Made by a program: the position numbers and the translations under genes. A DNA stretch of 64,000 nucleotides, from NCBI GenBank assembly GCA_026224775.1, contig JAMFRP010000015.1, positions 34,431 to 98,430 of the forward strand, written 5' to 3'. Positions 1 through 64,000 of this stretch are shown piece by piece; the first letter of the stretch is position 1, and every line of letters starts with the position of its first letter. Source of the DNA: Bacteroidota bacterium. Lineage in GTDB: Bacteria > Bacteroidota > Bacteroidia > Sphingobacteriales > Sphingobacteriaceae. The notes under the pieces are model-generated. The model worked only from the letters and a program-made list of their open reading frames with translations, searched no databases and had not been told where the DNA came from.

Positions 1-315
1 TTAGACTCGGCGAATCAGATAGATACGATCAAACAGCAGGCTGGTTATAGCTTAATTTTTAAGCACAGCACACGCTGCTCTATCAGCATGATGGCAAAAA
101 GGCGTTTTGAAATGGATATGGATAAATTGCCTGCCGATATGCCTTTATATTTTTTAGATCTTATAAAACACCGCGATCTATCCAGCAAAATTGCTGAAGA
201 TTTTCAGGTTCATCATGAATCACCACAAATGCTGTTAATTAAAGACGGCGACTGCATACTCGACCAATCTCACGGACAAATTTCCGTAGAAGAGGCGATG
301 GAAGTACTAGCATAG
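1..315 (+). CDS. ytxJ: Bacillithiol-system redox protein YtxJ/BrxC family (3' part)
   Basis: The frame is open from base 1, so the gene starts upstream of the window. The readable part begins LDSANQIDTIK and contains IFKHSTRCSIS (about codons 19-29), the single-cysteine thioredoxin-fold motif of the YtxJ (DUF2847) monothiol bacilliredoxins. Members of this family are thought to remove bacillithiol from mixed disulfides in the cytoplasm. The C-terminal part (QVHHESPQMLLIKDG, then DQSHGQIS) also matches the family layout and ends where expected. The in-frame ATG at 88 is internal and would remove the active cysteine, so it is not the start. A second bacillithiol-linked gene occurs at 19536. Confidence 0.85.
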   Translation, partial: LDSANQIDTIKQQAGYSLIFKHSTRCSISMMAKRRFEMDMDKLPADMPLYFLDLIKHRDLSSKIAEDFQVHHESPQMLLIKDGDCILDQSHGQISVEEAMEVLA

Positions 316-328
316 CCCCACCCAAACC

Positions 329-383
329 CTCCCCGGAAGGGAGGGCATTAAAAGACTTTTTAAAGTCTCCCCTTCCGGGGGAG
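329..383. terminator. Bidirectional terminator-like double hairpin
   Basis: It lies between two convergent genes. An outer inverted repeat (CTCCCCGGAAGGG at 329-341 against CCCTTCCGGGGGAG at 370-383) encloses an inner one (AGACTTT at 353-359 against AAAGTCT at 362-368). The GC-rich stem suits termination from both sides, but there is no clean U tract. A related GC-rich hairpin occurs at 48728-48751, so it may be a dispersed repeat. Confidence 0.5.
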
Positions 384-396
384 ATTTAGAAGGGGC

Positions 397-801
397 TTAT
401 ACCCATCCAAAATTAATCGTTTGCTTTAAATCCGGATGCAAACTCACATGTACCGGGCAACCGAGACCAGCAAGCTCTAATATTTTCTTTTCTTTATCTG
501 AGTACTCAGCAGGGAATTTTATATCCACAATAATTTCGCCTACACGGCGCGGGTTGGCAGCCATTACCTTGGTTACTTCGGCTTTAGTACCATCCATATT
601 AATATTATGCGTACGTGCCGCGATGGCCATGGTGGTTAATATACACCCAGCCAATGACTCTGCTAACAAATCAGTTGGTGAAAATGCTTCACCCTTGCCC
701 TGATTATCAGTTGGCGCATCAGTTAAAATTTTAGTACCCGATTGTAAATGGATAGCCTCGGTTCTTAAATCGCCAAGGTATGTGGTTTCAATTGTTGCCA
801 T
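397..801 (-). CDS. OsmC family peroxiredoxin-like protein
   Basis: A 134-residue protein of typical OsmC/Ohr length. It has the two family cysteines: C53 in the helix context ESLAGCILTTMA and C115 in LGCPVHVSLHPDL. In this family the pair reduces organic or fatty-acid hydroperoxides in the cytoplasm. The mid-region acidic SPTDLL motif matches OsmC rather than Ohr, so OsmC-type is preferred. It is a single gene converging on the ytxJ-type gene, and the ATG at 801 is the only sensible start. The substrate cannot be assigned from sequence. Confidence 0.85.
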   Translation of the reverse strand: MATIETTYLGDLRTEAIHLQSGTKILTDAPTDNQGKGEAFSPTDLLAESLAGCILTTMAIAARTHNINMDGTKAEVTKVMAANPRRVGEIIVDIKFPAEYSDKEKKILELAGLGCPVHVSLHPDLKQTINFGWV

Positions 802-901
802 AATGATTCTAACCCCTATAGGGGAATTGTTAATGAATATGTTCTGACAAATCTAAGAATCTGTTTAAAAACGATCCAATGTTTTTCATAGAAAAACAAA
901 A

Positions 902-988
902 CGTCATTGCGAGCGAAGCGTGGCAATCCCAAACTATGCAAAGTCTCTCTGTAAGTAGGGGGATTGCCACGCTTCGCTCGCAATGACG
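902..988. repeat. Long palindromic repeat, GTCATTGCGAG family, copy 1
   Basis: Perfect arms of about 28 bp (902-929 and 961-988) flank a loop of about 31 bp. The arm starts CGTCATTGCGAGCGAAGCG. The outer 11 bp are shared with copies at 17914-17992 and 19449-19527 and with the hairpin at 17303-17346, but the inner arm here differs (GCGAAGCGTGGCAATCC). It is intergenic, upstream of lipA. It resembles REP/BIME or MITE-like elements moved by a REP-associated transposase, and none is encoded in this window. Confidence 0.8.
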
Positions 989-1105
989 GTAGTTTTATCA
1001 TTTTTAAATAGTTATCATTTTTAATGCAGAAATTTCCAGTCTGTAATTTTGCAGTAATAAATTTAACATATTGTTCCCCCTTTAGGGGGTTAGGGGGTTT
1101 TTACC

Positions 1106-1113
1106 TACATTTG
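1106..1113 (+). promoter_or_regulatory. Candidate -7 box of lipA
   Basis: TACATTTG matches the Bacteroidota -7 consensus TAnnTTTG and lies 5 bp before the lipA ATG, which would give a leaderless or near-leaderless mRNA. No TTG is found 19 bp upstream, so support is partial. Confidence 0.35.
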
Positions 1114-1117
1114 TATT

Positions 1118-1996
1118 ATGATTGATCTGCCAGTAATTCCTGCACAGCCAGTTAACCGCAAGCCTGATTGGCTTAGGGTTAAGCTTCCTGTGGGAAAAGA
1201 GTATGCACAGGTTCGTAGTTTGGTTGATACACACAAGCTGCACACGATTTGCGAAAGTGGTAATTGCCCTAATATGGGCGAATGCTGGGGTGCGGGAACA
1301 GCTACGTTTATGATATTGGGTAACATATGCACCCGTTCATGTTCATTTTGCGCGGTAGCAACCGGCAGGCCTTTGGCTGTTGATTTGGATGAACCCAGCC
1401 GTGTAGCAAACTCGGTTAAGTTAATGCAGGTAAAACACTGTGTAATTACATCCGTAGATAGAGATGATTTAAAAGATGGCGGGTCAATTATTTGGGCCGA
1501 AACCATTAACGCTATACGCAGGGAAAGTCCTGAAACTACATTAGAAACATTATTACCTGATTTCCGTGGCGTTTGGGAAAACCTTGACCGTGTATTGGAA
1601 ACTAGGCCTGAGGTTGTTTCACATAATTTAGAGACCGTACGCCGTTTAACCAAAGAAGTACGCATCCAGGCTAAATATGACCGCAGTTTGGAAGCGCTTA
1701 ACCGCATATCAAAATCAGGTTTGCGTACAAAATCGGGCATTATGCTTGGTTTGGGCGAAAAGGAAGAAGATGTTTTGGAAGCGATGGATGACCTGTTAAA
1801 CGCAGGTGTACAAATATTGACTTTAGGCCAATATCTACAGCCAACACGCAACCATCACCCGGTGATTGATTGGATTCATCCGGACCAGTTTAGTTTTTAC
1901 AAACAAATTGGCCTTGACAAGGGTTTCAGATATGTGGAAAGCGGGCCATTAGTTCGTTCATCATACCACGCTGAAAAACACTTGTTTGAAATCTGA
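1118..1996 (+). CDS. lipA: Lipoyl synthase (radical SAM)
   Basis: 292 residues. LipA inserts two sulfurs into octanoyl groups on lipoyl-dependent enzymes such as pyruvate dehydrogenase E2. Both [4Fe-4S] signatures are present: the auxiliary cluster [12 protein letters not shown] (C45, C50, C56) and the radical-SAM cluster CTRSCSFC (C71, C75, C78). The family motifs [13 protein letters not shown] and [10 protein letters not shown] are intact, and the protein ends with the RSSYHAEK motif that carries the conserved serine ligand. The start follows a TAnnTTTG box by 5 bp. It stands alone, with the sigma-factor gene following 26 bp after its stop. Confidence 0.97.
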
Positions 1997-2022
1997 TAAT
2001 TCTTTATATCTTCACAACGAAG

Positions 2023-2574
2023 TTGAGCAACAAAAGTAAAATATCATTATCGGAAGAGGAATTAGTGCTTGCACTAAGGCGCCACGAAAAAATCGCGGTG
2101 GAGGCATTATATGATATGTATTCCTCTTCGTTGTATGGAGTTATATCCCGAATTATTATTGACACTGCCGTGGCAGAAGACGTTTTACAAGAGACTTTTG
2201 TAAAAATATGGCACTCTTTTGCCAGTTATAGCACAGAAAAGGGACGTTTATTTACATGGATGGTAAATATTGCCCGAAACCTGGCTATTGATAAACTCCG
2301 CTCAAAGGACTTTAAGAACCAGAACAAAAACCAAGAACTTGAAATTAACGTAACTTTCATAGACGAACAAAGAAACACAGTTTACAAACCTGAGTTGCTT
2401 GGTATTAAGGACTTAGTGCAAACACTAAAAGCCGACCAGAAAGAAATTCTTGAATTGGTTTACTTTAAGGGTTACACCCATGTGGAAGCTGCCGATGAAT
2501 TAGGCATCCCATTGGGAACCATTAAAACCCGCTTAAGAATGGCGATACAACAACTCAGAAAACATTTTAATTGA
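2023..2574 (+). CDS. ECF-type RNA polymerase sigma factor
   Basis: 183 residues with the sigma-70 region 2 (EALYDMYSSSLYGVISRI, then AEDVLQETFVKIWHSF and TWMVNIARNLAIDKLRS) and region 4 (ILELVYFKGYTHVEAADELG, then GTIKTRLRMAIQQLRKHF). It directs RNA polymerase to a small regulon. A TTG start at 2023 is used, because the next methionine (residue 31) would cut into region 2. It is followed after 4 bp by the anti-sigma gene, so the two are co-transcribed and translationally close, as usual for a sigma/anti-sigma pair. The inducing signal is not evident. Confidence 0.92.
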   Translation: MSNKSKISLSEEELVLALRRHEKIAVEALYDMYSSSLYGVISRIIIDTAVAEDVLQETFVKIWHSFASYSTEKGRLFTWMVNIARNLAIDKLRSKDFKNQNKNQELEINVTFIDEQRNTVYKPELLGIKDLVQTLKADQKEILELVYFKGYTHVEAADELGIPLGTIKTRLRMAIQQLRKHFN

Positions 2575-2578
2575 AAGT

Positions 2579-3412
2579 TTGAAAGTGGAAGACATTAAAG
2601 CATATATTGAATCAGGGATATTGGAACTTTACGTTCTGGGGGATGTAAGCCCCGGCGAAAAGTTGCAGGTGGAGGAGATGGCATCCAGGCATCCGGCTAT
2701 TAAAGCTGAGTTGGATGAGATAGAGCATTCAATGGAATTATTTGCTGAGGCAAATGCTGTAGAACCACCAGCACAATTACGTGATAGAGTATTAAACAGC
2801 CTGCTTACCAACTTTGGGGATGATAATAACTTCCCATCAAAACACCCACAACCTGTTAAGGATAATGTTATTGCCCTGCCTGCACCAAAGGCCAATAGTT
2901 TTTATAAATATGCATTCGCGGCTTGCCTGGCTTTATTAATAGCAAGCGTTGTGGTCTTATTTAGTGTTTACAACAAATTGCAAGATGCCAATACACAGCT
3001 AGTTGCTTTAAACTCCACTAATCAAAAATTTAGCTCAACGGTTAATTTTATGGATCGCCAATTGAGCATCTACCGTGATACTTCTTTTAAAGTTATCAAA
3101 CTAAAAGGAACAGCCAATCATGCTAATGCATTAATGCTGGTGGCTTTTAGTCCCGCTAAAAAGAAAGTTGTAATAGACATGGCCGACCTTAAAATGCCAG
3201 CGAATGATAAGGAACATCAATACCAGCTTTGGGCATTAGTGAGCGGTAAACCTGTTAGCTTAGGTGTATTTGATAAAGATGCCGCTGACAGCTCCCTGAT
3301 GAAGGAAATGAAGTCGGTACCTGTAGCTCAGGCATTTGCAGTAACCCTTGAACCAAGAGGCGGCAGCATTAACCCAACAATGAACCAGATGATGGTAATT
3401 GGAACGCTTTAA
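2579..3412 (+). CDS. RskA-family anti-sigma factor
   Basis: 277 residues. The cytoplasmic N-terminal region (1-100) has an anti-sigma helical layout with YVLGDVSPGEKLQVEEM. A single membrane segment follows at about residues 110-130 (YAFAACLALLIASVVVLF), then a C-terminal RskA (anti-sigma-K) domain with YQLWALVSGKPVSLGVF and AFAVTLEPRGGS. It should hold the upstream sigma factor at the inner membrane and release it on a periplasmic signal. The start is TTG at 2579; no ATG lies nearby in frame. This is the canonical second gene of an ECF operon. Confidence 0.88.
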   Translation: MKVEDIKAYIESGILELYVLGDVSPGEKLQVEEMASRHPAIKAELDEIEHSMELFAEANAVEPPAQLRDRVLNSLLTNFGDDNNFPSKHPQPVKDNVIALPAPKANSFYKYAFAACLALLIASVVVLFSVYNKLQDANTQLVALNSTNQKFSSTVNFMDRQLSIYRDTSFKVIKLKGTANHANALMLVAFSPAKKKVVIDMADLKMPANDKEHQYQLWALVSGKPVSLGVFDKDAADSSLMKEMKSVPVAQAFAVTLEPRGGSINPTMNQMMVIGTL

Positions 3413-3574
3413 ACAGGAAAAATACCTGTTACAATGTTAAAATTTTGTTAAAAACAGTATACCTGATAAAACAATAAACTTTATTCGTCGTTTTTGTAAC
3501 TATAGGATGCGCTTAGCGTCTTATATACACTAACATCGAGTATTTAGTTCTTTATAAGATCAGTTAATAGTTAA

Positions 3575-3611
3575 TAAAAAAGGGTTGTTTGATACTGACA
3601 ACCCTTTTTTT
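3575..3611. terminator. Bidirectional intrinsic terminator
   Basis: Stem AAAAAAGGGTTGT (3575-3587) pairs with ACAACCCTTTTTT (3598-3610), with U tracts on both strands. It terminates the anti-sigma gene from the left and overlaps the TAA of nnrED from the right. Confidence 0.85.
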
Positions 3612-5112
3612 ATGCCGTAAATTTCGCTATCGTTATAGGCAGCTGACCAATCAATTTACCCGGTAGCACCACATGCATCCGATTAGGCAGCGCCAATTCG
3701 TCCCCAGCCTTCCCATGAATATAAGTACCAATAATACAGGCATCCTGTGATGAATATCTCTGGGCCAGTAAGGCCGTAATTATACCGGTGAGCACATCCC
3801 CCATACCACCACTAGCCATAGCAGCATTACTTGTCGAATTAAAATAAGCCTTACCATCCGGCGTAGCAGTTATTGTATAATCATTTTTTAGTACGATACA
3901 TATTTTATGCTCTTTGGCTTTTTCGATAGCGGTTTGCAAACGTTGCCACCAACTGTTGCTTTCACCAAAAAGGCGGTCAAACTCTTTCATATGCGGTGTT
4001 ATGATACTTCCTTCGGGTATCATATTCCAAAGCTGTTTGTGTTCAGCAAGAATGTTGAGCGCATCAGCATCAATAACAATAGGCTTTTTGTAGTTTGTTA
4101 AAATATCGCACAAAAGATTTAATGAGTTTTCATCGTTACCCAATCCCGGCCCTATAGCCATGGTACTAAATGTATCCCACCCGATCTGAGGCAAATCATT
4201 CCCCTGGCGTACTATCGCCATAATTTCGGGCAGGTAGCTGTTTAATGCAATTAATCCGCTCTCGGGTACGCAAGCTGTAGTTAAACCCGCACCCGCATGC
4301 GCGCATGCGGATGAACATAGCAAGGCCGCACCCATTGTTTTAGCCTGCCCGGCCACAATAAGCGCATGACCGAAACTTCCTTTATTACTAAATTTATGGC
4401 GCGGTTTCATCAGTTGCCTAATATCTTTTTCGGTTATAAACTGATACGGAGAGTTAAGCGAGTTTACAAACTTGTCATCAATACCAATATTAACAGCTTC
4501 CCAACATTCCATTACAGGCCCTGATTCCGGCAACAGGAAGTTGATTTTAGGTTGTTGGAAGGTAATAACCAGTTTAGCCTTTAATACCGTACTATCAGGC
4601 TTAATTTCACCTTCAGAGAAGAAGCCTGTAGGGATATCAACAGCTACTACCGTTTTCTCTAATGAATTCAGATGTTTTACTAATTTTTCGTAATCGCCAT
4701 GCAAGGGTTTATTTAAACCACTGCCCAGCATAGCATCAATTAAAACCGGACTGTCTTCATCAGGAAAATCATCCCCCGATTTAATTTCTGTTACCGTGAT
4801 AGTACTTTGCAGTTTTTTCAGGTTGACGTTAAAGTCATCCGACGCTTTATCAGAAAAACGGGTGATCTTGATGTTTACCGATTTATAGTGATGACCGTGT
4901 AAGATCCTTGCGATAGCTAAACCATCTCCACCATTATTACCAGTACCACAATAGATAGAAATAGCCTGTTTCTTATCCGGGAAATGGTTCACAAACCAAC
5001 CCACGAACGCCTTCGCCGCCCGCTCCATTAAATTAACAGAACTTATGGGTTCATTAACGATGGTATAAGCATCGGCTTCGCGAATTTGAGGGGATGTGAG
5101 TAACGGTAGCAT
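3610..5112 (-). CDS. nnrED: Bifunctional NAD(P)HX epimerase/dehydratase
   Basis: 500 residues, the full length of the fused repair enzyme. The N-terminal YjeF_N half (about 1-215) epimerises damaged NAD(P)HX and carries CGTGNNGGDGLAIARIL. The C-terminal half (about 225-500) is the ADP-dependent dehydratase of the ribokinase-like fold, with IDADALNIL, TPHMKEFDRLFG, and the glycine-rich NAAMASGGMGDVLTG near the catalytic aspartate. It is a metabolite-repair enzyme in the cytoplasm and is not linked by operon to the NAD cluster at 41-46 kb. The stop overlaps the terminator at 3575-3611. Confidence 0.95.
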   Translation of the reverse strand: MLPLLTSPQIREADAYTIVNEPISSVNLMERAAKAFVGWFVNHFPDKKQAISIYCGTGNNGGDGLAIARILHGHHYKSVNIKITRFSDKASDDFNVNLKKLQSTITVTEIKSGDDFPDEDSPVLIDAMLGSGLNKPLHGDYEKLVKHLNSLEKTVVAVDIPTGFFSEGEIKPDSTVLKAKLVITFQQPKINFLLPESGPVMECWEAVNIGIDDKFVNSLNSPYQFITEKDIRQLMKPRHKFSNKGSFGHALIVAGQAKTMGAALLCSSACAHAGAGLTTACVPESGLIALNSYLPEIMAIVRQGNDLPQIGWDTFSTMAIGPGLGNDENSLNLLCDILTNYKKPIVIDADALNILAEHKQLWNMIPEGSIITPHMKEFDRLFGESNSWWQRLQTAIEKAKEHKICIVLKNDYTITATPDGKAYFNSTSNAAMASGGMGDVLTGIITALLAQRYSSQDACIIGTYIHGKAGDELALPNRMHVVLPGKLIGQLPITIAKFTA

Positions 5113-5168
5113 ATTCCATAAAGTTATGATTTATGCTTTTTGTTTTGAGATATTATTCAGTGAATAAA

Positions 5169-5423
5169 TTAATAATGATATCTGCATTGCAGAATAACTA
5201 TCGAATCATTTTCAACCTTGTAAACTAGTCGATGTTCTAAATTTATTCTCCTCGACCACCATCCGGCAAGATTATGTTTCAGCGGTTCTGGTTTTCCGCT
5301 TCCTTCAAGCGGCATACGCTCAACTTCTTTTATTAAGGCGTTTATCTTCTTAAGCATAGACTTATCTGTGCCCTGCCAATATAAATAATCTTCCCAGGCA
5401 GTATCTATGAAAATTATTTTCAT
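5169..5423 (-). CDS. yoeB: YoeB-family mRNA interferase toxin
   Basis: 84 residues, the exact size of YoeB. The family sequence is clear: TAWEDYLYW at the N-terminus, KINALIKEVERMPLEGSGKPEPLKHNLAGWWSRRI (positions about 25-60), and the C-terminal catalytic stretch HRLVYKVENDSIVILQCRYHY, which retains the terminal HY. YoeB binds the ribosome and cuts mRNA at the A site. The start overlaps the end of yefM by 4 bp (ATGA arrangement), ensuring coupled synthesis with its antitoxin. No lesion is visible, so it is expected to be active. Confidence 0.95.
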   Translation of the reverse strand: MKIIFIDTAWEDYLYWQGTDKSMLKKINALIKEVERMPLEGSGKPEPLKHNLAGWWSRRINLEHRLVYKVENDSIVILQCRYHY

Positions 5424-5674
5424 TCTTCAATAAGACCTTTTTCCTGACCCAAGCCTTTTTCATAATCTTCAATACCCTTTAATAGTCTTGTGGCATTATT
5501 GGGACTTTTAAGCAAGTAAAAAGTTTCTTCCATACTTTCATAGTCCGATTTGGAAAGCACTACAACATCTTCTCCGTTTGCGCTGGTAACATATAATGGG
5601 GTATGATTATTACGAACCTTATCCAAATAAGATTTTAGCTGTTGGCGAAATGATGTATATGTTGTAACCTGCAT
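5420..5674 (-). CDS. yefM: YefM-family antitoxin
   Basis: 84 residues starting MQVTTYTSFRQQLKSYLDKV, a textbook Phd/YefM N-terminal DNA-binding fold. The disordered C-terminus (YEKGLGQEKGLIEE) neutralises YoeB. The ATG at 5674 is chosen over an in-frame TTG at 5683, because YefM proteins begin MQxTTYT and the TTG lies within the -7 box. It is the first gene of the yefM-yoeB operon and autoregulates through the TGTACA pair at 5714-5731. Confidence 0.93.
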   Translation of the reverse strand: MQVTTYTSFRQQLKSYLDKVRNNHTPLYVTSANGEDVVVLSKSDYESMEETFYLLKSPNNATRLLKGIEDYEKGLGQEKGLIEE

Positions 5675-5680
5675 GGCTTT

Positions 5681-5734
5681 CAAATTTAAATAAAATTAAA
5701 AAGAATACCAACATGTACACCTTTATGTACATGT
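5681..5734 (-). promoter_or_regulatory. yefM-yoeB promoter and TGTACA operator
   Basis: On the minus strand a TTG (5709-5711) is separated by 20 bp from TAAATTTG (5681-5688). Two TGTACA hexamers (5714-5719 and 5726-5731) lie just upstream with a 12-bp centre-to-centre spacing, inside the palindrome ACATGTAC...GTACATGT. TGTACA cores are the known recognition sequence of the E. coli YefM-YoeB repressor complex. Confidence 0.75.
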
Positions 5735-5759
5735 TATTTATGCATTTTGTTTTATGAAT

Positions 5760-6701
5760 TTACTGTTTAGGTAATTTATAATCAATACCCCAATCTTTTG
5801 CATAATCCTCAAGCGGGTTTAAACCTACCTCTGCTCTTCGTTTATCAACATTGGCTTCGTCCTCAATTGGAGAAATATAGTATTTGCCTGTTTTGTTATC
5901 CCGGCCGATCTGGCTACCATAAATTTGCTTTTTGCCATGCTCCAATGCCGATCTATCCTCCATTAAAGCCAGCTGAGAAGCTTGAGCTTTACCATTTTTG
6001 ACCGAGGCACGCATCATTGGCAAATATTTGTCTCTTGTTAAACTGTCGGCATGCTGTATAACTAAAAACAGGGTAGCATTTCCCTTACTTCCAACCACCT
6101 CAGGCCCGACCCAGCCATATTTATCCAAAACAGCTTTAACTTTTATAAGGTTGATGCTATCGCTTTTACCCATAGCAGCCCATAAAGCATTCATTTCTTT
6201 TGAATTATCACCGTATTTATTTTCAATTGCCTGAATTTGCTGCCTGCCACTCTGGTCATCATCATAAATACTGTCTAACTCCTTGGTCAGTGGCTTGTTG
6301 TAGTTTGCTTCAGCCTTGTCTTTGTTTTTTTGTATGATGACCAATAAAGGCGCCCAGCGTTTATCTGCATGCAAGCTATTCAGATCCGCATCTACAATAA
6401 TATGATCGTAACTGGTATAGCTGCCGTTAGCTGCAATTAATTGCAAATTACTAAATGCACTATCAGGATAATTGGCTTGCGACCATGAGCAGGCAGCATC
6501 ATAACGGTCTCTAGCTGTAGCCAGATTATGATACCGTTGAAATGCGCTTGAAAAAGTAAGGGCGGAATTTTTATAATCTTTAGTGAGGTATAGAGAATCG
6601 GCTTTTCTGGTTAAAGATTTATAGACATGGCGTTCGTTATTCTGTGCAAAAACAGGTGATAGAGAAGCAAGGCTGATAACAAGCAAAATTATTTTTTTCA
6701 T
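5760..6701 (-). CDS. Secreted DUF6624-type protein
   Basis: 313 residues with a signal peptide (MKKIILLVISLASLSPVFA, cleavage before QNN). The N-terminal half is helical and TPR-like (SLYLTKDYKNSALTFSSAFQ). The C-terminal half (about 140-300) matches the DUF6624 pattern: a WAAMGKSDSINLIKV helix, LDKYGWVGPEVVG, FLVIQHAD, and IYGSQIG. The function is unknown; homologues are common exported proteins in Sphingobacteriaceae. A 42-bp perfect palindrome lies 12 bp upstream of its ATG. Confidence 0.7.
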   Translation of the reverse strand: MKKIILLVISLASLSPVFAQNNERHVYKSLTRKADSLYLTKDYKNSALTFSSAFQRYHNLATARDRYDAACSWSQANYPDSAFSNLQLIAANGSYTSYDHIIVDADLNSLHADKRWAPLLVIIQKNKDKAEANYNKPLTKELDSIYDDDQSGRQQIQAIENKYGDNSKEMNALWAAMGKSDSINLIKVKAVLDKYGWVGPEVVGSKGNATLFLVIQHADSLTRDKYLPMMRASVKNGKAQASQLALMEDRSALEHGKKQIYGSQIGRDNKTGKYYISPIEDEANVDKRRAEVGLNPLEDYAKDWGIDYKLPKQ

Positions 6702-6713
6702 ACTGAAATATTT

Positions 6714-6755
6714 AGGTTTACTAATTAACTAAATATTTAGTTAATTAGTAAACCT
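6714..6755. repeat. Perfect 42-bp palindrome
   Basis: The left half starts AGGTTTACTAATTAACTAAA, and the right half is its exact complement with no spacer. It sits between the uvrA stop (6794) and the ATG of the secreted gene (6701), both on the minus strand. It may act as a uvrA terminator, an operator, or a cruciform-forming site. Confidence 0.85.
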
Positions 6756-6793
6756 TATAAATAAAAAAAAATTAATAGCTTTAAGAAACAGGA

Positions 6794-9640
6794 TTATTTT
6801 ATCCCCATTTCCTTTTTCAAAAACTGGCCGGTAAAGCTTTCTTTCACCTTACACAAACCTTCAGGCGTACCGCTGAATAGTATTCTACCACCACCTGAGC
6901 CACCTTCGGGGCCTAAATCGATTACATAGTCAACCGTTTTAATTACATCAAGGTTATGCTCTATTACTAAAACGGTGTTGCCTTTATCAACCAATTGGTT
7001 TAACACACCAAGCAACACATTAATATCCTCAAAATGCAAACCTGTGGTCGGTTCATCTAAAATATAGAAAGTATTTCCGGTGTCTTTTTTTGATAGTTCA
7101 GTTGCCAGTTTAACACGTTGTGCTTCACCACCCGATAATGTAGTTGATGCCTGCCCTAAACGAATATACCCTAAACCAACATCCAATAAAGTTTTAACCT
7201 TACGATAGATTGCGGGGATATGCTCAAAAAATGGCGTAGCATCTTCAATACTCATATCCAGCACATCGCTGATGGATTTACCACGGTAACGAACCTCTAA
7301 AGTCTCACGGTTATATCTTCTGCCGCCGCATTCTTCACAAGGCACTTGTACATCAGGCAAAAAGTTCATTTCTATTACCTTCATACCCGCGCCCTGACAG
7401 GTTTCGCATCTTCCACCTTTTACGTTGAATGAGAACCGGCCCGGTTTATAACCACGGATACGTGATTCCGGCAAAGCCACAAACAAATTCCTAATGTCAG
7501 AAAACACACCGGTATAAGTAGCAGGGTTTGAACGAGGAGTACGGCCAATAGGTGTTTGATCTATCTCAATCACCTTATCAATATGCTCTAATCCCTCAAT
7601 CTTATCATAAGGCAAAGGATGTTTTTTGGCTCTGAAAAAATGATGATTTAAAACAGGATATAAAGTCTCGGTTATCAAACTTGATTTACCACTGCCTGAT
7701 ACACCGGTAATACCGATCATCTTACCTAATGGAAAATCAACACTTACCTTTTTAAGGTTATGCCCGGTTGCTTTTTTCAAGCTAAGAACCTTGCCATTAC
7801 CATCACGTCTTTTTTCAGGGATAGCGATCTCGCGCTCTCCGTTAATGTATGACGTAGTCAGAGTGTGTACCTTCATTAATTCAGCAGGTGTGCCTTGGGC
7901 AACAATCTCTCCGCCATGTACGCCGGCTGCCGGGCCCATATCAATCACATGGTCAGCTTCCAGTATCATATCCTTATCATGCTCTACTACCAAAACGGTA
8001 TTACCCAGATCGCGCAAGTTTTTTAGGGCGGTGATGAGTCTTGCATTATCACGTTGATGCAGCCCGATACTCGGCTCATCCAAAATGTACATTACGTTCA
8101 TTAATTGTGAACCGATTTGCGTAGCCAGCCTGATCCGCTGTGCTTCACCGCCTGATAATGTTTTGGCGGTGCGATCAAGCGTTAAATAGCTCAAACCAAC
8201 ATCCAGCAAAAACACAATACGTGCGCGGATCTCTTTTAATATTTCTTTGGCGATAACATTCTGGCGCTCGGTTAAACGATCTTCAAGATTATTAAACCAA
8301 TCCTGCAGATCATTAATATCCATGGTAGCCAACTCGAAGATGTTCTTACCATCCACCTTAAAGTGTAACGATTCTTTTTTAAGTCGGGCACCCTCACATA
8401 CCGGGCAGGTTTTTAGCACACGGTAATTTTCCATGTCATCCATGCCTTCATCACTGCGACGTTCCTGCTGCTCTTCCAGCATGCGGATAACACCGTCGAA
8501 AGTGATCTGGTAGCTTTGAACATTCCATTTATTGTACTCAACCGCAACGGTAATCATTTCAGGCGTACCGTTCAGAATGATGTCGAGTTTTTCTCTTTCC
8601 AATTTCTCAATCGGCACAGATAAGCTAAACTCATATTTCTTAGCCAATGCTTTTAACACCTGGAATATCCATGTTTCGCGAAATTCACCCAAAGGCGCTA
8701 AGCCACCATTCAGGATGCTCAATTTGGGGTTAGGGATTACCGAAGCTTCATCAACCTCAAAAATATATCCTAATCCATTACACTTTTCGCAAGCGCCATA
8801 AGGTGAATTGAATGAGAATGTGTTTGGCTGAGGCTCATCATAAGATATACCCGAAACTGGGTCCATCAAAAATTTACTGAAATAGGCAACATTATTATTC
8901 TTATCGCCAATCCTGATAATGCCTTTAGATATTTTTAATGCCGCTTGTATCGAAGTGTATAAACGCTTGCTGTTTTCGTCGCTCACCTGCAACCGGTCAA
9001 CCACAATATCAATATCGTGGATCTTATAACGGTCGACTTGCATTTTGGGCTCAACATCCGCGATAGCGCCATCAATCCAAACCTTTAAATAGCCTTGTTT
9101 ACGTATCTGTTCAAACAATTCGCGGTAATGGCCTTTACGGGCTTTAACTACCGGGGCTAAAATATTTATAGGCTGACCATCAAAGCGTTCATAAATGGTT
9201 TTCAATATCTGATCTTCAGACATGCGTTCCATTTTCTCGCCGGTTTCATACGAAAATGCCTCGCCGGTACGGGCAAAAAGCAAACGCATAAAATCATATA
9301 TCTCGGTGATGGTACCAACGGTAGACCGTGGGTTTTTACTGGTTGTTTTTTGCTCGATAGCGATAACCGGGCTCAGGCCTGAAACCTTGTCAACATCCGG
9401 GCGCTCCATGCCGCCCATAAACTGGCGGGAGTAGGCCGAAAATGTTTCCATGTAACGGCGCTGCCCTTCGGCATAGATAGTATCAAAGGCCAACGACGAT
9501 TTTCCGCTACCACTCAATCCGGTAATTACTACCAGCTGATTGCGCGGAAAAGAAACATCAATATTTTTTAAGTTATGTACCCGGGCCCCGTAAACTTCAA
9601 CTTCACTTTGCTCACCCAGATCGAGAGGTTTTGTAGTCAT
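6794..9640 (-). CDS. uvrA: Excinuclease ABC subunit A
   Basis: 948 residues, normal for UvrA. It recognises bulky DNA damage and loads UvrB in nucleotide excision repair. Two ABC ATPase modules are visible: Walker A GLSGSGKSS near residue 43 and GVSGSGKSS in the second half, each with an LSGGEAQR signature and an ILDEP Walker B. The zinc-binding pairs are present (CEKCNGLG, CPVCEGARL, CETCQGAG...CEECGGRR), as is the UvrB-binding insertion. The start at 9640 follows a 170-bp AT-rich gap. It is a single gene and looks fully functional. Confidence 0.98.
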   Translation of the reverse strand: MTTKPLDLGEQSEVEVYGARVHNLKNIDVSFPRNQLVVITGLSGSGKSSLAFDTIYAEGQRRYMETFSAYSRQFMGGMERPDVDKVSGLSPVIAIEQKTTSKNPRSTVGTITEIYDFMRLLFARTGEAFSYETGEKMERMSEDQILKTIYERFDGQPINILAPVVKARKGHYRELFEQIRKQGYLKVWIDGAIADVEPKMQVDRYKIHDIDIVVDRLQVSDENSKRLYTSIQAALKISKGIIRIGDKNNNVAYFSKFLMDPVSGISYDEPQPNTFSFNSPYGACEKCNGLGYIFEVDEASVIPNPKLSILNGGLAPLGEFRETWIFQVLKALAKKYEFSLSVPIEKLEREKLDIILNGTPEMITVAVEYNKWNVQSYQITFDGVIRMLEEQQERRSDEGMDDMENYRVLKTCPVCEGARLKKESLHFKVDGKNIFELATMDINDLQDWFNNLEDRLTERQNVIAKEILKEIRARIVFLLDVGLSYLTLDRTAKTLSGGEAQRIRLATQIGSQLMNVMYILDEPSIGLHQRDNARLITALKNLRDLGNTVLVVEHDKDMILEADHVIDMGPAAGVHGGEIVAQGTPAELMKVHTLTTSYINGEREIAIPEKRRDGNGKVLSLKKATGHNLKKVSVDFPLGKMIGITGVSGSGKSSLITETLYPVLNHHFFRAKKHPLPYDKIEGLEHIDKVIEIDQTPIGRTPRSNPATYTGVFSDIRNLFVALPESRIRGYKPGRFSFNVKGGRCETCQGAGMKVIEMNFLPDVQVPCEECGGRRYNRETLEVRYRGKSISDVLDMSIEDATPFFEHIPAIYRKVKTLLDVGLGYIRLGQASTTLSGGEAQRVKLATELSKKDTGNTFYILDEPTTGLHFEDINVLLGVLNQLVDKGNTVLVIEHNLDVIKTVDYVIDLGPEGGSGGGRILFSGTPEGLCKVKESFTGQFLKKEMGIK

Positions 9641-9752
9641 ATTTTATTTAGATATATTGATTTAAGTTGGTTCAAACTGACTGATTAAGTACTTTTAACT
9701 CAATCAACTACTCACTTAATCCAACCTAATCAACCAAACCGCAAATATATGC

Positions 9753-9788
9753 AAAAAAAAGCCCGATTCGCTTAGCGCGGACCGGGCT
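9753..9788 (-). terminator. Intrinsic terminator after the transglycosylase gene
   Basis: On the minus strand the inverted repeat AGCCCG (9760-9765) / CGGGCT (9783-9788) is followed by a run of eight U. It lies about 30 bp after the stop codon at 9817. Confidence 0.75.
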
Positions 9789-9816
9789 GATAAGTGCTCC
9801 GTAATCTTTTTACAAA

Positions 9817-10593
9817 TTAATTATATGCCAGCATTTGCGAGGTTTGCGTATGCGCGTAAATTGGTTTAAAACCATAACTTACAGGCTTGCTGATAACCTC
9901 TTTCATGGCAATTAGGTTGTATACATACACACCGGTTTCGCGGTTTAAATGCATACGGAAATAATTGTCCTCGTTTTGCTTGGTAATCTGTCTTTGTAAT
10001 TTAATCTCTCCGTTGTTGTAGGCCGCCGCCGCCAGGGTCCAGCTATTAAATTCGCCGTAAAGCTCTTTAATATACTTGCATGCCGCGATGGTTGATTTAC
10101 GAACGTTTAACCGTTCATCAACACCGTGGCCTACTTTTAAACCGTAAGTACGTGCAGTACCGGGCATAAACTGCCAGATACCTTTTGCACCTTTGGGCGA
10201 TGTGCCACTGCACAATCCCGATTCAACTAAAGGGATGTACTTAAAATCTTCCGGGATACCATACATCCTGAGGATGGGCTCGATAATAGGAAAAAGCTTT
10301 TGTGCTTTAAATTGCAATACATTTGATTGTATCGACAAAAAATTATGCTGCTTAATGGAGTGCCTCAACTTGGTATTTACGCGGGCATCATTTACCGGCA
10401 ATGCCTCATTGGCAAAGTTATAATCGGTAGATGGCCTATTTTTTGTAAACAGAAAATTAGTTGAGTGTTCAGTTGCAATATTGATGGGTTTTGACACCGC
10501 TGAATCACTAATTGCAAACCGGGAGATGATAACCAGCACGAACATTACGGAGCACGTAATTAGGTGTTTTTTAATCATTCCTGTTTTTATCAT
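9817..10593 (-). CDS. Lytic transglycosylase (SLT domain, MltD-like)
   Basis: 258 residues. An N-terminal membrane/signal segment (ITCSVMFVLVIISRF) is followed by a linker and an SLT domain from about residue 110: YIPLVESGLCSGTSPKGAKGIWQFMPGTARTYGL contains the catalytic glutamate in LVES, and AAAYNNG closes the fold. It cleaves the peptidoglycan glycan strand in the periplasm. There is no LysM domain, unlike full-length MltD. The ATG at 10593 is chosen because an upstream TTG at 10623 lies inside the -7 box of an exact promoter. Confidence 0.88.
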   Translation of the reverse strand: MIKTGMIKKHLITCSVMFVLVIISRFAISDSAVSKPINIATEHSTNFLFTKNRPSTDYNFANEALPVNDARVNTKLRHSIKQHNFLSIQSNVLQFKAQKLFPIIEPILRMYGIPEDFKYIPLVESGLCSGTSPKGAKGIWQFMPGTARTYGLKVGHGVDERLNVRKSTIAACKYIKELYGEFNSWTLAAAAYNNGEIKLQRQITKQNEDNYFRMHLNRETGVYVYNLIAMKEVISKPVSYGFKPIYAHTQTSQMLAYN

Positions 10594-10620
10594 ATTTATT
10601 ATGTAAGTGAAAACTCGCCG

Positions 10621-10650
10621 CAAAGGTACGTATATTAATCACATTATCAA
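10621..10650 (-). promoter_or_regulatory. Bacteroidota sigma promoter of the transglycosylase gene
   Basis: On the minus strand TTG (10648-10650), a 19-bp spacer and TACCTTTG (10621-10628) match the phylum consensus exactly. Transcription would begin about 20 bp before the ATG at 10593. Confidence 0.75.
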
Positions 10651-10812
10651 ATACTTACCAATACCTTAGTGTTTTAGGGGCTTCAAAAAGCGTCCAAAAT
10701 CGTTGTTTAAAGCCTTTAAACGCAGATTCTGATCATCAACAAAAAAATAAAATTATTGTTTAAAAAATCGTAACTTTGACCCTCACGCTGCGAAAGCGCT
10801 AAACAAAAAAAT

Positions 10813-12327
10813 ATGGCATTTAAGAGAGCACCTACCGGCCGCGACAGCGCTCCGGGCAGATCATCAAACAGGACAAATAAGTCCGATGACAGGCCAAAAA
10901 GACCCGCATCAAAGGGCAAATCATCAGGTTCCGACAAAACAGATTGGAACAAGCCTCCTAAAAAAGAAAGCACATCAGAACGCCCTGGCGAAAGAAGAAG
11001 AACAGCAGGCAGCAGGCCCAGCGCAGGCAAAAGTGAAGGCGGCGATTTTAAAAGCAGCTTTACCGGCGGCGAGAAAAAAAGCTACTCACCCAAGAAGCCA
11101 TATTCAGGCAGGCCAAGTGACGGCGGCGACAGGCCAGCAGGACGCAGCAAGCCATATTCAGGCAGAGTAAGTTCAGCAGATAGCAGCAGCGATCGTCCAA
11201 AAAGAAGCTTTGGCGGCGATGAAGGTGACAAAAAACCATACTCAGCACCACGCAATAAATCATACTCAGGCAGAGCAGGTTCATCAGACGACCGTCCGAA
11301 AAGAAGTTTTGGCGGCGATGCCGCTGGCGACAAAAAACCGTTCTCTTCTCCACGCAAAAAATCTTATTCAGGTAGACCGACAGGAGATAGTGAAGGTGAC
11401 GAAAGAAAAACAGGATCAGAGGGTGCAAGATCAGGCGAGCGTAAATTCACGCCAAAATCTTCAACCGGTGGCACTTTCAAAAAACGTGAAGGTGCAACAA
11501 GCGAACCTTTCCGCAAATCAGCAAAATCATCATACAATAAAATAACTCCGGATAGGGACGCGCCTGCTAAAACCATGCGTAGCCGTAAAGAAAAACCAAA
11601 AGACGATTCAGGTCTTATCCGGTTGAACCGTTATATAGCCAATGCAGGTATCTGTTCACGCCGTAAGGCTGATGAACTGATCGAAGCAGGTGTAGTTTCA
11701 GTAAATGGTATCGTTATAAACGAATTAGGTCATAAAATTGACCCGATAAAAGATGAGATCCGTTACAATGGCGAACTATTGAAGCGCGAAAAAATGGTTT
11801 ATGTGTTATTAAATAAACCAAAGGACTACATCACCACTACTGAAGATCCGCAGGAACGCCGCACTGTAATGCATCTGGTTGAAAAAGCCAGTAGAGAGCG
11901 GATTTATCCTATCGGCCGTTTAGACAGGAACACCACTGGTTTATTATTAATGACCAATGATGGTGACCTTGCCGATAAGCTTTCGCATCCACGCAGCAAC
12001 ATCACCAAACTATACCAGGTTGAACTGAATAAGAGTTTAGCCCAGGGTGATATGAACAAAATCCAGTATGGCTTGGAGTTAGAAGATGGTTTAATTAAAC
12101 CGGATTCTATTTCATACGTAACAGGTGGTTCAAAACGCGAGATCGGCATACAGATCCACAGCGGTAAAAACCGCATTGTGCGTCGTATATTTGAGCACTT
12201 AGGTTATGAGGTAGTAAAGCTTGACCGTGTAATTTACGCGGGCCTTACTAAAAAAGACCTAACCCGTGGTCGCTGGCGTTACCTTGATGAAAAAGAGGTG
12301 ATCCAGTTGAAACATCTGATCAAATAA
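10813..12327 (+). CDS. RluB/RsuA-type pseudouridine synthase with long repetitive N-terminal tail
   Basis: 504 residues. Residues 1-265 form a low-complexity, basic, Ser/Gly/Lys/Arg-rich tail with recurring KPYSGR and DRPKRSFGGD motifs. An S4 RNA-binding domain follows (LNRYIANAGICSRRKADELI, about 268-325), then the pseudouridine synthase domain with catalytic Asp371 in GRLDRNTTGLLLMTNDG and the late motif SGKNRIVRRIFEHLG. It should modify 23S rRNA (RluB, U2605-type site). The tail probably aids RNA binding. A TAACTTTG box lies at 10771, and a strong terminator follows the gene. Confidence 0.92.
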   Translation: MAFKRAPTGRDSAPGRSSNRTNKSDDRPKRPASKGKSSGSDKTDWNKPPKKESTSERPGERRRTAGSRPSAGKSEGGDFKSSFTGGEKKSYSPKKPYSGRPSDGGDRPAGRSKPYSGRVSSADSSSDRPKRSFGGDEGDKKPYSAPRNKSYSGRAGSSDDRPKRSFGGDAAGDKKPFSSPRKKSYSGRPTGDSEGDERKTGSEGARSGERKFTPKSSTGGTFKKREGATSEPFRKSAKSSYNKITPDRDAPAKTMRSRKEKPKDDSGLIRLNRYIANAGICSRRKADELIEAGVVSVNGIVINELGHKIDPIKDEIRYNGELLKREKMVYVLLNKPKDYITTTEDPQERRTVMHLVEKASRERIYPIGRLDRNTTGLLLMTNDGDLADKLSHPRSNITKLYQVELNKSLAQGDMNKIQYGLELEDGLIKPDSISYVTGGSKREIGIQIHSGKNRIVRRIFEHLGYEVVKLDRVIYAGLTKKDLTRGRWRYLDEKEVIQLKHLIK

Positions 12328-12349
12328 TTTTAAGATATATTCAGCGTTG

Positions 12350-12396
12350 AAAGTTCAAAGTGAAAAGTTAAAAAGCTTTTCATTTTGAACTTTTTT
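12350..12396 (+). terminator. Intrinsic terminator of the pseudouridine synthase gene
   Basis: An 18-bp stem (AAAGTTCAAAGTGAAAAG at 12350-12367, CTTTTCATTTTGAACTTT at 12376-12393, one G-U pair) is followed by a T run. Confidence 0.8.
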
Positions 12397-12443
12397 GCTT
12401 TTAGCGCCTAATTACTAACTTGCGCCTCATAAATCCAATCTCC

Positions 12444-13574
12444 ATGAAAAAATTATTGCTGATTATCGCCTTGCTATCCCCTGCGTTAACTTTCGCGCAG
12501 CATAAAAAACCACTTCCTTCAACTTTTAACCTGGTGATAGGCACCTATACCACCGGCGCAAGCAAGGGTATTTATGTTTACCGTTTTTATGAAGATAAAG
12601 GCAGGGTGGCTTATTTGAATGAGATTGACGATGTGACCAATCCATCATACGTAACCACATCGGCAGATAATAAATTTTTATATGCCGTTAATGAAGGCCC
12701 GCAAGGAGGTGTAAGCTCATTTACTTTTGATGGTAAAACAGGTAAAATGGTATTCATCAACAAACAACAAACCCAGGGCGCTGATCCATGTTATATTCTT
12801 GAAGATAAAGAACAACGTAATATCTTTATCGCTAATTATACCAGTGGCAGTTTGGCGGTTTTCCCGATTAATAAAGATGGTTCAATCGCCCCATTATCAC
12901 AATTGATTCAAGATTCAGGCAGCAGTGTTGTTAAGGACAGGCAGCAGGGCCCGCATGTGCATAATGCTATATTAACAAACAATGAGAAATACTTGCTTTA
13001 TACTGATTTGGGTACCGACAAGGTAAACATCATGCGTTACAAAGCATCTAAAAAACCACCGCTCACACCGGCTGACCCAGCTTCTATAAGTGTTGCGGCT
13101 GGCAATGGCCCACGCCACCTGGTATTCTCTGAGGGTGATAAATATTTATACCTTGTACAGGAAATAGGCGGCTTTATCAATACATACTCATATGATAACG
13201 GCAACCTGAAACAATTACAATCCTTAAGCATGCTTACACCTGAGATGAAAGGCAATATCGGTTCAGCCGCTATCAAAATTTCTCCTGATGGCAAGTTCCT
13301 GTACACGTCAAACCGTGGCAATGCCAACGATATTGTACAATATGCTATCGACCCAAACAACGGCACTCTGACTTTCGTATCACGCACCTCATCATTAGGT
13401 AAAGGGCCGCGCGATTTCGCGATAGACCCAAGCGGTAAATTTTTAGTGGTTGCAAATCAAAACAGCGACAGCGTATTGGTTTATCGCCTTGATGCAAATG
13501 GAAAACCAACTACCGTTGTTACCCGTATTCAAGTTGGCAACCCGGTTTGTCTGAAGTTTGTACCGGCGGAATAA
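12444..13574 (+). CDS. Secreted lactonase-family beta-propeller protein
   Basis: 376 residues from the ATG at 12444, where a signal peptide begins (MKKLLLIIALLSPALTFAQ); the upstream in-frame TTG at 12420 only adds 8 residues. The rest is a seven-bladed propeller of the 6-phosphogluconolactonase/YbhE family: LVIGTYTTGASKGIYVY, NPSYVTTSADNKFLYAVNE, GPHVHNAILTNNEKYLLYTDLG, NGPRHLVFSEGDKYLYLVQE and GPRDFAIDPSGKFLVVANQNSD are successive blade motifs. Export suggests a sugar-lactone substrate outside the cytoplasm rather than the pentose phosphate pathway. The substrate is unproven. Confidence 0.88.
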   Translation: MKKLLLIIALLSPALTFAQHKKPLPSTFNLVIGTYTTGASKGIYVYRFYEDKGRVAYLNEIDDVTNPSYVTTSADNKFLYAVNEGPQGGVSSFTFDGKTGKMVFINKQQTQGADPCYILEDKEQRNIFIANYTSGSLAVFPINKDGSIAPLSQLIQDSGSSVVKDRQQGPHVHNAILTNNEKYLLYTDLGTDKVNIMRYKASKKPPLTPADPASISVAAGNGPRHLVFSEGDKYLYLVQEIGGFINTYSYDNGNLKQLQSLSMLTPEMKGNIGSAAIKISPDGKFLYTSNRGNANDIVQYAIDPNNGTLTFVSRTSSLGKGPRDFAIDPSGKFLVVANQNSDSVLVYRLDANGKPTTVVTRIQVGNPVCLKFVPAE

Positions 13575-13595
13575 GGACAGCATCAATATACGTAT

Positions 13596-14054
13596 TTATG
13601 CTTCATCCTTTTTTATGCTACTAATCAAGGCTGCAAACACAGAAAAAATTACGATAGAAGTTATAAAAAGCAACAAAATAGCATATTTAATTTGAGTAAC
13701 CTTGAAGATAAATGAATCTGGGCATATAGTAAATATATATAAGACGACATAACTTAATATGCTATAAAACAGCCCAAATGTTAATATACCCTCTCTTTTT
13801 TTAAGCTTACTAACGTGATCAACATTCGGATCTACCACGATAGTACATACTGCCAAAACAGTGTTAAAGGAAACGTAAGACAAACCGAAGCCGCTCACTA
13901 AAACAATAAGTTTAAAAAAATCTAACTTTAAAAACAATACGGGATCAAAGGCATAAAAAAATGCCAATGGCGGAAAAAGTGAAAAAACAATAAATAATAT
14001 TATAAATATCGTTTTAAAAAGAGGGAGTTTAGGAATTTCGTCAATATAAGTCAT
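13596..14054 (-). CDS. Hypothetical four-helix membrane protein
   Basis: 152 residues with four hydrophobic segments (around 14-35, 46-68, 92-110 and 122-145) and a charged cytoplasmic loop VDHVSKLKKREG between the second and third. I do not recognise a family. It converges on the lactonase gene with a 21-bp gap and is followed (on its 5' side) by a 240-bp AT-rich region. It is AT-richer than its neighbours. Confidence 0.6.
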   Translation of the reverse strand: MTYIDEIPKLPLFKTIFIILFIVFSLFPPLAFFYAFDPVLFLKLDFFKLIVLVSGFGLSYVSFNTVLAVCTIVVDPNVDHVSKLKKREGILTFGLFYSILSYVVLYIFTICPDSFIFKVTQIKYAILLLFITSIVIFSVFAALISSIKKDEA

Positions 14055-14295
14055 GGTAAGGTTTTTATAAAGCTATAAACAAATACTGTAAGAACAAAAT
14101 CATCCTAAGATGAATACTATCTATAATATTATTAATAGCAATTGACTTTATGACCTATTTCCGTCACCACAAAATCACATCAAAAATTTTACACAATACA
14201 TTAAACTTTTTGTTCTACTTTTAGTCAAACATTTATAATAGGGTTGTTATACTTTATATGTTAAATGTTAGTTTAATAAATGTTTAATTTTTATT

Positions 14296-15096
14296 ATGAA
14301 AAGGTTATATAAATACGTATCCGGTTTAGCTTTAGCCGGGATACTTTCGGTAGCAGTTGTTGCAACTGCAAGTGCACAACGTGGTGGCGGTTCCCACGGC
14401 GGTGGTGGAGGCGGTGGCTTCCATGGCGGCGGAGGCGGTGTTAGCAGCGGCGGCTTTCGTGGTTCTTCATATGCAAGTGCATATCGTGGTAGTGCCGGTG
14501 TCCGTGCGGCGGGGTTCCGTGGTGGAGGCTATAACCGTGGCGGTTTTTACAGACCAGGCTTTGGCTATTATGGCTATCCGCACCTTGGCTTTTACTTAGG
14601 CGTATTACCTTTTGGCTATTACCCATTTTATTGGGGAGATGCTTTGTACTACTATTATGGTGGCGTATTTTATAGCCCGTATGATGGTGGTGGCTACCAG
14701 GTTACTGTTCCACCGGTTGGGGCGGCTATTCCAAGCTTGCCACAAGGTGCAAAATCTATCATGATTGATGGACAGCAGTTCTATGAATTGAATGGTGTGT
14801 ATTACAAAGCTGTTATTAATGATCAGCAAAAAACTGTTTATGTAGTTGCAGGCCGCGATGGTGTGCTAAATACCGATGGCAGCAATGCTGCTGATGGCAG
14901 CGAAGTTGCAGCACCGCAAGTTGGTGATATTGTAAATGAATTACCTGACGGTTGCCACAAAGTGACTTTAAACGGTAAGAAATACTATGTATCGCCAAAT
15001 GATATATACTACCAGGCTTATACCGACCAAAATGGAAACGAAGGTTACCGTATAGCCAGTGTACCTGATAATAACGACCAGGACCAGGATAACTAA
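14296..15096 (+). CDS. Exported Gly/Tyr-rich DUF6515 family protein
   Basis: 266 residues. It has a signal peptide (cleavage after AVVATASA), a glycine-rich segment (residues 28-90: GGGSHGGGGGGG, GGYNRGGFYRPGFGYYGYP), a hydrophobic aromatic stretch (LGVLPFGYYPFYWGDALYYYYGG), then two copies of a small repeat: LPQGAKSIMIDGQQFYELNGVYYK and LPDGCHKVTLNGKKYYVSPNDIYYQ. This layout is that of the DUF6515 surface or periplasmic proteins, whose function is unknown. A strong terminator follows at 15121. Confidence 0.8.
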   Translation: MKRLYKYVSGLALAGILSVAVVATASAQRGGGSHGGGGGGGFHGGGGGVSSGGFRGSSYASAYRGSAGVRAAGFRGGGYNRGGFYRPGFGYYGYPHLGFYLGVLPFGYYPFYWGDALYYYYGGVFYSPYDGGGYQVTVPPVGAAIPSLPQGAKSIMIDGQQFYELNGVYYKAVINDQQKTVYVVAGRDGVLNTDGSNAADGSEVAAPQVGDIVNELPDGCHKVTLNGKKYYVSPNDIYYQAYTDQNGNEGYRIASVPDNNDQDQDN

Positions 15097-15120
15097 TCCT
15101 TTCCTGGGTACCCATCTATA

Positions 15121-15172
15121 AAAAATCTGCAAGAACAGGCTTAAAGCTTTGTTTTTGCAGATTTTTATTTTT
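15121..15172 (+). terminator. Intrinsic terminator of the DUF6515 gene
   Basis: AAAAATCTGCAA (15121-15132) pairs with TTGCAGATTTTT (15155-15166) and is followed by ATTTTTT. Confidence 0.8.
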
Positions 15173-15260
15173 TATGCGATTTTTTTTAATTAAAATTATA
15201 CTCTTAATGGTTTACGGGCCAATTAATTACACATTAAATCTTGCTGAATAATTAATTTAA

Positions 15261-16427
15261 ATGTCTTTTCGCAAAAAACGTTCGCTTTCCACGGTAACCA
15301 ATGTTAAAAATCATAACCCCAATGACGAAGCCCTAAAAAAGTCGGAAGCTAACCTGCGTACCATTTTTGATAATACTGATTCCGCTTATATTTTATTTGA
15401 TACAAATCTCCAGATCCTTTCATTTAATTTATTGGCCCAAAAATTCTCCGAGGAGTATAATAAAAAAACATTAAGCATTGGCAGATATATTAACGAGTAT
15501 TTTTCGGCAGAAAGATGGCTCAAGATATTAGAGATGCTGGAAAAGCTAGCTGCCGGAGAAACCATTAGTTATGAATTAAGTGTTATAGATGATAACGGAA
15601 TTACCAACTGGCACCACATCCGCTGGTTAAACGTTAAAAACAACGACAATAAAAACTGGGGATACATTTTAACGAATAAAGATATTACCGAACTCAAAAC
15701 AGCAACACTTGAGCGCGAGCGTATAACCAATGATTTAACGCAGCATAATCGTGACCTGGAACAATTTACTTATATTATATCGCATAACCTGCGCGCGCCT
15801 GTCGCCAATATATTAGGGTTAACCAATATTTTGAAAGAACACGGCCAGGGCATGGACGAGGAAACCCAACAACAAGTAATTGACCGCATATTTACTTCAA
15901 CCAAAAATATTGATACCACAATAAAAGATCTGAACCAAATACTACAAACCCGCAAACCGGTAGGCATTAAAAAGGAGAAAGTAGATTTTGAGGCGATGGT
16001 TGATGCGGCTAAAACAAGCCTCCGTAACATTATAGCTTTAGAAAAAGTAAAGATTAACTGCGATTTCACCTCGGTAGATTCCATGTTTACTACACGCAGC
16101 TATTTGTACAGTATTTTTTACAATCTCACCTCCAATAGCATTAAATACCGTAAAGCGGATATCCCTCCGCTAATCAGCATAACCAGTCAGAAAATAGACA
16201 ACAGGATAGAACTACGTTTTAAAGACAATGGCAAAGGCATCGATCTGGATAAAAACGCCGAAGATGTTTTCGGTTTATACAAACGTTTTGATACCAGTGT
16301 AGAGGGCAAAGGCATGGGCCTGTTTATGGTAAAAACACAAGTTACCGCGCTCGGCGGCTCCATAAATATTGAAAGCAAACTTGGCGAGGGTACCGAATTT
16401 ATATTGCAATTCAATCAGCCCGCTTAG
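15261..16427 (+). CDS. PAS-domain sensor histidine kinase
   Basis: 388 residues, with no membrane segment visible. One PAS domain (about 25-145: ANLRTIFDNTDSAYILFD, then WHHIRWLNVKN...GYILTNKDIT) is followed by a coiled coil, a HisKA-like box with His175 in YIISHNLRAPVANILGL, and an HATPase domain with the N box FYNLTSNSIKYRK, G1 FKDNGKGIDL and G2 EGKGMGLFMVKTQ. It is a cytoplasmic kinase probably sensing an internal ligand. No response regulator lies next to it, so it is an orphan. It matches the SHNLRAP subfamily common in Bacteroidota. Confidence 0.92.
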   Translation: MSFRKKRSLSTVTNVKNHNPNDEALKKSEANLRTIFDNTDSAYILFDTNLQILSFNLLAQKFSEEYNKKTLSIGRYINEYFSAERWLKILEMLEKLAAGETISYELSVIDDNGITNWHHIRWLNVKNNDNKNWGYILTNKDITELKTATLERERITNDLTQHNRDLEQFTYIISHNLRAPVANILGLTNILKEHGQGMDEETQQQVIDRIFTSTKNIDTTIKDLNQILQTRKPVGIKKEKVDFEAMVDAAKTSLRNIIALEKVKINCDFTSVDSMFTTRSYLYSIFYNLTSNSIKYRKADIPPLISITSQKIDNRIELRFKDNGKGIDLDKNAEDVFGLYKRFDTSVEGKGMGLFMVKTQVTALGGSINIESKLGEGTEFILQFNQPA

Positions 16428-16624
16428 TTTATTTTGTACTAAAAACGGTGCAACTAATCGTAATCAGGTAAATATCTTTCGTTTTCTGAACTACAAAACT
16501 TTCCTTAACCGTAAAAAAATGTTGTTACAGTAGCTAATCACCGCTTTATGCGGCATTGGTAACCCATTACCGGCGTTTGGCATTCGCTTTGCAACTGCCT
16601 GTACATAATATCCACCCACAAAAA

Positions 16625-17299
16625 ATGAATGCTCATAAAATTAAACCTGTTGTATCTGGTATAGCTATAATAATGCTTGGTGTTATGGCTGGCAGTTGCA
16701 GCTCGCTTAACCGAACGCAGCGTGGCGCATCAATAGGCGCAGGAGCAGGGGCAACGGTAGGTGCCGTAATTGGTAAAACTGCCGGTAACGTTGCATTAGG
16801 TGCTATTATTGGTGGTGCTGTTGGTGGCACCGCAGGTGCATACATCGCTCATAAAATAAACCAGGTTGATTATTTAGATAAGCCTATCCCGGGCGCAAGG
16901 ATTGTTCACAGGGGCGATACCACCTTCGTAAAGTTTGCTAACGCGATAATTTTCGATCAAGGCAGTACCGATCTTAAACCGAATGCCCAGGCAGATATTA
17001 AAAACTTAGCTGCGGCATTACAGGCTAACCCACAAACTAACATCGCGATTATAGGCCATAGTGATAGCTTAGGCACTTCGGAGTACAATATGGATCTTTC
17101 TGTAAAAAGAGCACAGGCGGTAAAATCAGCATTAGTTAGCAACGGCATAAGTGATACCCGCTTAACCGCTACTGGCAAAGGTTCAGCAGAGCCGGATGCC
17201 GATAACAAAACAGCCGAAGGGCGGGCTAAAAACCGCCGGGTGGTAATTATTATCACCAATAGCGAAATAAAGGAGCGTGCTGCTAAAAACAGCCAATAA
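16625..17299 (+). CDS. OmpA-family outer-membrane lipoprotein with glycine zipper
   Basis: 224 residues from the ATG at 16625. A lipoprotein signal ends at LGVMAGSC. A glycine-zipper segment follows (GASIGAGAGATVGAVIGKTAGN, then GAIIGGAVGGTAGAYIA), and then an OmpA-like peptidoglycan-binding domain (about 105-215: IIFDQGSTDLKP, IIGHSDSLGTSEYNMDLSVKRAQAV, GRAKNRRVVI). It anchors the outer membrane to the cell wall. The in-frame ATG at 16556 would add a non-signal extension before the lipobox and is rejected. The terminator at 17303 follows. Confidence 0.92.
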   Translation: MNAHKIKPVVSGIAIIMLGVMAGSCSSLNRTQRGASIGAGAGATVGAVIGKTAGNVALGAIIGGAVGGTAGAYIAHKINQVDYLDKPIPGARIVHRGDTTFVKFANAIIFDQGSTDLKPNAQADIKNLAAALQANPQTNIAIIGHSDSLGTSEYNMDLSVKRAQAVKSALVSNGISDTRLTATGKGSAEPDADNKTAEGRAKNRRVVIIITNSEIKERAAKNSQ

Positions 17300-17302
17300 G
17301 AT

Positions 17303-17346
17303 AAAACCATCGTCATTGCTTCGTTCCTCGCAATGACGATGGTTTT
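17303..17346 (+). terminator. Terminator built from the GTCATTGC repeat
   Basis: The 17-bp arms AAAACCATCGTCATTGC (17303-17319) and its complement (17330-17346) surround TTCGTTCCTC, ending in TTTT. The loop side and inner arm share sequence with the long palindromic repeats, so a shortened repeat appears to serve as terminator. Confidence 0.8.
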
Positions 17347-17399
17347 ATAATTTTTAAGCCGCTCCTGTTAGTTTAACAGGTTTTTTACTTTTTTATGAC

Positions 17400-17430
17400 T
17401 TGTAATCAACATGTTTATGCGTTAGCTTTG
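17400..17430 (+). promoter_or_regulatory. Promoter of the HYC_CC_PP gene
   Basis: TTG (17400-17402), 20 bp, then TAGCTTTG (17423-17430). The ATG is at 17435, so the mRNA would be leaderless. Confidence 0.55.
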
Positions 17431-17434
17431 CTGT

Positions 17435-17824
17435 ATGCTGAAAAAATCAGGCGCTTTATTGTTAACCATGTTGTATGTAATTACAGTAGTTGGTTTCGCG
17501 TTTAATTTGCAGTACTGCGGCAAGGTAATTACCGATGTTGAAATTAATGTCCCTTTACATGGATGCATTAAAAGCCCAATAGCAGCAAAAATGAAATGCT
17601 GCACCCAAAAGCATGTCGATATTAAAATTAAAGACGCGCATGAAAGTGGCGCGGTATCAATTTTAGCAAAAGTCTTCGCTTTTCAGTTACCGGTTGCATT
17701 ATTTACCCATTTTTCATTCATTGCCAATCCGGCATTGTTTCAAAAGTCCTTTTACGAAGCACCACCCGAGCCCGGGCAATCTAGTGTAGCAGTCTTTGTA
17801 AAGAACTGCACTTTCCGTATTTGA
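17435..17824 (+). CDS. HYC_CC_PP family protein
   Basis: 129 residues. An N-terminal hydrophobic segment (LLLTMLYVITVVGFAF) precedes the three family marks: LQYCG (the HYC position, here QYC), KCC at about residue 55, and a C-terminal APPEPG. These small envelope proteins of Bacteroidota are usually found beside copper or heavy-metal genes, and the cysteine pairs suggest metal binding. The next gene is Met/His-rich, which fits. The exact role is unknown. Confidence 0.7.
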   Translation: MLKKSGALLLTMLYVITVVGFAFNLQYCGKVITDVEINVPLHGCIKSPIAAKMKCCTQKHVDIKIKDAHESGAVSILAKVFAFQLPVALFTHFSFIANPALFQKSFYEAPPEPGQSSVAVFVKNCTFRI

Positions 17825-17913
17825 TCAATTAGTCGTATTTCCACATTTATCGCGGTAAACCTTACCGCCTGTTTATTTATTTTTATTTTTTTTAAAGCAG
17901 AGCTTCCCCTTTT

Positions 17914-17992
17914 GTCATTGCGAGGAACGAAGCAATCGCGAACTATACACAGTTACCTTTCTACGTGCGATTGCTTCGTTCCTCGCAATGAC
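17914..17992. repeat. Long palindromic repeat, GTCATTGCGAG family, copy 2
   Basis: 26-bp perfect arms (17914-17939 and 17967-17992; arm GTCATTGCGAGGAACGAAGC...) with a loop of about 27 bp. It is nearly identical to the copy at 19449-19527, and the two bracket the barrel gene. Confidence 0.9.
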
Positions 17993-18038
17993 AAATTTTT
18001 AAGACTAGATTGTAACATATTTTCTAAAGCAAAATGAT

Positions 18039-19427
18039 ATGAGAACATATTTTTTATTAATGCTGATGCTCATTGCCTATTCTTCATTCGCGCAACAGCC
18101 CACGAAGATGGATACCACTAAAAAGAAGCCATCATCAACCATGGATATGGATGGGATGGATATGGGCGATATGAAAATGGATAATTCCAAACCTATGATG
18201 AATAGTCAATACTCACTGGACGTACCCATGAACCGTGACGGTTCGGGCACATCATGGGTGCCCGACGAAACGCCTATATATGCCTATATGATTCCGGCTA
18301 ATGGCTGGATGACCATGATACATGGCAGCTTTTTTGCCAGATATGACAACCAGGATCTTTTTAAAAAAGGATCGCGTGGCGGCAAACAGTTCGACGTACC
18401 TGATTGGATGATGGCGATGACACAACATAAAGTTGGCAGCGGCGGTTTGTTCTCTGTAAATACCATGTTTTCTTTTGATCCATTTTTGGTTGGACCGGGC
18501 GGCTACCCATTGCTTTATCAAACTGGCGAATCTTATAAAGGAAAGAAACTGGTAGATACCCAGCATCCGCATGATTTGTTTGCCGAACTGAGTGTAAACT
18601 ACACGCAAAAAATAGCTAAGGATGCAGACCTGTCATTTTCCTTCGGTGATCCAGGCGAACCTGCTTTAGGTCCGCCGGTATTTATGCACCGTTTATCTGC
18701 CATGAATGATCCTGATGCGCCGCTGGGCCATCACTACCAGGATGCTTCCCATATTACTTTTGGCGTAGCTACCCTGGGTTTACGGGTAAGCAACGTAAAA
18801 CTGGAAGGATCGATATTTACAGGCAGAGAACCTGACGAGTTTCGTTATAATTTCGACCCGATGCGGTTTGATTCTTATTCTGTTCGCTTATCCTATAACC
18901 CATCAAAAGAATGGGCGCTACAAGTTTCAAACGGTTGGATAAAAAGCCCGGAAGCGCTTGAGCCATTGCAAAATGTGATTCGCTCTACAGCGTCAGTCAT
19001 CCACACTAAAATGCTGAATGAAGATAGTTATATAGCCACAACATTAGTATACGGGCAAAACCATTATTCCGACAATCAAAAAACGTTGCCATCGGTGTTA
19101 TTGGAAAACAGCTTCCAGTGGCACAAGGTCGCGATTTATGACCGTTACGAATATGTATCCAAAGACGCCGATGAGCTGGATTTAACAGGCGAGTTTCCTG
19201 CTAATCCAAATTTCAATATTAACGCCATCACTTTAGGCGTTAACCGCATCTTCAGCACGTTTAAGCAAACCAATATAACCGGCGGTGTACAGGCAACCGC
19301 TAATATATCGCCAACGGCATTGCATTCGCTTTACGGCAGCGCGCCAATTGGGTTTGAGGTTTATATCAGGATATCGCCCGCTCTGTTGAAGATGAAGAGC
19401 AATAAGATGCCGGGAATGGATATGTAG
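18039..19427 (+). CDS. Exported Met/His-rich beta-barrel-like protein
   Basis: 462 residues with a signal peptide (cleavage after SSFAQ). Residues 25-70 are extraordinarily methionine- and aspartate-rich (MDMDGMDMGDMKMD), and the protein ends MPGMDM, a pattern typical of copper or silver binding. The body has alternating beta strands (SLDVPMNRDGSGTSW, YIATTLVYGQNHY, YDRYEYVSKDADEL) like outer-membrane barrels, plus His-rich QHPHDLFAE and LGHHYQDASHITFG. It follows the HYC_CC_PP gene by 214 bp. I infer a role in metal handling. The family name is uncertain. Confidence 0.75.
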   Translation: MRTYFLLMLMLIAYSSFAQQPTKMDTTKKKPSSTMDMDGMDMGDMKMDNSKPMMNSQYSLDVPMNRDGSGTSWVPDETPIYAYMIPANGWMTMIHGSFFARYDNQDLFKKGSRGGKQFDVPDWMMAMTQHKVGSGGLFSVNTMFSFDPFLVGPGGYPLLYQTGESYKGKKLVDTQHPHDLFAELSVNYTQKIAKDADLSFSFGDPGEPALGPPVFMHRLSAMNDPDAPLGHHYQDASHITFGVATLGLRVSNVKLEGSIFTGREPDEFRYNFDPMRFDSYSVRLSYNPSKEWALQVSNGWIKSPEALEPLQNVIRSTASVIHTKMLNEDSYIATTLVYGQNHYSDNQKTLPSVLLENSFQWHKVAIYDRYEYVSKDADELDLTGEFPANPNFNINAITLGVNRIFSTFKQTNITGGVQATANISPTALHSLYGSAPIGFEVYIRISPALLKMKSNKMPGMDM

Positions 19428-19448
19428 TCTAAACTGTTATTCCTTTTT

Positions 19449-19527
19449 GTCATTGCGAGGAACGAAGCAATCGCGAACTATGCATATCCGCTGTTCTACA
19501 TGCGATTGCTTCGTTCCTCGCAATGAC
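19449..19527. repeat. Long palindromic repeat, GTCATTGCGAG family, copy 3
   Basis: 26-bp perfect arms (19449-19474, 19502-19527). It differs from copy 2 essentially only in the loop. It lies between convergent genes and may also act as a terminator. Confidence 0.9.
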
Positions 19528-19535
19528 AATTTTAT

Positions 19536-20060
19536 TTAAAACTTCTTTACCGCCTCAACGATATGCCCCAAATGATGCTTTCCATGCCAGGCATATAAAC
19601 CAAGCGCGCGTTTAAGCGATATAGTTTGCCCCGATTCGGGATTAGTAAAAGTGCGGCTCCATTCGTTTTCAGTAAAGCTTTCCAACAGATTAACCCAATG
19701 GATATGTATCCCTTCCAGTATCCTTAATGATGATTCTACCGGTAATCGATAATCGGGTTGTAACGCCCAATAAGCTTCTTCGTAAGGCTTGATGGTTGGA
19801 TTGTCTTCAGTTAATGCCAATTTAAAACGAACAATAGAATTCATGTGGCTATCCGCTACGTGGTGTACAACTTGCCTTAAAGTCCAGCCGCCGGTACGGT
19901 ATGGGGTATCCAACTGTTTATCGTTTAAACTGATGATAGCCTGGCGCATCTGGCCCGGCAACATTTTAATTTCGTTTATCCAACGCCTGATGTCGTCATC
20001 AGTATATGATGCCGGTGGCGTGAATTTCCCCACCGGGTATTTCATTTGTTCGTCTGTCAT
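19536..20060 (-). CDS. bstA: YfiT/BstA family bacillithiol S-transferase (DinB fold)
   Basis: 174 residues. It starts MKYPVGKFTPP, the usual YfiT opening, after a few residues. The DinB four-helix fold retains the metal-binding histidines: H in VVHHVADSHMNS (about 66-70) and the pair in WHGKHHLGHI (about 160-167). It should transfer bacillithiol to electrophiles for detoxification, consistent with the bacilliredoxin at the left edge. It is a single gene, and the ATG at 20060 fits. Confidence 0.88.
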   Translation of the reverse strand: MTDEQMKYPVGKFTPPASYTDDDIRRWINEIKMLPGQMRQAIISLNDKQLDTPYRTGGWTLRQVVHHVADSHMNSIVRFKLALTEDNPTIKPYEEAYWALQPDYRLPVESSLRILEGIHIHWVNLLESFTENEWSRTFTNPESGQTISLKRALGLYAWHGKHHLGHIVEAVKKF

Positions 20061-20172
20061 AAATTGCTAAAAAAATCAAAATAGACATAATTCTGATCTT
20101 GAGCAACACCACAAAATAAAAATCTCACGAAACTGCTATATTGCAGCTTTATATAACCTCATTATTCAACCT

Positions 20173-22545
20173 ATGAAAAAACTTTTTACGCTACTATTCA
20201 TAGCTGCCAGCGTTAATACTTTTGCCCAAAAGTTAGATACCCTGACTATCGAAAAAATAATGCGCGATCCAAAGTGGATTGGTGTATCGCCATCCGACAT
20301 TAAATGGAGCGATGACGGCAAAAAAATTTATTTTAAATGGAACCCCGACAATACTTTTAGGGATGAATTATATTCTATTACCCCCTATAACCTCACCCCG
20401 CAAAAAGTAAGTGATAAAGAGCAACACGAAATAACGCCCAATTACGGCAGCAAGTGGAACCAGGCACATACTTTAAAAGTCTACTCTCGTGATGGCGACA
20501 TCCACCTGGAAAACGTAAAATCCGGCAAAACCATACAACTTACCCGCACTACCGATAACGAAAACTCGCCAACCTTTAATGCCGATGGAAGCGAAATTTT
20601 ATTTATTAAGGCCGATAACCTATATGGGCTAAAACTCAATAGTGGGGAGTTGATACAGTTAACCAATTTTGTAGCATCAGCTCAAAAGAATAAAATTAAC
20701 GATGAAACTGAGCAGGCAAAATGGCTAAAAGATCAACAGCTGGAGTTATTCGACATTATTAAACTGGAGGATAAAAACAAAAAGGCGGATGCCGAGGAGA
20801 AAAAGAAATTTCAACCTAAAAAGATAAAAGAACTGGTAACCGATGGCAGGGATGTTGACAACGTGGAACTAAGTCCGGATGGGAGGTATATTACATACCG
20901 TTTAATCAAATCCGCGGATGATAAAAACACCATCGTACCAAATTACGTAACCGCCAGTGGTTATACTGAAGACATACAAAACCGCACCAAGGTTGGCGGC
21001 CCTCAACCGGTTTGCGAATCATTTATTTATGATACACAGCGCGATTCGGCTTACAGCATCAACACAAAAAACATTATCGGCATTAAGGATCTGCCCAATT
21101 ATGTAAAAGATTATCCTGCTGAATTAGCAGACCGCACCAAGTTAAACGAAGACCGCAAAGTGGTTGTTAACGGCCCGATATGGAATGAGAATGGCAAGCA
21201 CGCCATTGTGGTAGTAAACGCGATTGATAATAAAGACCGCTGGATCATGTCGCTTGATGTGGAAAACGGCGCTTTATCCCTGCTCGACAGGCAGCATAAC
21301 GATGCCTGGGTTGGCGGTGCACCTGGGATTGAGGATGATTGGTACTCTACCGGAAATATCGACTGGCTAGATAATGATCATTTTTACTATCAAAGCGAAG
21401 CAAGTGGCTACAGCCATATTTACGTTTACAACATTAATAATGGCGATAAAAAACAATTAACCAATGGCAAATGGGAAGTGCAAAACTTGCAGTTATCGCA
21501 TGATAAAAAAACCTTCTACTTCAATGCCAATATCGATCATCCCGGCGATTACCAGTATTATCGTTTGGCGGCAAGTGGTGGCGAGCCGGTTAAATTGACT
21601 TCTATTAAAGGGGATAATGATGTATCGCTTTCGCCGGATGAAAAGTGGCTGGCGATAAGGTATTCATACACCAACAAGCCATGGGAGTTATATCTGCAAC
21701 CAAATAAACCGGGAGCAAAAGCAGTGCAGGTAACACGGTCAACTTCTGCGGAATATAATTCTTATGCCTGGCGGGATGCACCTATCATCACTTTTAAAAA
21801 TCGCTATGGCAGTGATGTTTACGCCAGATTATATCTGCCTAAAAACCCTGATCCGGCTAAACCAGCAGTTATTTTTGTGCATGGCGCGGGTTATTTACAA
21901 AACGAGATGTATGCCTGGAGCTATTATTTCCGCGAAACGATGTTTAACAATATGCTAACCGACAATGGCTATACTGTTTTAGATATTGATTATTCAGGCA
22001 GCGCGGGCTATGGTCGGGATTGGCGTACGGCTATCTATCGCCACATGGGTGGCAAAGATTTAAGCGACCAGGTAGATGGTGTTAAATACCTGGTTGATAC
22101 CTATGGCGTAAACCCTAAACATGTGGGTATTTACGGTGGCTCATACGGTGGCTTTATGACTTTGATGGCGATGTTTACCGCGCCGGATGTGTTTAAATCG
22201 GGTGCCGCTATACGCTCAGTAACCGATTGGGCGCATTATAACCACGAGTACACTGCCGATATTTTAAATGAGCCTTATAATGATGAAAAAGCGTATCGTT
22301 TAAGCTCCCCAATTTATTTCGCGGATGGACTGAAAGGAAACTTATTAATGTTGCATGGTATGGTGGATCAGAATGTGAACTTTCAGGATATTGTAAGGCT
22401 TACCCAAAAGTTGATCGAGTTACATAAAGACAATTGGTGGCTGGCCCCTTACCCGGTAGAGGACCATGCCTTTGAACAACCCAGCAGTTGGACGGATGAA
22501 TACAAGCGCATTTATAAACTCTTCCAGGAAACGTTGAAGAATTAA
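20173..22545 (+). CDS. Exported S9 family (DPP IV-like) peptidase
   Basis: 790 residues with a signal peptide (MKKLFTLLFIAASVNTFAQ). An N-terminal eight-bladed propeller region (about 30-520; repeats such as SPDGRYITYR and SPDEKWLAIRYS) is followed by an alpha/beta-hydrolase domain. The catalytic triad is visible: Ser657 in GGSYGGFMT, Asp732 in GMVDQNVN and His765 in VEDHAFEQ. It cleaves dipeptides or small peptides in the periplasm. It is followed after 15 bp by a small lipoprotein gene, probably in the same operon. Confidence 0.94.
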   Translation: MKKLFTLLFIAASVNTFAQKLDTLTIEKIMRDPKWIGVSPSDIKWSDDGKKIYFKWNPDNTFRDELYSITPYNLTPQKVSDKEQHEITPNYGSKWNQAHTLKVYSRDGDIHLENVKSGKTIQLTRTTDNENSPTFNADGSEILFIKADNLYGLKLNSGELIQLTNFVASAQKNKINDETEQAKWLKDQQLELFDIIKLEDKNKKADAEEKKKFQPKKIKELVTDGRDVDNVELSPDGRYITYRLIKSADDKNTIVPNYVTASGYTEDIQNRTKVGGPQPVCESFIYDTQRDSAYSINTKNIIGIKDLPNYVKDYPAELADRTKLNEDRKVVVNGPIWNENGKHAIVVVNAIDNKDRWIMSLDVENGALSLLDRQHNDAWVGGAPGIEDDWYSTGNIDWLDNDHFYYQSEASGYSHIYVYNINNGDKKQLTNGKWEVQNLQLSHDKKTFYFNANIDHPGDYQYYRLAASGGEPVKLTSIKGDNDVSLSPDEKWLAIRYSYTNKPWELYLQPNKPGAKAVQVTRSTSAEYNSYAWRDAPIITFKNRYGSDVYARLYLPKNPDPAKPAVIFVHGAGYLQNEMYAWSYYFRETMFNNMLTDNGYTVLDIDYSGSAGYGRDWRTAIYRHMGGKDLSDQVDGVKYLVDTYGVNPKHVGIYGGSYGGFMTLMAMFTAPDVFKSGAAIRSVTDWAHYNHEYTADILNEPYNDEKAYRLSSPIYFADGLKGNLLMLHGMVDQNVNFQDIVRLTQKLIELHKDNWWLAPYPVEDHAFEQPSSWTDEYKRIYKLFQETLKN

Positions 22546-22560
22546 TATTCTGCTATCGCG

Positions 22561-22980
22561 ATGAAAAAATTAATGTTCATAATCATATTAATGGCTTTTG
22601 GCTGTAAGCATAAAGACAATTCGCCTGCAATTCAAATCAACCTGATTGATAGCAATAAACATCTGAAAATATCAGGATTGGATTACGCCATTGTACAGGA
22701 TATTAACCGTGATACTACCACTAACTTATGGCAAAACTTAATACAGGTGTATCGCATGCCTGCCGATACGGATATGAAGGATTTCCAACCCATACAACCG
22801 GGCAAATACATAGTGCGCGATAGCGCGGTGGTTTTCGTCCCGGATACACCTTTTAATGCCCATCAAACTTATTTTATGCGCTATTATCAGTACGATAAAG
22901 GCAGTACCGCCTGGGATTACATCAAAAACCACCAAAAACCGGGCAAAAAGCAGTACCAAGACTTGATTTTTAAGCAATAA
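22561..22980 (+). CDS. Small lipoprotein of unknown function
   Basis: 139 residues starting with a lipoprotein signal (MKKLMFIIILMAFGC, cysteine at 15). The mature part has beta-strand character (KYIVRDSAVVFVPDTPFNAHQTYFMRYY) and no recognised domain. The start lies 15 bp after the S9 peptidase stop, so co-expression is likely. It may be an accessory of that peptidase, which is speculative. Confidence 0.7.
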   Translation: MKKLMFIIILMAFGCKHKDNSPAIQINLIDSNKHLKISGLDYAIVQDINRDTTTNLWQNLIQVYRMPADTDMKDFQPIQPGKYIVRDSAVVFVPDTPFNAHQTYFMRYYQYDKGSTAWDYIKNHQKPGKKQYQDLIFKQ

Positions 22981-22985
22981 ACTAT

Positions 22986-23015
22986 TTGAAAATCAAATAA
23001 TATACACTATATTTG
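22986..23015 (+). promoter_or_regulatory. Promoter of rimP-nusA-infB
   Basis: TTG (22986-22988), exactly 19 bp, then TATATTTG (23008-23015): a perfect Bacteroidota consensus promoter, starting just after the stop of the preceding gene. Confidence 0.85.
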
Positions 23016-23030
23016 CATTCAAATTAAATG

Positions 23031-23055
23031 GAGGGGGCGCTGAGCCCCCTCTTTT
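23031..23055 (+). terminator. Attenuator-like hairpin in the rimP-nusA-infB leader
   Basis: GAGGGGGC (23031-23038), loop GCTGA, GCCCCCTC (23044-23051), then TTTT. It lies about 10 nt after the expected transcription start and 31 bp before the rimP ATG, so it would act within the leader, not at the end of an operon. RNA-based autoregulation by NusA or by RimP is an inference. Confidence 0.65.
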
Positions 23056-23085
23056 AGTTATCAATCAAAATTATCAAACCGGATA

Positions 23086-23556
23086 ATGAATATTGAAAAT
23101 AAAGTAAAAGAACTGGTAGAAGATAAGATAGCGGAGATTGAACGCCCCGATTTATTTTTGGTTGATGTGAAAATGCACGCCAACGGAAAACTGATCATTT
23201 TGGTGGATGGCGACAATGGTATAGGCATTGCAGACTGTGCAGCCATAAGCCGATATGTTGGCTTTAAACTGGAAGAGGAAAGCGTAATTGAAGAGGCTTA
23301 TAATTTAGAGGTTTCATCACCGGGATTGGAAACACCGCTTACATCAGTAAGGCAGTATACCAAAAACATAGGCCGCGATCTGGCTATAAAAATGGTTGAT
23401 GGCGCAAAACGCGAAGGCAAACTAACCGCCCTTGCGGAAGATGCCATAGTAATTGAAGAACAAATTAAACAAAAAGGGAAAAAGGCCGAAGTAATTGAAA
23501 GCGTTATCCCGATAGATAAAATAACAGAAACGAAGGTTTTAATATCATTCAAGTAA
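23086..23556 (+). CDS. rimP: Ribosome maturation factor RimP
   Basis: 156 residues. RimP assists 30S subunit assembly. The family motifs are FLVDVKMHANGKLIILVDGDNGIGIADCAAISRYV (around 24-60), YNLEVSSPGLETPL and GRDLAIKM, and the C-terminal SH3-like domain has IEEQIKQKGKK. It is the first gene of the classical rimP-nusA-infB operon. The ATG at 23086 follows a 70-nt leader that carries the hairpin at 23031. Confidence 0.95.
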   Translation: MNIENKVKELVEDKIAEIERPDLFLVDVKMHANGKLIILVDGDNGIGIADCAAISRYVGFKLEEESVIEEAYNLEVSSPGLETPLTSVRQYTKNIGRDLAIKMVDGAKREGKLTALAEDAIVIEEQIKQKGKKAEVIESVIPIDKITETKVLISFK

Positions 23557-23562
23557 GGAACC

Positions 23563-23598
23563 ATCATGAGCGGCCACTTAAACAAACAAGCTCATGAT
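23563..23598 (+). repeat. Inverted repeat between rimP and nusA
   Basis: ATCATGAGC (23563-23571) pairs with GCTCATGAT (23590-23598) with an 18-nt loop and no U tract directly after it. It may be an mRNA processing or stability hairpin within the operon. Confidence 0.5.
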
Positions 23599-23637
23599 AG
23601 CTTCATTACCATTGAAAAAAAAACAATTTAATGAAAA

Positions 23638-24873
23638 ATGAGCAATATTAATTTAATTGATTCTTTTCAGGAATTTAAAGATTTCAAAAACATCGATCGT
23701 CCAACTATGATGAGCGTTCTTGAGGACGTTTTCAGAAGCATGATCCGTAAAAAGTATGGCAATGATGAAAATTGCGATGTAATTGTAAACACAGATAATG
23801 GTGACCTTGAAATTTGGCGCACACGTGTGGTTATGGAAGACGGTTTTAGTGAAGATGATGACCTGGAAATTGAATTAGCGGAAGCAAAAACACTGGATGC
23901 GGATTTAGAGGTGGGTGATGAGTACATTGAACAGATCACTTTAGAAAGCTTTGGCCGCCGTGCTATATTAGCAGCACGCCAAACATTAGTTTCTAAAATT
24001 CTGGAACTGGAGAAAGACGAAATATTCAAAAAATATAAAGATCGCGTAGGCGAAATTGTAACCGGCGAAGTTTACCAGGTTTGGAAAAAAGAAACTTTGG
24101 TGCTTGATGATGAAGGCAACGAGTTATTATTACCTAAAACTGAGCAGATACCTGCCGATTACTTCAAAAAAGGTGATAGCGTAAAAGCGGTAGTATCAAA
24201 GGTTGATATGATGAATAGTAACCCTAAGATCATCATCTCCCGTACTGCTCCTGAGTTTTTACAACGTTTGTTTGAGCAGGAAGTACCTGAAATTTTTGAT
24301 GGTTTAATCACTATCAAGAAAATTGTACGCGAACCGGGCGAACGCGCTAAGGTAGCTGTAGAATCATATGACGACCGTATTGACCCGGTTGGCGCTTGCG
24401 TTGGTATGAAAGGATCACGTATACATGGTATCGTTCGTGAGTTGAAGAACGAGAACATTGATGTGATAAACTACACTAACAATTTACAGTTATATATACA
24501 ACGTGCTTTATCGCCGGCTAAAATCACATCTATTAAGTTAGATGATGAGAAAAAAACTGCCGCAGTTTATTTAAAACCCGACCAGGTATCATTAGCGATC
24601 GGTCGTGGTGGACATAACATTAAACTGGCAGGAAAATTAACAGGTTATGAAATTGATGTTTACCGTGAGGCTGACGAACAGGATGAGGATGTGGACATTG
24701 AAGAATTTTCAGACGAAATTGACAGCTGGATTTTAGACGAATTTAAACGCATTGGTTTAGATACGGCAAAATCAGTACTGGCATTAACAGTGGGCGAATT
24801 GGTAAAACGTACCGATTTAGAAGAAGAAACTGTTAAGGAAGTATTATCAATACTGCAAGCGGAGTTTGAATAA
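23638..24873 (+). CDS. nusA: Transcription termination/antitermination factor NusA
   Basis: 411 residues. The N-terminal RNA-polymerase-binding domain (1-130), an S1 domain (VGEIVTGEVYQVWKKETLVLDDEGNELLLP), and KH1/KH2 (DPVGACVGMKGSRIHGIVRELKNE, then VSLAIGRGGHNIKLAGKLTG) are all present. The acidic C-terminus is short and lacks the two AR repeats of E. coli NusA, as usual in this phylum. It controls pausing and termination. It is the middle gene of the operon. Confidence 0.97.
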   Translation: MSNINLIDSFQEFKDFKNIDRPTMMSVLEDVFRSMIRKKYGNDENCDVIVNTDNGDLEIWRTRVVMEDGFSEDDDLEIELAEAKTLDADLEVGDEYIEQITLESFGRRAILAARQTLVSKILELEKDEIFKKYKDRVGEIVTGEVYQVWKKETLVLDDEGNELLLPKTEQIPADYFKKGDSVKAVVSKVDMMNSNPKIIISRTAPEFLQRLFEQEVPEIFDGLITIKKIVREPGERAKVAVESYDDRIDPVGACVGMKGSRIHGIVRELKNENIDVINYTNNLQLYIQRALSPAKITSIKLDDEKKTAAVYLKPDQVSLAIGRGGHNIKLAGKLTGYEIDVYREADEQDEDVDIEEFSDEIDSWILDEFKRIGLDTAKSVLALTVGELVKRTDLEEETVKEVLSILQAEFE

Positions 24874-24934
24874 AGGTGATAACCAAAATTAAAATCGTAT
24901 TTTTGCAAATAAATAAGGGAAGAAAAATTAATAA

Positions 24935-27900
24935 ATGTCAGAAGACAAATCTATAAAGTTATTTAAAGCAGTAAAAGAGCTGAACATTGGTATGGGTACC
25001 ATTGTCGATTTTTTGGCTACAAAAGGCTATAAGGTTGAAAAACAACCAATGGCTAAGCTGGATACCGACATGTACAATGCTTTGTTAAAAGAATTTGCTT
25101 TTGATAAGAGCATTAAGGAAGAAGCCAAGCAAATCAGCATTGGAAAGATTAGGAAGGATGAGCCTGAACAGGCCAAACCTGCTGATTTCCGTCGTGGACG
25201 TGATTTTGAGAATGAAGAAATTCTGATCAAAAACGCGGGAAACTACGCGCCTCAGCAAGCCGAAAAACCAAAACCGGAACCCGAAGTTAAAAAAGCAGAA
25301 GAGCAGCAAGCTCCTACTTTACCGGGTGTAAAAGTTGTTGGCAGCATCAACCTTAATGATCTGAACGCCAAACCACAATTTGGCGAGAAAAAAGAAACAC
25401 CTGTGGTTAAACAGGAAGAAGCGCCCGCGCCGCAACCTGAACCAAAGAAAGAAGAAATAAAACCTGAGCCGGTTGCTGAGGTGAAGAAGGAAGTAGTTCC
25501 TGAAGCGCCAAAAGTTGATACCCCGGTTGTGGAAGCACCGAAAGTGGAAGCACCTGTAGTTGTTGAGGCTCCAAAAGCTGAAGCTCCTGTAGCGGCACCA
25601 CCGGTTACCCCGCCTGTAGCACCTGTTGCTGTGGCCGAACCTGTTACTCCAACACCTCCTGCTGCTGAAGAGCCTCAGGAAAATGAAGTAATACGCGCCA
25701 AAGCGGAACGCCTTACCGGGCCGAACATTATTGGTAAGATACAATTGCCGGATGCGCAAAAACGTAACCCTGTTGCATCGTCATCAAATAATAGTGCCGA
25801 CCAGAAGCGTAAACGCAAGCGTAAAGACAGCCAGGGTGGTGGAAATCATCAGCATGGTGGCGGCGGTGGAAATAACCAGCAAAGCCAGGCTCCTATTACA
25901 CCATCAGGACCAGTCAATCCAAACCGTCCGGATTTCAGGAACAGGGGCAATAATCCTCCTGCTGCCGGTGGCGGACAAGGTGGTGGTGGTGGTAACCGAC
26001 CTGATTTTAGAGGTAATAGAAATACTACACCTCATCATAACTCAGGGCCTAAGGAAGAACCATCAGAAAAAGATATACAAGACCAGATTAAGGCTACACT
26101 TGCCCGTTTAAGCGGCGCAGGTAAGTCAGGTAAATTTGCACAGCGCGCTAAATTCCGTCGTCAAAAACGTGATGATGTTGCCGCTACTGCTGAGGAACTG
26201 GCATTAGAGCAGGAATCACAATCAAAAATATTAAAGGCAACCGAATTTGTTACAGCTAATGAGCTGGCATCAATGATGGATGTACCGGTAACACAGATCA
26301 TCTCAACTTGTATGAGTTTGGGCATGTTCGTATCCATCAACCAAAGGCTTGACGCGGAAACGCTGGCTATTGTGGCTGATGAGTTTGGTTACCAGATAGA
26401 GTTTGTTAAACCACAGGATGAAGAGGGAAGCCTTGACCAGCCTGATGATCCGGCAGATTTAGTACCGCGCGCTCCAATTGTGACCATCATGGGCCACGTT
26501 GACCATGGTAAAACATCATTACTGGATTTTATACGTAAAACAAACGTTATAGGTGGCGAAGCAGGTGGTATCACCCAGCACATTGGCGCCTATGAGGTAA
26601 CATTACCTGACGATAAAGGAAAGATCACTTTCTTAGATACACCGGGTCACGAAGCGTTTACCGCTATGCGTGCCAGGGGTGCCCAGGTAACCGATATTGT
26701 AATTATAGTTATTGCTGCTGATGACAGCGTGATGCCGCAAACCCGCGAGGCTATAAACCACGCGCAGGCTGCAGGTGCACCAATCATCTTCGCATTCAAT
26801 AAAATTGACAGGCCAGGCGCTAACGCGGATAGGATCCGTGAGCAACTATCTGCCATGAACATATTGGTTGAAGAATGGGGTGGTAAATATCAAACCCAGG
26901 AAATATCAGCCAAAACAGGCTTAAATATTGATTTGTTATTAGAGAAAGTATTACTGGAAGCAGAGTTACTTGAACTAACAGCTAACCCTAACAAAAGAGC
27001 CGTTGGTACCGTTATTGAAGCTGCTTTGGATAAAGGCCGTGGTATTGTTACCACTATATTGGTACAGGCAGGCCGCCTAAAAGTAGGCGACCCGATATTA
27101 GCCGGTTGTTATAGCGGCCGTGTTAAGGCATTAACTAACGAACGTGGCCAAAGGGTTGAATCTGCAGGGCCATCAACACCGGTACAGGTGTTAGGTATGC
27201 AGGGCGCGCCTACCGCGGGTGATAAATTCAACGTACTGGAAAGTGAGGTTGAAGCTCGTGAAATCGCGAACAAACGTTTACAGTTACAACGTGAACAAGG
27301 CTTACGTACACAGAAACACATCACACTTGATGAAATCGGCCGCCGATTGGCAGTTGGTAACTTTAAGGAACTTAACATTATTGTTAAAGGTGACGTGGAT
27401 GGTTCAATTGAAGCGTTATCCGATTCATTGTTGAAACTATCTACCGAGCAGATACAGGTAAATATCATATCGAAAGCAGTTGGTCAGATCTCAGAATCCG
27501 ACGTATTGCTGGCATCCGCATCAGATGCGATCATCATTGGTTTCCAGGTAAGGCCGTCAGGCAGTGCGCGTAAACTTGCTGAAGCTGAGCAGATAGACAT
27601 CAGGTTATACTCTATTATTTATGATGCCATAAATGAGATAAAAGCCGCGATGGAAGGTATGCTTGCTCCAACCTTTGAAGAGAAAATTGTTGCTAACGTT
27701 GAGATACGCGAAACATTCAAAATCAGCAAGGTTGGTACAATTGCAGGTTGTATGGTACTGGATGGTAAAATTACCCGTAACAGTAAAATACGTATCATCC
27801 GCGAAGGTGTTGTAATATATACCGGTGAATTGGCTTCGTTAAAACGCTTTAAAGATGATGTTAAAGAAGTTACCGCGAACTACGAGTGTGGTTTGAACAT

Positions 27901-27976
27901 CCAAAACTTTAACAACATTGAAGTTGGCGATATAGTTGAAGCTTACGAAAACGTAGAGGTTAAAAGGAAACTATAA
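24935..27976 (+). CDS. infB: Translation initiation factor IF-2
   Basis: 1013 residues. Residues 1-60 carry the N-terminal IF2-N fold. A Pro/Ala/Glu/Lys-rich and Gly/Asn-rich linker (about 100-400) is typical of Bacteroidota IF-2. The GTPase domain begins near 515 with G1 GHVDHGKT (520-527), G3 DTPGHEAF, G4 NKID, followed by domains III and IV ending [15 protein letters not shown]. It delivers initiator tRNA to the 30S subunit. A TATTTTTG box upstream (24908 region) may give a second promoter. The terminator at 28001 closes the operon. Confidence 0.98.
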
Positions 27977-28000
27977 TTAGTTACCCTAACCAACATAAAT

Positions 28001-28038
28001 AAAAAAAGGCTGCTTCCTAAACGGAGCAGCCTTTTTTT
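28001..28038 (+). terminator. Terminator of rimP-nusA-infB
   Basis: AAGGCTGCT (28006-28014) pairs with AGCAGCCTT (28025-28033), flanked by A7 on one side and T7 on the other, so it can work in both directions. It also faces the end of the small minus-strand gene at 28070. Confidence 0.9.
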
Positions 28039-28069
28039 GGTAGCAAAGCTTGTTTTACAAGCATAGCTA

Positions 28070-28186
28070 TTACCTTCTGTGGTAGTGATGACGACGGTGA
28101 TGGTGATGATGCACACCTGCTGCACTTACTGCGGTATAGCTAAATAAAGCTATCATCGCAACGGCTAATACTTTTACAATTTTCAT
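28070..28186 (-). CDS. 38-residue exported histidine-rich peptide
   Basis: An ATG at 28186 opens a 38-codon frame: signal-like MKIVKVLAVAMIALFSYTAV, a plausible AxA site (VSAAG), and a mature tail VHHHHHRRHHYHRR ending at TAA (28070). Nine of the last 14 residues... are basic, with eight histidines in all. The signal peptide followed directly by the tail argues for a real secreted peptide, probably metal-binding. It lies between the operon terminator and a minus-strand gene. The function is unknown. Confidence 0.6.
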   Translation of the reverse strand: MKIVKVLAVAMIALFSYTAVSAAGVHHHHHRRHHYHRR

Positions 28187-28281
28187 AATTTCTGTTTTTT
28201 GTTGTTTATAACACTATAAATATAAATGGTATAAATTGATTTTTGTTCCATATCCACACAAATATTACAAACAATAGTTAG

Positions 28282-28893
28282 CTATTTTGTAAGCAAACCT
28301 ACTACCAACTTCTTCCATTGTGGCCCTGATAGGCCTGCACGTGCAGATAAAGCCACTATAGTATTACGTACGGAATCATAGATATTAGCATCAGTATTGT
28401 TGGCAACTTCATTTCGGCCGTGCACAGCCGCGCTTACGTGGTTCAGGTAACGCTCAATAATAAAAGTGCTGGTAGAATCACGACTGAAGAAATGCGCTAT
28501 CGAGCCTTCGTTTGTACGAGGATTGGCAACAGGCCTAACCGTCATGCTGATATATTCAGATTCGGCTTTAGCGTCCTCTACATCAACTATATCTTCAATC
28601 CGCACCCACTCCAGTCCACCACCGGCAATTGAGCCGGGAGCGGGTAAATTAATGTAGAAATGATCGCCCTTCTCAGCCAGTTTATAATCCTCGTTACCCT
28701 TTGTATCGGTTATAGAGAATTTGGATGAGCCCGGGCCGCTAAAGGTATTCCAGTTGGATACATCTTTTAATCTGCCTTTAGCCAGTTCAAATAGTTCATG
28801 AGCCTTCTCCTTGCTCTCGCAATCAACAAAATAAATCACGTCGGTATACTCACCCTCGTGCTGTACAGGAATATTATCAGATGCGTTGTTCAT
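28282..28893 (-). CDS. Hypothetical cytoplasmic protein
   Basis: 203 residues with no signal or membrane segment. Readable parts include YTDVIYFVDCESKEKAHELFELAKGRLKDVSNWNTFSGPGSS (N-terminal alpha/beta) and HFFSRDSTSTFIIERYLNHVSAAVHGRNEVANNTD (helical C-terminus). I recognise the type as a conserved Sphingobacteriaceae protein but know of no domain or role. It stands alone just upstream of the tRNA-Asp locus. Confidence 0.6.
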   Translation of the reverse strand: MNNASDNIPVQHEGEYTDVIYFVDCESKEKAHELFELAKGRLKDVSNWNTFSGPGSSKFSITDTKGNEDYKLAEKGDHFYINLPAPGSIAGGGLEWVRIEDIVDVEDAKAESEYISMTVRPVANPRTNEGSIAHFFSRDSTSTFIIERYLNHVSAAVHGRNEVANNTDANIYDSVRNTIVALSARAGLSGPQWKKLVVGLLTK

Positions 28894-29038
28894 GCTTTTT
28901 ATTTATCTAACAACTATCCGGGATAACAGTTTTACGCTATAATTGAATAAAAAAAGCATCAGAAATAACCTTTTATTAAATTAAAAACCTCATTTTTAAA
29001 GCTATATACAGCTAATAAAACTTTTTTTAAATAAGCCC

Positions 29039-29068
29039 TTGTGTAAATATAAAATCTCCTTATATTTG
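29039..29068 (+). promoter_or_regulatory. Promoter of tRNA-Asp
   Basis: TTG (29039-29041), 19 bp, TATATTTG (29061-29068): an exact consensus promoter 11 bp before the tRNA. Confidence 0.85.
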
Positions 29069-29079
29069 CCATCCCAAAC

Positions 29080-29153
29080 GGAGTGGTAGTTCAGCTGGTT
29101 AGAATACATGCCTGTCACGCATGGGGTCGCGGGTTCGAGTCCCGTCCATTCCG
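29080..29153 (+). tRNA. tRNA-Asp (GTC)
   Basis: A 74-nt cloverleaf: acceptor GGAGTGG (29080-29086) pairs with CCATTCC (29146-29152), the anticodon GTC is at 29114-29116 in CCTGTCACGC, the T arm is GCGGGTTCGAGTCCCGT, and the discriminator is G at 29153. CCA is not encoded. Its 3' part (29132-29148) is duplicated at 33099-33115, marking it as an integration target. Confidence 0.97.
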
Positions 29154-29177
29154 CGGAAATAGTTTTAAAACTATTTA

Positions 29178-29213
29178 AAACGTCTAAACTAAATGGTTTA
29201 GACGTTTTTTTTT
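29178..29213 (+). terminator. Terminator of tRNA-Asp
   Basis: AAACGTCTAAAC (29178-29189) pairs with GTTTAGACGTTT (29196-29207), followed by T tract to 29213. Confidence 0.9.
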
Positions 29214-29215
29214 GA

Positions 29216-29374
29216 CTCAAAATTACTCAAAACTACTCAAGCTTAATCCCTCGGCGCGGTGCCCTATTGGGCCGCTCAATTTCAATAACTAACTTGGTCA
29301 CCTAACTGTTACCTACTGGTTATCAATTAGTTGTAATCTTGTTTTGGGCTCAAAACTACTCAAAACTATGCAAG
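29216..29374. repeat. Direct repeats near the left attachment site
   Basis: A 26-bp unit starting CTCAAAATTACTCAAAACTA occurs at 29216-29241 and again at 29349-29374 with three mismatches. Shorter relatives (CTCAAAAC...CTCAAA) occur at 29421 and 29587. Repeated short sites beside an attachment core are typical arm-type binding sites for tyrosine recombinases. The rest of 29154-29648 shows no gene. Confidence 0.6.
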
Positions 29375-29648
29375 ATTCTGGCTCATTTGAAACCTCGGAT
29401 TAGGGAGATTATCAAGCCGGCTCAAAACACCTCAAATGAATGTCCGAGGGTTCTGGTCCTACCTGAAAACCGACCCATTTTTGGTAAAAAGGTGCCGGGT
29501 TCGGTGACCCATAAAAGTGGGACGAATTCAGTCACCGATTACGGTAGTAAACAGTTGATTTTAAAGCACTTAATTTGGTTAAAAAGCTCAAAATTGCTCA
29601 TTTAACCTCAAAATTAATGCTATTGTAAAACTTAAAATCAAATGTAGT

Positions 29649-30369
29649 ATGCAAAGTACACAAAGGTTCTCAGTTCTCATCTGGGCTGACAGAAGAAAAA
29701 CAGATGCAAAGGGTAATGGACCCGTTCGCGGAGTTTAAAACTAACAGGAAAGAGGTGATCCGTGTTGCACTTACCAAAGATGAACTGAATGATATTGCCT
29801 GCAAAGAATTTGGAACTGAGCGACTGAACCATGTACGTGATATTTTTCTTTTCAGCTGTTATACTGGTTTAGCTTACATAGATGTTTACCAGTTGAGGCG
29901 GTCTGACATTGTTACAGGTGTGGACGGCGGCAAATGGATTTTTACCACTCGTCAAAAAACAGAGTCTGCTACACGCCTACCTTTGCTACCCCCGGCCTTG
30001 AAAATAATGGCTAAATATGACGATGATCCCAAATGTGTAAATAAAGGATTGGTTCTGCCAGTGCTAACTAATCAAAAAATGAATTCTTATCTGAAGGAGA
30101 TCGCTGATGGTTGCAGGATCACTAAAAATCTAACCTTTCATATTGCTCGACATACGTTCGCTACAACGGTAACTTTGAATAATGGCGTGCCTATTGAAAC
30201 GGTTTCCAAAATGTTAGGCCATAAATCGCTTAAGCAAACGCAGCATTATGCAAAGATTGTGGATTTGAAAATAAGCGAGGATATGACCGTCCTAAAAGGA
30301 AAGTTAGCGGTAATACATATAATTATGTTCGATTTTTCCTTTTTATACGCAATTGCATATAATTCTTGA
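29649..30369 (+). pseudogene. Tyrosine recombinase (integrase), internally deleted and frameshifted
   Basis: The ATG at 29649 opens a normal Bacteroidota integrase N-terminus (MQSTQRFSVLIWADRR, then KTDAKGNGPV) that runs into a stop after about 30 codons. In another frame, starting around 29720, the sequence continues as the late part of the same family: DPFAEFKTNRKEVIRVALTKDELN, then the catalytic domain with CYTGLAYIDVYQL, HIARHTFA and the tyrosine in QTQHYAKIVD. The core-binding domain (of order 150-200 residues) is missing between them. TGLAYID lacks the first catalytic Arg, as in IntDOT-type enzymes. It is considered inactive. Confidence 0.8.
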
Positions 30370-30575
30370 AAACTTTAGCAGACTTTGTGAAAGAGAAGCG
30401 TAGATATGTGGGTATTACCCAGAAAGAGTTAGCCGATAAATCGGGAGTTGCTCTTACCGTAATTAGAAAGATCGAGCAGGGAAAAGGAAATTTGAGTTTG
30501 GAGAAAGTAAATCAGGTGCTGCGTATGTTCGGCCATGAATTAGCGCCCGTAAACAGCCGGGATCTGGCTGATTAA
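30366..30575 (+). CDS. XRE/HipB-type helix-turn-helix regulator
   Basis: 69 residues, essentially one HTH domain: KRRYVGITQKELADKSGVALTVIRKIEQGKGNLSLEKVNQVLRMFG. Such proteins are usually hipB-like antitoxins, but no hipA follows, so it is either a solitary repressor of the island or the remnant of a pair. TTG at 30366 is the only start, since an in-frame stop (TAA) lies just upstream. It overlaps the end of the integrase remnant by 4 bp. Confidence 0.8.
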   Translation: MKTLADFVKEKRRYVGITQKELADKSGVALTVIRKIEQGKGNLSLEKVNQVLRMFGHELAPVNSRDLAD

Positions 30576-30614
30576 AAAAACAAACTAATATTTCCTTAAT
30601 TGCAAACAAATGTA

Positions 30615-30638
30615 GTGCAAAGCATATATGCTTTGCAC
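30615..30638. promoter_or_regulatory. Perfect 24-bp palindrome (candidate operator)
   Basis: GTGCAAAGCATA followed by its exact complement. It lies between the XRE gene and abiEi and could bind either product. Confidence 0.5.
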
Positions 30639-30715
30639 AGCGAAATTAATTGTTTTATTTCATATTTTACAAATCTCTCACGAGCAAAAGAATACGTTAT
30701 TACATAGAAAATGAT

Positions 30716-30765
30716 TAATTTTGATAAGATAATCGGTTTATTTCCGATTATCTTATCAATTTTTT
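30716..30765 (+). promoter_or_regulatory. abiE promoter -7 box and hairpin operator
   Basis: TAATTTTG (30716-30723) matches TAnnTTTG. It overlaps the left arm of a perfect 16-bp inverted repeat (TTGATAAGATAATCGG at 30721-30736 and its complement at 30744-30759, then T6), which ends 10 bp before the abiEi ATG. AbiEi antitoxins are known to repress their operon by binding inverted repeats at the promoter. The T run also allows a terminator reading. Confidence 0.55.
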
Positions 30766-30775
30766 ACATTTGATC

Positions 30776-31414
30776 ATGGATATTTATCAAACCATAGGAA
30801 ATTATTCAAAGCAGCCGATAACACACCAACTGTTAATGTCCTGGCTAAAAGATTATAAGCGTCCGAATGATAAGATCAATTCATTAAAATCAGAAGGTGT
30901 TTTAGCATCGGTAAAAAAGGGAATTTATATCGCTGGTCCTAAATCCTATCCCGGACGACCTGAAAATGCCTTGCTTGCAAACCACCTCCTTGGGCCCAGT
31001 TATCTATCCGTGGATTCAGCTTTGTCTTTTCACGGAATAATACCAGAACGCGTATATGCGATTTCATCGATGACGACAAAAGCGTCACGGGATTTTGAAA
31101 CCTCTTTAGGACTGTTTACTTACATTCATCTGCCTTTACCCTACTATGCGTTTGGTATAAATATGGTTAAACTCACAAGTGAACAATACGCAATGATAGC
31201 CAGCCCTGAAAAAGCGATATGTGATAAGATCATTAGTACATCCGGACTGATTTTAAGGAGCGCGACCAGTGCTGGAAACTACCTGATCGATAATCTAAGA
31301 ATAGACGAAGAAATACTTAAAGGGCTAAATACTCAAATGATAAACGAGTGGTTGCCTGATGCCCCAAAAAAAGAAAGTTTGCAAATGATTGTTAAAATGA
31401 TCGAAAGTTTATGA
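30776..31414 (+). CDS. abiEi: AbiEi-family antitoxin (type IV TA)
   Basis: 212 residues from the ATG at 30776 (an in-frame TTG lies 6 bp upstream). The N-terminal winged helix (QPITHQLLMSWLKDYKRPNDKINSLKSEGVLASVKKGIYIAG) is the DNA-binding part, and the rest matches the AbiEi_3/4-like antitoxin domain: LLGPSYLSVDSALSFHGIIPERVYAISSMTTK and ASPEKAICDKI. It counteracts the nucleotidyltransferase toxin encoded next, overlapping by 4 bp. In phage defence the pair acts by abortive infection. Confidence 0.88.
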   Translation: MDIYQTIGNYSKQPITHQLLMSWLKDYKRPNDKINSLKSEGVLASVKKGIYIAGPKSYPGRPENALLANHLLGPSYLSVDSALSFHGIIPERVYAISSMTTKASRDFETSLGLFTYIHLPLPYYAFGINMVKLTSEQYAMIASPEKAICDKIISTSGLILRSATSAGNYLIDNLRIDEEILKGLNTQMINEWLPDAPKKESLQMIVKMIESL

Positions 31415-32265
31415 TAAAAGAATGGTTAGAAACATATCATCCTGCCAGCCAGGAGGAAGCTAAAGATGCCTTGCGGGAAATTATGCAGGAAATCGCGTTA
31501 GCCGGTTTGTATCGTGCCGGGTTCTTTGAAAAGGCAGCATTTTATGGCGGCACAGCTTTAAGGATATTTTACGGCTTAGATCGATTCTCTGAAGACCTTG
31601 ATTTTTCCCTCTTAGAAGTTGAACCTGAATTTTCTCTAAATAAATATCAGGACGCTATTGTTCAGGAGTTTGATGCTTTGGGTATGCATGTATCCATACG
31701 AGAAAAGCAGAAAACGAATCTAACCAACATCGATTCTGCTTTTTTGAAATCAGAAACCATCTGGAGGGAACTTATCCTTGAAGGGATTATTCCTCAAAAT
31801 GGTATGGAACAAGTCGCCAATGTTAAAATCAAAATAGAGGTGGACAGAGAGCCCCCATTAGGTTTTGAAACAGAAGATAAACTTTTATTAAAGCCATTTT
31901 CATTTTATGTAAAATGCTTGACCCTGCCTAATTTATTTGCCGGTAAAATGCATGCTTTACTTTTTCGGAAATGGGGTGAAAATGTAAAGGGACGGGATTG
32001 GTACGATATGGAATGGTACATAAAAAAGGGTACATCTCTTAATCTAAATCATTTCCTGATTCGTGCAATAGATAGCGGAGATTGGCATAAAGAAACAATT
32101 ACCGAAACCGAATTTCGTGAACTTCTTGCCAAGAAAATTGATGACGTAAAAATGAACTATATTATTAATGACATCAAACGGTTTGTTCGGGATACGAATG
32201 CTTTGAATATCTGGTCACCTAAGTATTTTCATGATCTGGTAAGTAGCTTAAAAGTAATTTCCTAA
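31411..32265 (+). CDS. abiEii: AbiEii/AbiGii-family nucleotidyltransferase toxin
   Basis: 284 residues with the polymerase-beta-like core: FYGGTALRIFYGLDRFSEDLDFSL (GGT at about 46-48, metal-binding Asp62 and Asp64), then KIKIEVD carrying a third acidic site, and LFAGKMHALLFRKWGENVKGRDWYDMEWY, the KxxKGRDxxD motif. AbiEii-type enzymes modify tRNA or other nucleotides to halt growth. Translation is coupled to abiEi through a 4-bp overlap. All motifs look intact. Confidence 0.9.
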   Translation: MIKEWLETYHPASQEEAKDALREIMQEIALAGLYRAGFFEKAAFYGGTALRIFYGLDRFSEDLDFSLLEVEPEFSLNKYQDAIVQEFDALGMHVSIREKQKTNLTNIDSAFLKSETIWRELILEGIIPQNGMEQVANVKIKIEVDREPPLGFETEDKLLLKPFSFYVKCLTLPNLFAGKMHALLFRKWGENVKGRDWYDMEWYIKKGTSLNLNHFLIRAIDSGDWHKETITETEFRELLAKKIDDVKMNYIINDIKRFVRDTNALNIWSPKYFHDLVSSLKVIS

Positions 32266-32491
32266 TATTACAGTTACCCGATTAGGAGGAACAGAGGAAT
32301 AGTTAGAACTGTTATCAGAATTTTGAAATCACTGACCAAGGGATTCTTACTAATTGTACAGCACCGTTCCGGCAGGTAGCTTAATCGACGCCGCGGCTAT
32401 CGCGCCATGTCCACTGCGCAACCAGCCTCACTATTTAATAGGCAAAAGTGAAACTCACTGTCGCTCGTAACAGATTTGCCCTTGATAAGAA

Positions 32492-32652
32492 ACCAATCCT
32501 CATTCACCGCAGTCGCGAAGATAGCCCATGCCGGAATCAAACGTCAAGGGTATACAAGCAGGCCGTTATGTCCGCTTCCAGCGGTTGGCCTGCCCTTGAC
32601 ATTTGATCCGGCCAAGCGCTGTTTGTTGCTTAAGCGTTGAATAAGGATTGGT
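32492..32652. repeat. Nested imperfect inverted repeat of 161 bp
   Basis: Three concentric arm pairs centre near 32572: ACCAATCCTCATTCA (32492-32506) with TGAATAAGGATTGGT (32638-32652); CCGGAATCAAACGTCAAGGG (32531-32550) with CCCTTGACATTTGATCCGG (32593-32611); and CAGGCC (32559-32564) with GGCCTG (32587-32592). It is a large potential cruciform or structured RNA. Candidates are an island transfer/replication site or an ncRNA. No gene is seen in 32266-33098. Confidence 0.65.
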
Positions 32653-32771
32653 CGTTCATTGATTACCTAAACCTGCTAAATTGCTACTTGCAAAATCCAT
32701 GACACTAAAATAACTGTCAAGTGTAAACAGCCATAACTAACTATAATACAGTTATATCTGATTATAATTTA

Positions 32772-32821
32772 TTATACTCAGCCACAAGTGGTCAAATTTG
32801 TATAGTTGTGGCTGAGTATAA
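32772..32821. repeat. 16-bp perfect inverted repeat
   Basis: TTATACTCAGCCACAA (32772-32787) and its exact complement (32806-32821) with an 18-bp spacer, in the gene-free right part of the island. Confidence 0.8.
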
Positions 32822-32838
32822 GAGCCAAGCCTGATCTG

Positions 32839-32889
32839 TAACAGAGTGAGGGTAAAATTATCTGTTTTTTTTAACAGAGTGAGGGTAAA
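32839..32889. repeat. 18-bp direct repeat near the right attachment site
   Basis: TAACAGAGTGAGGGTAAA occurs at 32839-32856 and 32872-32889, a period of 33 bp. It may be a recombinase or excisionase arm site. Confidence 0.7.
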
Positions 32890-33098
32890 TTTTAAGGCGC
32901 AAATTATTAAATATCCTCGCAAATAATTATATTTGACATAAGAAATGTAGCTGAGATCAGTTGTTTTTTAAGTTGATTATGGAGGCTTTCATTTTAAAAG
33001 TGTCATTGACAAATAGACAATCAATTTTCAATAGAGCGTCATTCGTGGCGTCTTTTTGAAGAGATATAAAGGGTTGAAAATCAGCTAATTTTAGCTAA

Positions 33099-33115
33099 GG
33101 TTCGAGTCCCGTCCA
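33099..33115. other. Right attachment repeat of the tRNA-Asp island
   Basis: GGTTCGAGTCCCGTCCA, identical to 29132-29148 of tRNA-Asp, without the rest of the tRNA. A small inverted repeat (AGCTAA...TTAGCT, about 33083-33096) abuts it. Confidence 0.75.
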
Positions 33116-33176
33116 CGGCTATTTACTTAGGATTTCTTTTATATACGCACTTAAAACATCCTAATTTGGTAATACT

Positions 33177-33202
33177 CCATTGCGAACACATATTCGCAAT
33201 GG
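33177..33202 (-). terminator. Hairpin downstream of prfH
   Basis: CCATTGCGAA (33177-33186) pairs with TTCGCAATGG (33193-33202), loop CACATA. It lies 72 bp beyond the prfH stop on the minus strand and lacks a good U tract, so terminator function is tentative. Confidence 0.45.
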
Positions 33203-33274
33203 AATAAATTATAAGGAGAAATTTAAAACAATTCTGTCTTTATAGTTTTAACAGGACTGCCTCGTTCCAGGGCG

Positions 33275-33841
33275 CTATGCTCCTGCCACTGGCTTTGCTG
33301 TTGCTCCATCAATTGCCCGGTTTGCCAAACCAATATTTTTAGCTTCGAGCCGAGCCAGACAAAGTTTCTTGTTTTCCAACTGTGATCGGGTATCCATCGC
33401 CATTACTTGTAAGCCCGATGGCAGGTGTATTCCCCTCACTGCTGTTTCAACCTTGTTTACATTTTGCCCACCCGGGCCCGAAGAGCGGCAGGTTTCCAGC
33501 TTTACATCCCTGGGGTTCCATTGCATCAGTTCCTTCACATCAAAAGCGGCTATGCCAACAAACCAGTTTTTGCGTTTATGGTATTTACGATACGGGCTTT
33601 GCGCTATCCATTGTATTGTACCGGCCCATTCCTTTACAAATGCATCCAGGTTATTACCAGTAGCCATCATAGTTGCAGATAGTAATGTACCATTTAACTC
33701 ACCGGCTTTATTTTCCAGCACCTCAATTTGAATACCTTGTTGTTTGGCCTGCTTCATCATCAGGCTTTGTACACAGGCTACAACCCGGCAGCATTCTGCC
33801 GGGCCTTTGCCTGATGTAATTTGTATCATCATCTTTTTCAT
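33275..33841 (-). CDS. prfH: Peptide chain release factor homologue PrfH
   Basis: 188 residues, much shorter than RF1/RF2. It has only the GGQ peptidyl-hydrolase domain (SSGPGGQNVNKVETAVRGIHLPSGL, GGQ at 124-126) plus a short N-terminal region beginning MIQITSGKGPAECCRVVACV, the PrfH hallmark. There is no stop-codon recognition domain. Known PrfH proteins recognise 30S subunits cut in the decoding centre and release the stalled peptide so that the partner RtcB can reseal 16S rRNA. It is encoded 2 bp after the rtcB stop, the standard pairing. Confidence 0.93.
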   Translation of the reverse strand: MKKMMIQITSGKGPAECCRVVACVQSLMMKQAKQQGIQIEVLENKAGELNGTLLSATMMATGNNLDAFVKEWAGTIQWIAQSPYRKYHKRKNWFVGIAAFDVKELMQWNPRDVKLETCRSSGPGGQNVNKVETAVRGIHLPSGLQVMAMDTRSQLENKKLCLARLEAKNIGLANRAIDGATAKPVAGA

Positions 33842-33843
33842 CG

Positions 33844-35244
33844 CTACCCCTTATTCATTCTAACAATACGCGGATAAAACTTACCCTGGATATCAACCAG
33901 ATTACCTTGCGCAGCAATCACTGTTTCGATATCCTTATAAGCCAAGGGATTTTCTTCAACGGTGCCGCCAATTAAGGTAACGCCAGCGTTAGTCAACAAC
34001 TTCTTCATGGCCGATACCGTCATGCTATCTTTAGCTTTTTGCCTGCTCATGGCCCGACCTGCCCCGTGCGATGCAGAGTACAAAGCATCACCGATTCCCT
34101 TACCCGATACTAGGTAAGCCGGCGTTGCCATGCTCCCGGGGATAATCCCCAACTCATCTTTGTGCGCAGGTGTTGCACCCTTGCGATGGACGATCACATT
34201 CCGGCCATCTGCCAATTGCTCTTTCCAAGCAAAGTTGTGATGGTTTTCTACCACGTGCAAAGCTTTCAAGCCTAAAGCCTTTAACAGGTTGGCATGGATG
34301 CGCTCGTGACAAGCTTTGGCATAATCACCAGCGAGGGTCATGGTCAGCCAGTACCCTTGTCCGGCTTCGCTGTTCATATCCAGCCAGGCCAATTGCTGCG
34401 CATGTCGTGGCAGTTTGCAAGTGTTCATAGCAATCTGCGTATAATGCCGTGCAATGGCCGAACCTAAACCACGGCTGCCGGAATGCGTTAGCAAAGCCGT
34501 GTACTTTTTGGCTGGCAATCCTAAAGTATTATCAGCTAACAATTCAATCTCACCAAACTCTACAAAGTGGTTGCCGTTACCTGATGTGCCTAATTGCCTT
34601 ACCGCTTTGCTACGCAGGGGTTTTAAAAATGGAATCTCATTAAACACCGGGCTATCTAAAACCACGTGCTCCTGCCGGGTACCCAAGCAGCCTTCCATAC
34701 CAAAATGGGTATGATTTTTTAAGGCTTGTTTAATTTGATATTCAAACCGTTTCAGAAAGCCATCGCTCTCATCAATAATTGACAATGCCATACGGCAGCC
34801 AATATCCATACCTACCGCGTAAGGAATCACGGCGTTATCGGTAGCCAATACACCGCCAATAGGCAAACCAAAGCCCATGTGTGCATCGGGCATTAAAGCG
34901 CCCTGTACACTTACAGGCAACAGGTTGGCCAACTCCATTTGTTTTTTGGCCGATTGCTCAATGCCCTTGCCGCCATAGATTTTGCACGACACAGGCTCAT
35001 TGCGCAATTCAAATGTCTTAAAGGATGGTGCATCCGTTTTGCCAATTACCTTTTCGGCTATTCTGTTTGTTAATTCATTATCCAGAAATGCTTCCGGATC
35101 ATTCTTAATATTCACCAACAGGTCAATTAACTGTTGCTTGCTATGGTGTTTGAAATTTTTAGCAGCTATGCCAATAACCAGGCTTCGCAGCTGATCATCA
35201 TGATAACCTATTTTACTTAAATCTTTTGTTCTTAAATTGCCCAT
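33844..35244 (-). CDS. rtcB: RtcB-type RNA ligase paired with PrfH (RtcB2 type)
   Basis: 466 residues. It ligates 2',3'-cyclic phosphate or 3'-phosphate ends to 5'-OH RNA using GTP and Mn2+. The metal and catalytic motifs are intact: GMDIGCRM, GTSGNGNHFVEFG, LTHSGSRGLGS, VENHHNFAWKEQ and the guanylylated histidine in SHGAGRAMSR. Linkage to prfH places it in the ribosome-repair branch. It lies 5 bp after the unrecognised gene 35250-35984 and 2 bp before prfH, a three-gene operon. A second, diverged paralogue is at 48801. Confidence 0.95.
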   Translation of the reverse strand: MGNLRTKDLSKIGYHDDQLRSLVIGIAAKNFKHHSKQQLIDLLVNIKNDPEAFLDNELTNRIAEKVIGKTDAPSFKTFELRNEPVSCKIYGGKGIEQSAKKQMELANLLPVSVQGALMPDAHMGFGLPIGGVLATDNAVIPYAVGMDIGCRMALSIIDESDGFLKRFEYQIKQALKNHTHFGMEGCLGTRQEHVVLDSPVFNEIPFLKPLRSKAVRQLGTSGNGNHFVEFGEIELLADNTLGLPAKKYTALLTHSGSRGLGSAIARHYTQIAMNTCKLPRHAQQLAWLDMNSEAGQGYWLTMTLAGDYAKACHERIHANLLKALGLKALHVVENHHNFAWKEQLADGRNVIVHRKGATPAHKDELGIIPGSMATPAYLVSGKGIGDALYSASHGAGRAMSRQKAKDSMTVSAMKKLLTNAGVTLIGGTVEENPLAYKDIETVIAAQGNLVDIQGKFYPRIVRMNKG

Positions 35245-35249
35245 GTGGC

Positions 35250-35984
35250 TTATATTTCTAATTCCAGGTACGCTTCTTTACCAGCATACCTGGGTATGTT
35301 TTTAAATTTGTTAATGTATTTGGCGCGCTCGTTAAACTCGTCTTTCCAACGATAACTCCGGCCACGGGTTAAAAGGTTGATGCGCGGCCACAAGTGGTTG
35401 TTATCAATATGATCATCTATGTACGATAGCTCCCTTTCAACATCCGCATCCAGCATTTTAGTATGTGTTACCATATGAGGCGCTACCTTTAGCACATATC
35501 GCCAGGGTTCGGAAAAAACGTATTTAACCTCTGTACGGTAAGTTTTAACATCGAATGTTTCGATACGGGTAAAGCAAACCTTTTCCTCTTCGGTTAAGTT
35601 TATCCTGTTTGTATCCCAGCTACGCTGAGATAATTCACGCAGCATCTGCGCTTTTACATGGTATACGTAACGCTGTTTACGTCGCTTCTTCCGTTTGAAA
35701 GATCTGTCAAGATGGTATTCAACCGTATTGATTTTTGCTAACAACGCCTCATAAAAGTCCTTCCTTGGGCTATGCTTTACATCGTCACGCAACACGAAAA
35801 AACGTTTCCAGCCACTTTGGTATGGATGTTCAAGCGCAATCATAGGCAAAAGCCTTTTTTGCTCCCATAGTACATCGCGCCGTTTGTCCAGTTGAATTAA
35901 TTGCTTATCACGATCTGTTTTAACGAGCCGCCTTTTGCGCTGTGCCGATTTGATACAGCGCGGCCATTCATGTGTGTTCATCAC
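35250..35984 (-). CDS. Unrecognised basic protein, first gene of the rtcB-prfH operon
   Basis: 244 residues, rich in Lys, Arg, Tyr and Trp, without signal or membrane segments. A basic stretch near residue 95 (SFKRKKRRKQRYVYHVKAQ) and a tail INLLTRGRSYRWKDEFNERAKYINKFKNIPRY suggest RNA or ribosome binding. I do not recognise a domain. Its 5-bp spacing to rtcB and position at the head of the operon suggest a third component of the ribosome-repair module, perhaps a nuclease, a specificity factor or a ribosome-binding protein. This is inference. Confidence 0.65.
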   Translation of the reverse strand: MMNTHEWPRCIKSAQRKRRLVKTDRDKQLIQLDKRRDVLWEQKRLLPMIALEHPYQSGWKRFFVLRDDVKHSPRKDFYEALLAKINTVEYHLDRSFKRKKRRKQRYVYHVKAQMLRELSQRSWDTNRINLTEEEKVCFTRIETFDVKTYRTEVKYVFSEPWRYVLKVAPHMVTHTKMLDADVERELSYIDDHIDNNHLWPRINLLTRGRSYRWKDEFNERAKYINKFKNIPRYAGKEAYLELEI

Positions 35985-36263
35985 ACTTGGTATTTAATTT
36001 TGCTTTGAAATGTTATTGAATCTCCGTTTCGTCCTTGAGTAAGGATATACCCTTTCAAATGCGCTCAACAAAAACCCAATAAATTAATTCGGCAGGCAAA
36101 AACATCAGCATAACCAAAAAGTGGCCGCAACTTTTATTCAATAAAAAAGCATGGTGTTTGCCTACCTAATGGGCAATGAGCGAAAGGGGCGATATGTAGA
36201 TATGCTCTGTCATGATTCCTTGATATTTAAAAGATTAACAAATCAGGAATTGATGCAAAGATA
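35985..36263 (-). promoter_or_regulatory. Long leader of the rtcB-prfH operon with -7 box
   Basis: On the minus strand TATCTTTG (36256-36263) matches TAnnTTTG, without a clear TTG at 19 bp. This would give a leader of about 265 nt, unusual for this genome. The leader holds a 15-codon open frame (36166-36213) and partly complementary segments (AGGCAAACACC near 36150-36162 against GGCAGGCAAAAACATC near 36092-36107 on the plus strand). No other gene is seen in this gap. Confidence 0.45.
36166..36213 (-). CDS. 15-codon leader peptide candidate
   Basis: ATG at 36213 to TAG at 36166 encodes MTEHIYISPLSLIAH, preceded by AAGGAATC. It lies wholly inside the leader of the rtcB-prfH operon. Whether it is translated is unknown; it is listed because a translated leader peptide could sense ribosome function. 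Confidence 0.3.
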   Translation of the reverse strand: MTEHIYISPLSLIAH

Positions 36264-36297
36264 GAAAATTATATTAATCCGTATAAAAAAGAAAAGC

Positions 36298-36960
36298 TCA
36301 ATCAACTTCAGATCTTCTAAAATGAAAGTTATTCCCAATAAAATAACAATCACCAATGATCAAAAGCTTCAGATCTGAATTTTCTACACCCGGATTAGAT
36401 TGTCCAAAAAAATAAGGCTCAGTACCTGCTCTTTGCAGACAATCATAATATACATCCAATATTTTTTTAGGCCCTTTACTAAACAGTCCAAAGCCAGAGT
36501 TGCATAATTCTAAAAAATTATTGGCTCCATTGAAGAATTTCCCTAAAGGCAAAAAGTTACCGAACGACTTTTGATGAGTCACACACAGATCGGCAAGTAA
36601 AGCTTCAGGATTGATGCTCTTTTTCTTTACATATAACTCGGTCCATATATTTTGGAATTCCCATAGCAGAAAATGATGGTCATAATATTGAAAGTAAGAA
36701 CCCAATTTCTCGGGATAAAACCTGCTAGTTTTATAGCCCTCAATAATCATTTGCCATTGTTGCTTTGTTTTTTCTTCATCACCTAAATGCAACACAAAAT
36801 CAAATTGTAGTTTATCTTCCGAGAAGGACAAATTCTTCTCAACCAGCCAGCCTTCTTCCTCATAATCTAAACTTGCAAAAACCATTTCAAGCTCCCGAGG
36901 TAGTTTTAACTCTATTCTTCTATTATCTTTTAGCATCTTATTGAAAGAAGGTGATATCAA
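36298..36960 (-). CDS. Hypothetical protein
   Basis: 220 residues, cytoplasmic, with an alpha/beta composition (LPRELEMVFASLDYEEEGWLVEKNLSFSEDKLQFDFVLHLGDEEKT). The C-terminus LLIIGDCYFIGNNFHFRRSEVD is distinctive. No family is recognised. Its ATG overlaps the end of the membrane-protein gene 36957-38054 by 4 bp, so it is the last gene of that operon. It is AT-richer than its neighbours. Contact-dependent immunity-like proteins can look similar, but there is no positive evidence. Confidence 0.55.
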   Translation of the reverse strand: MISPSFNKMLKDNRRIELKLPRELEMVFASLDYEEEGWLVEKNLSFSEDKLQFDFVLHLGDEEKTKQQWQMIIEGYKTSRFYPEKLGSYFQYYDHHFLLWEFQNIWTELYVKKKSINPEALLADLCVTHQKSFGNFLPLGKFFNGANNFLELCNSGFGLFSKGPKKILDVYYDCLQRAGTEPYFFGQSNPGVENSDLKLLIIGDCYFIGNNFHFRRSEVD

Positions 36961-38054
36961 TAGTCATAAATATGTTCAATGGTAACATTATCATCCAATA
37001 GCGTTTTAACTGTAGTACTTAAATTACCCACAGTTGTTACCATCGCTATCCTGCTTAAACCCGGTTTAGTAACAATGGGTTGGGTAAACAATACTTTATA
37101 ATTGCTGTTTGAATTTAAATGCTTATTATTTAAAACGGTAAGCATGATGGCGCCTTTATTGCCGGCAATCTCAATAAAACCTTCGTTAACGCGGGCTAAT
37201 TTTATTACTGCAGGTGTAAAATCGGCGTAACGGGGCATGTCTACCACTATCTTATCTCCAGTTAAAGGCTTTATATTTTTATCTCCATCAAGGGCGTTTA
37301 GTTCGGCGGGTAATTGGGGCAACACAACGGTAGTTGTTAAAGCCGCTGTTCCGTAAGCCGATTTTGTGCCCAAGCCAATCAGCCAGCCGTAACCGCTTTT
37401 AATAAGCAGTTCGGTGGTCAAATAATAGCGCCGTTCCAGTTTACGCAGTAAGTGCGGGCCGGATAAAGAAGTATTGCTCCAAAGCGTTTTAAGCTCGTGG
37501 TTAAAATCATACTCGTACCAGGGCAAGGCTTCAATAAATTTCACATAGCTATATTCATAATCGGCATTGAACTTATCCTCGGCGGTAATTTCTTTAGTAG
37601 GATCGGTATCGGTTATTCGGCCAATAATAGTTTCGTAAAATGATTTAATACTATATTCAACTGTTGTGCTGCCTGCAATAACCATGATCATCACATGATA
37701 GCCGGTATTGAATGGGAAATTGCCTTTTATCTGATCGTACATTACCCCATAGCCTCCCCACATCTGGTCAACATGTTTCATATATGGAAAAGTGGTTGAT
37801 GTGTGGATTTTAAAGTAATCAGCCTGTTCAGCCGGACTAAATACCAGGAACCATTCAGGATAGGTCAGAAAAGTTTGATCGGGCGGACGTATAGCTGCCT
37901 TTGGCGTTAAGGGATGCTGATTGGTAGTCAACCAGGCTTTATCAACCAACAAGCCCTTCCCGGCAGGCACAGTGGATGGCTTCCTGTTTTTAATAACAAA
38001 CGTTGCTATGGCCAGCAGCAGCGAAATCAAGGTCAGTATCCTTAGTCTTCTCAT
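36957..38054 (-). CDS. Membrane-anchored hypothetical protein
   Basis: 365 residues with one N-terminal membrane anchor (LTLISLLLAIATFVI) and a long extracytoplasmic part (PPDQTFLTYPEWFLVFSPAEQADYF, FPYMKHVDQMWGGYGVMYDQ). I do not recognise a domain. It is 2 bp from the methyltransferase gene and overlaps the following gene, so it belongs to an operon with a FAD oxidase and a methyltransferase. The substrate is unknown. Confidence 0.6.
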   Translation of the reverse strand: MRRLRILTLISLLLAIATFVIKNRKPSTVPAGKGLLVDKAWLTTNQHPLTPKAAIRPPDQTFLTYPEWFLVFSPAEQADYFKIHTSTTFPYMKHVDQMWGGYGVMYDQIKGNFPFNTGYHVMIMVIAGSTTVEYSIKSFYETIIGRITDTDPTKEITAEDKFNADYEYSYVKFIEALPWYEYDFNHELKTLWSNTSLSGPHLLRKLERRYYLTTELLIKSGYGWLIGLGTKSAYGTAALTTTVVLPQLPAELNALDGDKNIKPLTGDKIVVDMPRYADFTPAVIKLARVNEGFIEIAGNKGAIMLTVLNNKHLNSNSNYKVLFTQPIVTKPGLSRIAMVTTVGNLSTTVKTLLDDNVTIEHIYDY

Positions 38055-38056
38055 GC

Positions 38057-38914
38057 CTATACTTTGGTGAATAACATTAAGGTATTGTCTGAGGGATCTT
38101 TATCCTGTAATATCCGTTTACCGGCATCTTTAAATCCGGCTTTTTCAATTATTGCGGCCCACTCATCTGTCGATTTAAAGTTTTTGAAATCTTTAGTTTC
38201 AAACTCCCAGTTTTCATTCAATCCCACATTAAACACCGTGTGTACCAGCGAAACAAAGGTGGCCATCTCGGGCGTTTTAACATTATGATCCCGAATGACA
38301 AATGAGCCGCCAGGCCGGAGGATACGATTGATGGACTTTACAAATCCATCCAGTTTTGCTACCGGGCTATGGTGTAAACCAATATTGCAGGTAACTACAT
38401 CCAGGCTGGCATCGGGAATAACCGAACTGCTGATAGGATCATAACCGTTAATATCTACAAAAGTGCCCAGCTTCCCTAACTGTCCCCGTTCCATGATGTC
38501 TCCCGGTGAGTTAGTCGGCGCCAGATCATTTATGAGATATATCGGGCCGATAACTTTGGTTTCTTTTCTAAGCTGACTAACATAACGGCCTGTAGAGCCG
38601 ATCTCGGCATAGCCGTTGATCTGTTTTATCCCACCCAATAATTCCAGCGTTTGCCTAACTATCTCTTTCTTCTGCTTTTTAAGTGCTGGTAAGGCATATG
38701 TCAATTCAGATAAAAAAGGCTTGATACTTTTCAACTTGCTTTGTACTGATTTATAGATCTCCTCATCGGTTTTACCTACAGCGGTTTCTTCCTTTATCAG
38801 CTGATGAAATTTATCTTCAGGATATAAATGGAATATCACCTGCAAAAAGCGGTAAAAGTCATCGCTCCATTTAGTATCGTTAAATACCGCTTTAAATTCG
38901 GATGTATTAGCCAT
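38057..38914 (-). CDS. Class I SAM-dependent methyltransferase
   Basis: 285 residues. The Rossmann methyltransferase core lies at about 100-240: YAEIGSTGRYVSQL (motif I position, with a divergent glycine pattern), DASLDVVTCNIGLHHSP (motif IV/post I) and INRILRPGGSFVIRDHNV (motif V/VI of the Methyltransf_11 type). A helical N-terminal region precedes it. It overlaps the FAD-oxidase gene by 8 bp. The methyl acceptor is unknown, possibly a lipid or quinone-like compound made with the neighbouring oxidase. Confidence 0.78.
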   Translation of the reverse strand: MANTSEFKAVFNDTKWSDDFYRFLQVIFHLYPEDKFHQLIKEETAVGKTDEEIYKSVQSKLKSIKPFLSELTYALPALKKQKKEIVRQTLELLGGIKQINGYAEIGSTGRYVSQLRKETKVIGPIYLINDLAPTNSPGDIMERGQLGKLGTFVDINGYDPISSSVIPDASLDVVTCNIGLHHSPVAKLDGFVKSINRILRPGGSFVIRDHNVKTPEMATFVSLVHTVFNVGLNENWEFETKDFKNFKSTDEWAAIIEKAGFKDAGKRILQDKDPSDNTLMLFTKV

Positions 38915-40664
38915 TGTTTTGTGGTTTTAATGTTTTATAGTAGGTATCCCAAAAAATGTTCCTGAATTTATAGTCAGGGTCAAGTTTGGCTTTCAGATCA
39001 AATAACTTTTGCGCGTTAGGATAAGCTTTATGAAACTGCGCGGCTGTTGGGTGTACCTGGTAAGGTAAATAGTAAGCACCATTTACGGCAGCAACAGCAT
39101 CGGCCAATTCGCGTGTCCATACGGCTACCGCGTGTTTTGATGCGGCATCGGTACGCTGTTTATAGTAAACTACAAAGGCAAATACTTCTTCACGCGCCCA
39201 AGCCAGGTAAGTACCCGGATCGGCCTTGGCATGGCGCATAGAAACATTCAGCACGTTCACATTAAAACGGATGAATATTTCGGCCATTGCCTGTTCAAAT
39301 TCTTCAAAACGATTGACCGGTACAAAATATTCCAATAATACATAAGTGCTGTTGATTCGTGATTTAGGCTCCAGTTCAGCAACATCATAACCGGCTTCGT
39401 AGTTGCGCCAGTGGATCTTTTTTCCCCTAAATAGTAAAGGGTCAATCACAAATTCCCGGTAGGGTTTGCCCAACGGCCTTTCTGTAAATGCCCACAGAAA
39501 ATATCGTTCCAACGGATATGATTCTTTCAGTGGCATCAGCCGGGTTTTAACAGTTGGCTTTTCATTGGTTTCTATCCAGCTTACTGCACGTAAATGCTTG
39601 TATTTAGGTGGGTAGATATCGCCATTATGAAAAACTACCTGTGGGTTATCGCGGATGGTCTTAAAGAAGTAATCCTTATATTCTTCCACCTTCATTTTTT
39701 TATCAATGCGCTTGATGGCGAGATTATCGGCTAATTCCAACTCAGCCTGAACAATAACACCGATGCCGTTATAACCACCTATCGCACCAAAAAATATCTC
39801 CTGATTTTCTATGCGCGTAGCATGTACTAATGAACCATCGGCCAATACTACATCAATTGAACGCACGGATAAAACTACCGGCCCCATGCCCATATACCGC
39901 CCATGTGCGTTCACGCTTAATGCACCGCCAACTGTAAAATTGGCGTAGGTCTGCATTATTTTAATGCTCAGATCATGTTCATCTATATACTGTTGAATAT
40001 CGCACCAGCGGATGCCGGTCTGTACTTTGATCAGTTTATTTTCTGCTGAAAATTCCAGTACCTTGTTCATCCCACGCATATCAATATGCACACTATGCGG
40101 ACTGGCAGTTTGCCCACCCATACTGAAACGTCCTCCACCTACGGAGATGGCTCCGCCAGTATTTTTCACAATTTCTCTGACCTCATCAACAGAACATGGT
40201 CGCACTATTTTAGCAACTAGTACCGGGTTAAGCCGGGTTACGTCATCAATAATACGTTCATCGGTTTTAAGGTGCGGGATTTCTTTGCCCTCATCGTTTT
40301 TAAGATAATCAGGTGCTGATCCGGGTACCGAGCCATATTGGTTTGGCGTATAATTACCTTTTTTAAATCCCAATCGCCAGAACAACCACAACGGCCCAAG
40401 CACAGGTATTAAAACAGTAAATAGCCAATAGCCCGAGTAATTCTGATCATGCAACCGCTTGATGGAAGTTGCAGCAATGATCCAGAATAATAATGGATAT
40501 AATATAAACGTAGCTTGTTCGCCTATGCTGAATAGCAATAAGTTATACAATACATAAAAGGTGCACCAATAAAACAGGGAAGCTAACCAAAATATACCTT
40601 TTGATAAACGACCGTTAAAAGTAAAAAGCAGATAGGTTACAGGTAATTTTTGTTTAAGGCGCAT
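38907..40664 (-). CDS. DUF805 membrane domain fused to FAD-binding oxidoreductase
   Basis: 585 residues from the ATG at 40664; TTG at 40679 would add five. Residues 10-115 are a DUF805 module with about four membrane segments (LTFNGRLSKGIFWL, IKRLHDQNYSGYWL). Residues 155-585 are a PCMH-type FAD oxidase: VGGGRFSMGGQT, YANFTVGGALSVNAHGRYMGMGP, EIFFGAIGGYNGIGVI, and a C-terminal YLPYQVHPTAAQFHKAYP region like aldonolactone oxidases. A membrane-tethered oxidase of a sugar lactone or lipid is plausible. It is the first gene of a four-gene operon. Confidence 0.82.
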   Translation of the reverse strand: MRLKQKLPVTYLLFTFNGRLSKGIFWLASLFYWCTFYVLYNLLLFSIGEQATFILYPLLFWIIAATSIKRLHDQNYSGYWLFTVLIPVLGPLWLFWRLGFKKGNYTPNQYGSVPGSAPDYLKNDEGKEIPHLKTDERIIDDVTRLNPVLVAKIVRPCSVDEVREIVKNTGGAISVGGGRFSMGGQTASPHSVHIDMRGMNKVLEFSAENKLIKVQTGIRWCDIQQYIDEHDLSIKIMQTYANFTVGGALSVNAHGRYMGMGPVVLSVRSIDVVLADGSLVHATRIENQEIFFGAIGGYNGIGVIVQAELELADNLAIKRIDKKMKVEEYKDYFFKTIRDNPQVVFHNGDIYPPKYKHLRAVSWIETNEKPTVKTRLMPLKESYPLERYFLWAFTERPLGKPYREFVIDPLLFRGKKIHWRNYEAGYDVAELEPKSRINSTYVLLEYFVPVNRFEEFEQAMAEIFIRFNVNVLNVSMRHAKADPGTYLAWAREEVFAFVVYYKQRTDAASKHAVAVWTRELADAVAAVNGAYYLPYQVHPTAAQFHKAYPNAQKLFDLKAKLDPDYKFRNIFWDTYYKTLKPQNNG

Positions 40665-40736
40665 AGATGGTCTTGGCAATATGCTAATATATCATTACTT
40701 TCAATTATAATTATAGCTGCATATATAAATTGTAAC

Positions 40737-41909
40737 ATGATACCCAGAGGTAAATTATATATCAGCTATAAAGACCTGGTTTCAGGGATTTACTATTGCC
40801 TTACCGATCGCTTTAAATCTCAAAAGCCCACCGTTGATCAAAATACCAACAAACTGATCTGCCTTTCGGTACGTACAGGTTTTGATCTGGTGCTAAGCGC
40901 TTTGAATTTCCCACCTGGCTCCGGGGTTTTGGTGACTAATATTAATATACCGGATATGTTTAACATCATTACCGGCCATAACTTAACACCCGTACCCATC
41001 CCTGTTAATAAGCACACCTTAAACGTATCATCCGCAGCTGTGGAGGCCGCCATAACACCTGCCACCAAAGCCATACTGATCACCCATCTTTTTGGCGGGA
41101 TTATGGAAACCGATGAGCTAATTGCTATTGCCCAAAAGCACAATTTGGTAATATTTGAAGATTGCGCCCAGGCGTATGCTGGTGATATTTATGACGGCAA
41201 TCCAGCCTCGGATATAGTAATGTTTAGCTTTGGCTTTATTAAAACAAACACGGCTGTCAGGGGGGCAATAATCAAAATAAAAGATGACGCTTTGTATGCC
41301 GAGGTTACTGCGCGGAACGGACAATATCAACAACAGGACATTAAGGGCTATTTTAAAAAAATATTTAAAGTAATATTTGTAAAATTACTCACCAATAAAA
41401 CCATTTATACCGGATTTTATCATCTGGTAATGGCTATGGGGAAGGATTTTGAAGAGGTGTTGGATGGCTTTACAAAAGGATTCCCTGGGGATGACATTTT
41501 TAAACAGATCCGTTATAGGCCTTGTGCGCCAAATCAAAAACTACTCCAAAGCAAGCTGAACAATTTCGATCAGCAGTGTATCACTACAAGGATGCAATTA
41601 GCCAATGATATTTTACCGAATATCCCGGATGATTATAAAATTGGCTCCAAAAACAAGAAACACACTTATTGGGTAATGCCTGTAGAAACCAATTACCCGG
41701 ATAGACTGATTAATTACTTGCGTAGTAACGGGTTCGATGCCTCGCAAAAAGCTTCCAGTTTAATGAAACTGGACCAACCGAATGCTATTCTCAACGCTGA
41801 AGAGCTGACATTAGAGAACCTTGTCTATTTACCCGTATATCCGGCGATGAGCAGGAAAGACCGCAATAAGCTAACACAGCTTTTAATTGATTTCTCATCA
41901 TTAAAATAA
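40737..41909 (+). CDS. DegT/DnrJ/EryC1/StrS-family PLP-dependent aminotransferase
   Basis: 390 residues from the ATG at 40737; a longer frame to 40650 would overlap the divergent gene and add a hydrophobic stretch. Fold-type-I features are present: VRTGFDLVLSALNFPPGSGVLV, AILITHLFGG, IFEDCAQAYAGD (PLP-binding Asp), and SFGFIKTNTAVRGAI with the Schiff-base lysine. Members make amino sugars or related metabolites. It is divergent from the FAD-oxidase operon with a 72-bp shared promoter region, and the NAD cluster starts 13 bp downstream. Confidence 0.82.
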   Translation: MIPRGKLYISYKDLVSGIYYCLTDRFKSQKPTVDQNTNKLICLSVRTGFDLVLSALNFPPGSGVLVTNINIPDMFNIITGHNLTPVPIPVNKHTLNVSSAAVEAAITPATKAILITHLFGGIMETDELIAIAQKHNLVIFEDCAQAYAGDIYDGNPASDIVMFSFGFIKTNTAVRGAIIKIKDDALYAEVTARNGQYQQQDIKGYFKKIFKVIFVKLLTNKTIYTGFYHLVMAMGKDFEEVLDGFTKGFPGDDIFKQIRYRPCAPNQKLLQSKLNNFDQQCITTRMQLANDILPNIPDDYKIGSKNKKHTYWVMPVETNYPDRLINYLRSNGFDASQKASSLMKLDQPNAILNAEELTLENLVYLPVYPAMSRKDRNKLTQLLIDFSSLK

Positions 41910-41922
41910 ATTAACTTTGCAT

Positions 41923-42609
41923 ATGCCAGCCATGCAAAATATTAAAGTAGCTGTTGATGCCGTAGTATTCGGATACACCTCCAGAGAAGGATTGTCTGTG
42001 CTATTGATCAAACGTAACATTCAACCCTTTAAAGATAGCTGGGCCCTGCCCGGCGGTTTGGTTGGCGATGCAGAATCATTGGAAGAAGCCGTTCAGCGCG
42101 AGCTAAAAGAAGAAACCGGCGTTAACATCAATTATTTAGAGCAGTTGTATAGCTTTGGTAAGCCTGGTCGTGATCCGCGTAACCGGGTTATATCCATCAC
42201 TTATTACGGCCTGGTTAAGCCTGATGCCTTTGAACTGTATGCCGACACCGATGCTGACGATGTGGCCTGGTTCAATATTAAAAAACTACCCCAACTGGCT
42301 TTTGACCATAAAGAGATTCTAGCTGCGGCGCATGAGCGTCTGAAAAACAAAATGCTGTATCAGCCGGTGGGTTTTGAGTTACTGGAAGAAAAATTCCCGT
42401 TCTCTGAACTGGAAAAGCTATACATGGCTGTGCTGGACCGCCCTATTGACCGCCGTAACTTTAAAAAGAAAGTAATAAAGTTTGGTTTTTTGGAAGAAAC
42501 AGCGGAAAAACAAGCGCTTGATGGTGCAGGTCGCCCTGGTAACCTTTTCCGCTTTAACGAACAAAAATACTTTCATCTGCAAAAAGAAGGCATCAACTTC
42601 GAGATATAA
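41923..42609 (+). CDS. nrtR: NrtR-like Nudix regulator of NAD metabolism
   Basis: 228 residues. The N-terminal Nudix domain has an intact box (GGLVGDAESLEEAVQRELKEETGV), so ADP-ribose hydrolysis is possible. The C-terminal third (about 155-228) is a winged helix: FPFSELEKLYMAVLDRPIDRRNFKKKVIKFGFLEE, the NrtR repressor layout, where ADP-ribose acts as effector. It directly precedes nadM-nadV-prs, its expected targets. The ATG at 41923 lies 3 bp after a TAACTTTG box. A candidate operator is at 42656-42687. Confidence 0.87.
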   Translation: MPAMQNIKVAVDAVVFGYTSREGLSVLLIKRNIQPFKDSWALPGGLVGDAESLEEAVQRELKEETGVNINYLEQLYSFGKPGRDPRNRVISITYYGLVKPDAFELYADTDADDVAWFNIKKLPQLAFDHKEILAAAHERLKNKMLYQPVGFELLEEKFPFSELEKLYMAVLDRPIDRRNFKKKVIKFGFLEETAEKQALDGAGRPGNLFRFNEQKYFHLQKEGINFEI

Positions 42610-42642
42610 ATCATTAAAAATTAAAATAAATGAAAAATTATT

Positions 42643-42687
42643 TTGTGTATTTAAAACGCATATTTATATTTGCGTATAATTAACGCA
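42643..42687 (+). promoter_or_regulatory. Promoter and candidate NrtR operator of nadM-nadV-prs
   Basis: TTG (42643-42645), exactly 19 bp, TATATTTG (42665-42672). The alternating inverted pentamers ACGCA (42656-42660), TGCGT (42671-42675) and ACGCA (42683-42687) overlap the -7 box and start site, a good geometry for repression. Confidence 0.7.
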
Positions 42688-42695
42688 AATTAATA

Positions 42696-43592
42696 ATGAA
42701 AACAGCAATTATTATCGCCCGCTTTCAGACCCCTTATCTGCATGAAGGGCACAAGCAATTGATTAGCATGGTTAAAGAAAGTCACGCTAAATTGATCATC
42801 TTGTTAGGTGTAAGCCCTTTGGTTGGCAGCCGCAAAAACCCCTACGATTACTATACCCGTGAAAAGATGATCAAAAAAGATTATCCTGAAGTAATTGTTT
42901 TGCCTGTAAGCGACCATCCGAGTGATAAAACATGGTCGGATAGTATTGATAACTTGCTGAAAGGCGTTTTCCCGAACGAGCATTTTTGCCTCTACGGTAG
43001 CCGGGATAGTTTTATTCCATATTATGCCGGAAGGTTTGAAACTGTCGAATTACCAGAACATGGCGATTATAATGCAACCGAATTGCGCAAGCAATATGCC
43101 GACAAGGTATTCGACTCTAACGATTTCCGTGCAGGGATCCTGTATGCCTACTATAATCAATATACCAAAGTTTATCCGACCGTTGATGTAGCCTGTTTTA
43201 AAAATAACCGCACAGAAATACTGCTGGGTAAAAAAGCGACTAACAACAAATGGCGCTTCGTGGGCGGCTTTGCCGACCCTGAAGATGAAAGCTATGAAGC
43301 CGCTGCCAAACGTGAGCTGACAGAAGAATGCGGTGAAATACAGATTGGCGAAATGACCTACGAAACATCACGCAAAATAAACGATTGGCGCTACCGCAAC
43401 GAGGCTGATAAGATAATCACATCATTATTCAGCTGTGATTATATCAGCGGCTCACCTGCTGCCCAGGATGACATCATAGACCTTGACTGGTTTAAACTAA
43501 CCGATCTTCCACAGATGATCGACAACGGAACTATTAGCGATGAGCACCTGGAAATGTTCAACTTTATTATTACTAAATACCTTAACCATTAA
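42696..43592 (+). CDS. nadM: Bifunctional NMN adenylyltransferase / Nudix hydrolase
   Basis: 298 residues. The N-terminal nucleotidyltransferase domain starts ARFQTPYLHEGHKQLI with the HxGH motif at 16-19 and has YGSRDSFIPYY later. The C-terminal Nudix domain (about 165-298) has GGFADPEDESYEAAAKRELTEECG. This NadM-Nudix fusion makes NAD from NMN and ATP and hydrolyses ADP-ribose. It is the first gene of the salvage operon, 4 bp before nadV. Confidence 0.93.
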   Translation: MKTAIIIARFQTPYLHEGHKQLISMVKESHAKLIILLGVSPLVGSRKNPYDYYTREKMIKKDYPEVIVLPVSDHPSDKTWSDSIDNLLKGVFPNEHFCLYGSRDSFIPYYAGRFETVELPEHGDYNATELRKQYADKVFDSNDFRAGILYAYYNQYTKVYPTVDVACFKNNRTEILLGKKATNNKWRFVGGFADPEDESYEAAAKRELTEECGEIQIGEMTYETSRKINDWRYRNEADKIITSLFSCDYISGSPAAQDDIIDLDWFKLTDLPQMIDNGTISDEHLEMFNFIITKYLNH

Positions 43593-43596
43593 TATC

Positions 43597-45015
43597 ATGA
43601 AACGCGAAAACTTAATTCTTTTAGCCGATGCCTACAAATACGCTCACCATAAATTTTACTACCCAGGCACTACACAGATCTACAGTTACCTGGAAAGCCG
43701 TGGGGGTATGTTTGATGAAACCATTTTCTTTGGTCTGCAATATTTTCTGAAAGAATACCTACAGGGCCCAGCTTTCACACAGCAGGATCTGGTCGAAGCA
43801 GATGGATTTTTACAACAGGTGTTTGGTCGTGATGATGTGTTTGATAAATCTAAATTCCAATACATCCTGGATAAATACAATGGCCACCTGCCAGTAAAGA
43901 TAAAAGCTGTTGCCGAGGGTAACGCTGTGCCGACCAGCAACGTGTTAATGACCATTGAAAACACCGACCCCGAATGTTACTGGCTCACCAATTTTTTAGA
44001 AACACTCCTGATGCAGGTATGGTACCCTTGTACGGTAGCAACATTAAGCAACCAGATCAGGAAAGTGGTTACTCAATTTTATAATGAAACGGCAAGCGAG
44101 GGTGCCGAAGCCGGGATTGATTTTGTGCTGAACGATTTTGGCTTCCGTGGTGTGAGCAGTGTGGAGAGTGCCAAAATTGGTGGTGCCGCACATTTAATAA
44201 ATTTCAGCGGCAGCGATAATTTAGTAGGCAGCGGGATGGCTATTAATTATTACGATGCTCAAAAGGTTTACGGCTTAAGCATCCCGGCAACGGAACACAG
44301 TATTTGCACTTTATTAGGCCGTGATGGTGAACTGGAAATTTTCAGGCACGTGCTACACAGCTTCCCAACCGGGACCATCGCCTGTGTATCTGATAGCTTT
44401 AACATTTTCAAAGCCTGTAAAGAATACTGGGGTGGCGAACTGAAAGAAGAGATATTAAACCGCGAGGGTACATTGGTGATCCGCCCCGACAGTGGCGACC
44501 CGATCATGACCTTACTTAAGATTTTCGAGATCCTGTTTGAAACCTTTGGTTTTACCACCAATGCTAAAGGGTACAAAGTATTGCCGCCTCAGGTGAGGGT
44601 GATCCAAGGTGATGGTGTAAACTATACCGAGATTATTAACATCTACAACGCATTAAAAGCAAATGGCATCAGCGCCGAAAACCTGGTGTTGGGTATGGGC
44701 GGAGCCTTACTGCAAAAGGTTGATCGCGATACGCAAAAATTTGCCCTGAAATGCAGCAGCGCGGTTATCAATGGCCATGAAGTGGCAGTAGAGAAAAGCC
44801 CAACCGAAATGGATACCAATGGAAACATAACCCCAAGCTTTAAAAAGAGCAAAGGTGGCCGTTTAAAACTGGTGAAAATAAATGGCATCTTTAAAACTGT
44901 AAACGTGCAGGAACATTTAGAATTAGCCGATAAAATGCATACTGTATTTGAAAATGGTAAACTGGTGAATACTATTACATTTGAACAGGTGAAAGCCAAT
45001 GCCAACCTTAACTAA
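43597..45015 (+). CDS. nadV: Nicotinamide phosphoribosyltransferase
   Basis: 472 residues from the ATG at 43597; an earlier in-frame ATG would overlap nadM out of frame. NadV/NAMPT joins nicotinamide and PRPP to give NMN. Family motifs: ADAYKYAHHKFYYPGTTQIYSYLESRGG, LNDFGFRGVSSVESAKIGG, the catalytic-histidine segment SIPATEHS, RPDSGDPI, and VIQGDGVNY. It is placed between NMN adenylyltransferase and PRPP synthetase, supplying a complete nicotinamide-to-NAD route. Confidence 0.96.
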   Translation: MKRENLILLADAYKYAHHKFYYPGTTQIYSYLESRGGMFDETIFFGLQYFLKEYLQGPAFTQQDLVEADGFLQQVFGRDDVFDKSKFQYILDKYNGHLPVKIKAVAEGNAVPTSNVLMTIENTDPECYWLTNFLETLLMQVWYPCTVATLSNQIRKVVTQFYNETASEGAEAGIDFVLNDFGFRGVSSVESAKIGGAAHLINFSGSDNLVGSGMAINYYDAQKVYGLSIPATEHSICTLLGRDGELEIFRHVLHSFPTGTIACVSDSFNIFKACKEYWGGELKEEILNREGTLVIRPDSGDPIMTLLKIFEILFETFGFTTNAKGYKVLPPQVRVIQGDGVNYTEIINIYNALKANGISAENLVLGMGGALLQKVDRDTQKFALKCSSAVINGHEVAVEKSPTEMDTNGNITPSFKKSKGGRLKLVKINGIFKTVNVQEHLELADKMHTVFENGKLVNTITFEQVKANANLN

Positions 45016-45022
45016 TAACACC

Positions 45023-45928
45023 ATGAAGAAAATATTATTTGCCATAAAAGGCTACGAATACCTGGCCGAAAAGATATTAGCCTGCGGCGACTTTGAAAAA
45101 GGTGAACTGGAAGTAAGCCATTTTACCGATGGTGAACGCTACCAGCGGATCATCTCGCCAATAGAAAATAGGAACGCAGTACTGATTGGCGGCACTGTAA
45201 ACGATGCCGCTACTCTCGAGCTTTATGATCTGGCCTCATCATTGGTAAGCTACGGGGTAAATTCATTAACGCTGGTTATCCCATACTTTGGCTACTCTAC
45301 CATGGAGCGCGCGGTGTTGAGCGGCGAAATTGTGACTGCTAAAACCCGGGCCCGTTTGCTGTCAGCTATTCCAAAATCAAACCGGGGGAATAAAGTTTTG
45401 CTGTTTGATCTGCATTCTGAAGGTATCCAGTATTACTTTGAACATGATTTGTACCCGGTACATATGTACTGCAAGGATATTGTGATAAAAGCAGCCCTTG
45501 AATATGGCGGAGATAATTTTGTAATGGCCAGCACCGATGCAGGCCGTGCTAAATGGGTTGAATCATTAGCCAATGACTTGGGTGTAAACGCTGCCTTTAT
45601 CCTGAAACGCCGCCTAAAAGGCGATCACACTGAAGTAAGCGCTATTAACGCTGATGTTGATGGCAAAACTGTTGTTATTTATGATGACATGATCCGCTCG
45701 GGTGGCAGTATCATCAACGCGGCCAAAACCTATAAAAATGCAGGTGCCGGCGATATTTATGTAATTACCACCCACGGTTTGTTTGTAAATGATGGCATCA
45801 ACAAACTAAAAGATTGCGGATTAATTAAAAAGCTGATTTGTACAGACTCACACGTAAACACGCAGTATATTAACGATGAATTTGTGGAAATAAGAAGTTT
45901 GGCAGAGTTGATTTGCGAGGTAATATAA
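45023..45928 (+). CDS. prs: Ribose-phosphate pyrophosphokinase (PRPP synthetase) paralogue
   Basis: 301 residues from the ATG at 45023. It has the Prs fold and motifs: SHFTDGERYQRI, IPYFGYSTMERAVLSGEIVTAK, LFDLHSEGIQYYF and the PRPP loop VIYDDMIRSGGSI. It is divergent from the housekeeping enzyme (which usually has FSRQDRK-type motifs) and is probably dedicated to feeding PRPP to NadV, encoded 7 bp upstream. It converges on the ADP-ribosylglycohydrolase gene with a 9-bp gap. Confidence 0.9.
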   Translation: MKKILFAIKGYEYLAEKILACGDFEKGELEVSHFTDGERYQRIISPIENRNAVLIGGTVNDAATLELYDLASSLVSYGVNSLTLVIPYFGYSTMERAVLSGEIVTAKTRARLLSAIPKSNRGNKVLLFDLHSEGIQYYFEHDLYPVHMYCKDIVIKAALEYGGDNFVMASTDAGRAKWVESLANDLGVNAAFILKRRLKGDHTEVSAINADVDGKTVVIYDDMIRSGGSIINAAKTYKNAGAGDIYVITTHGLFVNDGINKLKDCGLIKKLICTDSHVNTQYINDEFVEIRSLAELICEVI

Positions 45929-45937
45929 TTTCAGTTG

Positions 45938-46972
45938 TTAAACAGCCTTAAACATTCTCACCGCAAGATCTTCAACATCATCTTTGCGGGCGAGTTGGTT
46001 TAACCAATGCTCCGGAATGCATTCATAACCGTATAATAATCCGGCAAGGCCGCCGGTTACGGCACCTGTGGTATCTGTGTCACTTCCCATGTTAACGGCT
46101 TTCAAAACCGCATCCATATAGTTATTAGTATTAAGTAAGCACCAAATACTGGCTTCCAATGTATGTAAAACATACCCGCTGCTGCGAATTTGATTTTCGG
46201 GTATCATATCTATCCTGTCGATTAGCAACCGGTCAAATAAACTCGTTTCGTCCCTACTCATATTTATCAATCTCAAATACTCCGCTACATCTTTTTGCAA
46301 TCGACTATAAACAGCAAGTTTGTCTTCTCCGTTCAATAACCCCAAAGCAAACTCAAGGTAATAAAAACAGGCAATTACTGAACGGGCATGGCCGTGAGTC
46401 ATAGACGAAACTTGTTTGATTAATTGATAACGCTCATCTATCGGCTTATCTCTGATATAGACCAACAAAGGTAATATGCGCATTAATGAGCCGTTACCAT
46501 TGCTTTCTTCCTCAAAGTCTCCGGCATGCTGGGGCGGTGTTCCTTTTACCAGTCTGTCAATAGCACGTTGTGTTGTCATCCCAATATCAAAAACTTCGTT
46601 ATCTGCAATCCAATAATTATCATACCGCCAATTGATAAAATTACACCCTGTGCTTTCTAAAGTAAACCCTGAAGCAATCGCTTCGGCCAGGCAAAACGTT
46701 AAAGAGCTGTCGTCAGAAAATGTTCCTGCTGGTTTATTGTGTGTACCGTAGCCGATCATGTCCGTCACTGGTTGCCTGCTTATTTCCTCTCTGCTTTGGA
46801 ACTCGACTGGCACACCTAAAGCATCGCCAACGGCCACGCCGAAAAGGATATCCTTACAGGTGTTTAACTTAAATTTCTTTTTGTCTCTGTTGGCGCTATT
46901 CATCTGCTCTGTTTTAGCAATTTCCTTATATCCAGAAGGTATCCATTCTGGTCTGATCTTATCGCTATTCAC
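45938..46972 (-). CDS. ADP-ribosylglycohydrolase (DraG/ARH) family protein
   Basis: 344 residues from a GTG at 46972; an ATG at 46903 would give a 321-residue protein closer to typical N-termini, so the start is uncertain. Motifs: GVAVGDALGVPVEF, AGTFSDDSSLTFCLAEA (first metal site), GNGSLMRI, MTHGHARSV, and GSDTDTTGAVTGGLAG (second metal site). It removes ADP-ribose from proteins, nucleic acids or small phosphates. It follows the split KptA by 13 bp, which suggests processing of the ADP-ribose 1'',2''-cyclic phosphate product or of RNA-linked ADP-ribose (inference). Confidence 0.87.
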   Translation of the reverse strand: MNSDKIRPEWIPSGYKEIAKTEQMNSANRDKKKFKLNTCKDILFGVAVGDALGVPVEFQSREEISRQPVTDMIGYGTHNKPAGTFSDDSSLTFCLAEAIASGFTLESTGCNFINWRYDNYWIADNEVFDIGMTTQRAIDRLVKGTPPQHAGDFEEESNGNGSLMRILPLLVYIRDKPIDERYQLIKQVSSMTHGHARSVIACFYYLEFALGLLNGEDKLAVYSRLQKDVAEYLRLINMSRDETSLFDRLLIDRIDMIPENQIRSSGYVLHTLEASIWCLLNTNNYMDAVLKAVNMGSDTDTTGAVTGGLAGLLYGYECIPEHWLNQLARKDDVEDLAVRMFKAV

Positions 46973-46985
46973 TTTAAAGCTTTTT

Positions 46986-47255
46986 TTATTCCACCAATTT
47001 CAAAAACTGGGCGGGCACGGTATCAGTAAGCCAAACCTTATTTTCAGACAGGTAGAATACATATCCATTTTTATGCATTTCACCGGCAAGCACATTAAAA
47101 ACTGCTGGTTTGCCGTGCCTACTACCAACCTGTATGGCCGTTTCTATATCCCGGCTCAAATGCACATGCTGACGGCTCCGTTTTTCAAGACCACTTTGCT
47201 GAATAGCAGTCACCGACTTTTCGCCAGTTCCGTGATAAAGCATTTCTGGCGGCAT
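46986..47255 (-). CDS. kptA: C-terminal half of RNA 2'-phosphotransferase KptA/Tpt1
   Basis: 89 residues: PPEMLYHGTGEKSVTAIQQSGLEKRSRQHVHLSRDIETAIQVGSRHGKPAVFNVLAGEM...VWLTDTVPAQFLKLVE. This is the NAD-binding ART lobe of Tpt1 with the HG and HLS motifs. The N-terminal lobe is encoded at the end of the preceding frame (47270-47533). Between the two are a missing base and a TAA directly followed by this ATG (TAAATG). Either this is a broken gene, or the halves are made separately with reinitiation. See findings. Confidence 0.85.
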   Translation of the reverse strand: MPPEMLYHGTGEKSVTAIQQSGLEKRSRQHVHLSRDIETAIQVGSRHGKPAVFNVLAGEMHKNGYVFYLSENKVWLTDTVPAQFLKLVE

Positions 47256-47269
47256 TTATGCCTGGTAAC

Positions 47270-48589
47270 CTAGTTCAACTTCGACGAATGCCCCTGACTG
47301 GCACGGATCTTCTGCCTGCTTTCATCAAAGGCAAAGCGCTTTTTACTATTAGTTTCAACTACGTGATTTAATAGTTCCAGATCTAAATTATGGCCATGCG
47401 CATTAGCCTGATTTAATAATTCATCAACATTTACCCAACCTTGCTCGTCCAGTTCAATACCAATCAATTGCGGCTGATGTCTTAGTACCAGGCTTAAAAA
47501 TTTGCTGATACTTGTTATATCTTTTTCTTTCATTGTTTCATTCAAAGTTAGGGTAATAGCAGATGGCGTTATACTGTCCTTGCCGTAGTTCTCTATTGTT
47601 TTGGTCAACTGAGCTTTTATCTGTTTTACCAGGACCCTTGGTCCCAGCACTCTCATTTTAGCGCCAAAGCCCAATAATTCCCGTTCCAGTTCAAAGTTCA
47701 TAATCACCCTGATCCTGAATACCTTTCCCGTTTCATCTTCGCTCAACAGTTTTTGCGTATGGTGCAAAGGTTTGGTCACCACGTAAGGCGCGTTAGCTGC
47801 ATCTATCCAAAATATCACCTCACAATCGCGCTGACCGGGAGATTTAGTTACCCCAATGCAATCATTATAATAAGTTGCCAGGTCAAGTGTTCTGTTCTCT
47901 CTGTAAGATTCTTCATGTTCTGTTACCATTTGTATCCTGTCTAGAGCCAGATTCATGATGTGAGCATTGCGCTTGTGCTGCATCCCTAACACAAACCAAC
48001 GGTTGCGATACTCTTTAAGCAAGTATCCACTAAAGCAAAAAGTACTGGCTTCTCTGGCCTTGAATGATTGATAGGTAATACAGATCGTTTTCTTTGCTAC
48101 GATAGCCTTGCGGATCACCTCTATCCATTCCAGCCCTTTTAAATTGTCGTTCTTCTCAAAGTCAATTACAGGTGTACTTTGTGTTTTTTGCGAATAGATC
48201 TTATCTTCCAGTTTACTCACCATTTCATTCAGATCGGTAAAATGGTTAAAGCCTTTAAACTGCTTTAACAAACCTGATACCTCGCTCAGCACCTGCATAT
48301 CCTGTTGGTTCAGCGGACTGTTGGTAATGCTATAATTCTTATCGCTGTAGGTATAATACTTTTTATCAACCACCACAATAGGCGCTTCGTAGCCCAGCTT
48401 GTTGCTGCGCATCATTTCCATATCAGCCTGCACGGTACGGCGGCTCACGCCGGTATCTATGCCCTGGTATTCGTAAATAGCGTCGCTGCAAGCATCTATC
48501 AAATCATCCAGCGTCCATTTCTTAAAACGGTTTTGCAGGCATTGGTCAATGGTGCGGTAGCGGATAAGGGCGTTGCGATTAACGGGCAT
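47270..48589 (-). CDS. WYL-domain transcriptional regulator fused to N-terminal lobe of KptA
   Basis: 439 residues from the ATG at 48589. Upstream in-frame codons come from a short GATTTCGGA repeat and are not coding. Residues 1-80 form a winged helix (RTIDQCLQNRFKKWTLDDLIDACSDAIYEYQ...SRRTVQADMEMMRSN). Residues about 150-330 are a WYL effector domain (TICITYQSFKAREAS, RWFVLGMQHKRNAHIMNLALDRI) with a WCX tail. From residue 353 (ATG 47533) the sequence is the KptA N-lobe: ISKFLSLVLRHQPQLIGIELDEQGW, RFAFDE, IRASQGHS. WYL proteins sense nucleic-acid ligands and control RNA-repair operons. Confidence 0.85.
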   Translation of the reverse strand: MPVNRNALIRYRTIDQCLQNRFKKWTLDDLIDACSDAIYEYQGIDTGVSRRTVQADMEMMRSNKLGYEAPIVVVDKKYYTYSDKNYSITNSPLNQQDMQVLSEVSGLLKQFKGFNHFTDLNEMVSKLEDKIYSQKTQSTPVIDFEKNDNLKGLEWIEVIRKAIVAKKTICITYQSFKAREASTFCFSGYLLKEYRNRWFVLGMQHKRNAHIMNLALDRIQMVTEHEESYRENRTLDLATYYNDCIGVTKSPGQRDCEVIFWIDAANAPYVVTKPLHHTQKLLSEDETGKVFRIRVIMNFELERELLGFGAKMRVLGPRVLVKQIKAQLTKTIENYGKDSITPSAITLTLNETMKEKDITSISKFLSLVLRHQPQLIGIELDEQGWVNVDELLNQANAHGHNLDLELLNHVVETNSKKRFAFDESRQKIRASQGHSSKLN

Positions 48590-48655
48590 TTTTGATTTCG
48601 GATTTCGGAAGTTCGATTTCGGAATTTTTTTTGATGAAATTAAAAAATAATTTTC

Positions 48656-48678
48656 ACTGCGCAAATACGCTGCGCACT
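48656..48678. promoter_or_regulatory. Palindromic operator between WYL gene and rtcB
   Basis: ACTGCGCA (48656-48663), AATACGC, TGCGCACT (48671-48678). The same element with its flanks (AAAAATAATT before; ATTTCT and TTTGTA after) stands before the TROVE gene at 54647-54669. It lies 67 bp before the WYL start and 122 bp before rtcB, fitting a divergent operator. Confidence 0.8.
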
Positions 48679-48727
48679 TGATATTTCTCTTTGTACTGTC
48701 GAAAGGCTGAACGCGTTCACGAACGCC

Positions 48728-48751
48728 CCCTCTCCCGAACCGGGGAGAGGG
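48728..48751. repeat. GC-rich hairpin in the rtcB leader
   Basis: CCCTCTCCC (48728-48736) pairs with GGGAGAGGG (48743-48751). It resembles the hairpin at 329-383 and may be a dispersed repeat inserted between operator and gene. Confidence 0.6.
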
Positions 48752-48800
48752 ATTTTGGCCCGGAGACTTTTAATCGTTAAACTTGAATACCACAATAGTT

Positions 48801-50255
48801 ATGGAAAAGGAAAAAATAGGCAACAACGAGTTAAAGGCATTAGGTATTAACGATGTGGAAGTATTGGTAAACTTTAGCCGCGTCGCTAATGGTTTATTGA
48901 AACATGGTGTAATGGATAAGACCAACATATTATTCAACTTAGAAGCTTTGATTGACGACCCTATTCCTTACGCTTTAAAGAAAGGCGGCAAATTTAAAAA
49001 TCTGGCCGAGGATGTAATTGCCATGCGTAAAGAGGGCAAGTTTGTAAAGCAAGAACGCAGCAATTTTAAGCTGAAAGAAGAAATTGCCGATTTCCCGGTA
49101 TGGGGCTTGGAAAACATTGAGGTTGGCGCGCTTACGCAAATGCGTACTGCTATACAATTACCTATTGCTGTTGCCGGCGCTTTAATGCCCGACGCGCATC
49201 AAGGTTATGGTCTGCCAATCGGTGGTGTATTGGCTACCACGGCAAATACCATTATCCCTTTCGCGGTGGGTGTTGATATTGCTTGCCGTATGTGTTTAAG
49301 CATTTATGATTTGCCTGCCGAAGCTATTGATACCGAAACCGACAAGTTGAAAAATATATTGGTGGATAACACTTACTTTGGTATGGGATGTACGACCAAA
49401 TCGTACTTTGATAGTTCTTTGTTTGATAGTAAAACCTGGGGCGAAACAAAGATAATTCGCTCATTAAAAGATAAGGCTTATGCCCAATTAGGAACCAGCG
49501 GTACCGGTAACCACTTTGTGGAATGGGGCGAATTGACCATTACTGACGGCGCTTTAAGTGATATCCCAGCCGGTAAGTATTTGGCTTTATTATCGCATTC
49601 TGGTTCACGTGGGTTTGGGGGTACCGTGGCCGACTATTACAGCCGCATAGCCATGACCAAAACCAAACTCCCTGCCGAAGCCAAACATTTGGCCTGGTTA
49701 GATCTGGATAAAGACGAAGGGCAGGAATACTGGATCGCTATGAACCTGGCCGGCGAATATGCCAGCGCCAACCACCACGAGATCCATAACAAAATTGCCC
49801 GGGCTTTGGGGGTTAAACCCATCAGCAGGATAGAGAACCATCACAACTTTGCCTGGAAAGAACAACTGGCCGATGGTACCGAAGTAATGGTACACCGTAA
49901 AGGAGCTACCCCGGCCGGCGAGGGTGTGTTAGGCATTATCCCCGGTAGTATGAGCACACCCGGCTTTTTAGTCCGCGGTAAAGGCGACGCGGCTAGCATC
50001 AACTCTGCCAGCCACGGTGCGGGCAGGGCCATGAGCCGTAGCGCAGCTTTTAATACTTTGGATAAAGCTTTGATTGCTGCTAACTTGATTGACAAACGTA
50101 TTACCCTAATGGGTAGCGATATGGATGAAGCGCCAATGGCTTATAAGGACATACACACCGTAATGGCTGCGCAGCATGATTTGGTTGAAGTATTGGCAAA
50201 GTTTGAACCGAGGATTGTTAGGATGGCTGATGCGAGGGAAAGGCCGGAGGATTGA
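48801..50255 (+). CDS. rtcB: RtcB RNA ligase of the Ro/KptA locus
   Basis: 484 residues from the ATG at 48801. All RtcB signatures are present: AGALMPDAHQGYGLPIGG, GVDIACRM, GTGNHFVEWGEL, LSHSGSRGFGGTVADYY, ENHHNFAWKEQLADG and the guanylylated histidine in SHGAGRAMSRSAA. It joins 2',3'-cyclic phosphate and 5'-OH RNA ends with GTP. It is divergent from the WYL-KptA genes and shares its operator with the TROVE gene, as in bacterial rtc loci that include Ro and Y RNAs. It is clearly distinct from the prfH-linked copy at 33844. Confidence 0.96.
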   Translation: MEKEKIGNNELKALGINDVEVLVNFSRVANGLLKHGVMDKTNILFNLEALIDDPIPYALKKGGKFKNLAEDVIAMRKEGKFVKQERSNFKLKEEIADFPVWGLENIEVGALTQMRTAIQLPIAVAGALMPDAHQGYGLPIGGVLATTANTIIPFAVGVDIACRMCLSIYDLPAEAIDTETDKLKNILVDNTYFGMGCTTKSYFDSSLFDSKTWGETKIIRSLKDKAYAQLGTSGTGNHFVEWGELTITDGALSDIPAGKYLALLSHSGSRGFGGTVADYYSRIAMTKTKLPAEAKHLAWLDLDKDEGQEYWIAMNLAGEYASANHHEIHNKIARALGVKPISRIENHHNFAWKEQLADGTEVMVHRKGATPAGEGVLGIIPGSMSTPGFLVRGKGDAASINSASHGAGRAMSRSAAFNTLDKALIAANLIDKRITLMGSDMDEAPMAYKDIHTVMAAQHDLVEVLAKFEPRIVRMADARERPED

Positions 50256-50344
50256 GGGGCGCATCCTTCAATTATTAAATATAAGCGATATTGGCATATA
50301 GTTTTAGGTTAATATCTGCTTTAAACCTTAAATGCAAAGAAAAA

Positions 50345-51901
50345 ATGTCTGAAATATTAGATAAATATAATTTGATTTTTACATACGATAAGGGCAATAC
50401 AACTGTATCATCTATTTATCCCTTATTATCTTATTACCTTAATAATTCTGCGCTTTCGCAGGCGACGGCATTGTATAACGCGTTAAAACATTCAGTTCAG
50501 TATTATAAATCGAAGGAGCGGGATGTGATGTTCGCAAAAGTATTTACCATAAAACTAGCGGGAGATAATGCCCGGATCATTTATAATGACCCTGAAAATC
50601 CTTTAAAATTTCCGGAGACGAGCTTTACACTACCAATTGATGACCTCTTGGCTATTCTTCAAAGTTGGAGCGCGTTTTTGTTTCCATATAAAGTTCGGGA
50701 TGTAACGGTGAAAAATGGGGAAGGTATCATCGATATTATTAGTGATCACTTTGCAAGCGCTTTATTTATTGAAAAACCTGTTGCTGTAGTATGGCCCGAC
50801 TGTGCCGGCAGCATAGGCGAATATTATGCAGTTTCAAGGGAAAGTTATGACCGGCAAAAGGAGCTGACCGCCAATCTCACCCAATTCTTAACAGTTGGTT
50901 CCGATCAGGAAGTCTTTGATGCGGTAACAGTTTTCCTTAATGTTTTTGCAAACGGAAAATACCGGGTGACGATTAGCGCGGCGGATGTAGCTTCAGCCGA
51001 ATTTGCTTATGATGTAAAAATGACTTACGCCGATGGAGCTAATGAAGATAATACGATTACTTATGGTTTTTATGCTTACGGCTACGGAGAAGTACTCCTG
51101 TTTTCACGGTCCATTGACACCATAGATCAAAACCGGGTCGAGGAGTATAAAGAGATCATTAAAAATGGCGGCAGGCCGAAAATAATACTATTTTATGGTT
51201 CGATAGAAGAGTATTCTTATGTGCTAGATGGCCATCATAAGCTGCTTGCCTATCAAGAACTGAGCATTAATGCTCCGGCAGTTATCATTAACAAAGTTGA
51301 ATCGGCAGAAAAACCACAAAAAAGTCTCCTGCCTGAAGTGTTAGATATTTTGAAGCCGGTCGAAGCAATGCATATGATAAAAAATGGAGACCTGACAAAT
51401 CCCGAAGTGTATACTTCCAAAGTAATCACTAGTTATCTGGATAAAATATTAACCAGCGAAAAGAACATTGGTACCACTATAACACGAATGCTTTATAGCG
51501 CCTATCATTCGGCCGATAAAAATTTAAAAGACTGGACAAACGAAAGACTATCTGTGTTACGCAGAAATAAGTATAAAGGTAATGGACAAACCTTATACTA
51601 TACTGACAGTGAAAAGAAATATCATTTTAAAAATCTTTTTATTGAGTCTGACAACGATTTCTTCTTATGGAAAAAAATTTATCTTGAAGATGGAGGGGTG
51701 CCAGCCAATTTAGAAGAACGACAAAAGGAGATATCAGAACGTTATTGTAAACCATATCTGCCAGTGAAAAAAAATAACGATACACTACCTTTGTATATAG
51801 AAGGGCCAAGAACATATCCAGTAACACCTACATCAGCAATAATTGTCAAAATATTACTTATTTCCTTTTTATTGATTTGTCTGATTAGGGCTTGCAAGTA
51901 A
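50345..51901 (+). CDS. Tail-anchored protein with ParB-like motif
   Basis: 518 residues from the ATG at 50345. Residues about 295-330 contain ILFYGSIEEYSYVLDGHHKLLAYQEL, which fits the ParB/sulfiredoxin-type fold core (DGHHRxxA). The remaining parts are not recognised. The C-terminus is a single membrane helix (AIIVKILLISFLLICLI) followed by RACK, suggesting a tail anchor. It follows rtcB after 89 bp and belongs to a group of genes that separates rtcB from the TROVE gene. The function is unknown. Confidence 0.6.
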   Translation: MSEILDKYNLIFTYDKGNTTVSSIYPLLSYYLNNSALSQATALYNALKHSVQYYKSKERDVMFAKVFTIKLAGDNARIIYNDPENPLKFPETSFTLPIDDLLAILQSWSAFLFPYKVRDVTVKNGEGIIDIISDHFASALFIEKPVAVVWPDCAGSIGEYYAVSRESYDRQKELTANLTQFLTVGSDQEVFDAVTVFLNVFANGKYRVTISAADVASAEFAYDVKMTYADGANEDNTITYGFYAYGYGEVLLFSRSIDTIDQNRVEEYKEIIKNGGRPKIILFYGSIEEYSYVLDGHHKLLAYQELSINAPAVIINKVESAEKPQKSLLPEVLDILKPVEAMHMIKNGDLTNPEVYTSKVITSYLDKILTSEKNIGTTITRMLYSAYHSADKNLKDWTNERLSVLRRNKYKGNGQTLYYTDSEKKYHFKNLFIESDNDFFLWKKIYLEDGGVPANLEERQKEISERYCKPYLPVKKNNDTLPLYIEGPRTYPVTPTSAIIVKILLISFLLICLIRACK

Positions 51902-51945
51902 CCATCTTCACCAACAAGCCTTAAAAAACTAAAGAGAACAACCTA

Positions 51946-52446
51946 ATGAAACCTATACCATCAACTGCGGAAATATTGGTTTTTAAAATGATCGGCGAAA
52001 ATGTCAACAAACAATGGATCAATTGGGCTTATGAAATGCTTTTGGCTGGATTTGAAACAGAAAACTTAATTCAGCTTGCAGGCGAACTTGAACCATATAA
52101 CCAATTTGAATTACAAAGACTAACCGATAAGATATTTAAGGAGTTAAACTTAAAATGGGACAACGAAGAACAGATTTATAAAAACTACGCCTGCTATCTA
52201 ATTGGACAGGCGCTTGACGGCAAAATCCAAAATGTAAACGTGCTGAATATTTTAAAAGACGTTTACATAGGCGCAAAATATGAACCACCTTACCGTGATT
52301 TTTACGCTTTGTATTATGCTCAGGATGATCTTAGGTACTCAGAAAACCAATGGTATTGGCCCGGAGCTACGGGAGAAAATATTAATACGATAATTAAAGA
52401 ATGTTTTATCAAGTGGACAACCGAATGTGAGCAGGACTTTGGATAG
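51946..52446 (+). CDS. Hypothetical helical protein
   Basis: 166 residues, cytoplasmic and largely helical (NVNKQWINWAYEMLLAGFETENLIQLAGELEPYNQFELQRLTDKIFKEL). It ends with an aromatic-rich part (YEPPYRDFYALYYAQDDLRY). I recognise no domain. The length and composition are compatible with an immunity protein of a polymorphic toxin, but no toxin gene is adjacent, so this is only a possibility. Confidence 0.6.
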   Translation: MKPIPSTAEILVFKMIGENVNKQWINWAYEMLLAGFETENLIQLAGELEPYNQFELQRLTDKIFKELNLKWDNEEQIYKNYACYLIGQALDGKIQNVNVLNILKDVYIGAKYEPPYRDFYALYYAQDDLRYSENQWYWPGATGENINTIIKECFIKWTTECEQDFG

Positions 52447-52578
52447 CAAATATTAGAAAATGCACATGCATACGCTAGCTGTGGGGCAGTGTTTACAAGA
52501 TTATATCAGACCGACACATTATACAAATCCGAAAGGTTATTTATATTCACAAAATATTTACCAACCTTTTCGCCATTA

Positions 52579-53403
52579 ATGAAAAAGCTGTTTACATTGA
52601 TTACCCTATTTATACTGGCACAAAACGCAATAGCACAAAAAAATGACCTGAAACAAATTGCTGATAGCATTAAGAAAGAGGGGGAAATGCTTTATCATTC
52701 CGAATGGGCATCGGGTCATAGTACACAGATTTTCGCCTCCGGTTTTGGCGCGAAGAAACTTCTATCTGGTGGATATTTTTCTTATGAGACTAAAAAAGAA
52801 ATGACCACTATCTTTTTTTCTAAAAATGAGGATCCAGTAGTATTGGCGACCGTTAACTTCGATCATGGTTTAGACTCGTCTCAATACAGTATAGACACTA
52901 CTACAAGAAAATTCAACGAAAATGAAAAAGAGTACTACACCATCCGGTCAAAAGCTGCGCAAGCTGTTTTAAACGATACGCTTTTTAAATTTTATCAACA
53001 TACTAGTTTAAATCTTGTTCCTATTATAAAAGATGGGACAAAAAGAGTGTATGTCATCACAGCGCAAACAGCACCGGATGAAGTGTTATTAGGAAATGAT
53101 TACCTGATCAGTTTCAACAAAGACAATGATATAATTAAAAAAACAAAGCTTCATAACAATCTTATCCCCCTGGGAACTGGCGGTCAAGATGCGATAAAAG
53201 CCTCCTCACATCAACATTTAGGTGAAACAAGTCCTTTTATTACCGCGACAGATATTTGTGCATTTAAATTATGGAAGGGAAAGACAACCTGGGTGATCAG
53301 TTTCGTTGTCTCAGCTGGCTATGTATCTGCATGGTACTTTGACGATGAATCTTTAGAAATTTTCACTCAGGCCGAATTCGAAAAAAAAATGAAAAACAAA
53401 TAG
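52579..53403 (+). CDS. Exported hypothetical protein
   Basis: 274 residues from the ATG at 52579, where a signal peptide begins (MKKLFTLITLFILAQNAIAQ); the longer in-frame extension to 52489 has no signal and is rejected. The mature protein is mixed alpha/beta (LLSGGYFSYETKKEMTTIFF, RVYVITAQTAPDEVLLGNDYLISF, SSHQHLGETSPFITATDICAF). No family is recognised. It is probably periplasmic or outer-membrane associated. Confidence 0.65.
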   Translation: MKKLFTLITLFILAQNAIAQKNDLKQIADSIKKEGEMLYHSEWASGHSTQIFASGFGAKKLLSGGYFSYETKKEMTTIFFSKNEDPVVLATVNFDHGLDSSQYSIDTTTRKFNENEKEYYTIRSKAAQAVLNDTLFKFYQHTSLNLVPIIKDGTKRVYVITAQTAPDEVLLGNDYLISFNKDNDIIKKTKLHNNLIPLGTGGQDAIKASSHQHLGETSPFITATDICAFKLWKGKTTWVISFVVSAGYVSAWYFDDESLEIFTQAEFEKKMKNK

Positions 53404-53499
53404 CATAAAATTATTCACTCCCCGCTCCCGCGAGTTTAGCGCAGCGTAACTCGTGGTGGCTAATTGTTGAAGATTATAATCTTATGTCCGATTAAACTT

Positions 53500-54060
53500 T
53501 CACTGCACCTGCCTCATGATCCTGAACATTTCAGGATATTCAACAGCATATTTAATTTCAAATTTCTGTCCTTCTATAAAATCCCCATCATTCTCATCCC
53601 ACGAATAGCTGATAGATTGTCCGTCTTCAGTTTTATACACAAAAATGGCGTGGTAGTGTGTGCCGCTTCTTCCCTGGCTGGTTTCTATTCTGTTTATTTG
53701 CGCCACAGTAATTTTAGTGGGGCCATTCTGCAATATATTGTTCTTTCTGTTTTTAGCCATGTGCCATATATAAACCATATTAAACCCCATAATTGCAACT
53801 ACTATTACATAAGCAAAAAATTTAGCAACTGCTTGTTGCAGTGATTTTACCTTATCTTCGCTAAACGGAATCTTTTTAGCATCAACTATTGTTCCTTTTA
53901 TTACCTGCATAAAAAGAATCATCCATCCCAAAAAAATCAACAGATAAACTATTACAAATATATATTCACTGTTTCTGTAATCTTCAAGATACATCAAAAC
54001 AGAGCCGGCAAAAACCATGGTAATACCAATTACCCAAAAGTTTATTTTAGATGTGTTCAT
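53500..54060 (-). CDS. DUF3592-like membrane protein
   Basis: 186 residues with three membrane segments (about 8-25, 34-52 and 82-103) and an extracytoplasmic C-terminal domain (ITVAQINRIETSQGRSGTHYHAIFVYKTEDGQSISYSW...EGQKFEIKYAVEYPEMFRI), which has the strand pattern of DUF3592 proteins. Its start overlaps the stop of the 54060-54578 gene by one base, so the two form an operon. The role is unknown. Confidence 0.6.
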   Translation of the reverse strand: MNTSKINFWVIGITMVFAGSVLMYLEDYRNSEYIFVIVYLLIFLGWMILFMQVIKGTIVDAKKIPFSEDKVKSLQQAVAKFFAYVIVVAIMGFNMVYIWHMAKNRKNNILQNGPTKITVAQINRIETSQGRSGTHYHAIFVYKTEDGQSISYSWDENDGDFIEGQKFEIKYAVEYPEMFRIMRQVQ

Positions 54061-54578
54061 TAAATAAGTGGATCAAAAGTTTTAACTACAACTGGATCTT
54101 GGGCATCCATAAACATCTTAGCTCTGCCAAACAAACAAATTTTACCTACTGTATCAAATACATTGTGCTGGCCTTTTCCGTTTATTAAAACCTCATCGGT
54201 GCAAACGCCTTGAAGGTGGTTTTTATCGATATAATCCCAATTGTCAGCTATTTCTTCCTTAAAAACAATATTAAATGCAGGCTTTCTATATTCAATTAAA
54301 TAATTCCCTTCAGACATTATCCTTGGGTTAAAATCTGCGTGAAAATTATAGACCTGATTTAATATATTTTTTGCTTCTACTTCAATATTGTCAACCCTGA
54401 TGGTTAAAAATACTACAGTGCCAAACTTAAATACCGCCAACTGCAATTTACTGCCAGTATAATATTTAGTTGTGTTTGTAATTTTATCAATATCATTTGG
54501 TGTATTTGGCCGCCATTGTGGTAGAGGAGGAAATTGCTTTTTGTCAACTGTCTTAAAAAGGTTCTTAAACAAGCCCAT
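54060..54578 (-). CDS. Hypothetical cytoplasmic protein
   Basis: 172 residues without signal or membrane segments. The readable core is KLQLAVFKFGTVVFLTIRVDNIEVEAKNILNQVYNFHADFNPRIMSEGNYLIEY. I do not recognise the family; similar small proteins occur as immunity-like genes in Bacteroidota accessory regions. It is coupled to the membrane protein at 53500-54060 and is transcribed away from the TROVE gene, with the operator at 54647 in between. Confidence 0.55.
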   Translation of the reverse strand: MGLFKNLFKTVDKKQFPPLPQWRPNTPNDIDKITNTTKYYTGSKLQLAVFKFGTVVFLTIRVDNIEVEAKNILNQVYNFHADFNPRIMSEGNYLIEYRKPAFNIVFKEEIADNWDYIDKNHLQGVCTDEVLINGKGQHNVFDTVGKICLFGRAKMFMDAQDPVVVKTFDPLI

Positions 54579-54646
54579 AGGTAAGGTTTATAGCGCAATA
54601 TTGGAATAATAGCCGAAACCTTTTACTTTTTTTAAAAATAATTCCT

Positions 54647-54684
54647 ACTGCGCAAATACACTGCGCAGTGTCCATATTTCTTTG
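54647..54684 (+). promoter_or_regulatory. Palindromic operator and promoter region of the TROVE gene
   Basis: ACTGCGCA (54647-54654), AATACAC, TGCGCAGT (54662-54669), then TTTCTTTG (54677-54684), one base off TAnnTTTG. The core and flanks match 48656-48678. There is no TTG at -33, where the operator lies instead, suggesting activation by the bound regulator. Confidence 0.8.
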
Positions 54685-54702
54685 TATCAACATTAAAGAA
54701 AA

Positions 54703-54710
54703 AAGGAGGT
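54703..54710 (+). promoter_or_regulatory. Perfect Shine-Dalgarno of the TROVE gene
   Basis: AAGGAGGT, fully complementary to the 16S 3' end, 5 nt before the ATG at 54716. Bacteroidota genes generally lack such sites because their anti-SD is held by ribosomal proteins. It fixes the start and excludes an upstream in-frame start at 54668 that would overlap the operator. Confidence 0.85.
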
Positions 54711-54715
54711 TTACA

Positions 54716-56299
54716 ATGAAATTCAACCTGTTAAGCAAATTAAAAAACCAGACCGTCAATCACGCGGATGCCAAGGCGTTTACGCTATCGCCGGAAATGG
54801 AACTATATACCGCTGTGGTTACCTGGAGCTTAAACGACTCTTTTTATGAAAAGGACGAGGCGCGTTTAGTGCGCCTGCAAAAATTGATCACCGCGTGCGA
54901 CCCTGTGTTTGTGGGTAAACTGGCTGTATATGCCCGCACCAAAATGTATATGCGTTCGGTACCGTTGGTGCTGGTTACCGAGTTGGCTAAGCTGCACTCG
55001 GGCGACGATTTGGTCGCCCGGGTTACCGATGGCGTAATCGGCCGTGCCGATGAGATCACCGAGCTATTGGCCTGCTACGAATTGCTGAACGAGCGTAAAG
55101 GCACAAAAAAGCTGAACCGCCTGAGCAAGCAATTGCAAAAAGGTTTGTCAACAGCGTTTAATCGTTTCGACGAATACCAGTTTGGGAAATACAACCGTGA
55201 TGGCGCCATCAAATTGCGCGATGCCTTGTTTTTGGTTCACCCGAAAGCGAAGGACGAGTTGCAGCAAGTGCTGTTCAATAAAATAGTGAACGGCGACCTG
55301 CAAATCCCTTACACCTGGGAAACCGAGCTGTCGGCATTAGGGCAACTAAACTTTGATAGCGACGAGGCTAAAGCCATAGCGTTCTGCGCCAAATGGGAAG
55401 AACTGATTGACAGCGGCAAGCTGGGCTACATGGCCCTGTTGCGTAACCTACGCAACATACAGGAAGCCGGCGTAAGCTACGCGCATTTTGAAAAGGTATG
55501 CACCCGTTTGGCTAACGCTGATGAGGTTGCTAAGGCAAAGCAGTTTCCATTCCGTTATTTGGCGGCGTATCGCGAGCTGATAAATCCGGCTGTTACCAAA
55601 GTACCTGCGCAAAGCCTGGTTAAAAAGCTGACTGTTTTAATGCAGGGCCAAAACAAAGGTTACACCGGCGAGTTACTGGATGCTTTGGAAAAAGCAGTAC
55701 AGGCAAGTGCTGCCAATGTCAAAGGCTTCGGCTATGAAAACCATGTGCTGTTAGCATGCGACGTTTCGGGATCGATGCAGACACCTGTATCGGCAAAATC
55801 TAAGATCTTGCTGTACGATGTGGGTTTGATGCTGGCCATGCTGTTGCAAAGCCGTTGTAAAAACGTGGAGGTGGGTATGTTTGGTGACAAATGGAAAACC
55901 ATAGTTGTACCACGTAATAACATATTAGGTAACGTACAGGAGTTTTATCGCCGCGAGGGCGAGGTGGGTTATGCCACCAATGGCTACCTGGTTATCAAGG
56001 ATATATTACATCGCAGGGTACAAATGGACAAGGTATTTTTATTCACCGACGCCCAGTTATGGAACAGCAATAACACTGCCGACCATATCCAAACCCTGTG
56101 GTTACGCTACAAGGCCGAGGTATCGCCAAATGCGAAACTCTACCTGTTCGACCTGAAGGGTTACGGACAAGCGCCTTTGCAAATATTGCGCAGTGATGTT
56201 TACCTGGTAGCGGGTTGGAGCGACAAAGTTTTTGAGGTGTTAGCTGCTTTGGAAAACGGAGGTTCGGCGTTAGATGCCATCAATAACATAGAATTATAA
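54716..56299 (+). CDS. rsr: Ro60-like TROVE/vWA protein (Rsr)
   Basis: 527 residues. The N-terminal TROVE ring (about 15-330) includes FTLSPEMELYTAVVTWSLNDSFYE, VGKLAVYARTKMYMRSVPLVLVTEL and GYMALLRNLRNIQEAGV. The C-terminal von Willebrand A domain carries an intact MIDAS DVSGS in LLACDVSGSMQT, with later MFGDKWKT and LFTDAQLW. Ro rings bind misfolded RNA ends in the central hole and Y RNAs on the outside, and the Y RNA tethers Ro to PNPase. Seven Y-RNA-like units follow directly, which strongly supports the assignment. Confidence 0.96.
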   Translation: MKFNLLSKLKNQTVNHADAKAFTLSPEMELYTAVVTWSLNDSFYEKDEARLVRLQKLITACDPVFVGKLAVYARTKMYMRSVPLVLVTELAKLHSGDDLVARVTDGVIGRADEITELLACYELLNERKGTKKLNRLSKQLQKGLSTAFNRFDEYQFGKYNRDGAIKLRDALFLVHPKAKDELQQVLFNKIVNGDLQIPYTWETELSALGQLNFDSDEAKAIAFCAKWEELIDSGKLGYMALLRNLRNIQEAGVSYAHFEKVCTRLANADEVAKAKQFPFRYLAAYRELINPAVTKVPAQSLVKKLTVLMQGQNKGYTGELLDALEKAVQASAANVKGFGYENHVLLACDVSGSMQTPVSAKSKILLYDVGLMLAMLLQSRCKNVEVGMFGDKWKTIVVPRNNILGNVQEFYRREGEVGYATNGYLVIKDILHRRVQMDKVFLFTDAQLWNSNNTADHIQTLWLRYKAEVSPNAKLYLFDLKGYGQAPLQILRSDVYLVAGWSDKVFEVLAALENGGSALDAINNIEL

Positions 56300-56301
56300 A
56301 T

Positions 56302-56332
56302 AAAGCGTGGGGAAGCTAACGCCCCATGCTTT
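56302..56332 (+). other. Hairpin between TROVE gene and Y-RNA array
   Basis: AAAGCGTGGGG (56302-56312) pairs with CCCCATGCTTT (56322-56332), one G-U. It is followed by AAAAAG rather than U, so it looks like an RNA boundary or processing hairpin, not a terminator. Confidence 0.6.
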
Positions 56333-56347
56333 AAAAAGAAATTAAAA

Positions 56348-56473
56348 TATAAGGATGCCGTAGAATCGGGTTACTTCGCACTGGTTGGGGGTGGGCAGTG
56401 TGGCGCAAGCTATGCTGTGGGTTCGAGTCCCAAAAGCGGTCCCCCGTCCCGCGTTCGCCTGTTGCTCCTTATA
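56348..56473 (+). ncRNA. Y-RNA-like transcript 1
   Basis: Ends pair over 8 bp (TATAAGGA at 56348-56355, TCCTTATA at 56466-56473). It has the shared 5' motif GATGCCGTAG...TTACTTCG and the 3' motif TTGCT. The centre has a tRNA-like T arm, TGGGTTCGAGTCCCA. It is about 126 nt long and is the first of seven tandem units after the TROVE gene. Confidence 0.8.
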
Positions 56474-56479
56474 AAATAT

Positions 56480-56580
56480 AAAAGAAGGTGTCGTAAATAA
56501 GTCTTACTTCGACCGGGACCTGTTGGCGGGCATAGCTACGCGCAGGTAATGAATGGCTTATTGCTATTAGCCCTTCTTTT
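56480..56580 (+). ncRNA. Y-RNA-like transcript 2
   Basis: The terminal helix is AAAGAAGG (56481-56488) with CCTTCTTT (56572-56579). It has the 5' motif GTGTCGTAA...TTACTTCG, a second helix AATAAGTC with GGCTTATT, and 3' TTGCT. The centre is short and lacks a T arm, so it may keep Ro binding without the tRNA-like module. Confidence 0.8.
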
Positions 56581-56597
56581 TAAAGAAATTAAAAATA

Positions 56598-56745
56598 AAA
56601 AAGGTGTCGTAGATGAGTGTTACTTCGCATTTAACGTTCAGGTCGCCGGTTCAAGTACGGTCATTGGTTTATGCCAATGTAGCTCAGTTTGGTTAGAGCA
56701 GGAGCACCGCAAGGTGCATTTCACTTGTTGCTTTTTACCCTTTTT
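56598..56745 (+). ncRNA. Y-RNA-like transcript 3 with permuted tRNA-like domain
   Basis: The terminal helix is AAAAAGG (56598-56604) with CCTTTTT (56739-56745). It has the 5' motif GTGTCGTAG...TTACTTCG. The centre reads, in order, a T-arm-like segment (CCGGTTCAAGTACGG), a closed acceptor-like stem (CATTGG 56662-56667 with CCAATG 56674-56679), a D arm (TAGCTCAGTTTGGTTAGAGCA with the first base at 56680), and a GCAA tetraloop hairpin (GCACC-GCAA-GGTGC, 56704-56717). This is a circular permutation of a tRNA, as described for YrlA-type Y RNAs. Confidence 0.85.
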
Positions 56746-56759
56746 AAGAAACTAAAATA

Positions 56760-56880
56760 TTAAGGTGCCGTAAAATATGCGCTACTTCGTGTCGCCGGTT
56801 AGATCCCGGCCTTTGGAAGTAAATCCCATTGTAGCTCAGTTGGTAGAGCAGTGCAAACGCATATTGGCTATCGCCCTTAA
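56760..56880 (+). ncRNA. Y-RNA-like transcript 4 with permuted tRNA-like domain
   Basis: The terminal helix is TTAAGG (56760-56765) with CCTTAA (56875-56880). The second helix AATATGCG (56774-56781) pairs perfectly with CGCATATT (56858-56865). The T arm GCCGG-TTAGATC-CCGGC precedes a D arm GTAGCTCAGTTGGTAGAGC, again in permuted order. The 5' motif is GTGCCGTAA...CTACTTCG. Confidence 0.85.
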
Positions 56881-56885
56881 GAAAT

Positions 56886-56959
56886 AAAGAAGATGCCGTA
56901 GACCAGCGTTACTTCAACCTGTCACGTTTAATACGCTTACCCGATTATTGCTCTTCTTT
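56886..56959 (+). ncRNA. Y-RNA-like transcript 5 (minimal)
   Basis: At 74 nt this is the shortest unit. The terminal helix is AAAGAAGA (56886-56893) with TCTTCTTT (56952-56959), the second helix AGCGT with ACGCT, the 5' motif GATGCCGTAG...TTACTTCA, and the 3' motif TTGCT. There is no tRNA-like module: it is just the Ro-binding stem with a short loop. Confidence 0.78.
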
Positions 56960-56976
56960 TTAAAATACCTAAACCT

Positions 56977-57112
56977 AAAAAAGGTGCCGTAAACTGGTGA
57001 TACTTCGGTATGATGTTCCCTACGGGGAAAGGTGCAGATTCGAGTTCTGCCTGCAAGTAATTGTAGTAGTCTAAATCTAAAAAATCTCACCGGTTGCTTT
57101 TTGCCCTTTTTT
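56977..57112 (+). ncRNA. Y-RNA-like transcript 6
   Basis: The terminal helix is AAAAAAGG (56977-56984) with CCTTTTTT (57105-57112). The second helix ACTGGTGA (56993-57000) pairs with TCACCGGT (57087-57094). The centre has a hairpin (TTCCC-TAC-GGGGAA) and a perfect T arm GCAGA-TTCGAGT-TCTGC. Confidence 0.82.
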
Positions 57113-57120
57113 TAAAAAAT

Positions 57121-57224
57121 AATGAAAGATGTCGTAGGCGGGTGATACTTCGCCCGGTTGAATGCCGCAAAAGCGGTACAGGTTCGAATCCTGAAAGCCA
57201 CCTGCCGCTTGTTGCTCTTTCATT
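57121..57224 (+). ncRNA. Y-RNA-like transcript 7
   Basis: The terminal helix is AATGAAAGA (57121-57129) with TCTTTCATT (57216-57224). The second helix is GCGGGTG with CACCTGC. The centre has a hairpin CCGC-AAAA-GCGG and a T arm CAGG-TTCGAAT-CCTG. It is the last unit, ending 28 bp before the first RlaP gene. Confidence 0.82.
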
Positions 57225-57252
57225 TATATTTTGTAATCTTATATTATTAATC

Positions 57253-58008
57253 ATGACTGAGACTATCCTTCAAAAACTGCTCGAGCTGGAGCAGACTGAA
57301 AATATAAAAATACTGTACGCCTGCGAATCAGGTAGCCGGGCATGGGGCTTTGCTTCGCCCGATAGTGATTTTGATGTATGCTTTATATACGCGAGGCCAG
57401 TAAACGATTACCTGGGTATAACAGACCTACCCGATAATGTGGGGTTGCCTGTTAACGAGGTACTGGATATAGGCGGTTGGGACATCAAAAAATCATTAAA
57501 ACTATTTCTGAAATCAAATAGTACATTGTACGAATGGCTGCAATCGCCAATAACATATCAGGAAGATTCTGCTTTTGCTGATGATCTGCGTAAGCTGATG
57601 TCGCAATACTTTTCATTACGCTCCGGCGCTAACCACTATCTGTCGATGGCACATAATACACTTCGGGACGATCTGCAAACCGAACAGGTAAAGCTGAAGC
57701 GCTACTTTTATGCACTTCGCCCGGCATTGGCTTGCTTGTGGATCGTTATGAAGCAAACCGTCCCGCCTATGGAATTTGATAAACTGCGGATTGTTATAAC
57801 TGACTATGAAGTTCAAAACGCTATCGATGAGCTGCTGGAAAGGAAAAAGACAGCCGATGAAAAAGCTTTGATAACACCTGTCCCGGTGCTTAACCAATGG
57901 CTAAGTGATACACTTGACTGGTGCAAAGAGCGTATACCTGCGCTTCCATCCGAAAAGAAGTACCCGGACGAATTGAATAATATCTTTAGAAAGTATATCC
58001 AGCTATGA
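57253..58008 (+). CDS. RlaP/YcgL-type nucleotidyltransferase 1
   Basis: 251 residues from the ATG at 57253; an in-frame extension to 57094 would run back through a Y-RNA unit and is rejected. The polymerase-beta-superfamily core is at the N-terminus: YACESGSRAWGFASPDSDFDVCFIY (GS and SDxD), followed by IGGWDIKKSLKLFLKSNSTLYEWLQSP, typical of PF10127. Proteins of this family accompany RtcB, Ro and other RNA-repair genes and are predicted to act on RNA ends. It overlaps the next gene by 4 bp. Confidence 0.88.
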   Translation: MTETILQKLLELEQTENIKILYACESGSRAWGFASPDSDFDVCFIYARPVNDYLGITDLPDNVGLPVNEVLDIGGWDIKKSLKLFLKSNSTLYEWLQSPITYQEDSAFADDLRKLMSQYFSLRSGANHYLSMAHNTLRDDLQTEQVKLKRYFYALRPALACLWIVMKQTVPPMEFDKLRIVITDYEVQNAIDELLERKKTADEKALITPVPVLNQWLSDTLDWCKERIPALPSEKKYPDELNNIFRKYIQL

Positions 58009-59072
58009 CCTACGAACAGCTAAAACAGAAAAAAGAATTGATCATGTTGGATTGTATAAGCGGCAGCACGGCTCATAACCTGAATGTTGCTGGTTCTGAT
58101 GTGGATAAGAAAGGGATATTTATTATGCCTCAAAAGCAGCTTTATGGTTTTGAACAACAAGATCAAATAGCGAACGCAACCAACGATGAGGTTTACTTTG
58201 AGATAAGTCGTTTCCTTGAATTATTGACGAAGAATAATCCCAATATATTGGAGCTGTTAAGCACGCCCAAAGAGCATGTTTTGTTTCGCCATTCTTTAAT
58301 GGATTTGATTAAACCGGAAGATTTCCTGTCAAAACTTTGCCTAGATACTTTCGCTGGTTATGCGCAAACACAAATCAAAAAAGCTCGTGGCTTAAACAAA
58401 AAGATCAATAAGCCATCGGATGCTGAACGTAAGTCGGTATTGGATTTCTGTTTTGTAATCCATAATAATGGAAGTATCTCCTTAAAGGAATGGTTAAAAG
58501 AACATGGCTTCAGTCAGGAAGAATGTGGCTTAGTGAATCTGGATCATTTCAGGAATGTGTATTTGCTATACCATCAAAAGCAGTTGACCGAGGGTCGGTT
58601 TAAGGGAATTATATCAGGCACTGATGCAGATGATGTGCAGTTAAGTTCTGTCCCGAAAGGGTTAGAAAATATAGCTGTTATGAATTTTAACAAGGACAGT
58701 TATTCTATCTACTGCCGTGAATATAAAGAGTATCTGGAATGGGAAGAAAAGCGAAATGAGCATCGTTATCAAAGCACATTATCACATGGCAAAAGTTATG
58801 ATGCCAAGAATATGATGCACACCTTTAGGCTTTTGAGTATGGCCGAAGAGATCGCACTATATCAACAAGTGATAATTAAACGCGAGGACCGCGATTTCCT
58901 GCTAAAAATCCGCAACGGAGAGTTTGAATTTAACGACCTGATGAAAATGGTTGAAGAAAAGATGGAACGGATAAAAACGGCTTATGAGAAATCCGCCTTG
59001 CCCGATAGACCTGATATTCAAATAGCGGAAAATATTTTAGTTCAGATACGCGAAAGTTTTTATGAAATTTGA
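58005..59072 (+). CDS. RlaP/YcgL-type nucleotidyltransferase 2
   Basis: 355 residues. It is a diverged relative of the preceding gene: LDCISGSTAHNLNVAGSDVDKKGIF carries the GS...SDxD metal site, and VYFEISRFLELLTKNNPNILELLSTP matches the PF10127 helix pattern. The C-terminal 200 residues include GKSYDAKNMMHTFRLLSMAEEIA. Translation is coupled to the first by an ATGA overlap. The pair suggests a heteromer or two related RNA substrates. Confidence 0.85.
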   Translation: MTYEQLKQKKELIMLDCISGSTAHNLNVAGSDVDKKGIFIMPQKQLYGFEQQDQIANATNDEVYFEISRFLELLTKNNPNILELLSTPKEHVLFRHSLMDLIKPEDFLSKLCLDTFAGYAQTQIKKARGLNKKINKPSDAERKSVLDFCFVIHNNGSISLKEWLKEHGFSQEECGLVNLDHFRNVYLLYHQKQLTEGRFKGIISGTDADDVQLSSVPKGLENIAVMNFNKDSYSIYCREYKEYLEWEEKRNEHRYQSTLSHGKSYDAKNMMHTFRLLSMAEEIALYQQVIIKREDRDFLLKIRNGEFEFNDLMKMVEEKMERIKTAYEKSALPDRPDIQIAENILVQIRESFYEI

Positions 59073-59139
59073 GCAGTATATAATATAACTAAAAATCTAC
59101 CTATTTTAGTTGAATTAATATCCTTGTTCCTTTGTCACA

Positions 59140-60480
59140 ATGTCGGATACGATCACTTATCAATACAACAAATCTTCTGCTTTAAACAAGTCTGATTCTT
59201 CAGACGAATTATTTTTGGCGAAATACAGTGAAGTTCAAAAGAAAAATGTGCCATGTTTTTTCTGGGGCCGCTTAACTGACCCGTACACAACGGCTCGTTG
59301 CCTGCTTACCCTCTCAAATGTTGTGCAGTCCAGTTTCAATTTGTCCCCTTTTCAGCTTGCCCTTTTAAAAGATCCTATTGTTACTGCCGGTAATGAGAAA
59401 ATCAGGTTTGAGGGATTTTCTCACTGTGCAGGGGTTTATGCGCGGGTAGATATTTTAGGTGAAGGGCACGACGGCGAATTTTTAGAAAGTGGCACCACCA
59501 GTGTGGATTTTAATCAGCCCATGCTTTCCGCCTTAAGCAGTATCCGTAAAAACGAAAATGTGTTACTTTCTATCGGACAAAAAGAGGTTGGTTTACACCT
59601 GGAAAACGAAAAAGTAATAGAGCGAAAAGTTCCCCTGCCTGTTAAATGGATAAAGGGGCTAACCTCAGTACAAATGTTTCTTTCCGAATCTGAAAAGGTT
59701 CATTCGTTTAATCGCCTCCAGGCACTACAGCTATTTAAAACCATACCAACCGGTAAGCCTAAAACAGACTATTATTTATTGATCAGAGGGGGTAAGCCGA
59801 TGTTTTCTCCGGTAAAATCCAACGATGCGATAACTATTGGCGGGATACACCGGTTAAAATTAATTGAACCTTTATTGGCAATTGCTGATGAGTTAAGAGT
59901 ATTTCCTCATACTACTATGCAGGCTACTACCTGGCAGGTTTATATTGGAGCCGTAAGATTTACCTTATCATTATCAAGGGATACCTGGCGCGGATTTTCC
60001 GGCGAAGGTGCCGCATTGGAATCACTGATCGAAGATATCCCTGATCAGTGGGTTGAGCTTATGGATAATTATAGTTATGCCAACCAGGAATTCAATCCAA
60101 CCTTACTTGCTGTTAACGACGGGCTGGACCTGCAAAAAATAGAAAATATAACTGGCCGGCTTTCAGCAATCGGCCTATTGGGATATGATCTGGATGAAAA
60201 TAATTTTTTCTATAGACGACTACCATTTAAGCTAAGCCGCATTATGAGCCTTAATCCAAGACTGAAGGACGCTGAAAAGCTATTGTTCGAAGGGAAAGTA
60301 AAAATCATTTCGCGACAGGATGATAAAATAGAAGCGCAAGTGGAAGGGAGCGGCGTTAAGCATATAGTTATGCTGAATGGAGATAAAGAGCAATGTACCT
60401 GTACCTGGTTCAGTAAAAATCAGGGAGAGCGGGGCATTTGTAAACATATATTGGCAGTGAAAAAATTGATTATTAACTAA
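59140..60480 (+). CDS. SWIM zinc-finger protein
   Basis: 446 residues. The C-terminus holds the SWIM motif CTCTWFSKNQGERGICKHILAVKKL (CxC...CxH). The N-terminal part is not assigned beyond resemblance to SWIM proteins that sit with DUF6493 or MoxR/vWA genes in bacteria. SWIM domains bind nucleic acid or proteins. It stands 67 bp after the RlaP pair and 6 bp before the DUF6493 gene, with which it forms a unit. Confidence 0.82.
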   Translation: MSDTITYQYNKSSALNKSDSSDELFLAKYSEVQKKNVPCFFWGRLTDPYTTARCLLTLSNVVQSSFNLSPFQLALLKDPIVTAGNEKIRFEGFSHCAGVYARVDILGEGHDGEFLESGTTSVDFNQPMLSALSSIRKNENVLLSIGQKEVGLHLENEKVIERKVPLPVKWIKGLTSVQMFLSESEKVHSFNRLQALQLFKTIPTGKPKTDYYLLIRGGKPMFSPVKSNDAITIGGIHRLKLIEPLLAIADELRVFPHTTMQATTWQVYIGAVRFTLSLSRDTWRGFSGEGAALESLIEDIPDQWVELMDNYSYANQEFNPTLLAVNDGLDLQKIENITGRLSAIGLLGYDLDENNFFYRRLPFKLSRIMSLNPRLKDAEKLLFEGKVKIISRQDDKIEAQVEGSGVKHIVMLNGDKEQCTCTWFSKNQGERGICKHILAVKKLIIN

Positions 60481-60486
60481 ACTGCT

Positions 60487-63390
60487 ATGACTATTATTGA
60501 AGAATTTACCGGCATTGTTGAACGTGAAGAAGGTGCGACACCTTTTTTAAAAGCATTGGATAATGGACAAAAAAAGGAGCTGTACCCGGCGCTTAAAAAA
60601 CTTCAAAAATATTACTCGGAATTTGTACAGCAAGGAACCAGTTCCTCGTATTCTTCTCGGGGAACACAAGCTCAAAATCAAATCTTGAGCTTAGCAGCAT
60701 TTATCTGTTTCAACCAAAAAGATTTTGAGCAAAGTACTTCTTACGGTATCATCAACCGAGAAAAGTTGACACCCATCTTACCCTGGTTTTGCCCGGATTG
60801 GTTCAATGCTTACGTTGATAAACTCTCTTTGCAGGAGTACGTTGGTAATTATTTCGATTATGACTGGTATTTAGAATTGGTTGAGCAAGGTTATCTCCAG
60901 CTCAACCGGCAAATGGTTGCTAAAATATTGCCGGAGTTCATTTTCCCCAGGAAAGAAAAAACCTGGAAGTTTGAATATAAACCCGAAAATCTTTTAAAAA
61001 GGGAAGTTACCTTAAAAGACCATATCTGGTATTTATTTGAGTTTGAAACCAACCTGCATGGCGCTGAAAACTATAAGCAGTTCGAGGACAACTCTGCTCC
61101 CGGCCGGTGGATGTATGCCCTGAAACAATACACTAAGGAAGGAAAGATCAACAGGGAGAGACTTTTAAAAGAAAGCATTTTCTCAGCAACGAAGAACTTT
61201 AATCAATCTGCTTCCAATTGGTTTATGGATCTTTTTATGTTTCTGGAGCCAACCAGGGCCGAGTTGTTACATTTCCAAAGTGATTTGCTTAACACGTTCA
61301 ACTCTGCAAACAGTAAGCCCTACAATGTAGTCTTAAAATTATTTAAAGATTTAGCGGTTGAACCTGAGTTTGCGGTCTCATCCTTTCTGGATCACGTTCC
61401 TCTGGTGTTGACGGCTGAATCTAAAACAGCAGTATCTTCAGCTTTAATGATTTTAGATAAGCTGGCAAAAAAATATCCGGAGCAGCGTGAACAAATTTGC
61501 ATCATTTCTTGCCAGGCATTTATACACCAGGACAACAATCTTCAGCTCAGAGCTGCCAAGCTGATCCAGAAATATGGTGAGACAAACTCCGAACTCATTA
61601 AAGAAGCCATCCAAGCGTATTATGATGCCTTGTTTTCTGAAGCAAGGAATGTTTTAACTGATTTCTCAAAAGCGTTTATAAACGATGAACCTTTAATAGA
61701 AGATGATTTATCCGATGCCGTTTCAAGTATTGCTGAAATTGGAATGCCTGAAACCTTTGATGAGTTTGTCTTTTTAGCCAGCCAGTCATTTGATCAAAAT
61801 GAAACTTATCACTTTGATCTGTTGCCCGCATCTATTCTTAAATTTCAAAATGAGATGACAGTGGATAATATCCTTAAACTAATGCCGGCTTTTCAGCGCG
61901 CATATAAAATAATAACGAGCGACTGGACTAGTTCCATGGGCTATTTAGACAATATGCTGGCTAAGTTTTTTACCAGCTATGGCCAGTTATTGGTTAGTTT
62001 TAATCCCGTTACGGCGAAGCCGATACAATTAATGCATCAATCCTTTGTCAAATCAGAAGATGAAAAAAAAGCCAAATGGGATCATTATAAAATAAGGCTT
62101 GGCGGCATAAAGCCCTGGGATGTATTTACGCATTCATTGGGATATAAACCCCATAAACATATTTTGTTGAATGCTTTTTTTATGCTGGAGAGAAAGATCA
62201 GTTTGCCTTTGTTATCTACTCCCACACATGAACCTTGTTGGGTTTCCCCGATTGCGCTGATTGAGCGTTTAAGTCTTTATCAAAAAGCCAATGTAATCCC
62301 AGGGGACATGGACTTTCAGATTGCAATAGCCCGCTGCCATCCGGACAATCAGACAGAGGCAATTAAGTTGGCTGATAAAACCCTTAAAGGCGAATACCGG
62401 GAACTTATGGGATTAGTTCTTGGTGAAGACCGGCATCCAAAAGATAACTCTAAACTTAAGTTAGCATGGCTTGTTGCCGGTGTATCTAAATCCTCAACAA
62501 ATATTGATACTCAATTGCTTTCATTTTCTAATTTATCAGATGCCTATCTTACCGGTGATTTTGAATGGGATTCGCTTATTGAACACTATATTGGAAAACA
62601 GTATGATTACACATTACGTAAAAATATTGACGTTCCCTCCAAAAGAAAAACAATCAGAATTGATTTTGGAGATAAACAGAAAAAGACATCTGCACTTAAA
62701 ACCGCACTGAACAAAATACTTTCTGCTCAAAAGGAAAATCAACCATCGATTTACGATTATACAGAACTAAGGTTTGAATATATTTCTGCTGAACACAATG
62801 ATATCAAACGCCTGCTTTACTTAATGCCCCTGCAGCCGGATATTCTAATCGCCCATATCATTAACAAAGGTTTTCGATACACCGATTTTTGGAGCGAGAA
62901 TGATAAAAAATTGATTACATATACACTCGAAACGCTTTTAACTTTAGATTACCGGCAAGGTACGATGTCAAATTTATTCATTGCATCGTGTATGATAAGT
63001 AGTGATAAAACTATACGAACCTATGCTGCTGAAGTATGGATAAAGGGCGTAAATGAGACACGTATAGATAGCGAAGTTATAGGAACGATTATCGGCAAGC
63101 ATGAACAAATTGATCTTGCCCCGTTAAAGCGTTTTACAGATCTCGTTATTTCAAATATGTTCCAAATATCTAAAAATCATAACAAGGCACTCGAAAGATT
63201 GTTATCCTGCTGTGTGGAACAAATGAGCGATACGCCAATTAACGGCTGTAAAAAGCTTTTGGAAATTTATGCTGAGGTTTTATTTGTTAATAAAAGTAAA
63301 ATTATAAACAAGGTTGTTATTACACGTTTAAATACCTGGGGATCTACAGAAACATTAAAGAAAGTGATTCAGAAAATAAAAAATGCGTGA
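60487..63390 (+). CDS. DUF6493 family large helical-repeat protein
   Basis: 967 residues, soluble, and built of helical repeats (for example QLRAAKLIQKYGETNSELIKEAIQAYYDALFSEA around 360-395), with PATSILKFQ-like and IHRC-type conserved patches in the middle and AHIINKGFRYTDFW near 800. The pairing with a SWIM protein is typical of DUF6493. The function is unknown, probably a scaffold for RNA or protein complexes. The gene ends 223 bp before the Fic gene, and no downstream MoxR or vWA partner follows. Confidence 0.75.
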   Translation: MTIIEEFTGIVEREEGATPFLKALDNGQKKELYPALKKLQKYYSEFVQQGTSSSYSSRGTQAQNQILSLAAFICFNQKDFEQSTSYGIINREKLTPILPWFCPDWFNAYVDKLSLQEYVGNYFDYDWYLELVEQGYLQLNRQMVAKILPEFIFPRKEKTWKFEYKPENLLKREVTLKDHIWYLFEFETNLHGAENYKQFEDNSAPGRWMYALKQYTKEGKINRERLLKESIFSATKNFNQSASNWFMDLFMFLEPTRAELLHFQSDLLNTFNSANSKPYNVVLKLFKDLAVEPEFAVSSFLDHVPLVLTAESKTAVSSALMILDKLAKKYPEQREQICIISCQAFIHQDNNLQLRAAKLIQKYGETNSELIKEAIQAYYDALFSEARNVLTDFSKAFINDEPLIEDDLSDAVSSIAEIGMPETFDEFVFLASQSFDQNETYHFDLLPASILKFQNEMTVDNILKLMPAFQRAYKIITSDWTSSMGYLDNMLAKFFTSYGQLLVSFNPVTAKPIQLMHQSFVKSEDEKKAKWDHYKIRLGGIKPWDVFTHSLGYKPHKHILLNAFFMLERKISLPLLSTPTHEPCWVSPIALIERLSLYQKANVIPGDMDFQIAIARCHPDNQTEAIKLADKTLKGEYRELMGLVLGEDRHPKDNSKLKLAWLVAGVSKSSTNIDTQLLSFSNLSDAYLTGDFEWDSLIEHYIGKQYDYTLRKNIDVPSKRKTIRIDFGDKQKKTSALKTALNKILSAQKENQPSIYDYTELRFEYISAEHNDIKRLLYLMPLQPDILIAHIINKGFRYTDFWSENDKKLITYTLETLLTLDYRQGTMSNLFIASCMISSDKTIRTYAAEVWIKGVNETRIDSEVIGTIIGKHEQIDLAPLKRFTDLVISNMFQISKNHNKALERLLSCCVEQMSDTPINGCKKLLEIYAEVLFVNKSKIINKVVITRLNTWGSTETLKKVIQKIKNA

Positions 63391-63540
63391 TAATAAATAT
63401 TATTGGCTAATAATGGACTCTACTGTAAACCCCCTGCTTCATTATACCTCTTTTCAATTTCCTTTTTAACTCCTGCTATAATTGTTGTTCTGAACAAATG
63501 ATATCTAATTAAAGACTACGCTGGGATTAAACCCCGATTA

Positions 63541-63610
63541 CTCCGCAAATTTGCGGAGTATAATTTGCTGTGCGGGGAATAATGCTTACTTTTACCGCAT
63601 AATTGCGGAG
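63541..63610 (+). promoter_or_regulatory. Promoter and two palindromic operators of the Fic gene
   Basis: TTG (63565-63567), 19 bp, TACTTTTA (63587-63594, one mismatch to TAnnTTTG). It is flanked by a perfect 18-bp palindrome CTCCGCAAATTTGCGGAG (63541-63558) and by CCGCATAATTGCGG (63595-63608), which share CCGCA/TGCGG half-sites. Confidence 0.7.
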
Positions 63611-63613
63611 AAT

Positions 63614-64000
63614 ATGTATATACATCAGTTAAAAGGTTGGCCAAACTTTACCTGGAATACCGAAGCGTTGTTAACCAGGCTGGGCGAAGTACGCCACCGA
63701 CAGGGCCGTATATTGGGTTTAATGAGTTCAGCAGGTTTTAAGTTGCAGGAAACTGCGGTACTGGATACGCTGACTCTGGACGTGACCAAATCAAGCGAGA
63801 TAGAAGGTGAAAGGCTAAATACCGAGCAGGTACGGTCTTCGATTGCCCGCAGGCTGGGCATAGAACTCGCGGGAGCAGTACCGGCAGACCGTATCGTAGA
63901 GGGCGTGGTGGAAATGATGCTGGATGCTACTCAAAAGTATACCGATGAATTAACAGCAGATCGCCTATTCAATTGGCACGCCGCGCTATTTCCTACCGGA
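63614..64000 (+). CDS. Fic family protein with DUF4172 N-terminal domain (5' part)
   Basis: An ATG at 63614 opens a frame that runs off the window (129 codons). MYIHQLKGWPNFTWN...LLTRLGEVRHRQGRILGLM is the DUF4172 domain that precedes a Fic domain. The segment TKSSEIEGERLNTEQVRSSIARRLG contains the S/TxxxEG-type autoinhibitory helix of class II Fic enzymes, followed by a linker into the Fic core (not yet reached at the edge, though NWHAALFPTG fits). Fic enzymes AMPylate proteins. Two CCGCA/TGCGG palindromes flank its promoter. Confidence 0.88.
   Translation, partial: MYIHQLKGWPNFTWNTEALLTRLGEVRHRQGRILGLMSSAGFKLQETAVLDTLTLDVTKSSEIEGERLNTEQVRSSIARRLGIELAGAVPADRIVEGVVEMMLDATQKYTDELTADRLFNWHAALFPTG

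What the first reader, a model, noticed from the sequence alone, without database searches (positions are those of the whole stretch)
56348..57224. Tandem array of seven diversified Y-RNA-like ncRNAs behind a Ro60 gene
Seven units (74-148 nt) share a terminal helix, a 5' motif GRTGYCGTAR followed after 7-9 nt by YTACTTCG, and a 3' TTGCT, while their centres differ strongly. Units 3 and 4 have a circularly permuted tRNA-like core (T arm, closed acceptor stem, D arm), units 1, 6 and 7 have a T arm, and units 2 and 5 lack it. The terminal helices show compensatory changes (e.g. AAAGAAGG/CCTTCTTT versus ATGAAAGA/TCTTTCAT), which is strong evidence of selected RNA structure. Known bacterial loci usually have one to a few Y RNAs; a seven-member set with different effector modules suggests a Y-RNA repertoire that targets Ro to different partners.
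Basis: partly seen in the sequence, partly recalled or inferred. Interest (0 to 1): 0.93.

Follow-up and report, generated by a model that had tools for sequence, protein, structure and literature searches.

The report
Seven tRNA-mimic RNAs for Ro60
Directly behind a bacterial gene for the RNA-binding protein Ro60 lie seven small RNA genes that share one paired handle but carry different centres, most of which resemble tRNAs, or parts of them, cut and rejoined in different ways; the handle is predicted to hold Ro60 and the centres would bring it to different tRNA-handling partners.

Summary
Seven units at 56348-57223 follow Ro60 by 48 nt, on its strand. Across 54 aligned units the shared handle (two helices, an invariant unpaired C) covaries strongly: 94.3% of cells paired, against 66% shuffled and 42-53% slid. 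Seven is not exceptional: of 43 stretches around Ro60 matches (window plus 42, nearly all from its own genus), 40 hold 2-10 units; the other three have only Ro60 fragments. In a separate draw of 395 Bacteroidota genomes, 26 of 28 with Ro60 have a unit near it. No unit reaches an Rfam cut-off, but units 3-4 resemble YrlA and unit 1, weakly, Deinococcus Y RNA: these are Y RNAs. New here: the centres are different cuts of a tRNA on one handle. Units 3-4 are opened at the anticodon arm (YrlA type); unit 6's class is opened in the D loop, its D stem covarying; units 1 and 7 carry a hairpin plus T arm; units 2 and 5 show none. Near-identical handles carry different centres in different species. Expression, Ro60 binding and partners are untested.

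The parts
54716..56299 (+). Ro60 (TROVE + vWA) gene
   Evidence: Pfam TROVE 1.9e-29, vWA_Ro60 8.3e-7 on the ORF 54668-56299; full-length relatives
56301..56333 (+). hairpin between the Ro60 stop and the first unit
   Evidence: 12-bp stem, -18.6 kcal/mol with its surroundings; a stem-loop is predicted there in all 19 of the 40 array loci that I folded, though L046 and L050 have unrelated ones; no T run follows it in the window
56348..56473 (+). unit 1 (type A): handle + hairpin 56397-56416 + T arm 56417-56433, enclosed by a GGGGG/CCCCC stem; no D arm
   Evidence: R1 71.2 bits; Deinococcus_Y_RNA 19.5 bits, E 1.2, full length; 22 units of the type aligned
56481..56579 (+). unit 2 (type B1): handle with a centre lacking recognisable tRNA parts
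   Evidence: R1 56.2 bits; a near-identical handle carries a permuted tRNA centre in other species
56597..56746 (+). unit 3 (type C): T arm 56645-56661, closed acceptor, D arm 56680-56699
   Evidence: R1 89.2 bits; YrlA 24.8 bits E 0.0092; order T-D5-D3
56758..56882 (+). unit 4 (type D): T arm 56794-56810, closed acceptor, D arm 56832-56849
   Evidence: R1 75.7 bits; YrlA 29.8 bits E 0.00034; order T-D5-D3
56886..56959 (+). unit 5 (type E): handle only, minimal unit
   Evidence: R1 46.4 bits; no arm found
56977..57112 (+). unit 6 (type F): D-loop-opened tRNA mimic; D-stem 3' half 57012-57014, hairpin 57016-57029, T arm 57034-57050, closed acceptor, D-stem 5' half 57069-57071
   Evidence: R1 94.1 bits; order AC-T-D5; covariation of the class
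57122..57223 (+). unit 7 (type G): hairpin 57164-57177 + T arm 57178-57194
   Evidence: R1 81.8 bits; order AC-T; 24 units of the type aligned
57253..58008 (+). RlaP nucleotidyltransferase
   Evidence: Pfam RlaP 5.3e-80 on the ORF 57094-58008; ATG at 57253 checked
58005..59072 (+). second RlaP-like protein
   Evidence: Pfam RlaP 1.2e-18
48783..50255 (+). RtcB RNA ligase
   Evidence: Pfam RtcB 4.6e-82
47270..48664 (-). WYL regulator fused to Tpt1/KptA RNA 2'-phosphotransferase (the Tpt1 match covers profile positions 4-83 of 177)
   Evidence: Pfam PTS_2-RNA 7.3e-25, WYL 1.3e-11, WCX 1.2e-10

Best explanation
The stretch is a tandem array of seven bacterial Y-RNA genes behind Ro60, each made of one shared handle that is predicted to bind Ro60 and a centre that, in five of seven, holds tRNA-like parts arranged in one of several ways and would likely bring Ro60 to a tRNA-handling partner. 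The handle is two covarying helices around an invariant unpaired C, much like the bulged C of known Ro60 sites. The centres attach tRNA parts to the handle from different sides: units 3-4 where the anticodon arm was, unit 6 through the D loop, units 1 and 7 as a hairpin plus T arm. Shown: sequence, structure by covariation, position beside Ro60, and near-identical handles with different centres. Inferred: transcription of the array as one piece followed by processing (no promoter or terminator stands out), Ro60 binding, modification of the T loops by tRNA enzymes, and recruitment of PNPase or other tRNA-handling enzymes in an RNA-repair setting. Most likely mode of action: Ro60 plus a given Y RNA selects damaged or misfolded tRNA-like RNA for decay, or blocks competing enzymes, with each centre choosing a different partner.
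For: Handle: 19 pairs, 94.3% of cells paired vs 66.3% shuffled, 258 double-changed cells vs 69, slid controls 42-53%; column pair 13-198 is C-G 39, U-A 8, U-G 5, A-U 1 of 53, next to a C invariant in 54 of 54. Position: in 43 stretches (758 kb) taken around Ro60 matches, all 230 hits at E<=1e-4 lie <3.5 kb downstream of Ro60 on its strand; at E<=0.01 four more hits lie elsewhere. The model's 54 training units come from 30 of these 40 loci, so the independent test is the phylum draw: 26 of 28 genomes with TROVE have a hit within about 2.5 kb, 23 of them not used for the model. Of 80 named loci, the 54 searched all have at least one hit. YrlA homology: up to 62.8 bits, E 5e-12, in a distant relative's array. 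tRNA layout: T-D5-D3 in 59 of 230 units, 39 of 40 loci; acceptor strands paired 5.04 of 7 vs 3.62 shuffled over 75 candidate cores. D-loop class: of 18 units (15 aligned, 3 from other genera), 17 have all four D-stem pairs, divided between GAGC/GCUC and GAAC/GUUC. T loops keep TTCRA in 156 of 179. A PNPase domain is in the genome. Published: Rsr-Y RNA-PNPase and TruB/DusA action on YrlA (PMC8394870, PMC4726728, passages seen).
Against: No transcript, binding or phenotype data. No unit passes an Rfam cut-off. Two of seven centres have no recognisable tRNA part, and the parser found none in 42 of 230 units, so tRNA mimicry cannot be the whole purpose. The window's own unit 6 is a worn example: its D stem is 3 pairs with a G-U, in a register shifted by one that I chose after seeing the rows. 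Different centres on like handles can also be read as old duplicates lost differentially. The neighbours are not constant: RtcB in 16, WYL-Tpt1 in 14, RlaP in 10 of 42 stretches (some stretches are short), so the RNA-repair link is loose. Two of 54 named loci (L221, L229) show no T arm in any unit found.
Confidence: 0.68

Rival explanations
1. Decoy reading: the re-cut tRNAs work as baits for tRNA-cleaving toxins or phage enzymes; variety and exchange of centres follow an arms race, and Ro60 stores or delivers the baits.
For: RNA-repair setting with RtcB, Tpt1, RlaP; centres interleaved on a quick Ro60 tree, at least 5 changes, 2 forced by supported branches. A competitor role for YrlA was suggested by others (PMC7790460, passage seen).
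Against: YrlA-type units have no anticodon arm, and the 13 D-loop-class hairpins have loops of 3-8 nt, none of 7, so the target of anticodon nucleases is missing; unit types keep their order among close relatives, which is slow for an arms race. One distant species does carry an anticodon arm.
Confidence: 0.15
2. Redundancy: the units are drifting duplicates that all do the same job, tethering or gating Ro60; the centres matter little.
For: Handles are conserved while centres vary and some units have almost no centre; tandem arrays duplicate easily.
Against: Centres covary in structure, and types keep their order among close relatives, including the second copy in the same assembly.
Confidence: 0.12
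3. The array is mainly a recombination or integration platform, tRNA-like because integrases use tRNA T loops.
For: Two similar 44-nt inserts (31 of 44 identical) sit in T loops of two units in two genomes; the pattern search found no other copy in 100 genomes.
Against: Only two cases; I did not look for integrases next to arrays; handle covariation shows RNA-level selection.
Confidence: 0.03

Closest known systems
YrlA (Rfam RF02553; Salmonella and other bacteria)
   Same: Next to Ro60; terminal helix; T arm - closed acceptor - D arm order, a circularly permuted tRNA (structure 6CU1, described in PMC11472068, passages seen). Units 3 and 4 align to it; relatives up to 62.8 bits.
   Different: Below Rfam's 69-bit cut-off in every search made; here one of several layouts in an array.
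Deinococcus radiodurans Y RNA (RF01053)
   Same: Unit 1 aligns over the full model, including GGUUAC and the hairpin-plus-T-arm centre; a relative reaches 41.6 bits, E 4e-4.
   Different: 19.5 bits, E 1.2 in the window: weak; cut-off 80.
Vertebrate Y RNA Ro60 site
   Same: Helix interrupted by a single unpaired C with unpaired bases opposite (site as described in PMC4726728, passages seen).
   Different: No Rfam match at all up to E 5; centres unrelated by eye.
Salmonella rsr-yrlBA-rtcBA operon
   Same: Ro60, Y RNAs and RtcB together (PMC7790460, passages seen).
   Different: Two Y RNAs and RtcR control there; here seven, with WYL-Tpt1 and RlaP.

Membership tests
bacterial Y RNA | encoded next to Ro60 | tested here: met
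bacterial Y RNA | 5' and 3' ends pair into a long terminal helix under selection | tested here: met
bacterial Y RNA | Ro60-site-like interruption with an unpaired C | tested here: met
   invariant C in 54 of 54, neighbouring pair covaries; that it is the Ro60 site is inferred
bacterial Y RNA | at least one tRNA-like RNA per locus (from recall of Chen 2014, not read) | tested here: met
   window units 3 and 4; T arm then D arm in 39 of 40 loci, and in 47 of 54 named loci
bacterial Y RNA | bound by Ro60 in the cell | not testable with these tools
   needs pulldown
Rfam YrlA RF02553 | score at or above 69 bits | tested here: not met
   29.8 best in window, 62.8 best in relatives
Rfam Deinococcus_Y_RNA RF01053 | score at or above 80 bits | tested here: not met
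   19.5, 41.6 best in relatives
tRNA | found as tRNA gene | tested here: not met
   ARAGORN finds none in the array; an Rfam tRNA match of 26.8 bits spans units 3 and 4

The most novel reading that the evidence does not exclude
Bacteroidota keep a cut-and-rejoined tRNA kit on one Ro60 handle: the tRNA is opened at the anticodon arm, in the D loop or at the acceptor end, so that Ro60 docks on the same tRNA elbow from several sides, each version capturing a different tRNA-handling or tRNA-attacking enzyme, with centres exchanged between handles as partners change.
Probability: 0.3. Interest if true: 0.9.

Novelty: new variant of a known kind. Interest (0 to 1): 0.72.

Why it matters
Why bacterial Y RNAs look like tRNA is open. 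A natural series in which the tRNA is opened at different places on a constant Ro60 handle separates what is kept (above all the T arm) from what is dropped (anticodon loop, acceptor end), and so makes the question testable unit by unit. It also gives a covariance model that finds these RNAs, unmatched at Rfam's cut-offs, across a phylum.

Tried and rejected
Rejected: that seven is unusual. Rejected: that a centre is a recent copy of one host tRNA; D segments fit His, Gly or Arg tRNAs best, T segments Asp, His, Pro, Arg or Cys (31 distinct tRNAs from 30 of the 38 matches). Not supported: a separate promoter or terminator per unit; over 54500-57300 the scans find no more than shuffles, though Bacteroidota promoters are not covered. 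Rejected as a hit: G436, where two adjacent ordinary tRNA genes imitate the permuted order. Left open: 11 weak hits in genomes without TROVE and one strong one, G274, and two TROVE genomes without a hit (G412, G423; G412 shows a weak one, E 1.6e-4, in a smaller search).

Led nowhere: a first arm parser missed most T arms and was replaced (then 64); a first acceptor scan was too strict (then 52), and the looser one admits some false cores; solved structures gave only two TROVE sequences and no RNA contact map. The key papers on bacterial Y RNAs (Chen 2014; Sim and Wolin 2018; Wang 2018; Burroughs and Aravind 2016) are not held, so arrays or a D-loop-opened class may already be in print there; the listings of library searches, and the passages I opened, showed none.

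Slip found and mended: the first RlaP was translated one base out of frame; one search repeats it from the right ATG, with the same 10 of 42.

Dropped before counts: L040-L042 hold only Ro60 fragments and no hits (L040's contig ends there); the G040 and G073 matches and a fragment in G018 were not fetched; 39 of 230 units failed the frame parser; L043 is not on the tree; 26 of 80 loci were not searched with the model; the hairpin before the array was folded in 19 of 40 loci. Array sizes are lower bounds: the motif scan saw a few units that the model missed.

Full report
WHAT IS THERE. The window lies in G000, contig C28. Its nearest named relatives by Ro60 are Mucilaginibacter species; the genome itself carries no name here. 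Ro60 (TROVE plus vWA) ends at 56299. After a hairpin (56301-56333) seven units follow from 56348 to 57223, with 3-17 nt between them, and then two RlaP nucleotidyltransferases, a SWIM protein and a DUF6493 protein. Upstream lie RtcB and a divergent WYL-Tpt1 fusion. ARAGORN, and Rfam at its cut-offs, see nothing in the array.

HANDLE. Fifty-four units from this genus and from other families of the class were aligned. Helix 1 pairs the ends; helix 2 pairs the nucleotides between the two 5' motifs with those before the 3' TTG. In the structure as I named it, 94.3% of 918 cells pair; shuffles give 66.3% and slid partners 42-53%; 18 of 19 pairs show changes on both sides. My unit ends had been chosen with the help of pairing, which favours helix 1 at its outer edge; the inner columns were placed by the aligner from sequence. 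The pair beside the invariant unpaired C is C-G 39, U-A 8, U-G 5, A-U 1. A helix broken by a single unpaired C with bases opposite is how the vertebrate Ro60 site is described (PMC4726728, passages seen).

DISTRIBUTION. Model R1 was run over the window and 42 stretches taken around Ro60 matches. At E<=1e-4 it gave 230 hits in 40 loci, all on the Ro60 strand and all within 3.5 kb downstream; arrays number 2-10, with 6 commonest. At E<=0.01 four further hits lie outside the arrays (L071, L049, L034, L035). Thirty of the 40 loci supplied units to the model, so this shows specificity more than discovery. The three loci without hits hold only Ro60 fragments; one further locus (L043) keeps 5-6 units although only the last 60 residues of Ro60 were matched. 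The independent test is an even draw of 395 Bacteroidota genomes: 28 have TROVE and 39 have an R1 hit at E<=1e-3; 26 of the 28 are in both lists, each with a hit within about 2.5 kb of TROVE on its strand, and 23 of the 26 gave nothing to the model. In two (G239, G420) these units precede Ro60. Of 13 genomes with a hit and no TROVE, one is two adjacent tRNA genes (G436), one is strong and unexplained (G274), and 11 are weak. Among the 54 loci searched of the 80 named ones (one titled Limnohabitans, the rest Bacteroidota), all 54 have at least one hit; 53 have one behind Ro60, and L227 has five in front only.

RELATION TO KNOWN Y RNAS. In a search of the 971-base array, YrlA fits unit 4 (29.8 bits, E 3.4e-4) and unit 3 (24.8, E 0.009); Deinococcus Y RNA fits unit 1 over its whole length, but weakly (19.5, E 1.2). 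In relatives the likeness is firmer: YrlA 62.8, 59.4 and 41.3 bits in one array (L130), and Deinococcus Y RNA 41.6 bits beside a YrlA match in another (L111). None passes its cut-off. Both described bacterial Y RNA types thus seem to sit side by side in one array.

CENTRES. A parser for T arm, D-stem halves and a hairpin before the T arm gave, for 230 units: T-D5-D3 (YrlA order) 59 units in 39 of 40 loci; hairpin-T 38; D3-hairpin-T 21; D3-hairpin-T-D5 13; hairpin-T-D5 4 (window unit 6 among them); T alone 28; nothing found 42; the other 25 mixed. The D3-hairpin-T-D5 class is a tRNA opened in the D loop: after the handle come the 3' half of the D loop and stem, an anticodon-arm-like hairpin, the T arm, a closed acceptor, then the 5' half of the D stem. 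I aligned 21 units of the type: 93.1% of cells pair against 80.7% shuffled and 36-52% slid. Fifteen rows share one D-stem register. Fourteen of them have all four pairs: GAGC/GCUC in 6, GAAC/GUUC in 7, GAGC/GUUC in 1. L047 has one mismatch (GAAC/AUUC). Three more units from Siphonobacter, Fibrisoma and a MAG also pair fully. The mismatched combination GAAC/GCUC never occurs; among the 16 units that the parser names (13, 3), dealing the halves at random would avoid it in 9 of 12,870 deals (my arithmetic; kinship is ignored, and the parser's patterns limit the letters). The other six rows, the window's among them, do not fit that register; shifted by one, five of six form three pairs, the window with a G-U. 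That shift was chosen after looking. The helix as counted is therefore 76% paired, the lowest of the four.

In 156 of 179 T arms the loop is TTCRA, as in ordinary tRNA; YrlA is a substrate of TruB and DusA (PMC8394870, passages seen). One distant genome (G239, L128) holds a unit with D arm, anticodon arm (TGT loop) and T arm in normal order inside a handle: ARAGORN calls it tRNA-Thr, Rfam tRNA gives 57.3 bits and Deinococcus Y RNA 35.7 (E 0.011), while R1 gives only 25.5.

DIFFERENT CENTRES ON LIKE HANDLES. In the slot after the type-A unit, species share handles 90-95% alike but have either a centre without tRNA parts (window and six others) or a permuted tRNA centre (eight others); the centres are about 0.3-0.46 identical, no better than the background (median 0.47 over 17,955 pairs of 191 units). 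On a quick Ro60 tree (six and eight of these rows) the two are interleaved: at least five changes, two forced by well-supported branches, no more clustered than shuffled labels. Replacement inside a standing handle, or duplicates lost differently, would both do this; L055 holds both kinds.

HOW IT LIKELY WORKS. From published work, Ro60 binds the stem of Y RNA, and the tRNA-like part tethers PNPase (PMC8394870, PMC4726728, passages seen). By inference the array gives Ro60 a choice of docking centres. The setting beside RtcB, Tpt1 and RlaP suggests work on damaged tRNAs, but these neighbours vary (16, 14 and 10 of 42 stretches), whereas Ro60 and array seldom part.

WHAT IS NEW. Y RNAs as tRNA mimics, and the circular permutation of YrlA, are known (PMC11472068, passages seen). 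Arrays as the rule in this part of Bacteroidota, several tRNA layouts on one handle, the D-loop-opened class and the change of centres were not seen in the library searches named above, but the central papers were not available to me.

Noticed in passing
window 56301-56333: A strong hairpin between the Ro60 stop and unit 1; a stem-loop is predicted there in all 19 of 40 loci folded, with differing stem sequences, two of them unrelated.
   Followed up: partly
L031 (G000:C26:92000-106000): The same assembly holds a second Ro60 (94% identical over residues 37-514) with seven units, 69-92% identical to the window's in the same order. Second island or strain mixture is open.
   Followed up: partly
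L048 unit at 10595-10768; L043 unit at 7110-7251: Similar 44-nt inserts (31 of 44 identical) inside the T loop of two different units in two genomes; no other match to the pattern in 100 genomes of the genus.
   Followed up: partly
L128:1215-1345 (-): A unit with an unpermuted tRNA, anticodon loop included, inside a Y-RNA-like handle; a neighbour at 962-1089 overlaps an ARAGORN tRNA-Ser.
   Followed up: partly
window 33275-35244 (-): A second RtcB-like gene next to a release-factor-like gene; from reading the translations it looks like an RtcB-PrfH pair (names recalled, not searched).
   Followed up: no
window 54647-54669: ACTGCGCA occurs twice, 13 nt apart, upstream of Ro60; a possible operator, for example for the WYL protein.
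   Followed up: no
window 29080-30369: tRNA-Asp followed by a tyrosine-recombinase-like frame (by eye): possible edge of a mobile island.
   Followed up: no
L043, L041, L042: Ro60 matches are reduced to a fragment in these loci; L043 (end of Ro60 only) keeps its array, L041 and L042 (start only) have none.
   Followed up: partly
L209:498-1191; L227:2364-3900: Units lie in front of Ro60 instead of, or besides, behind it.
   Followed up: no
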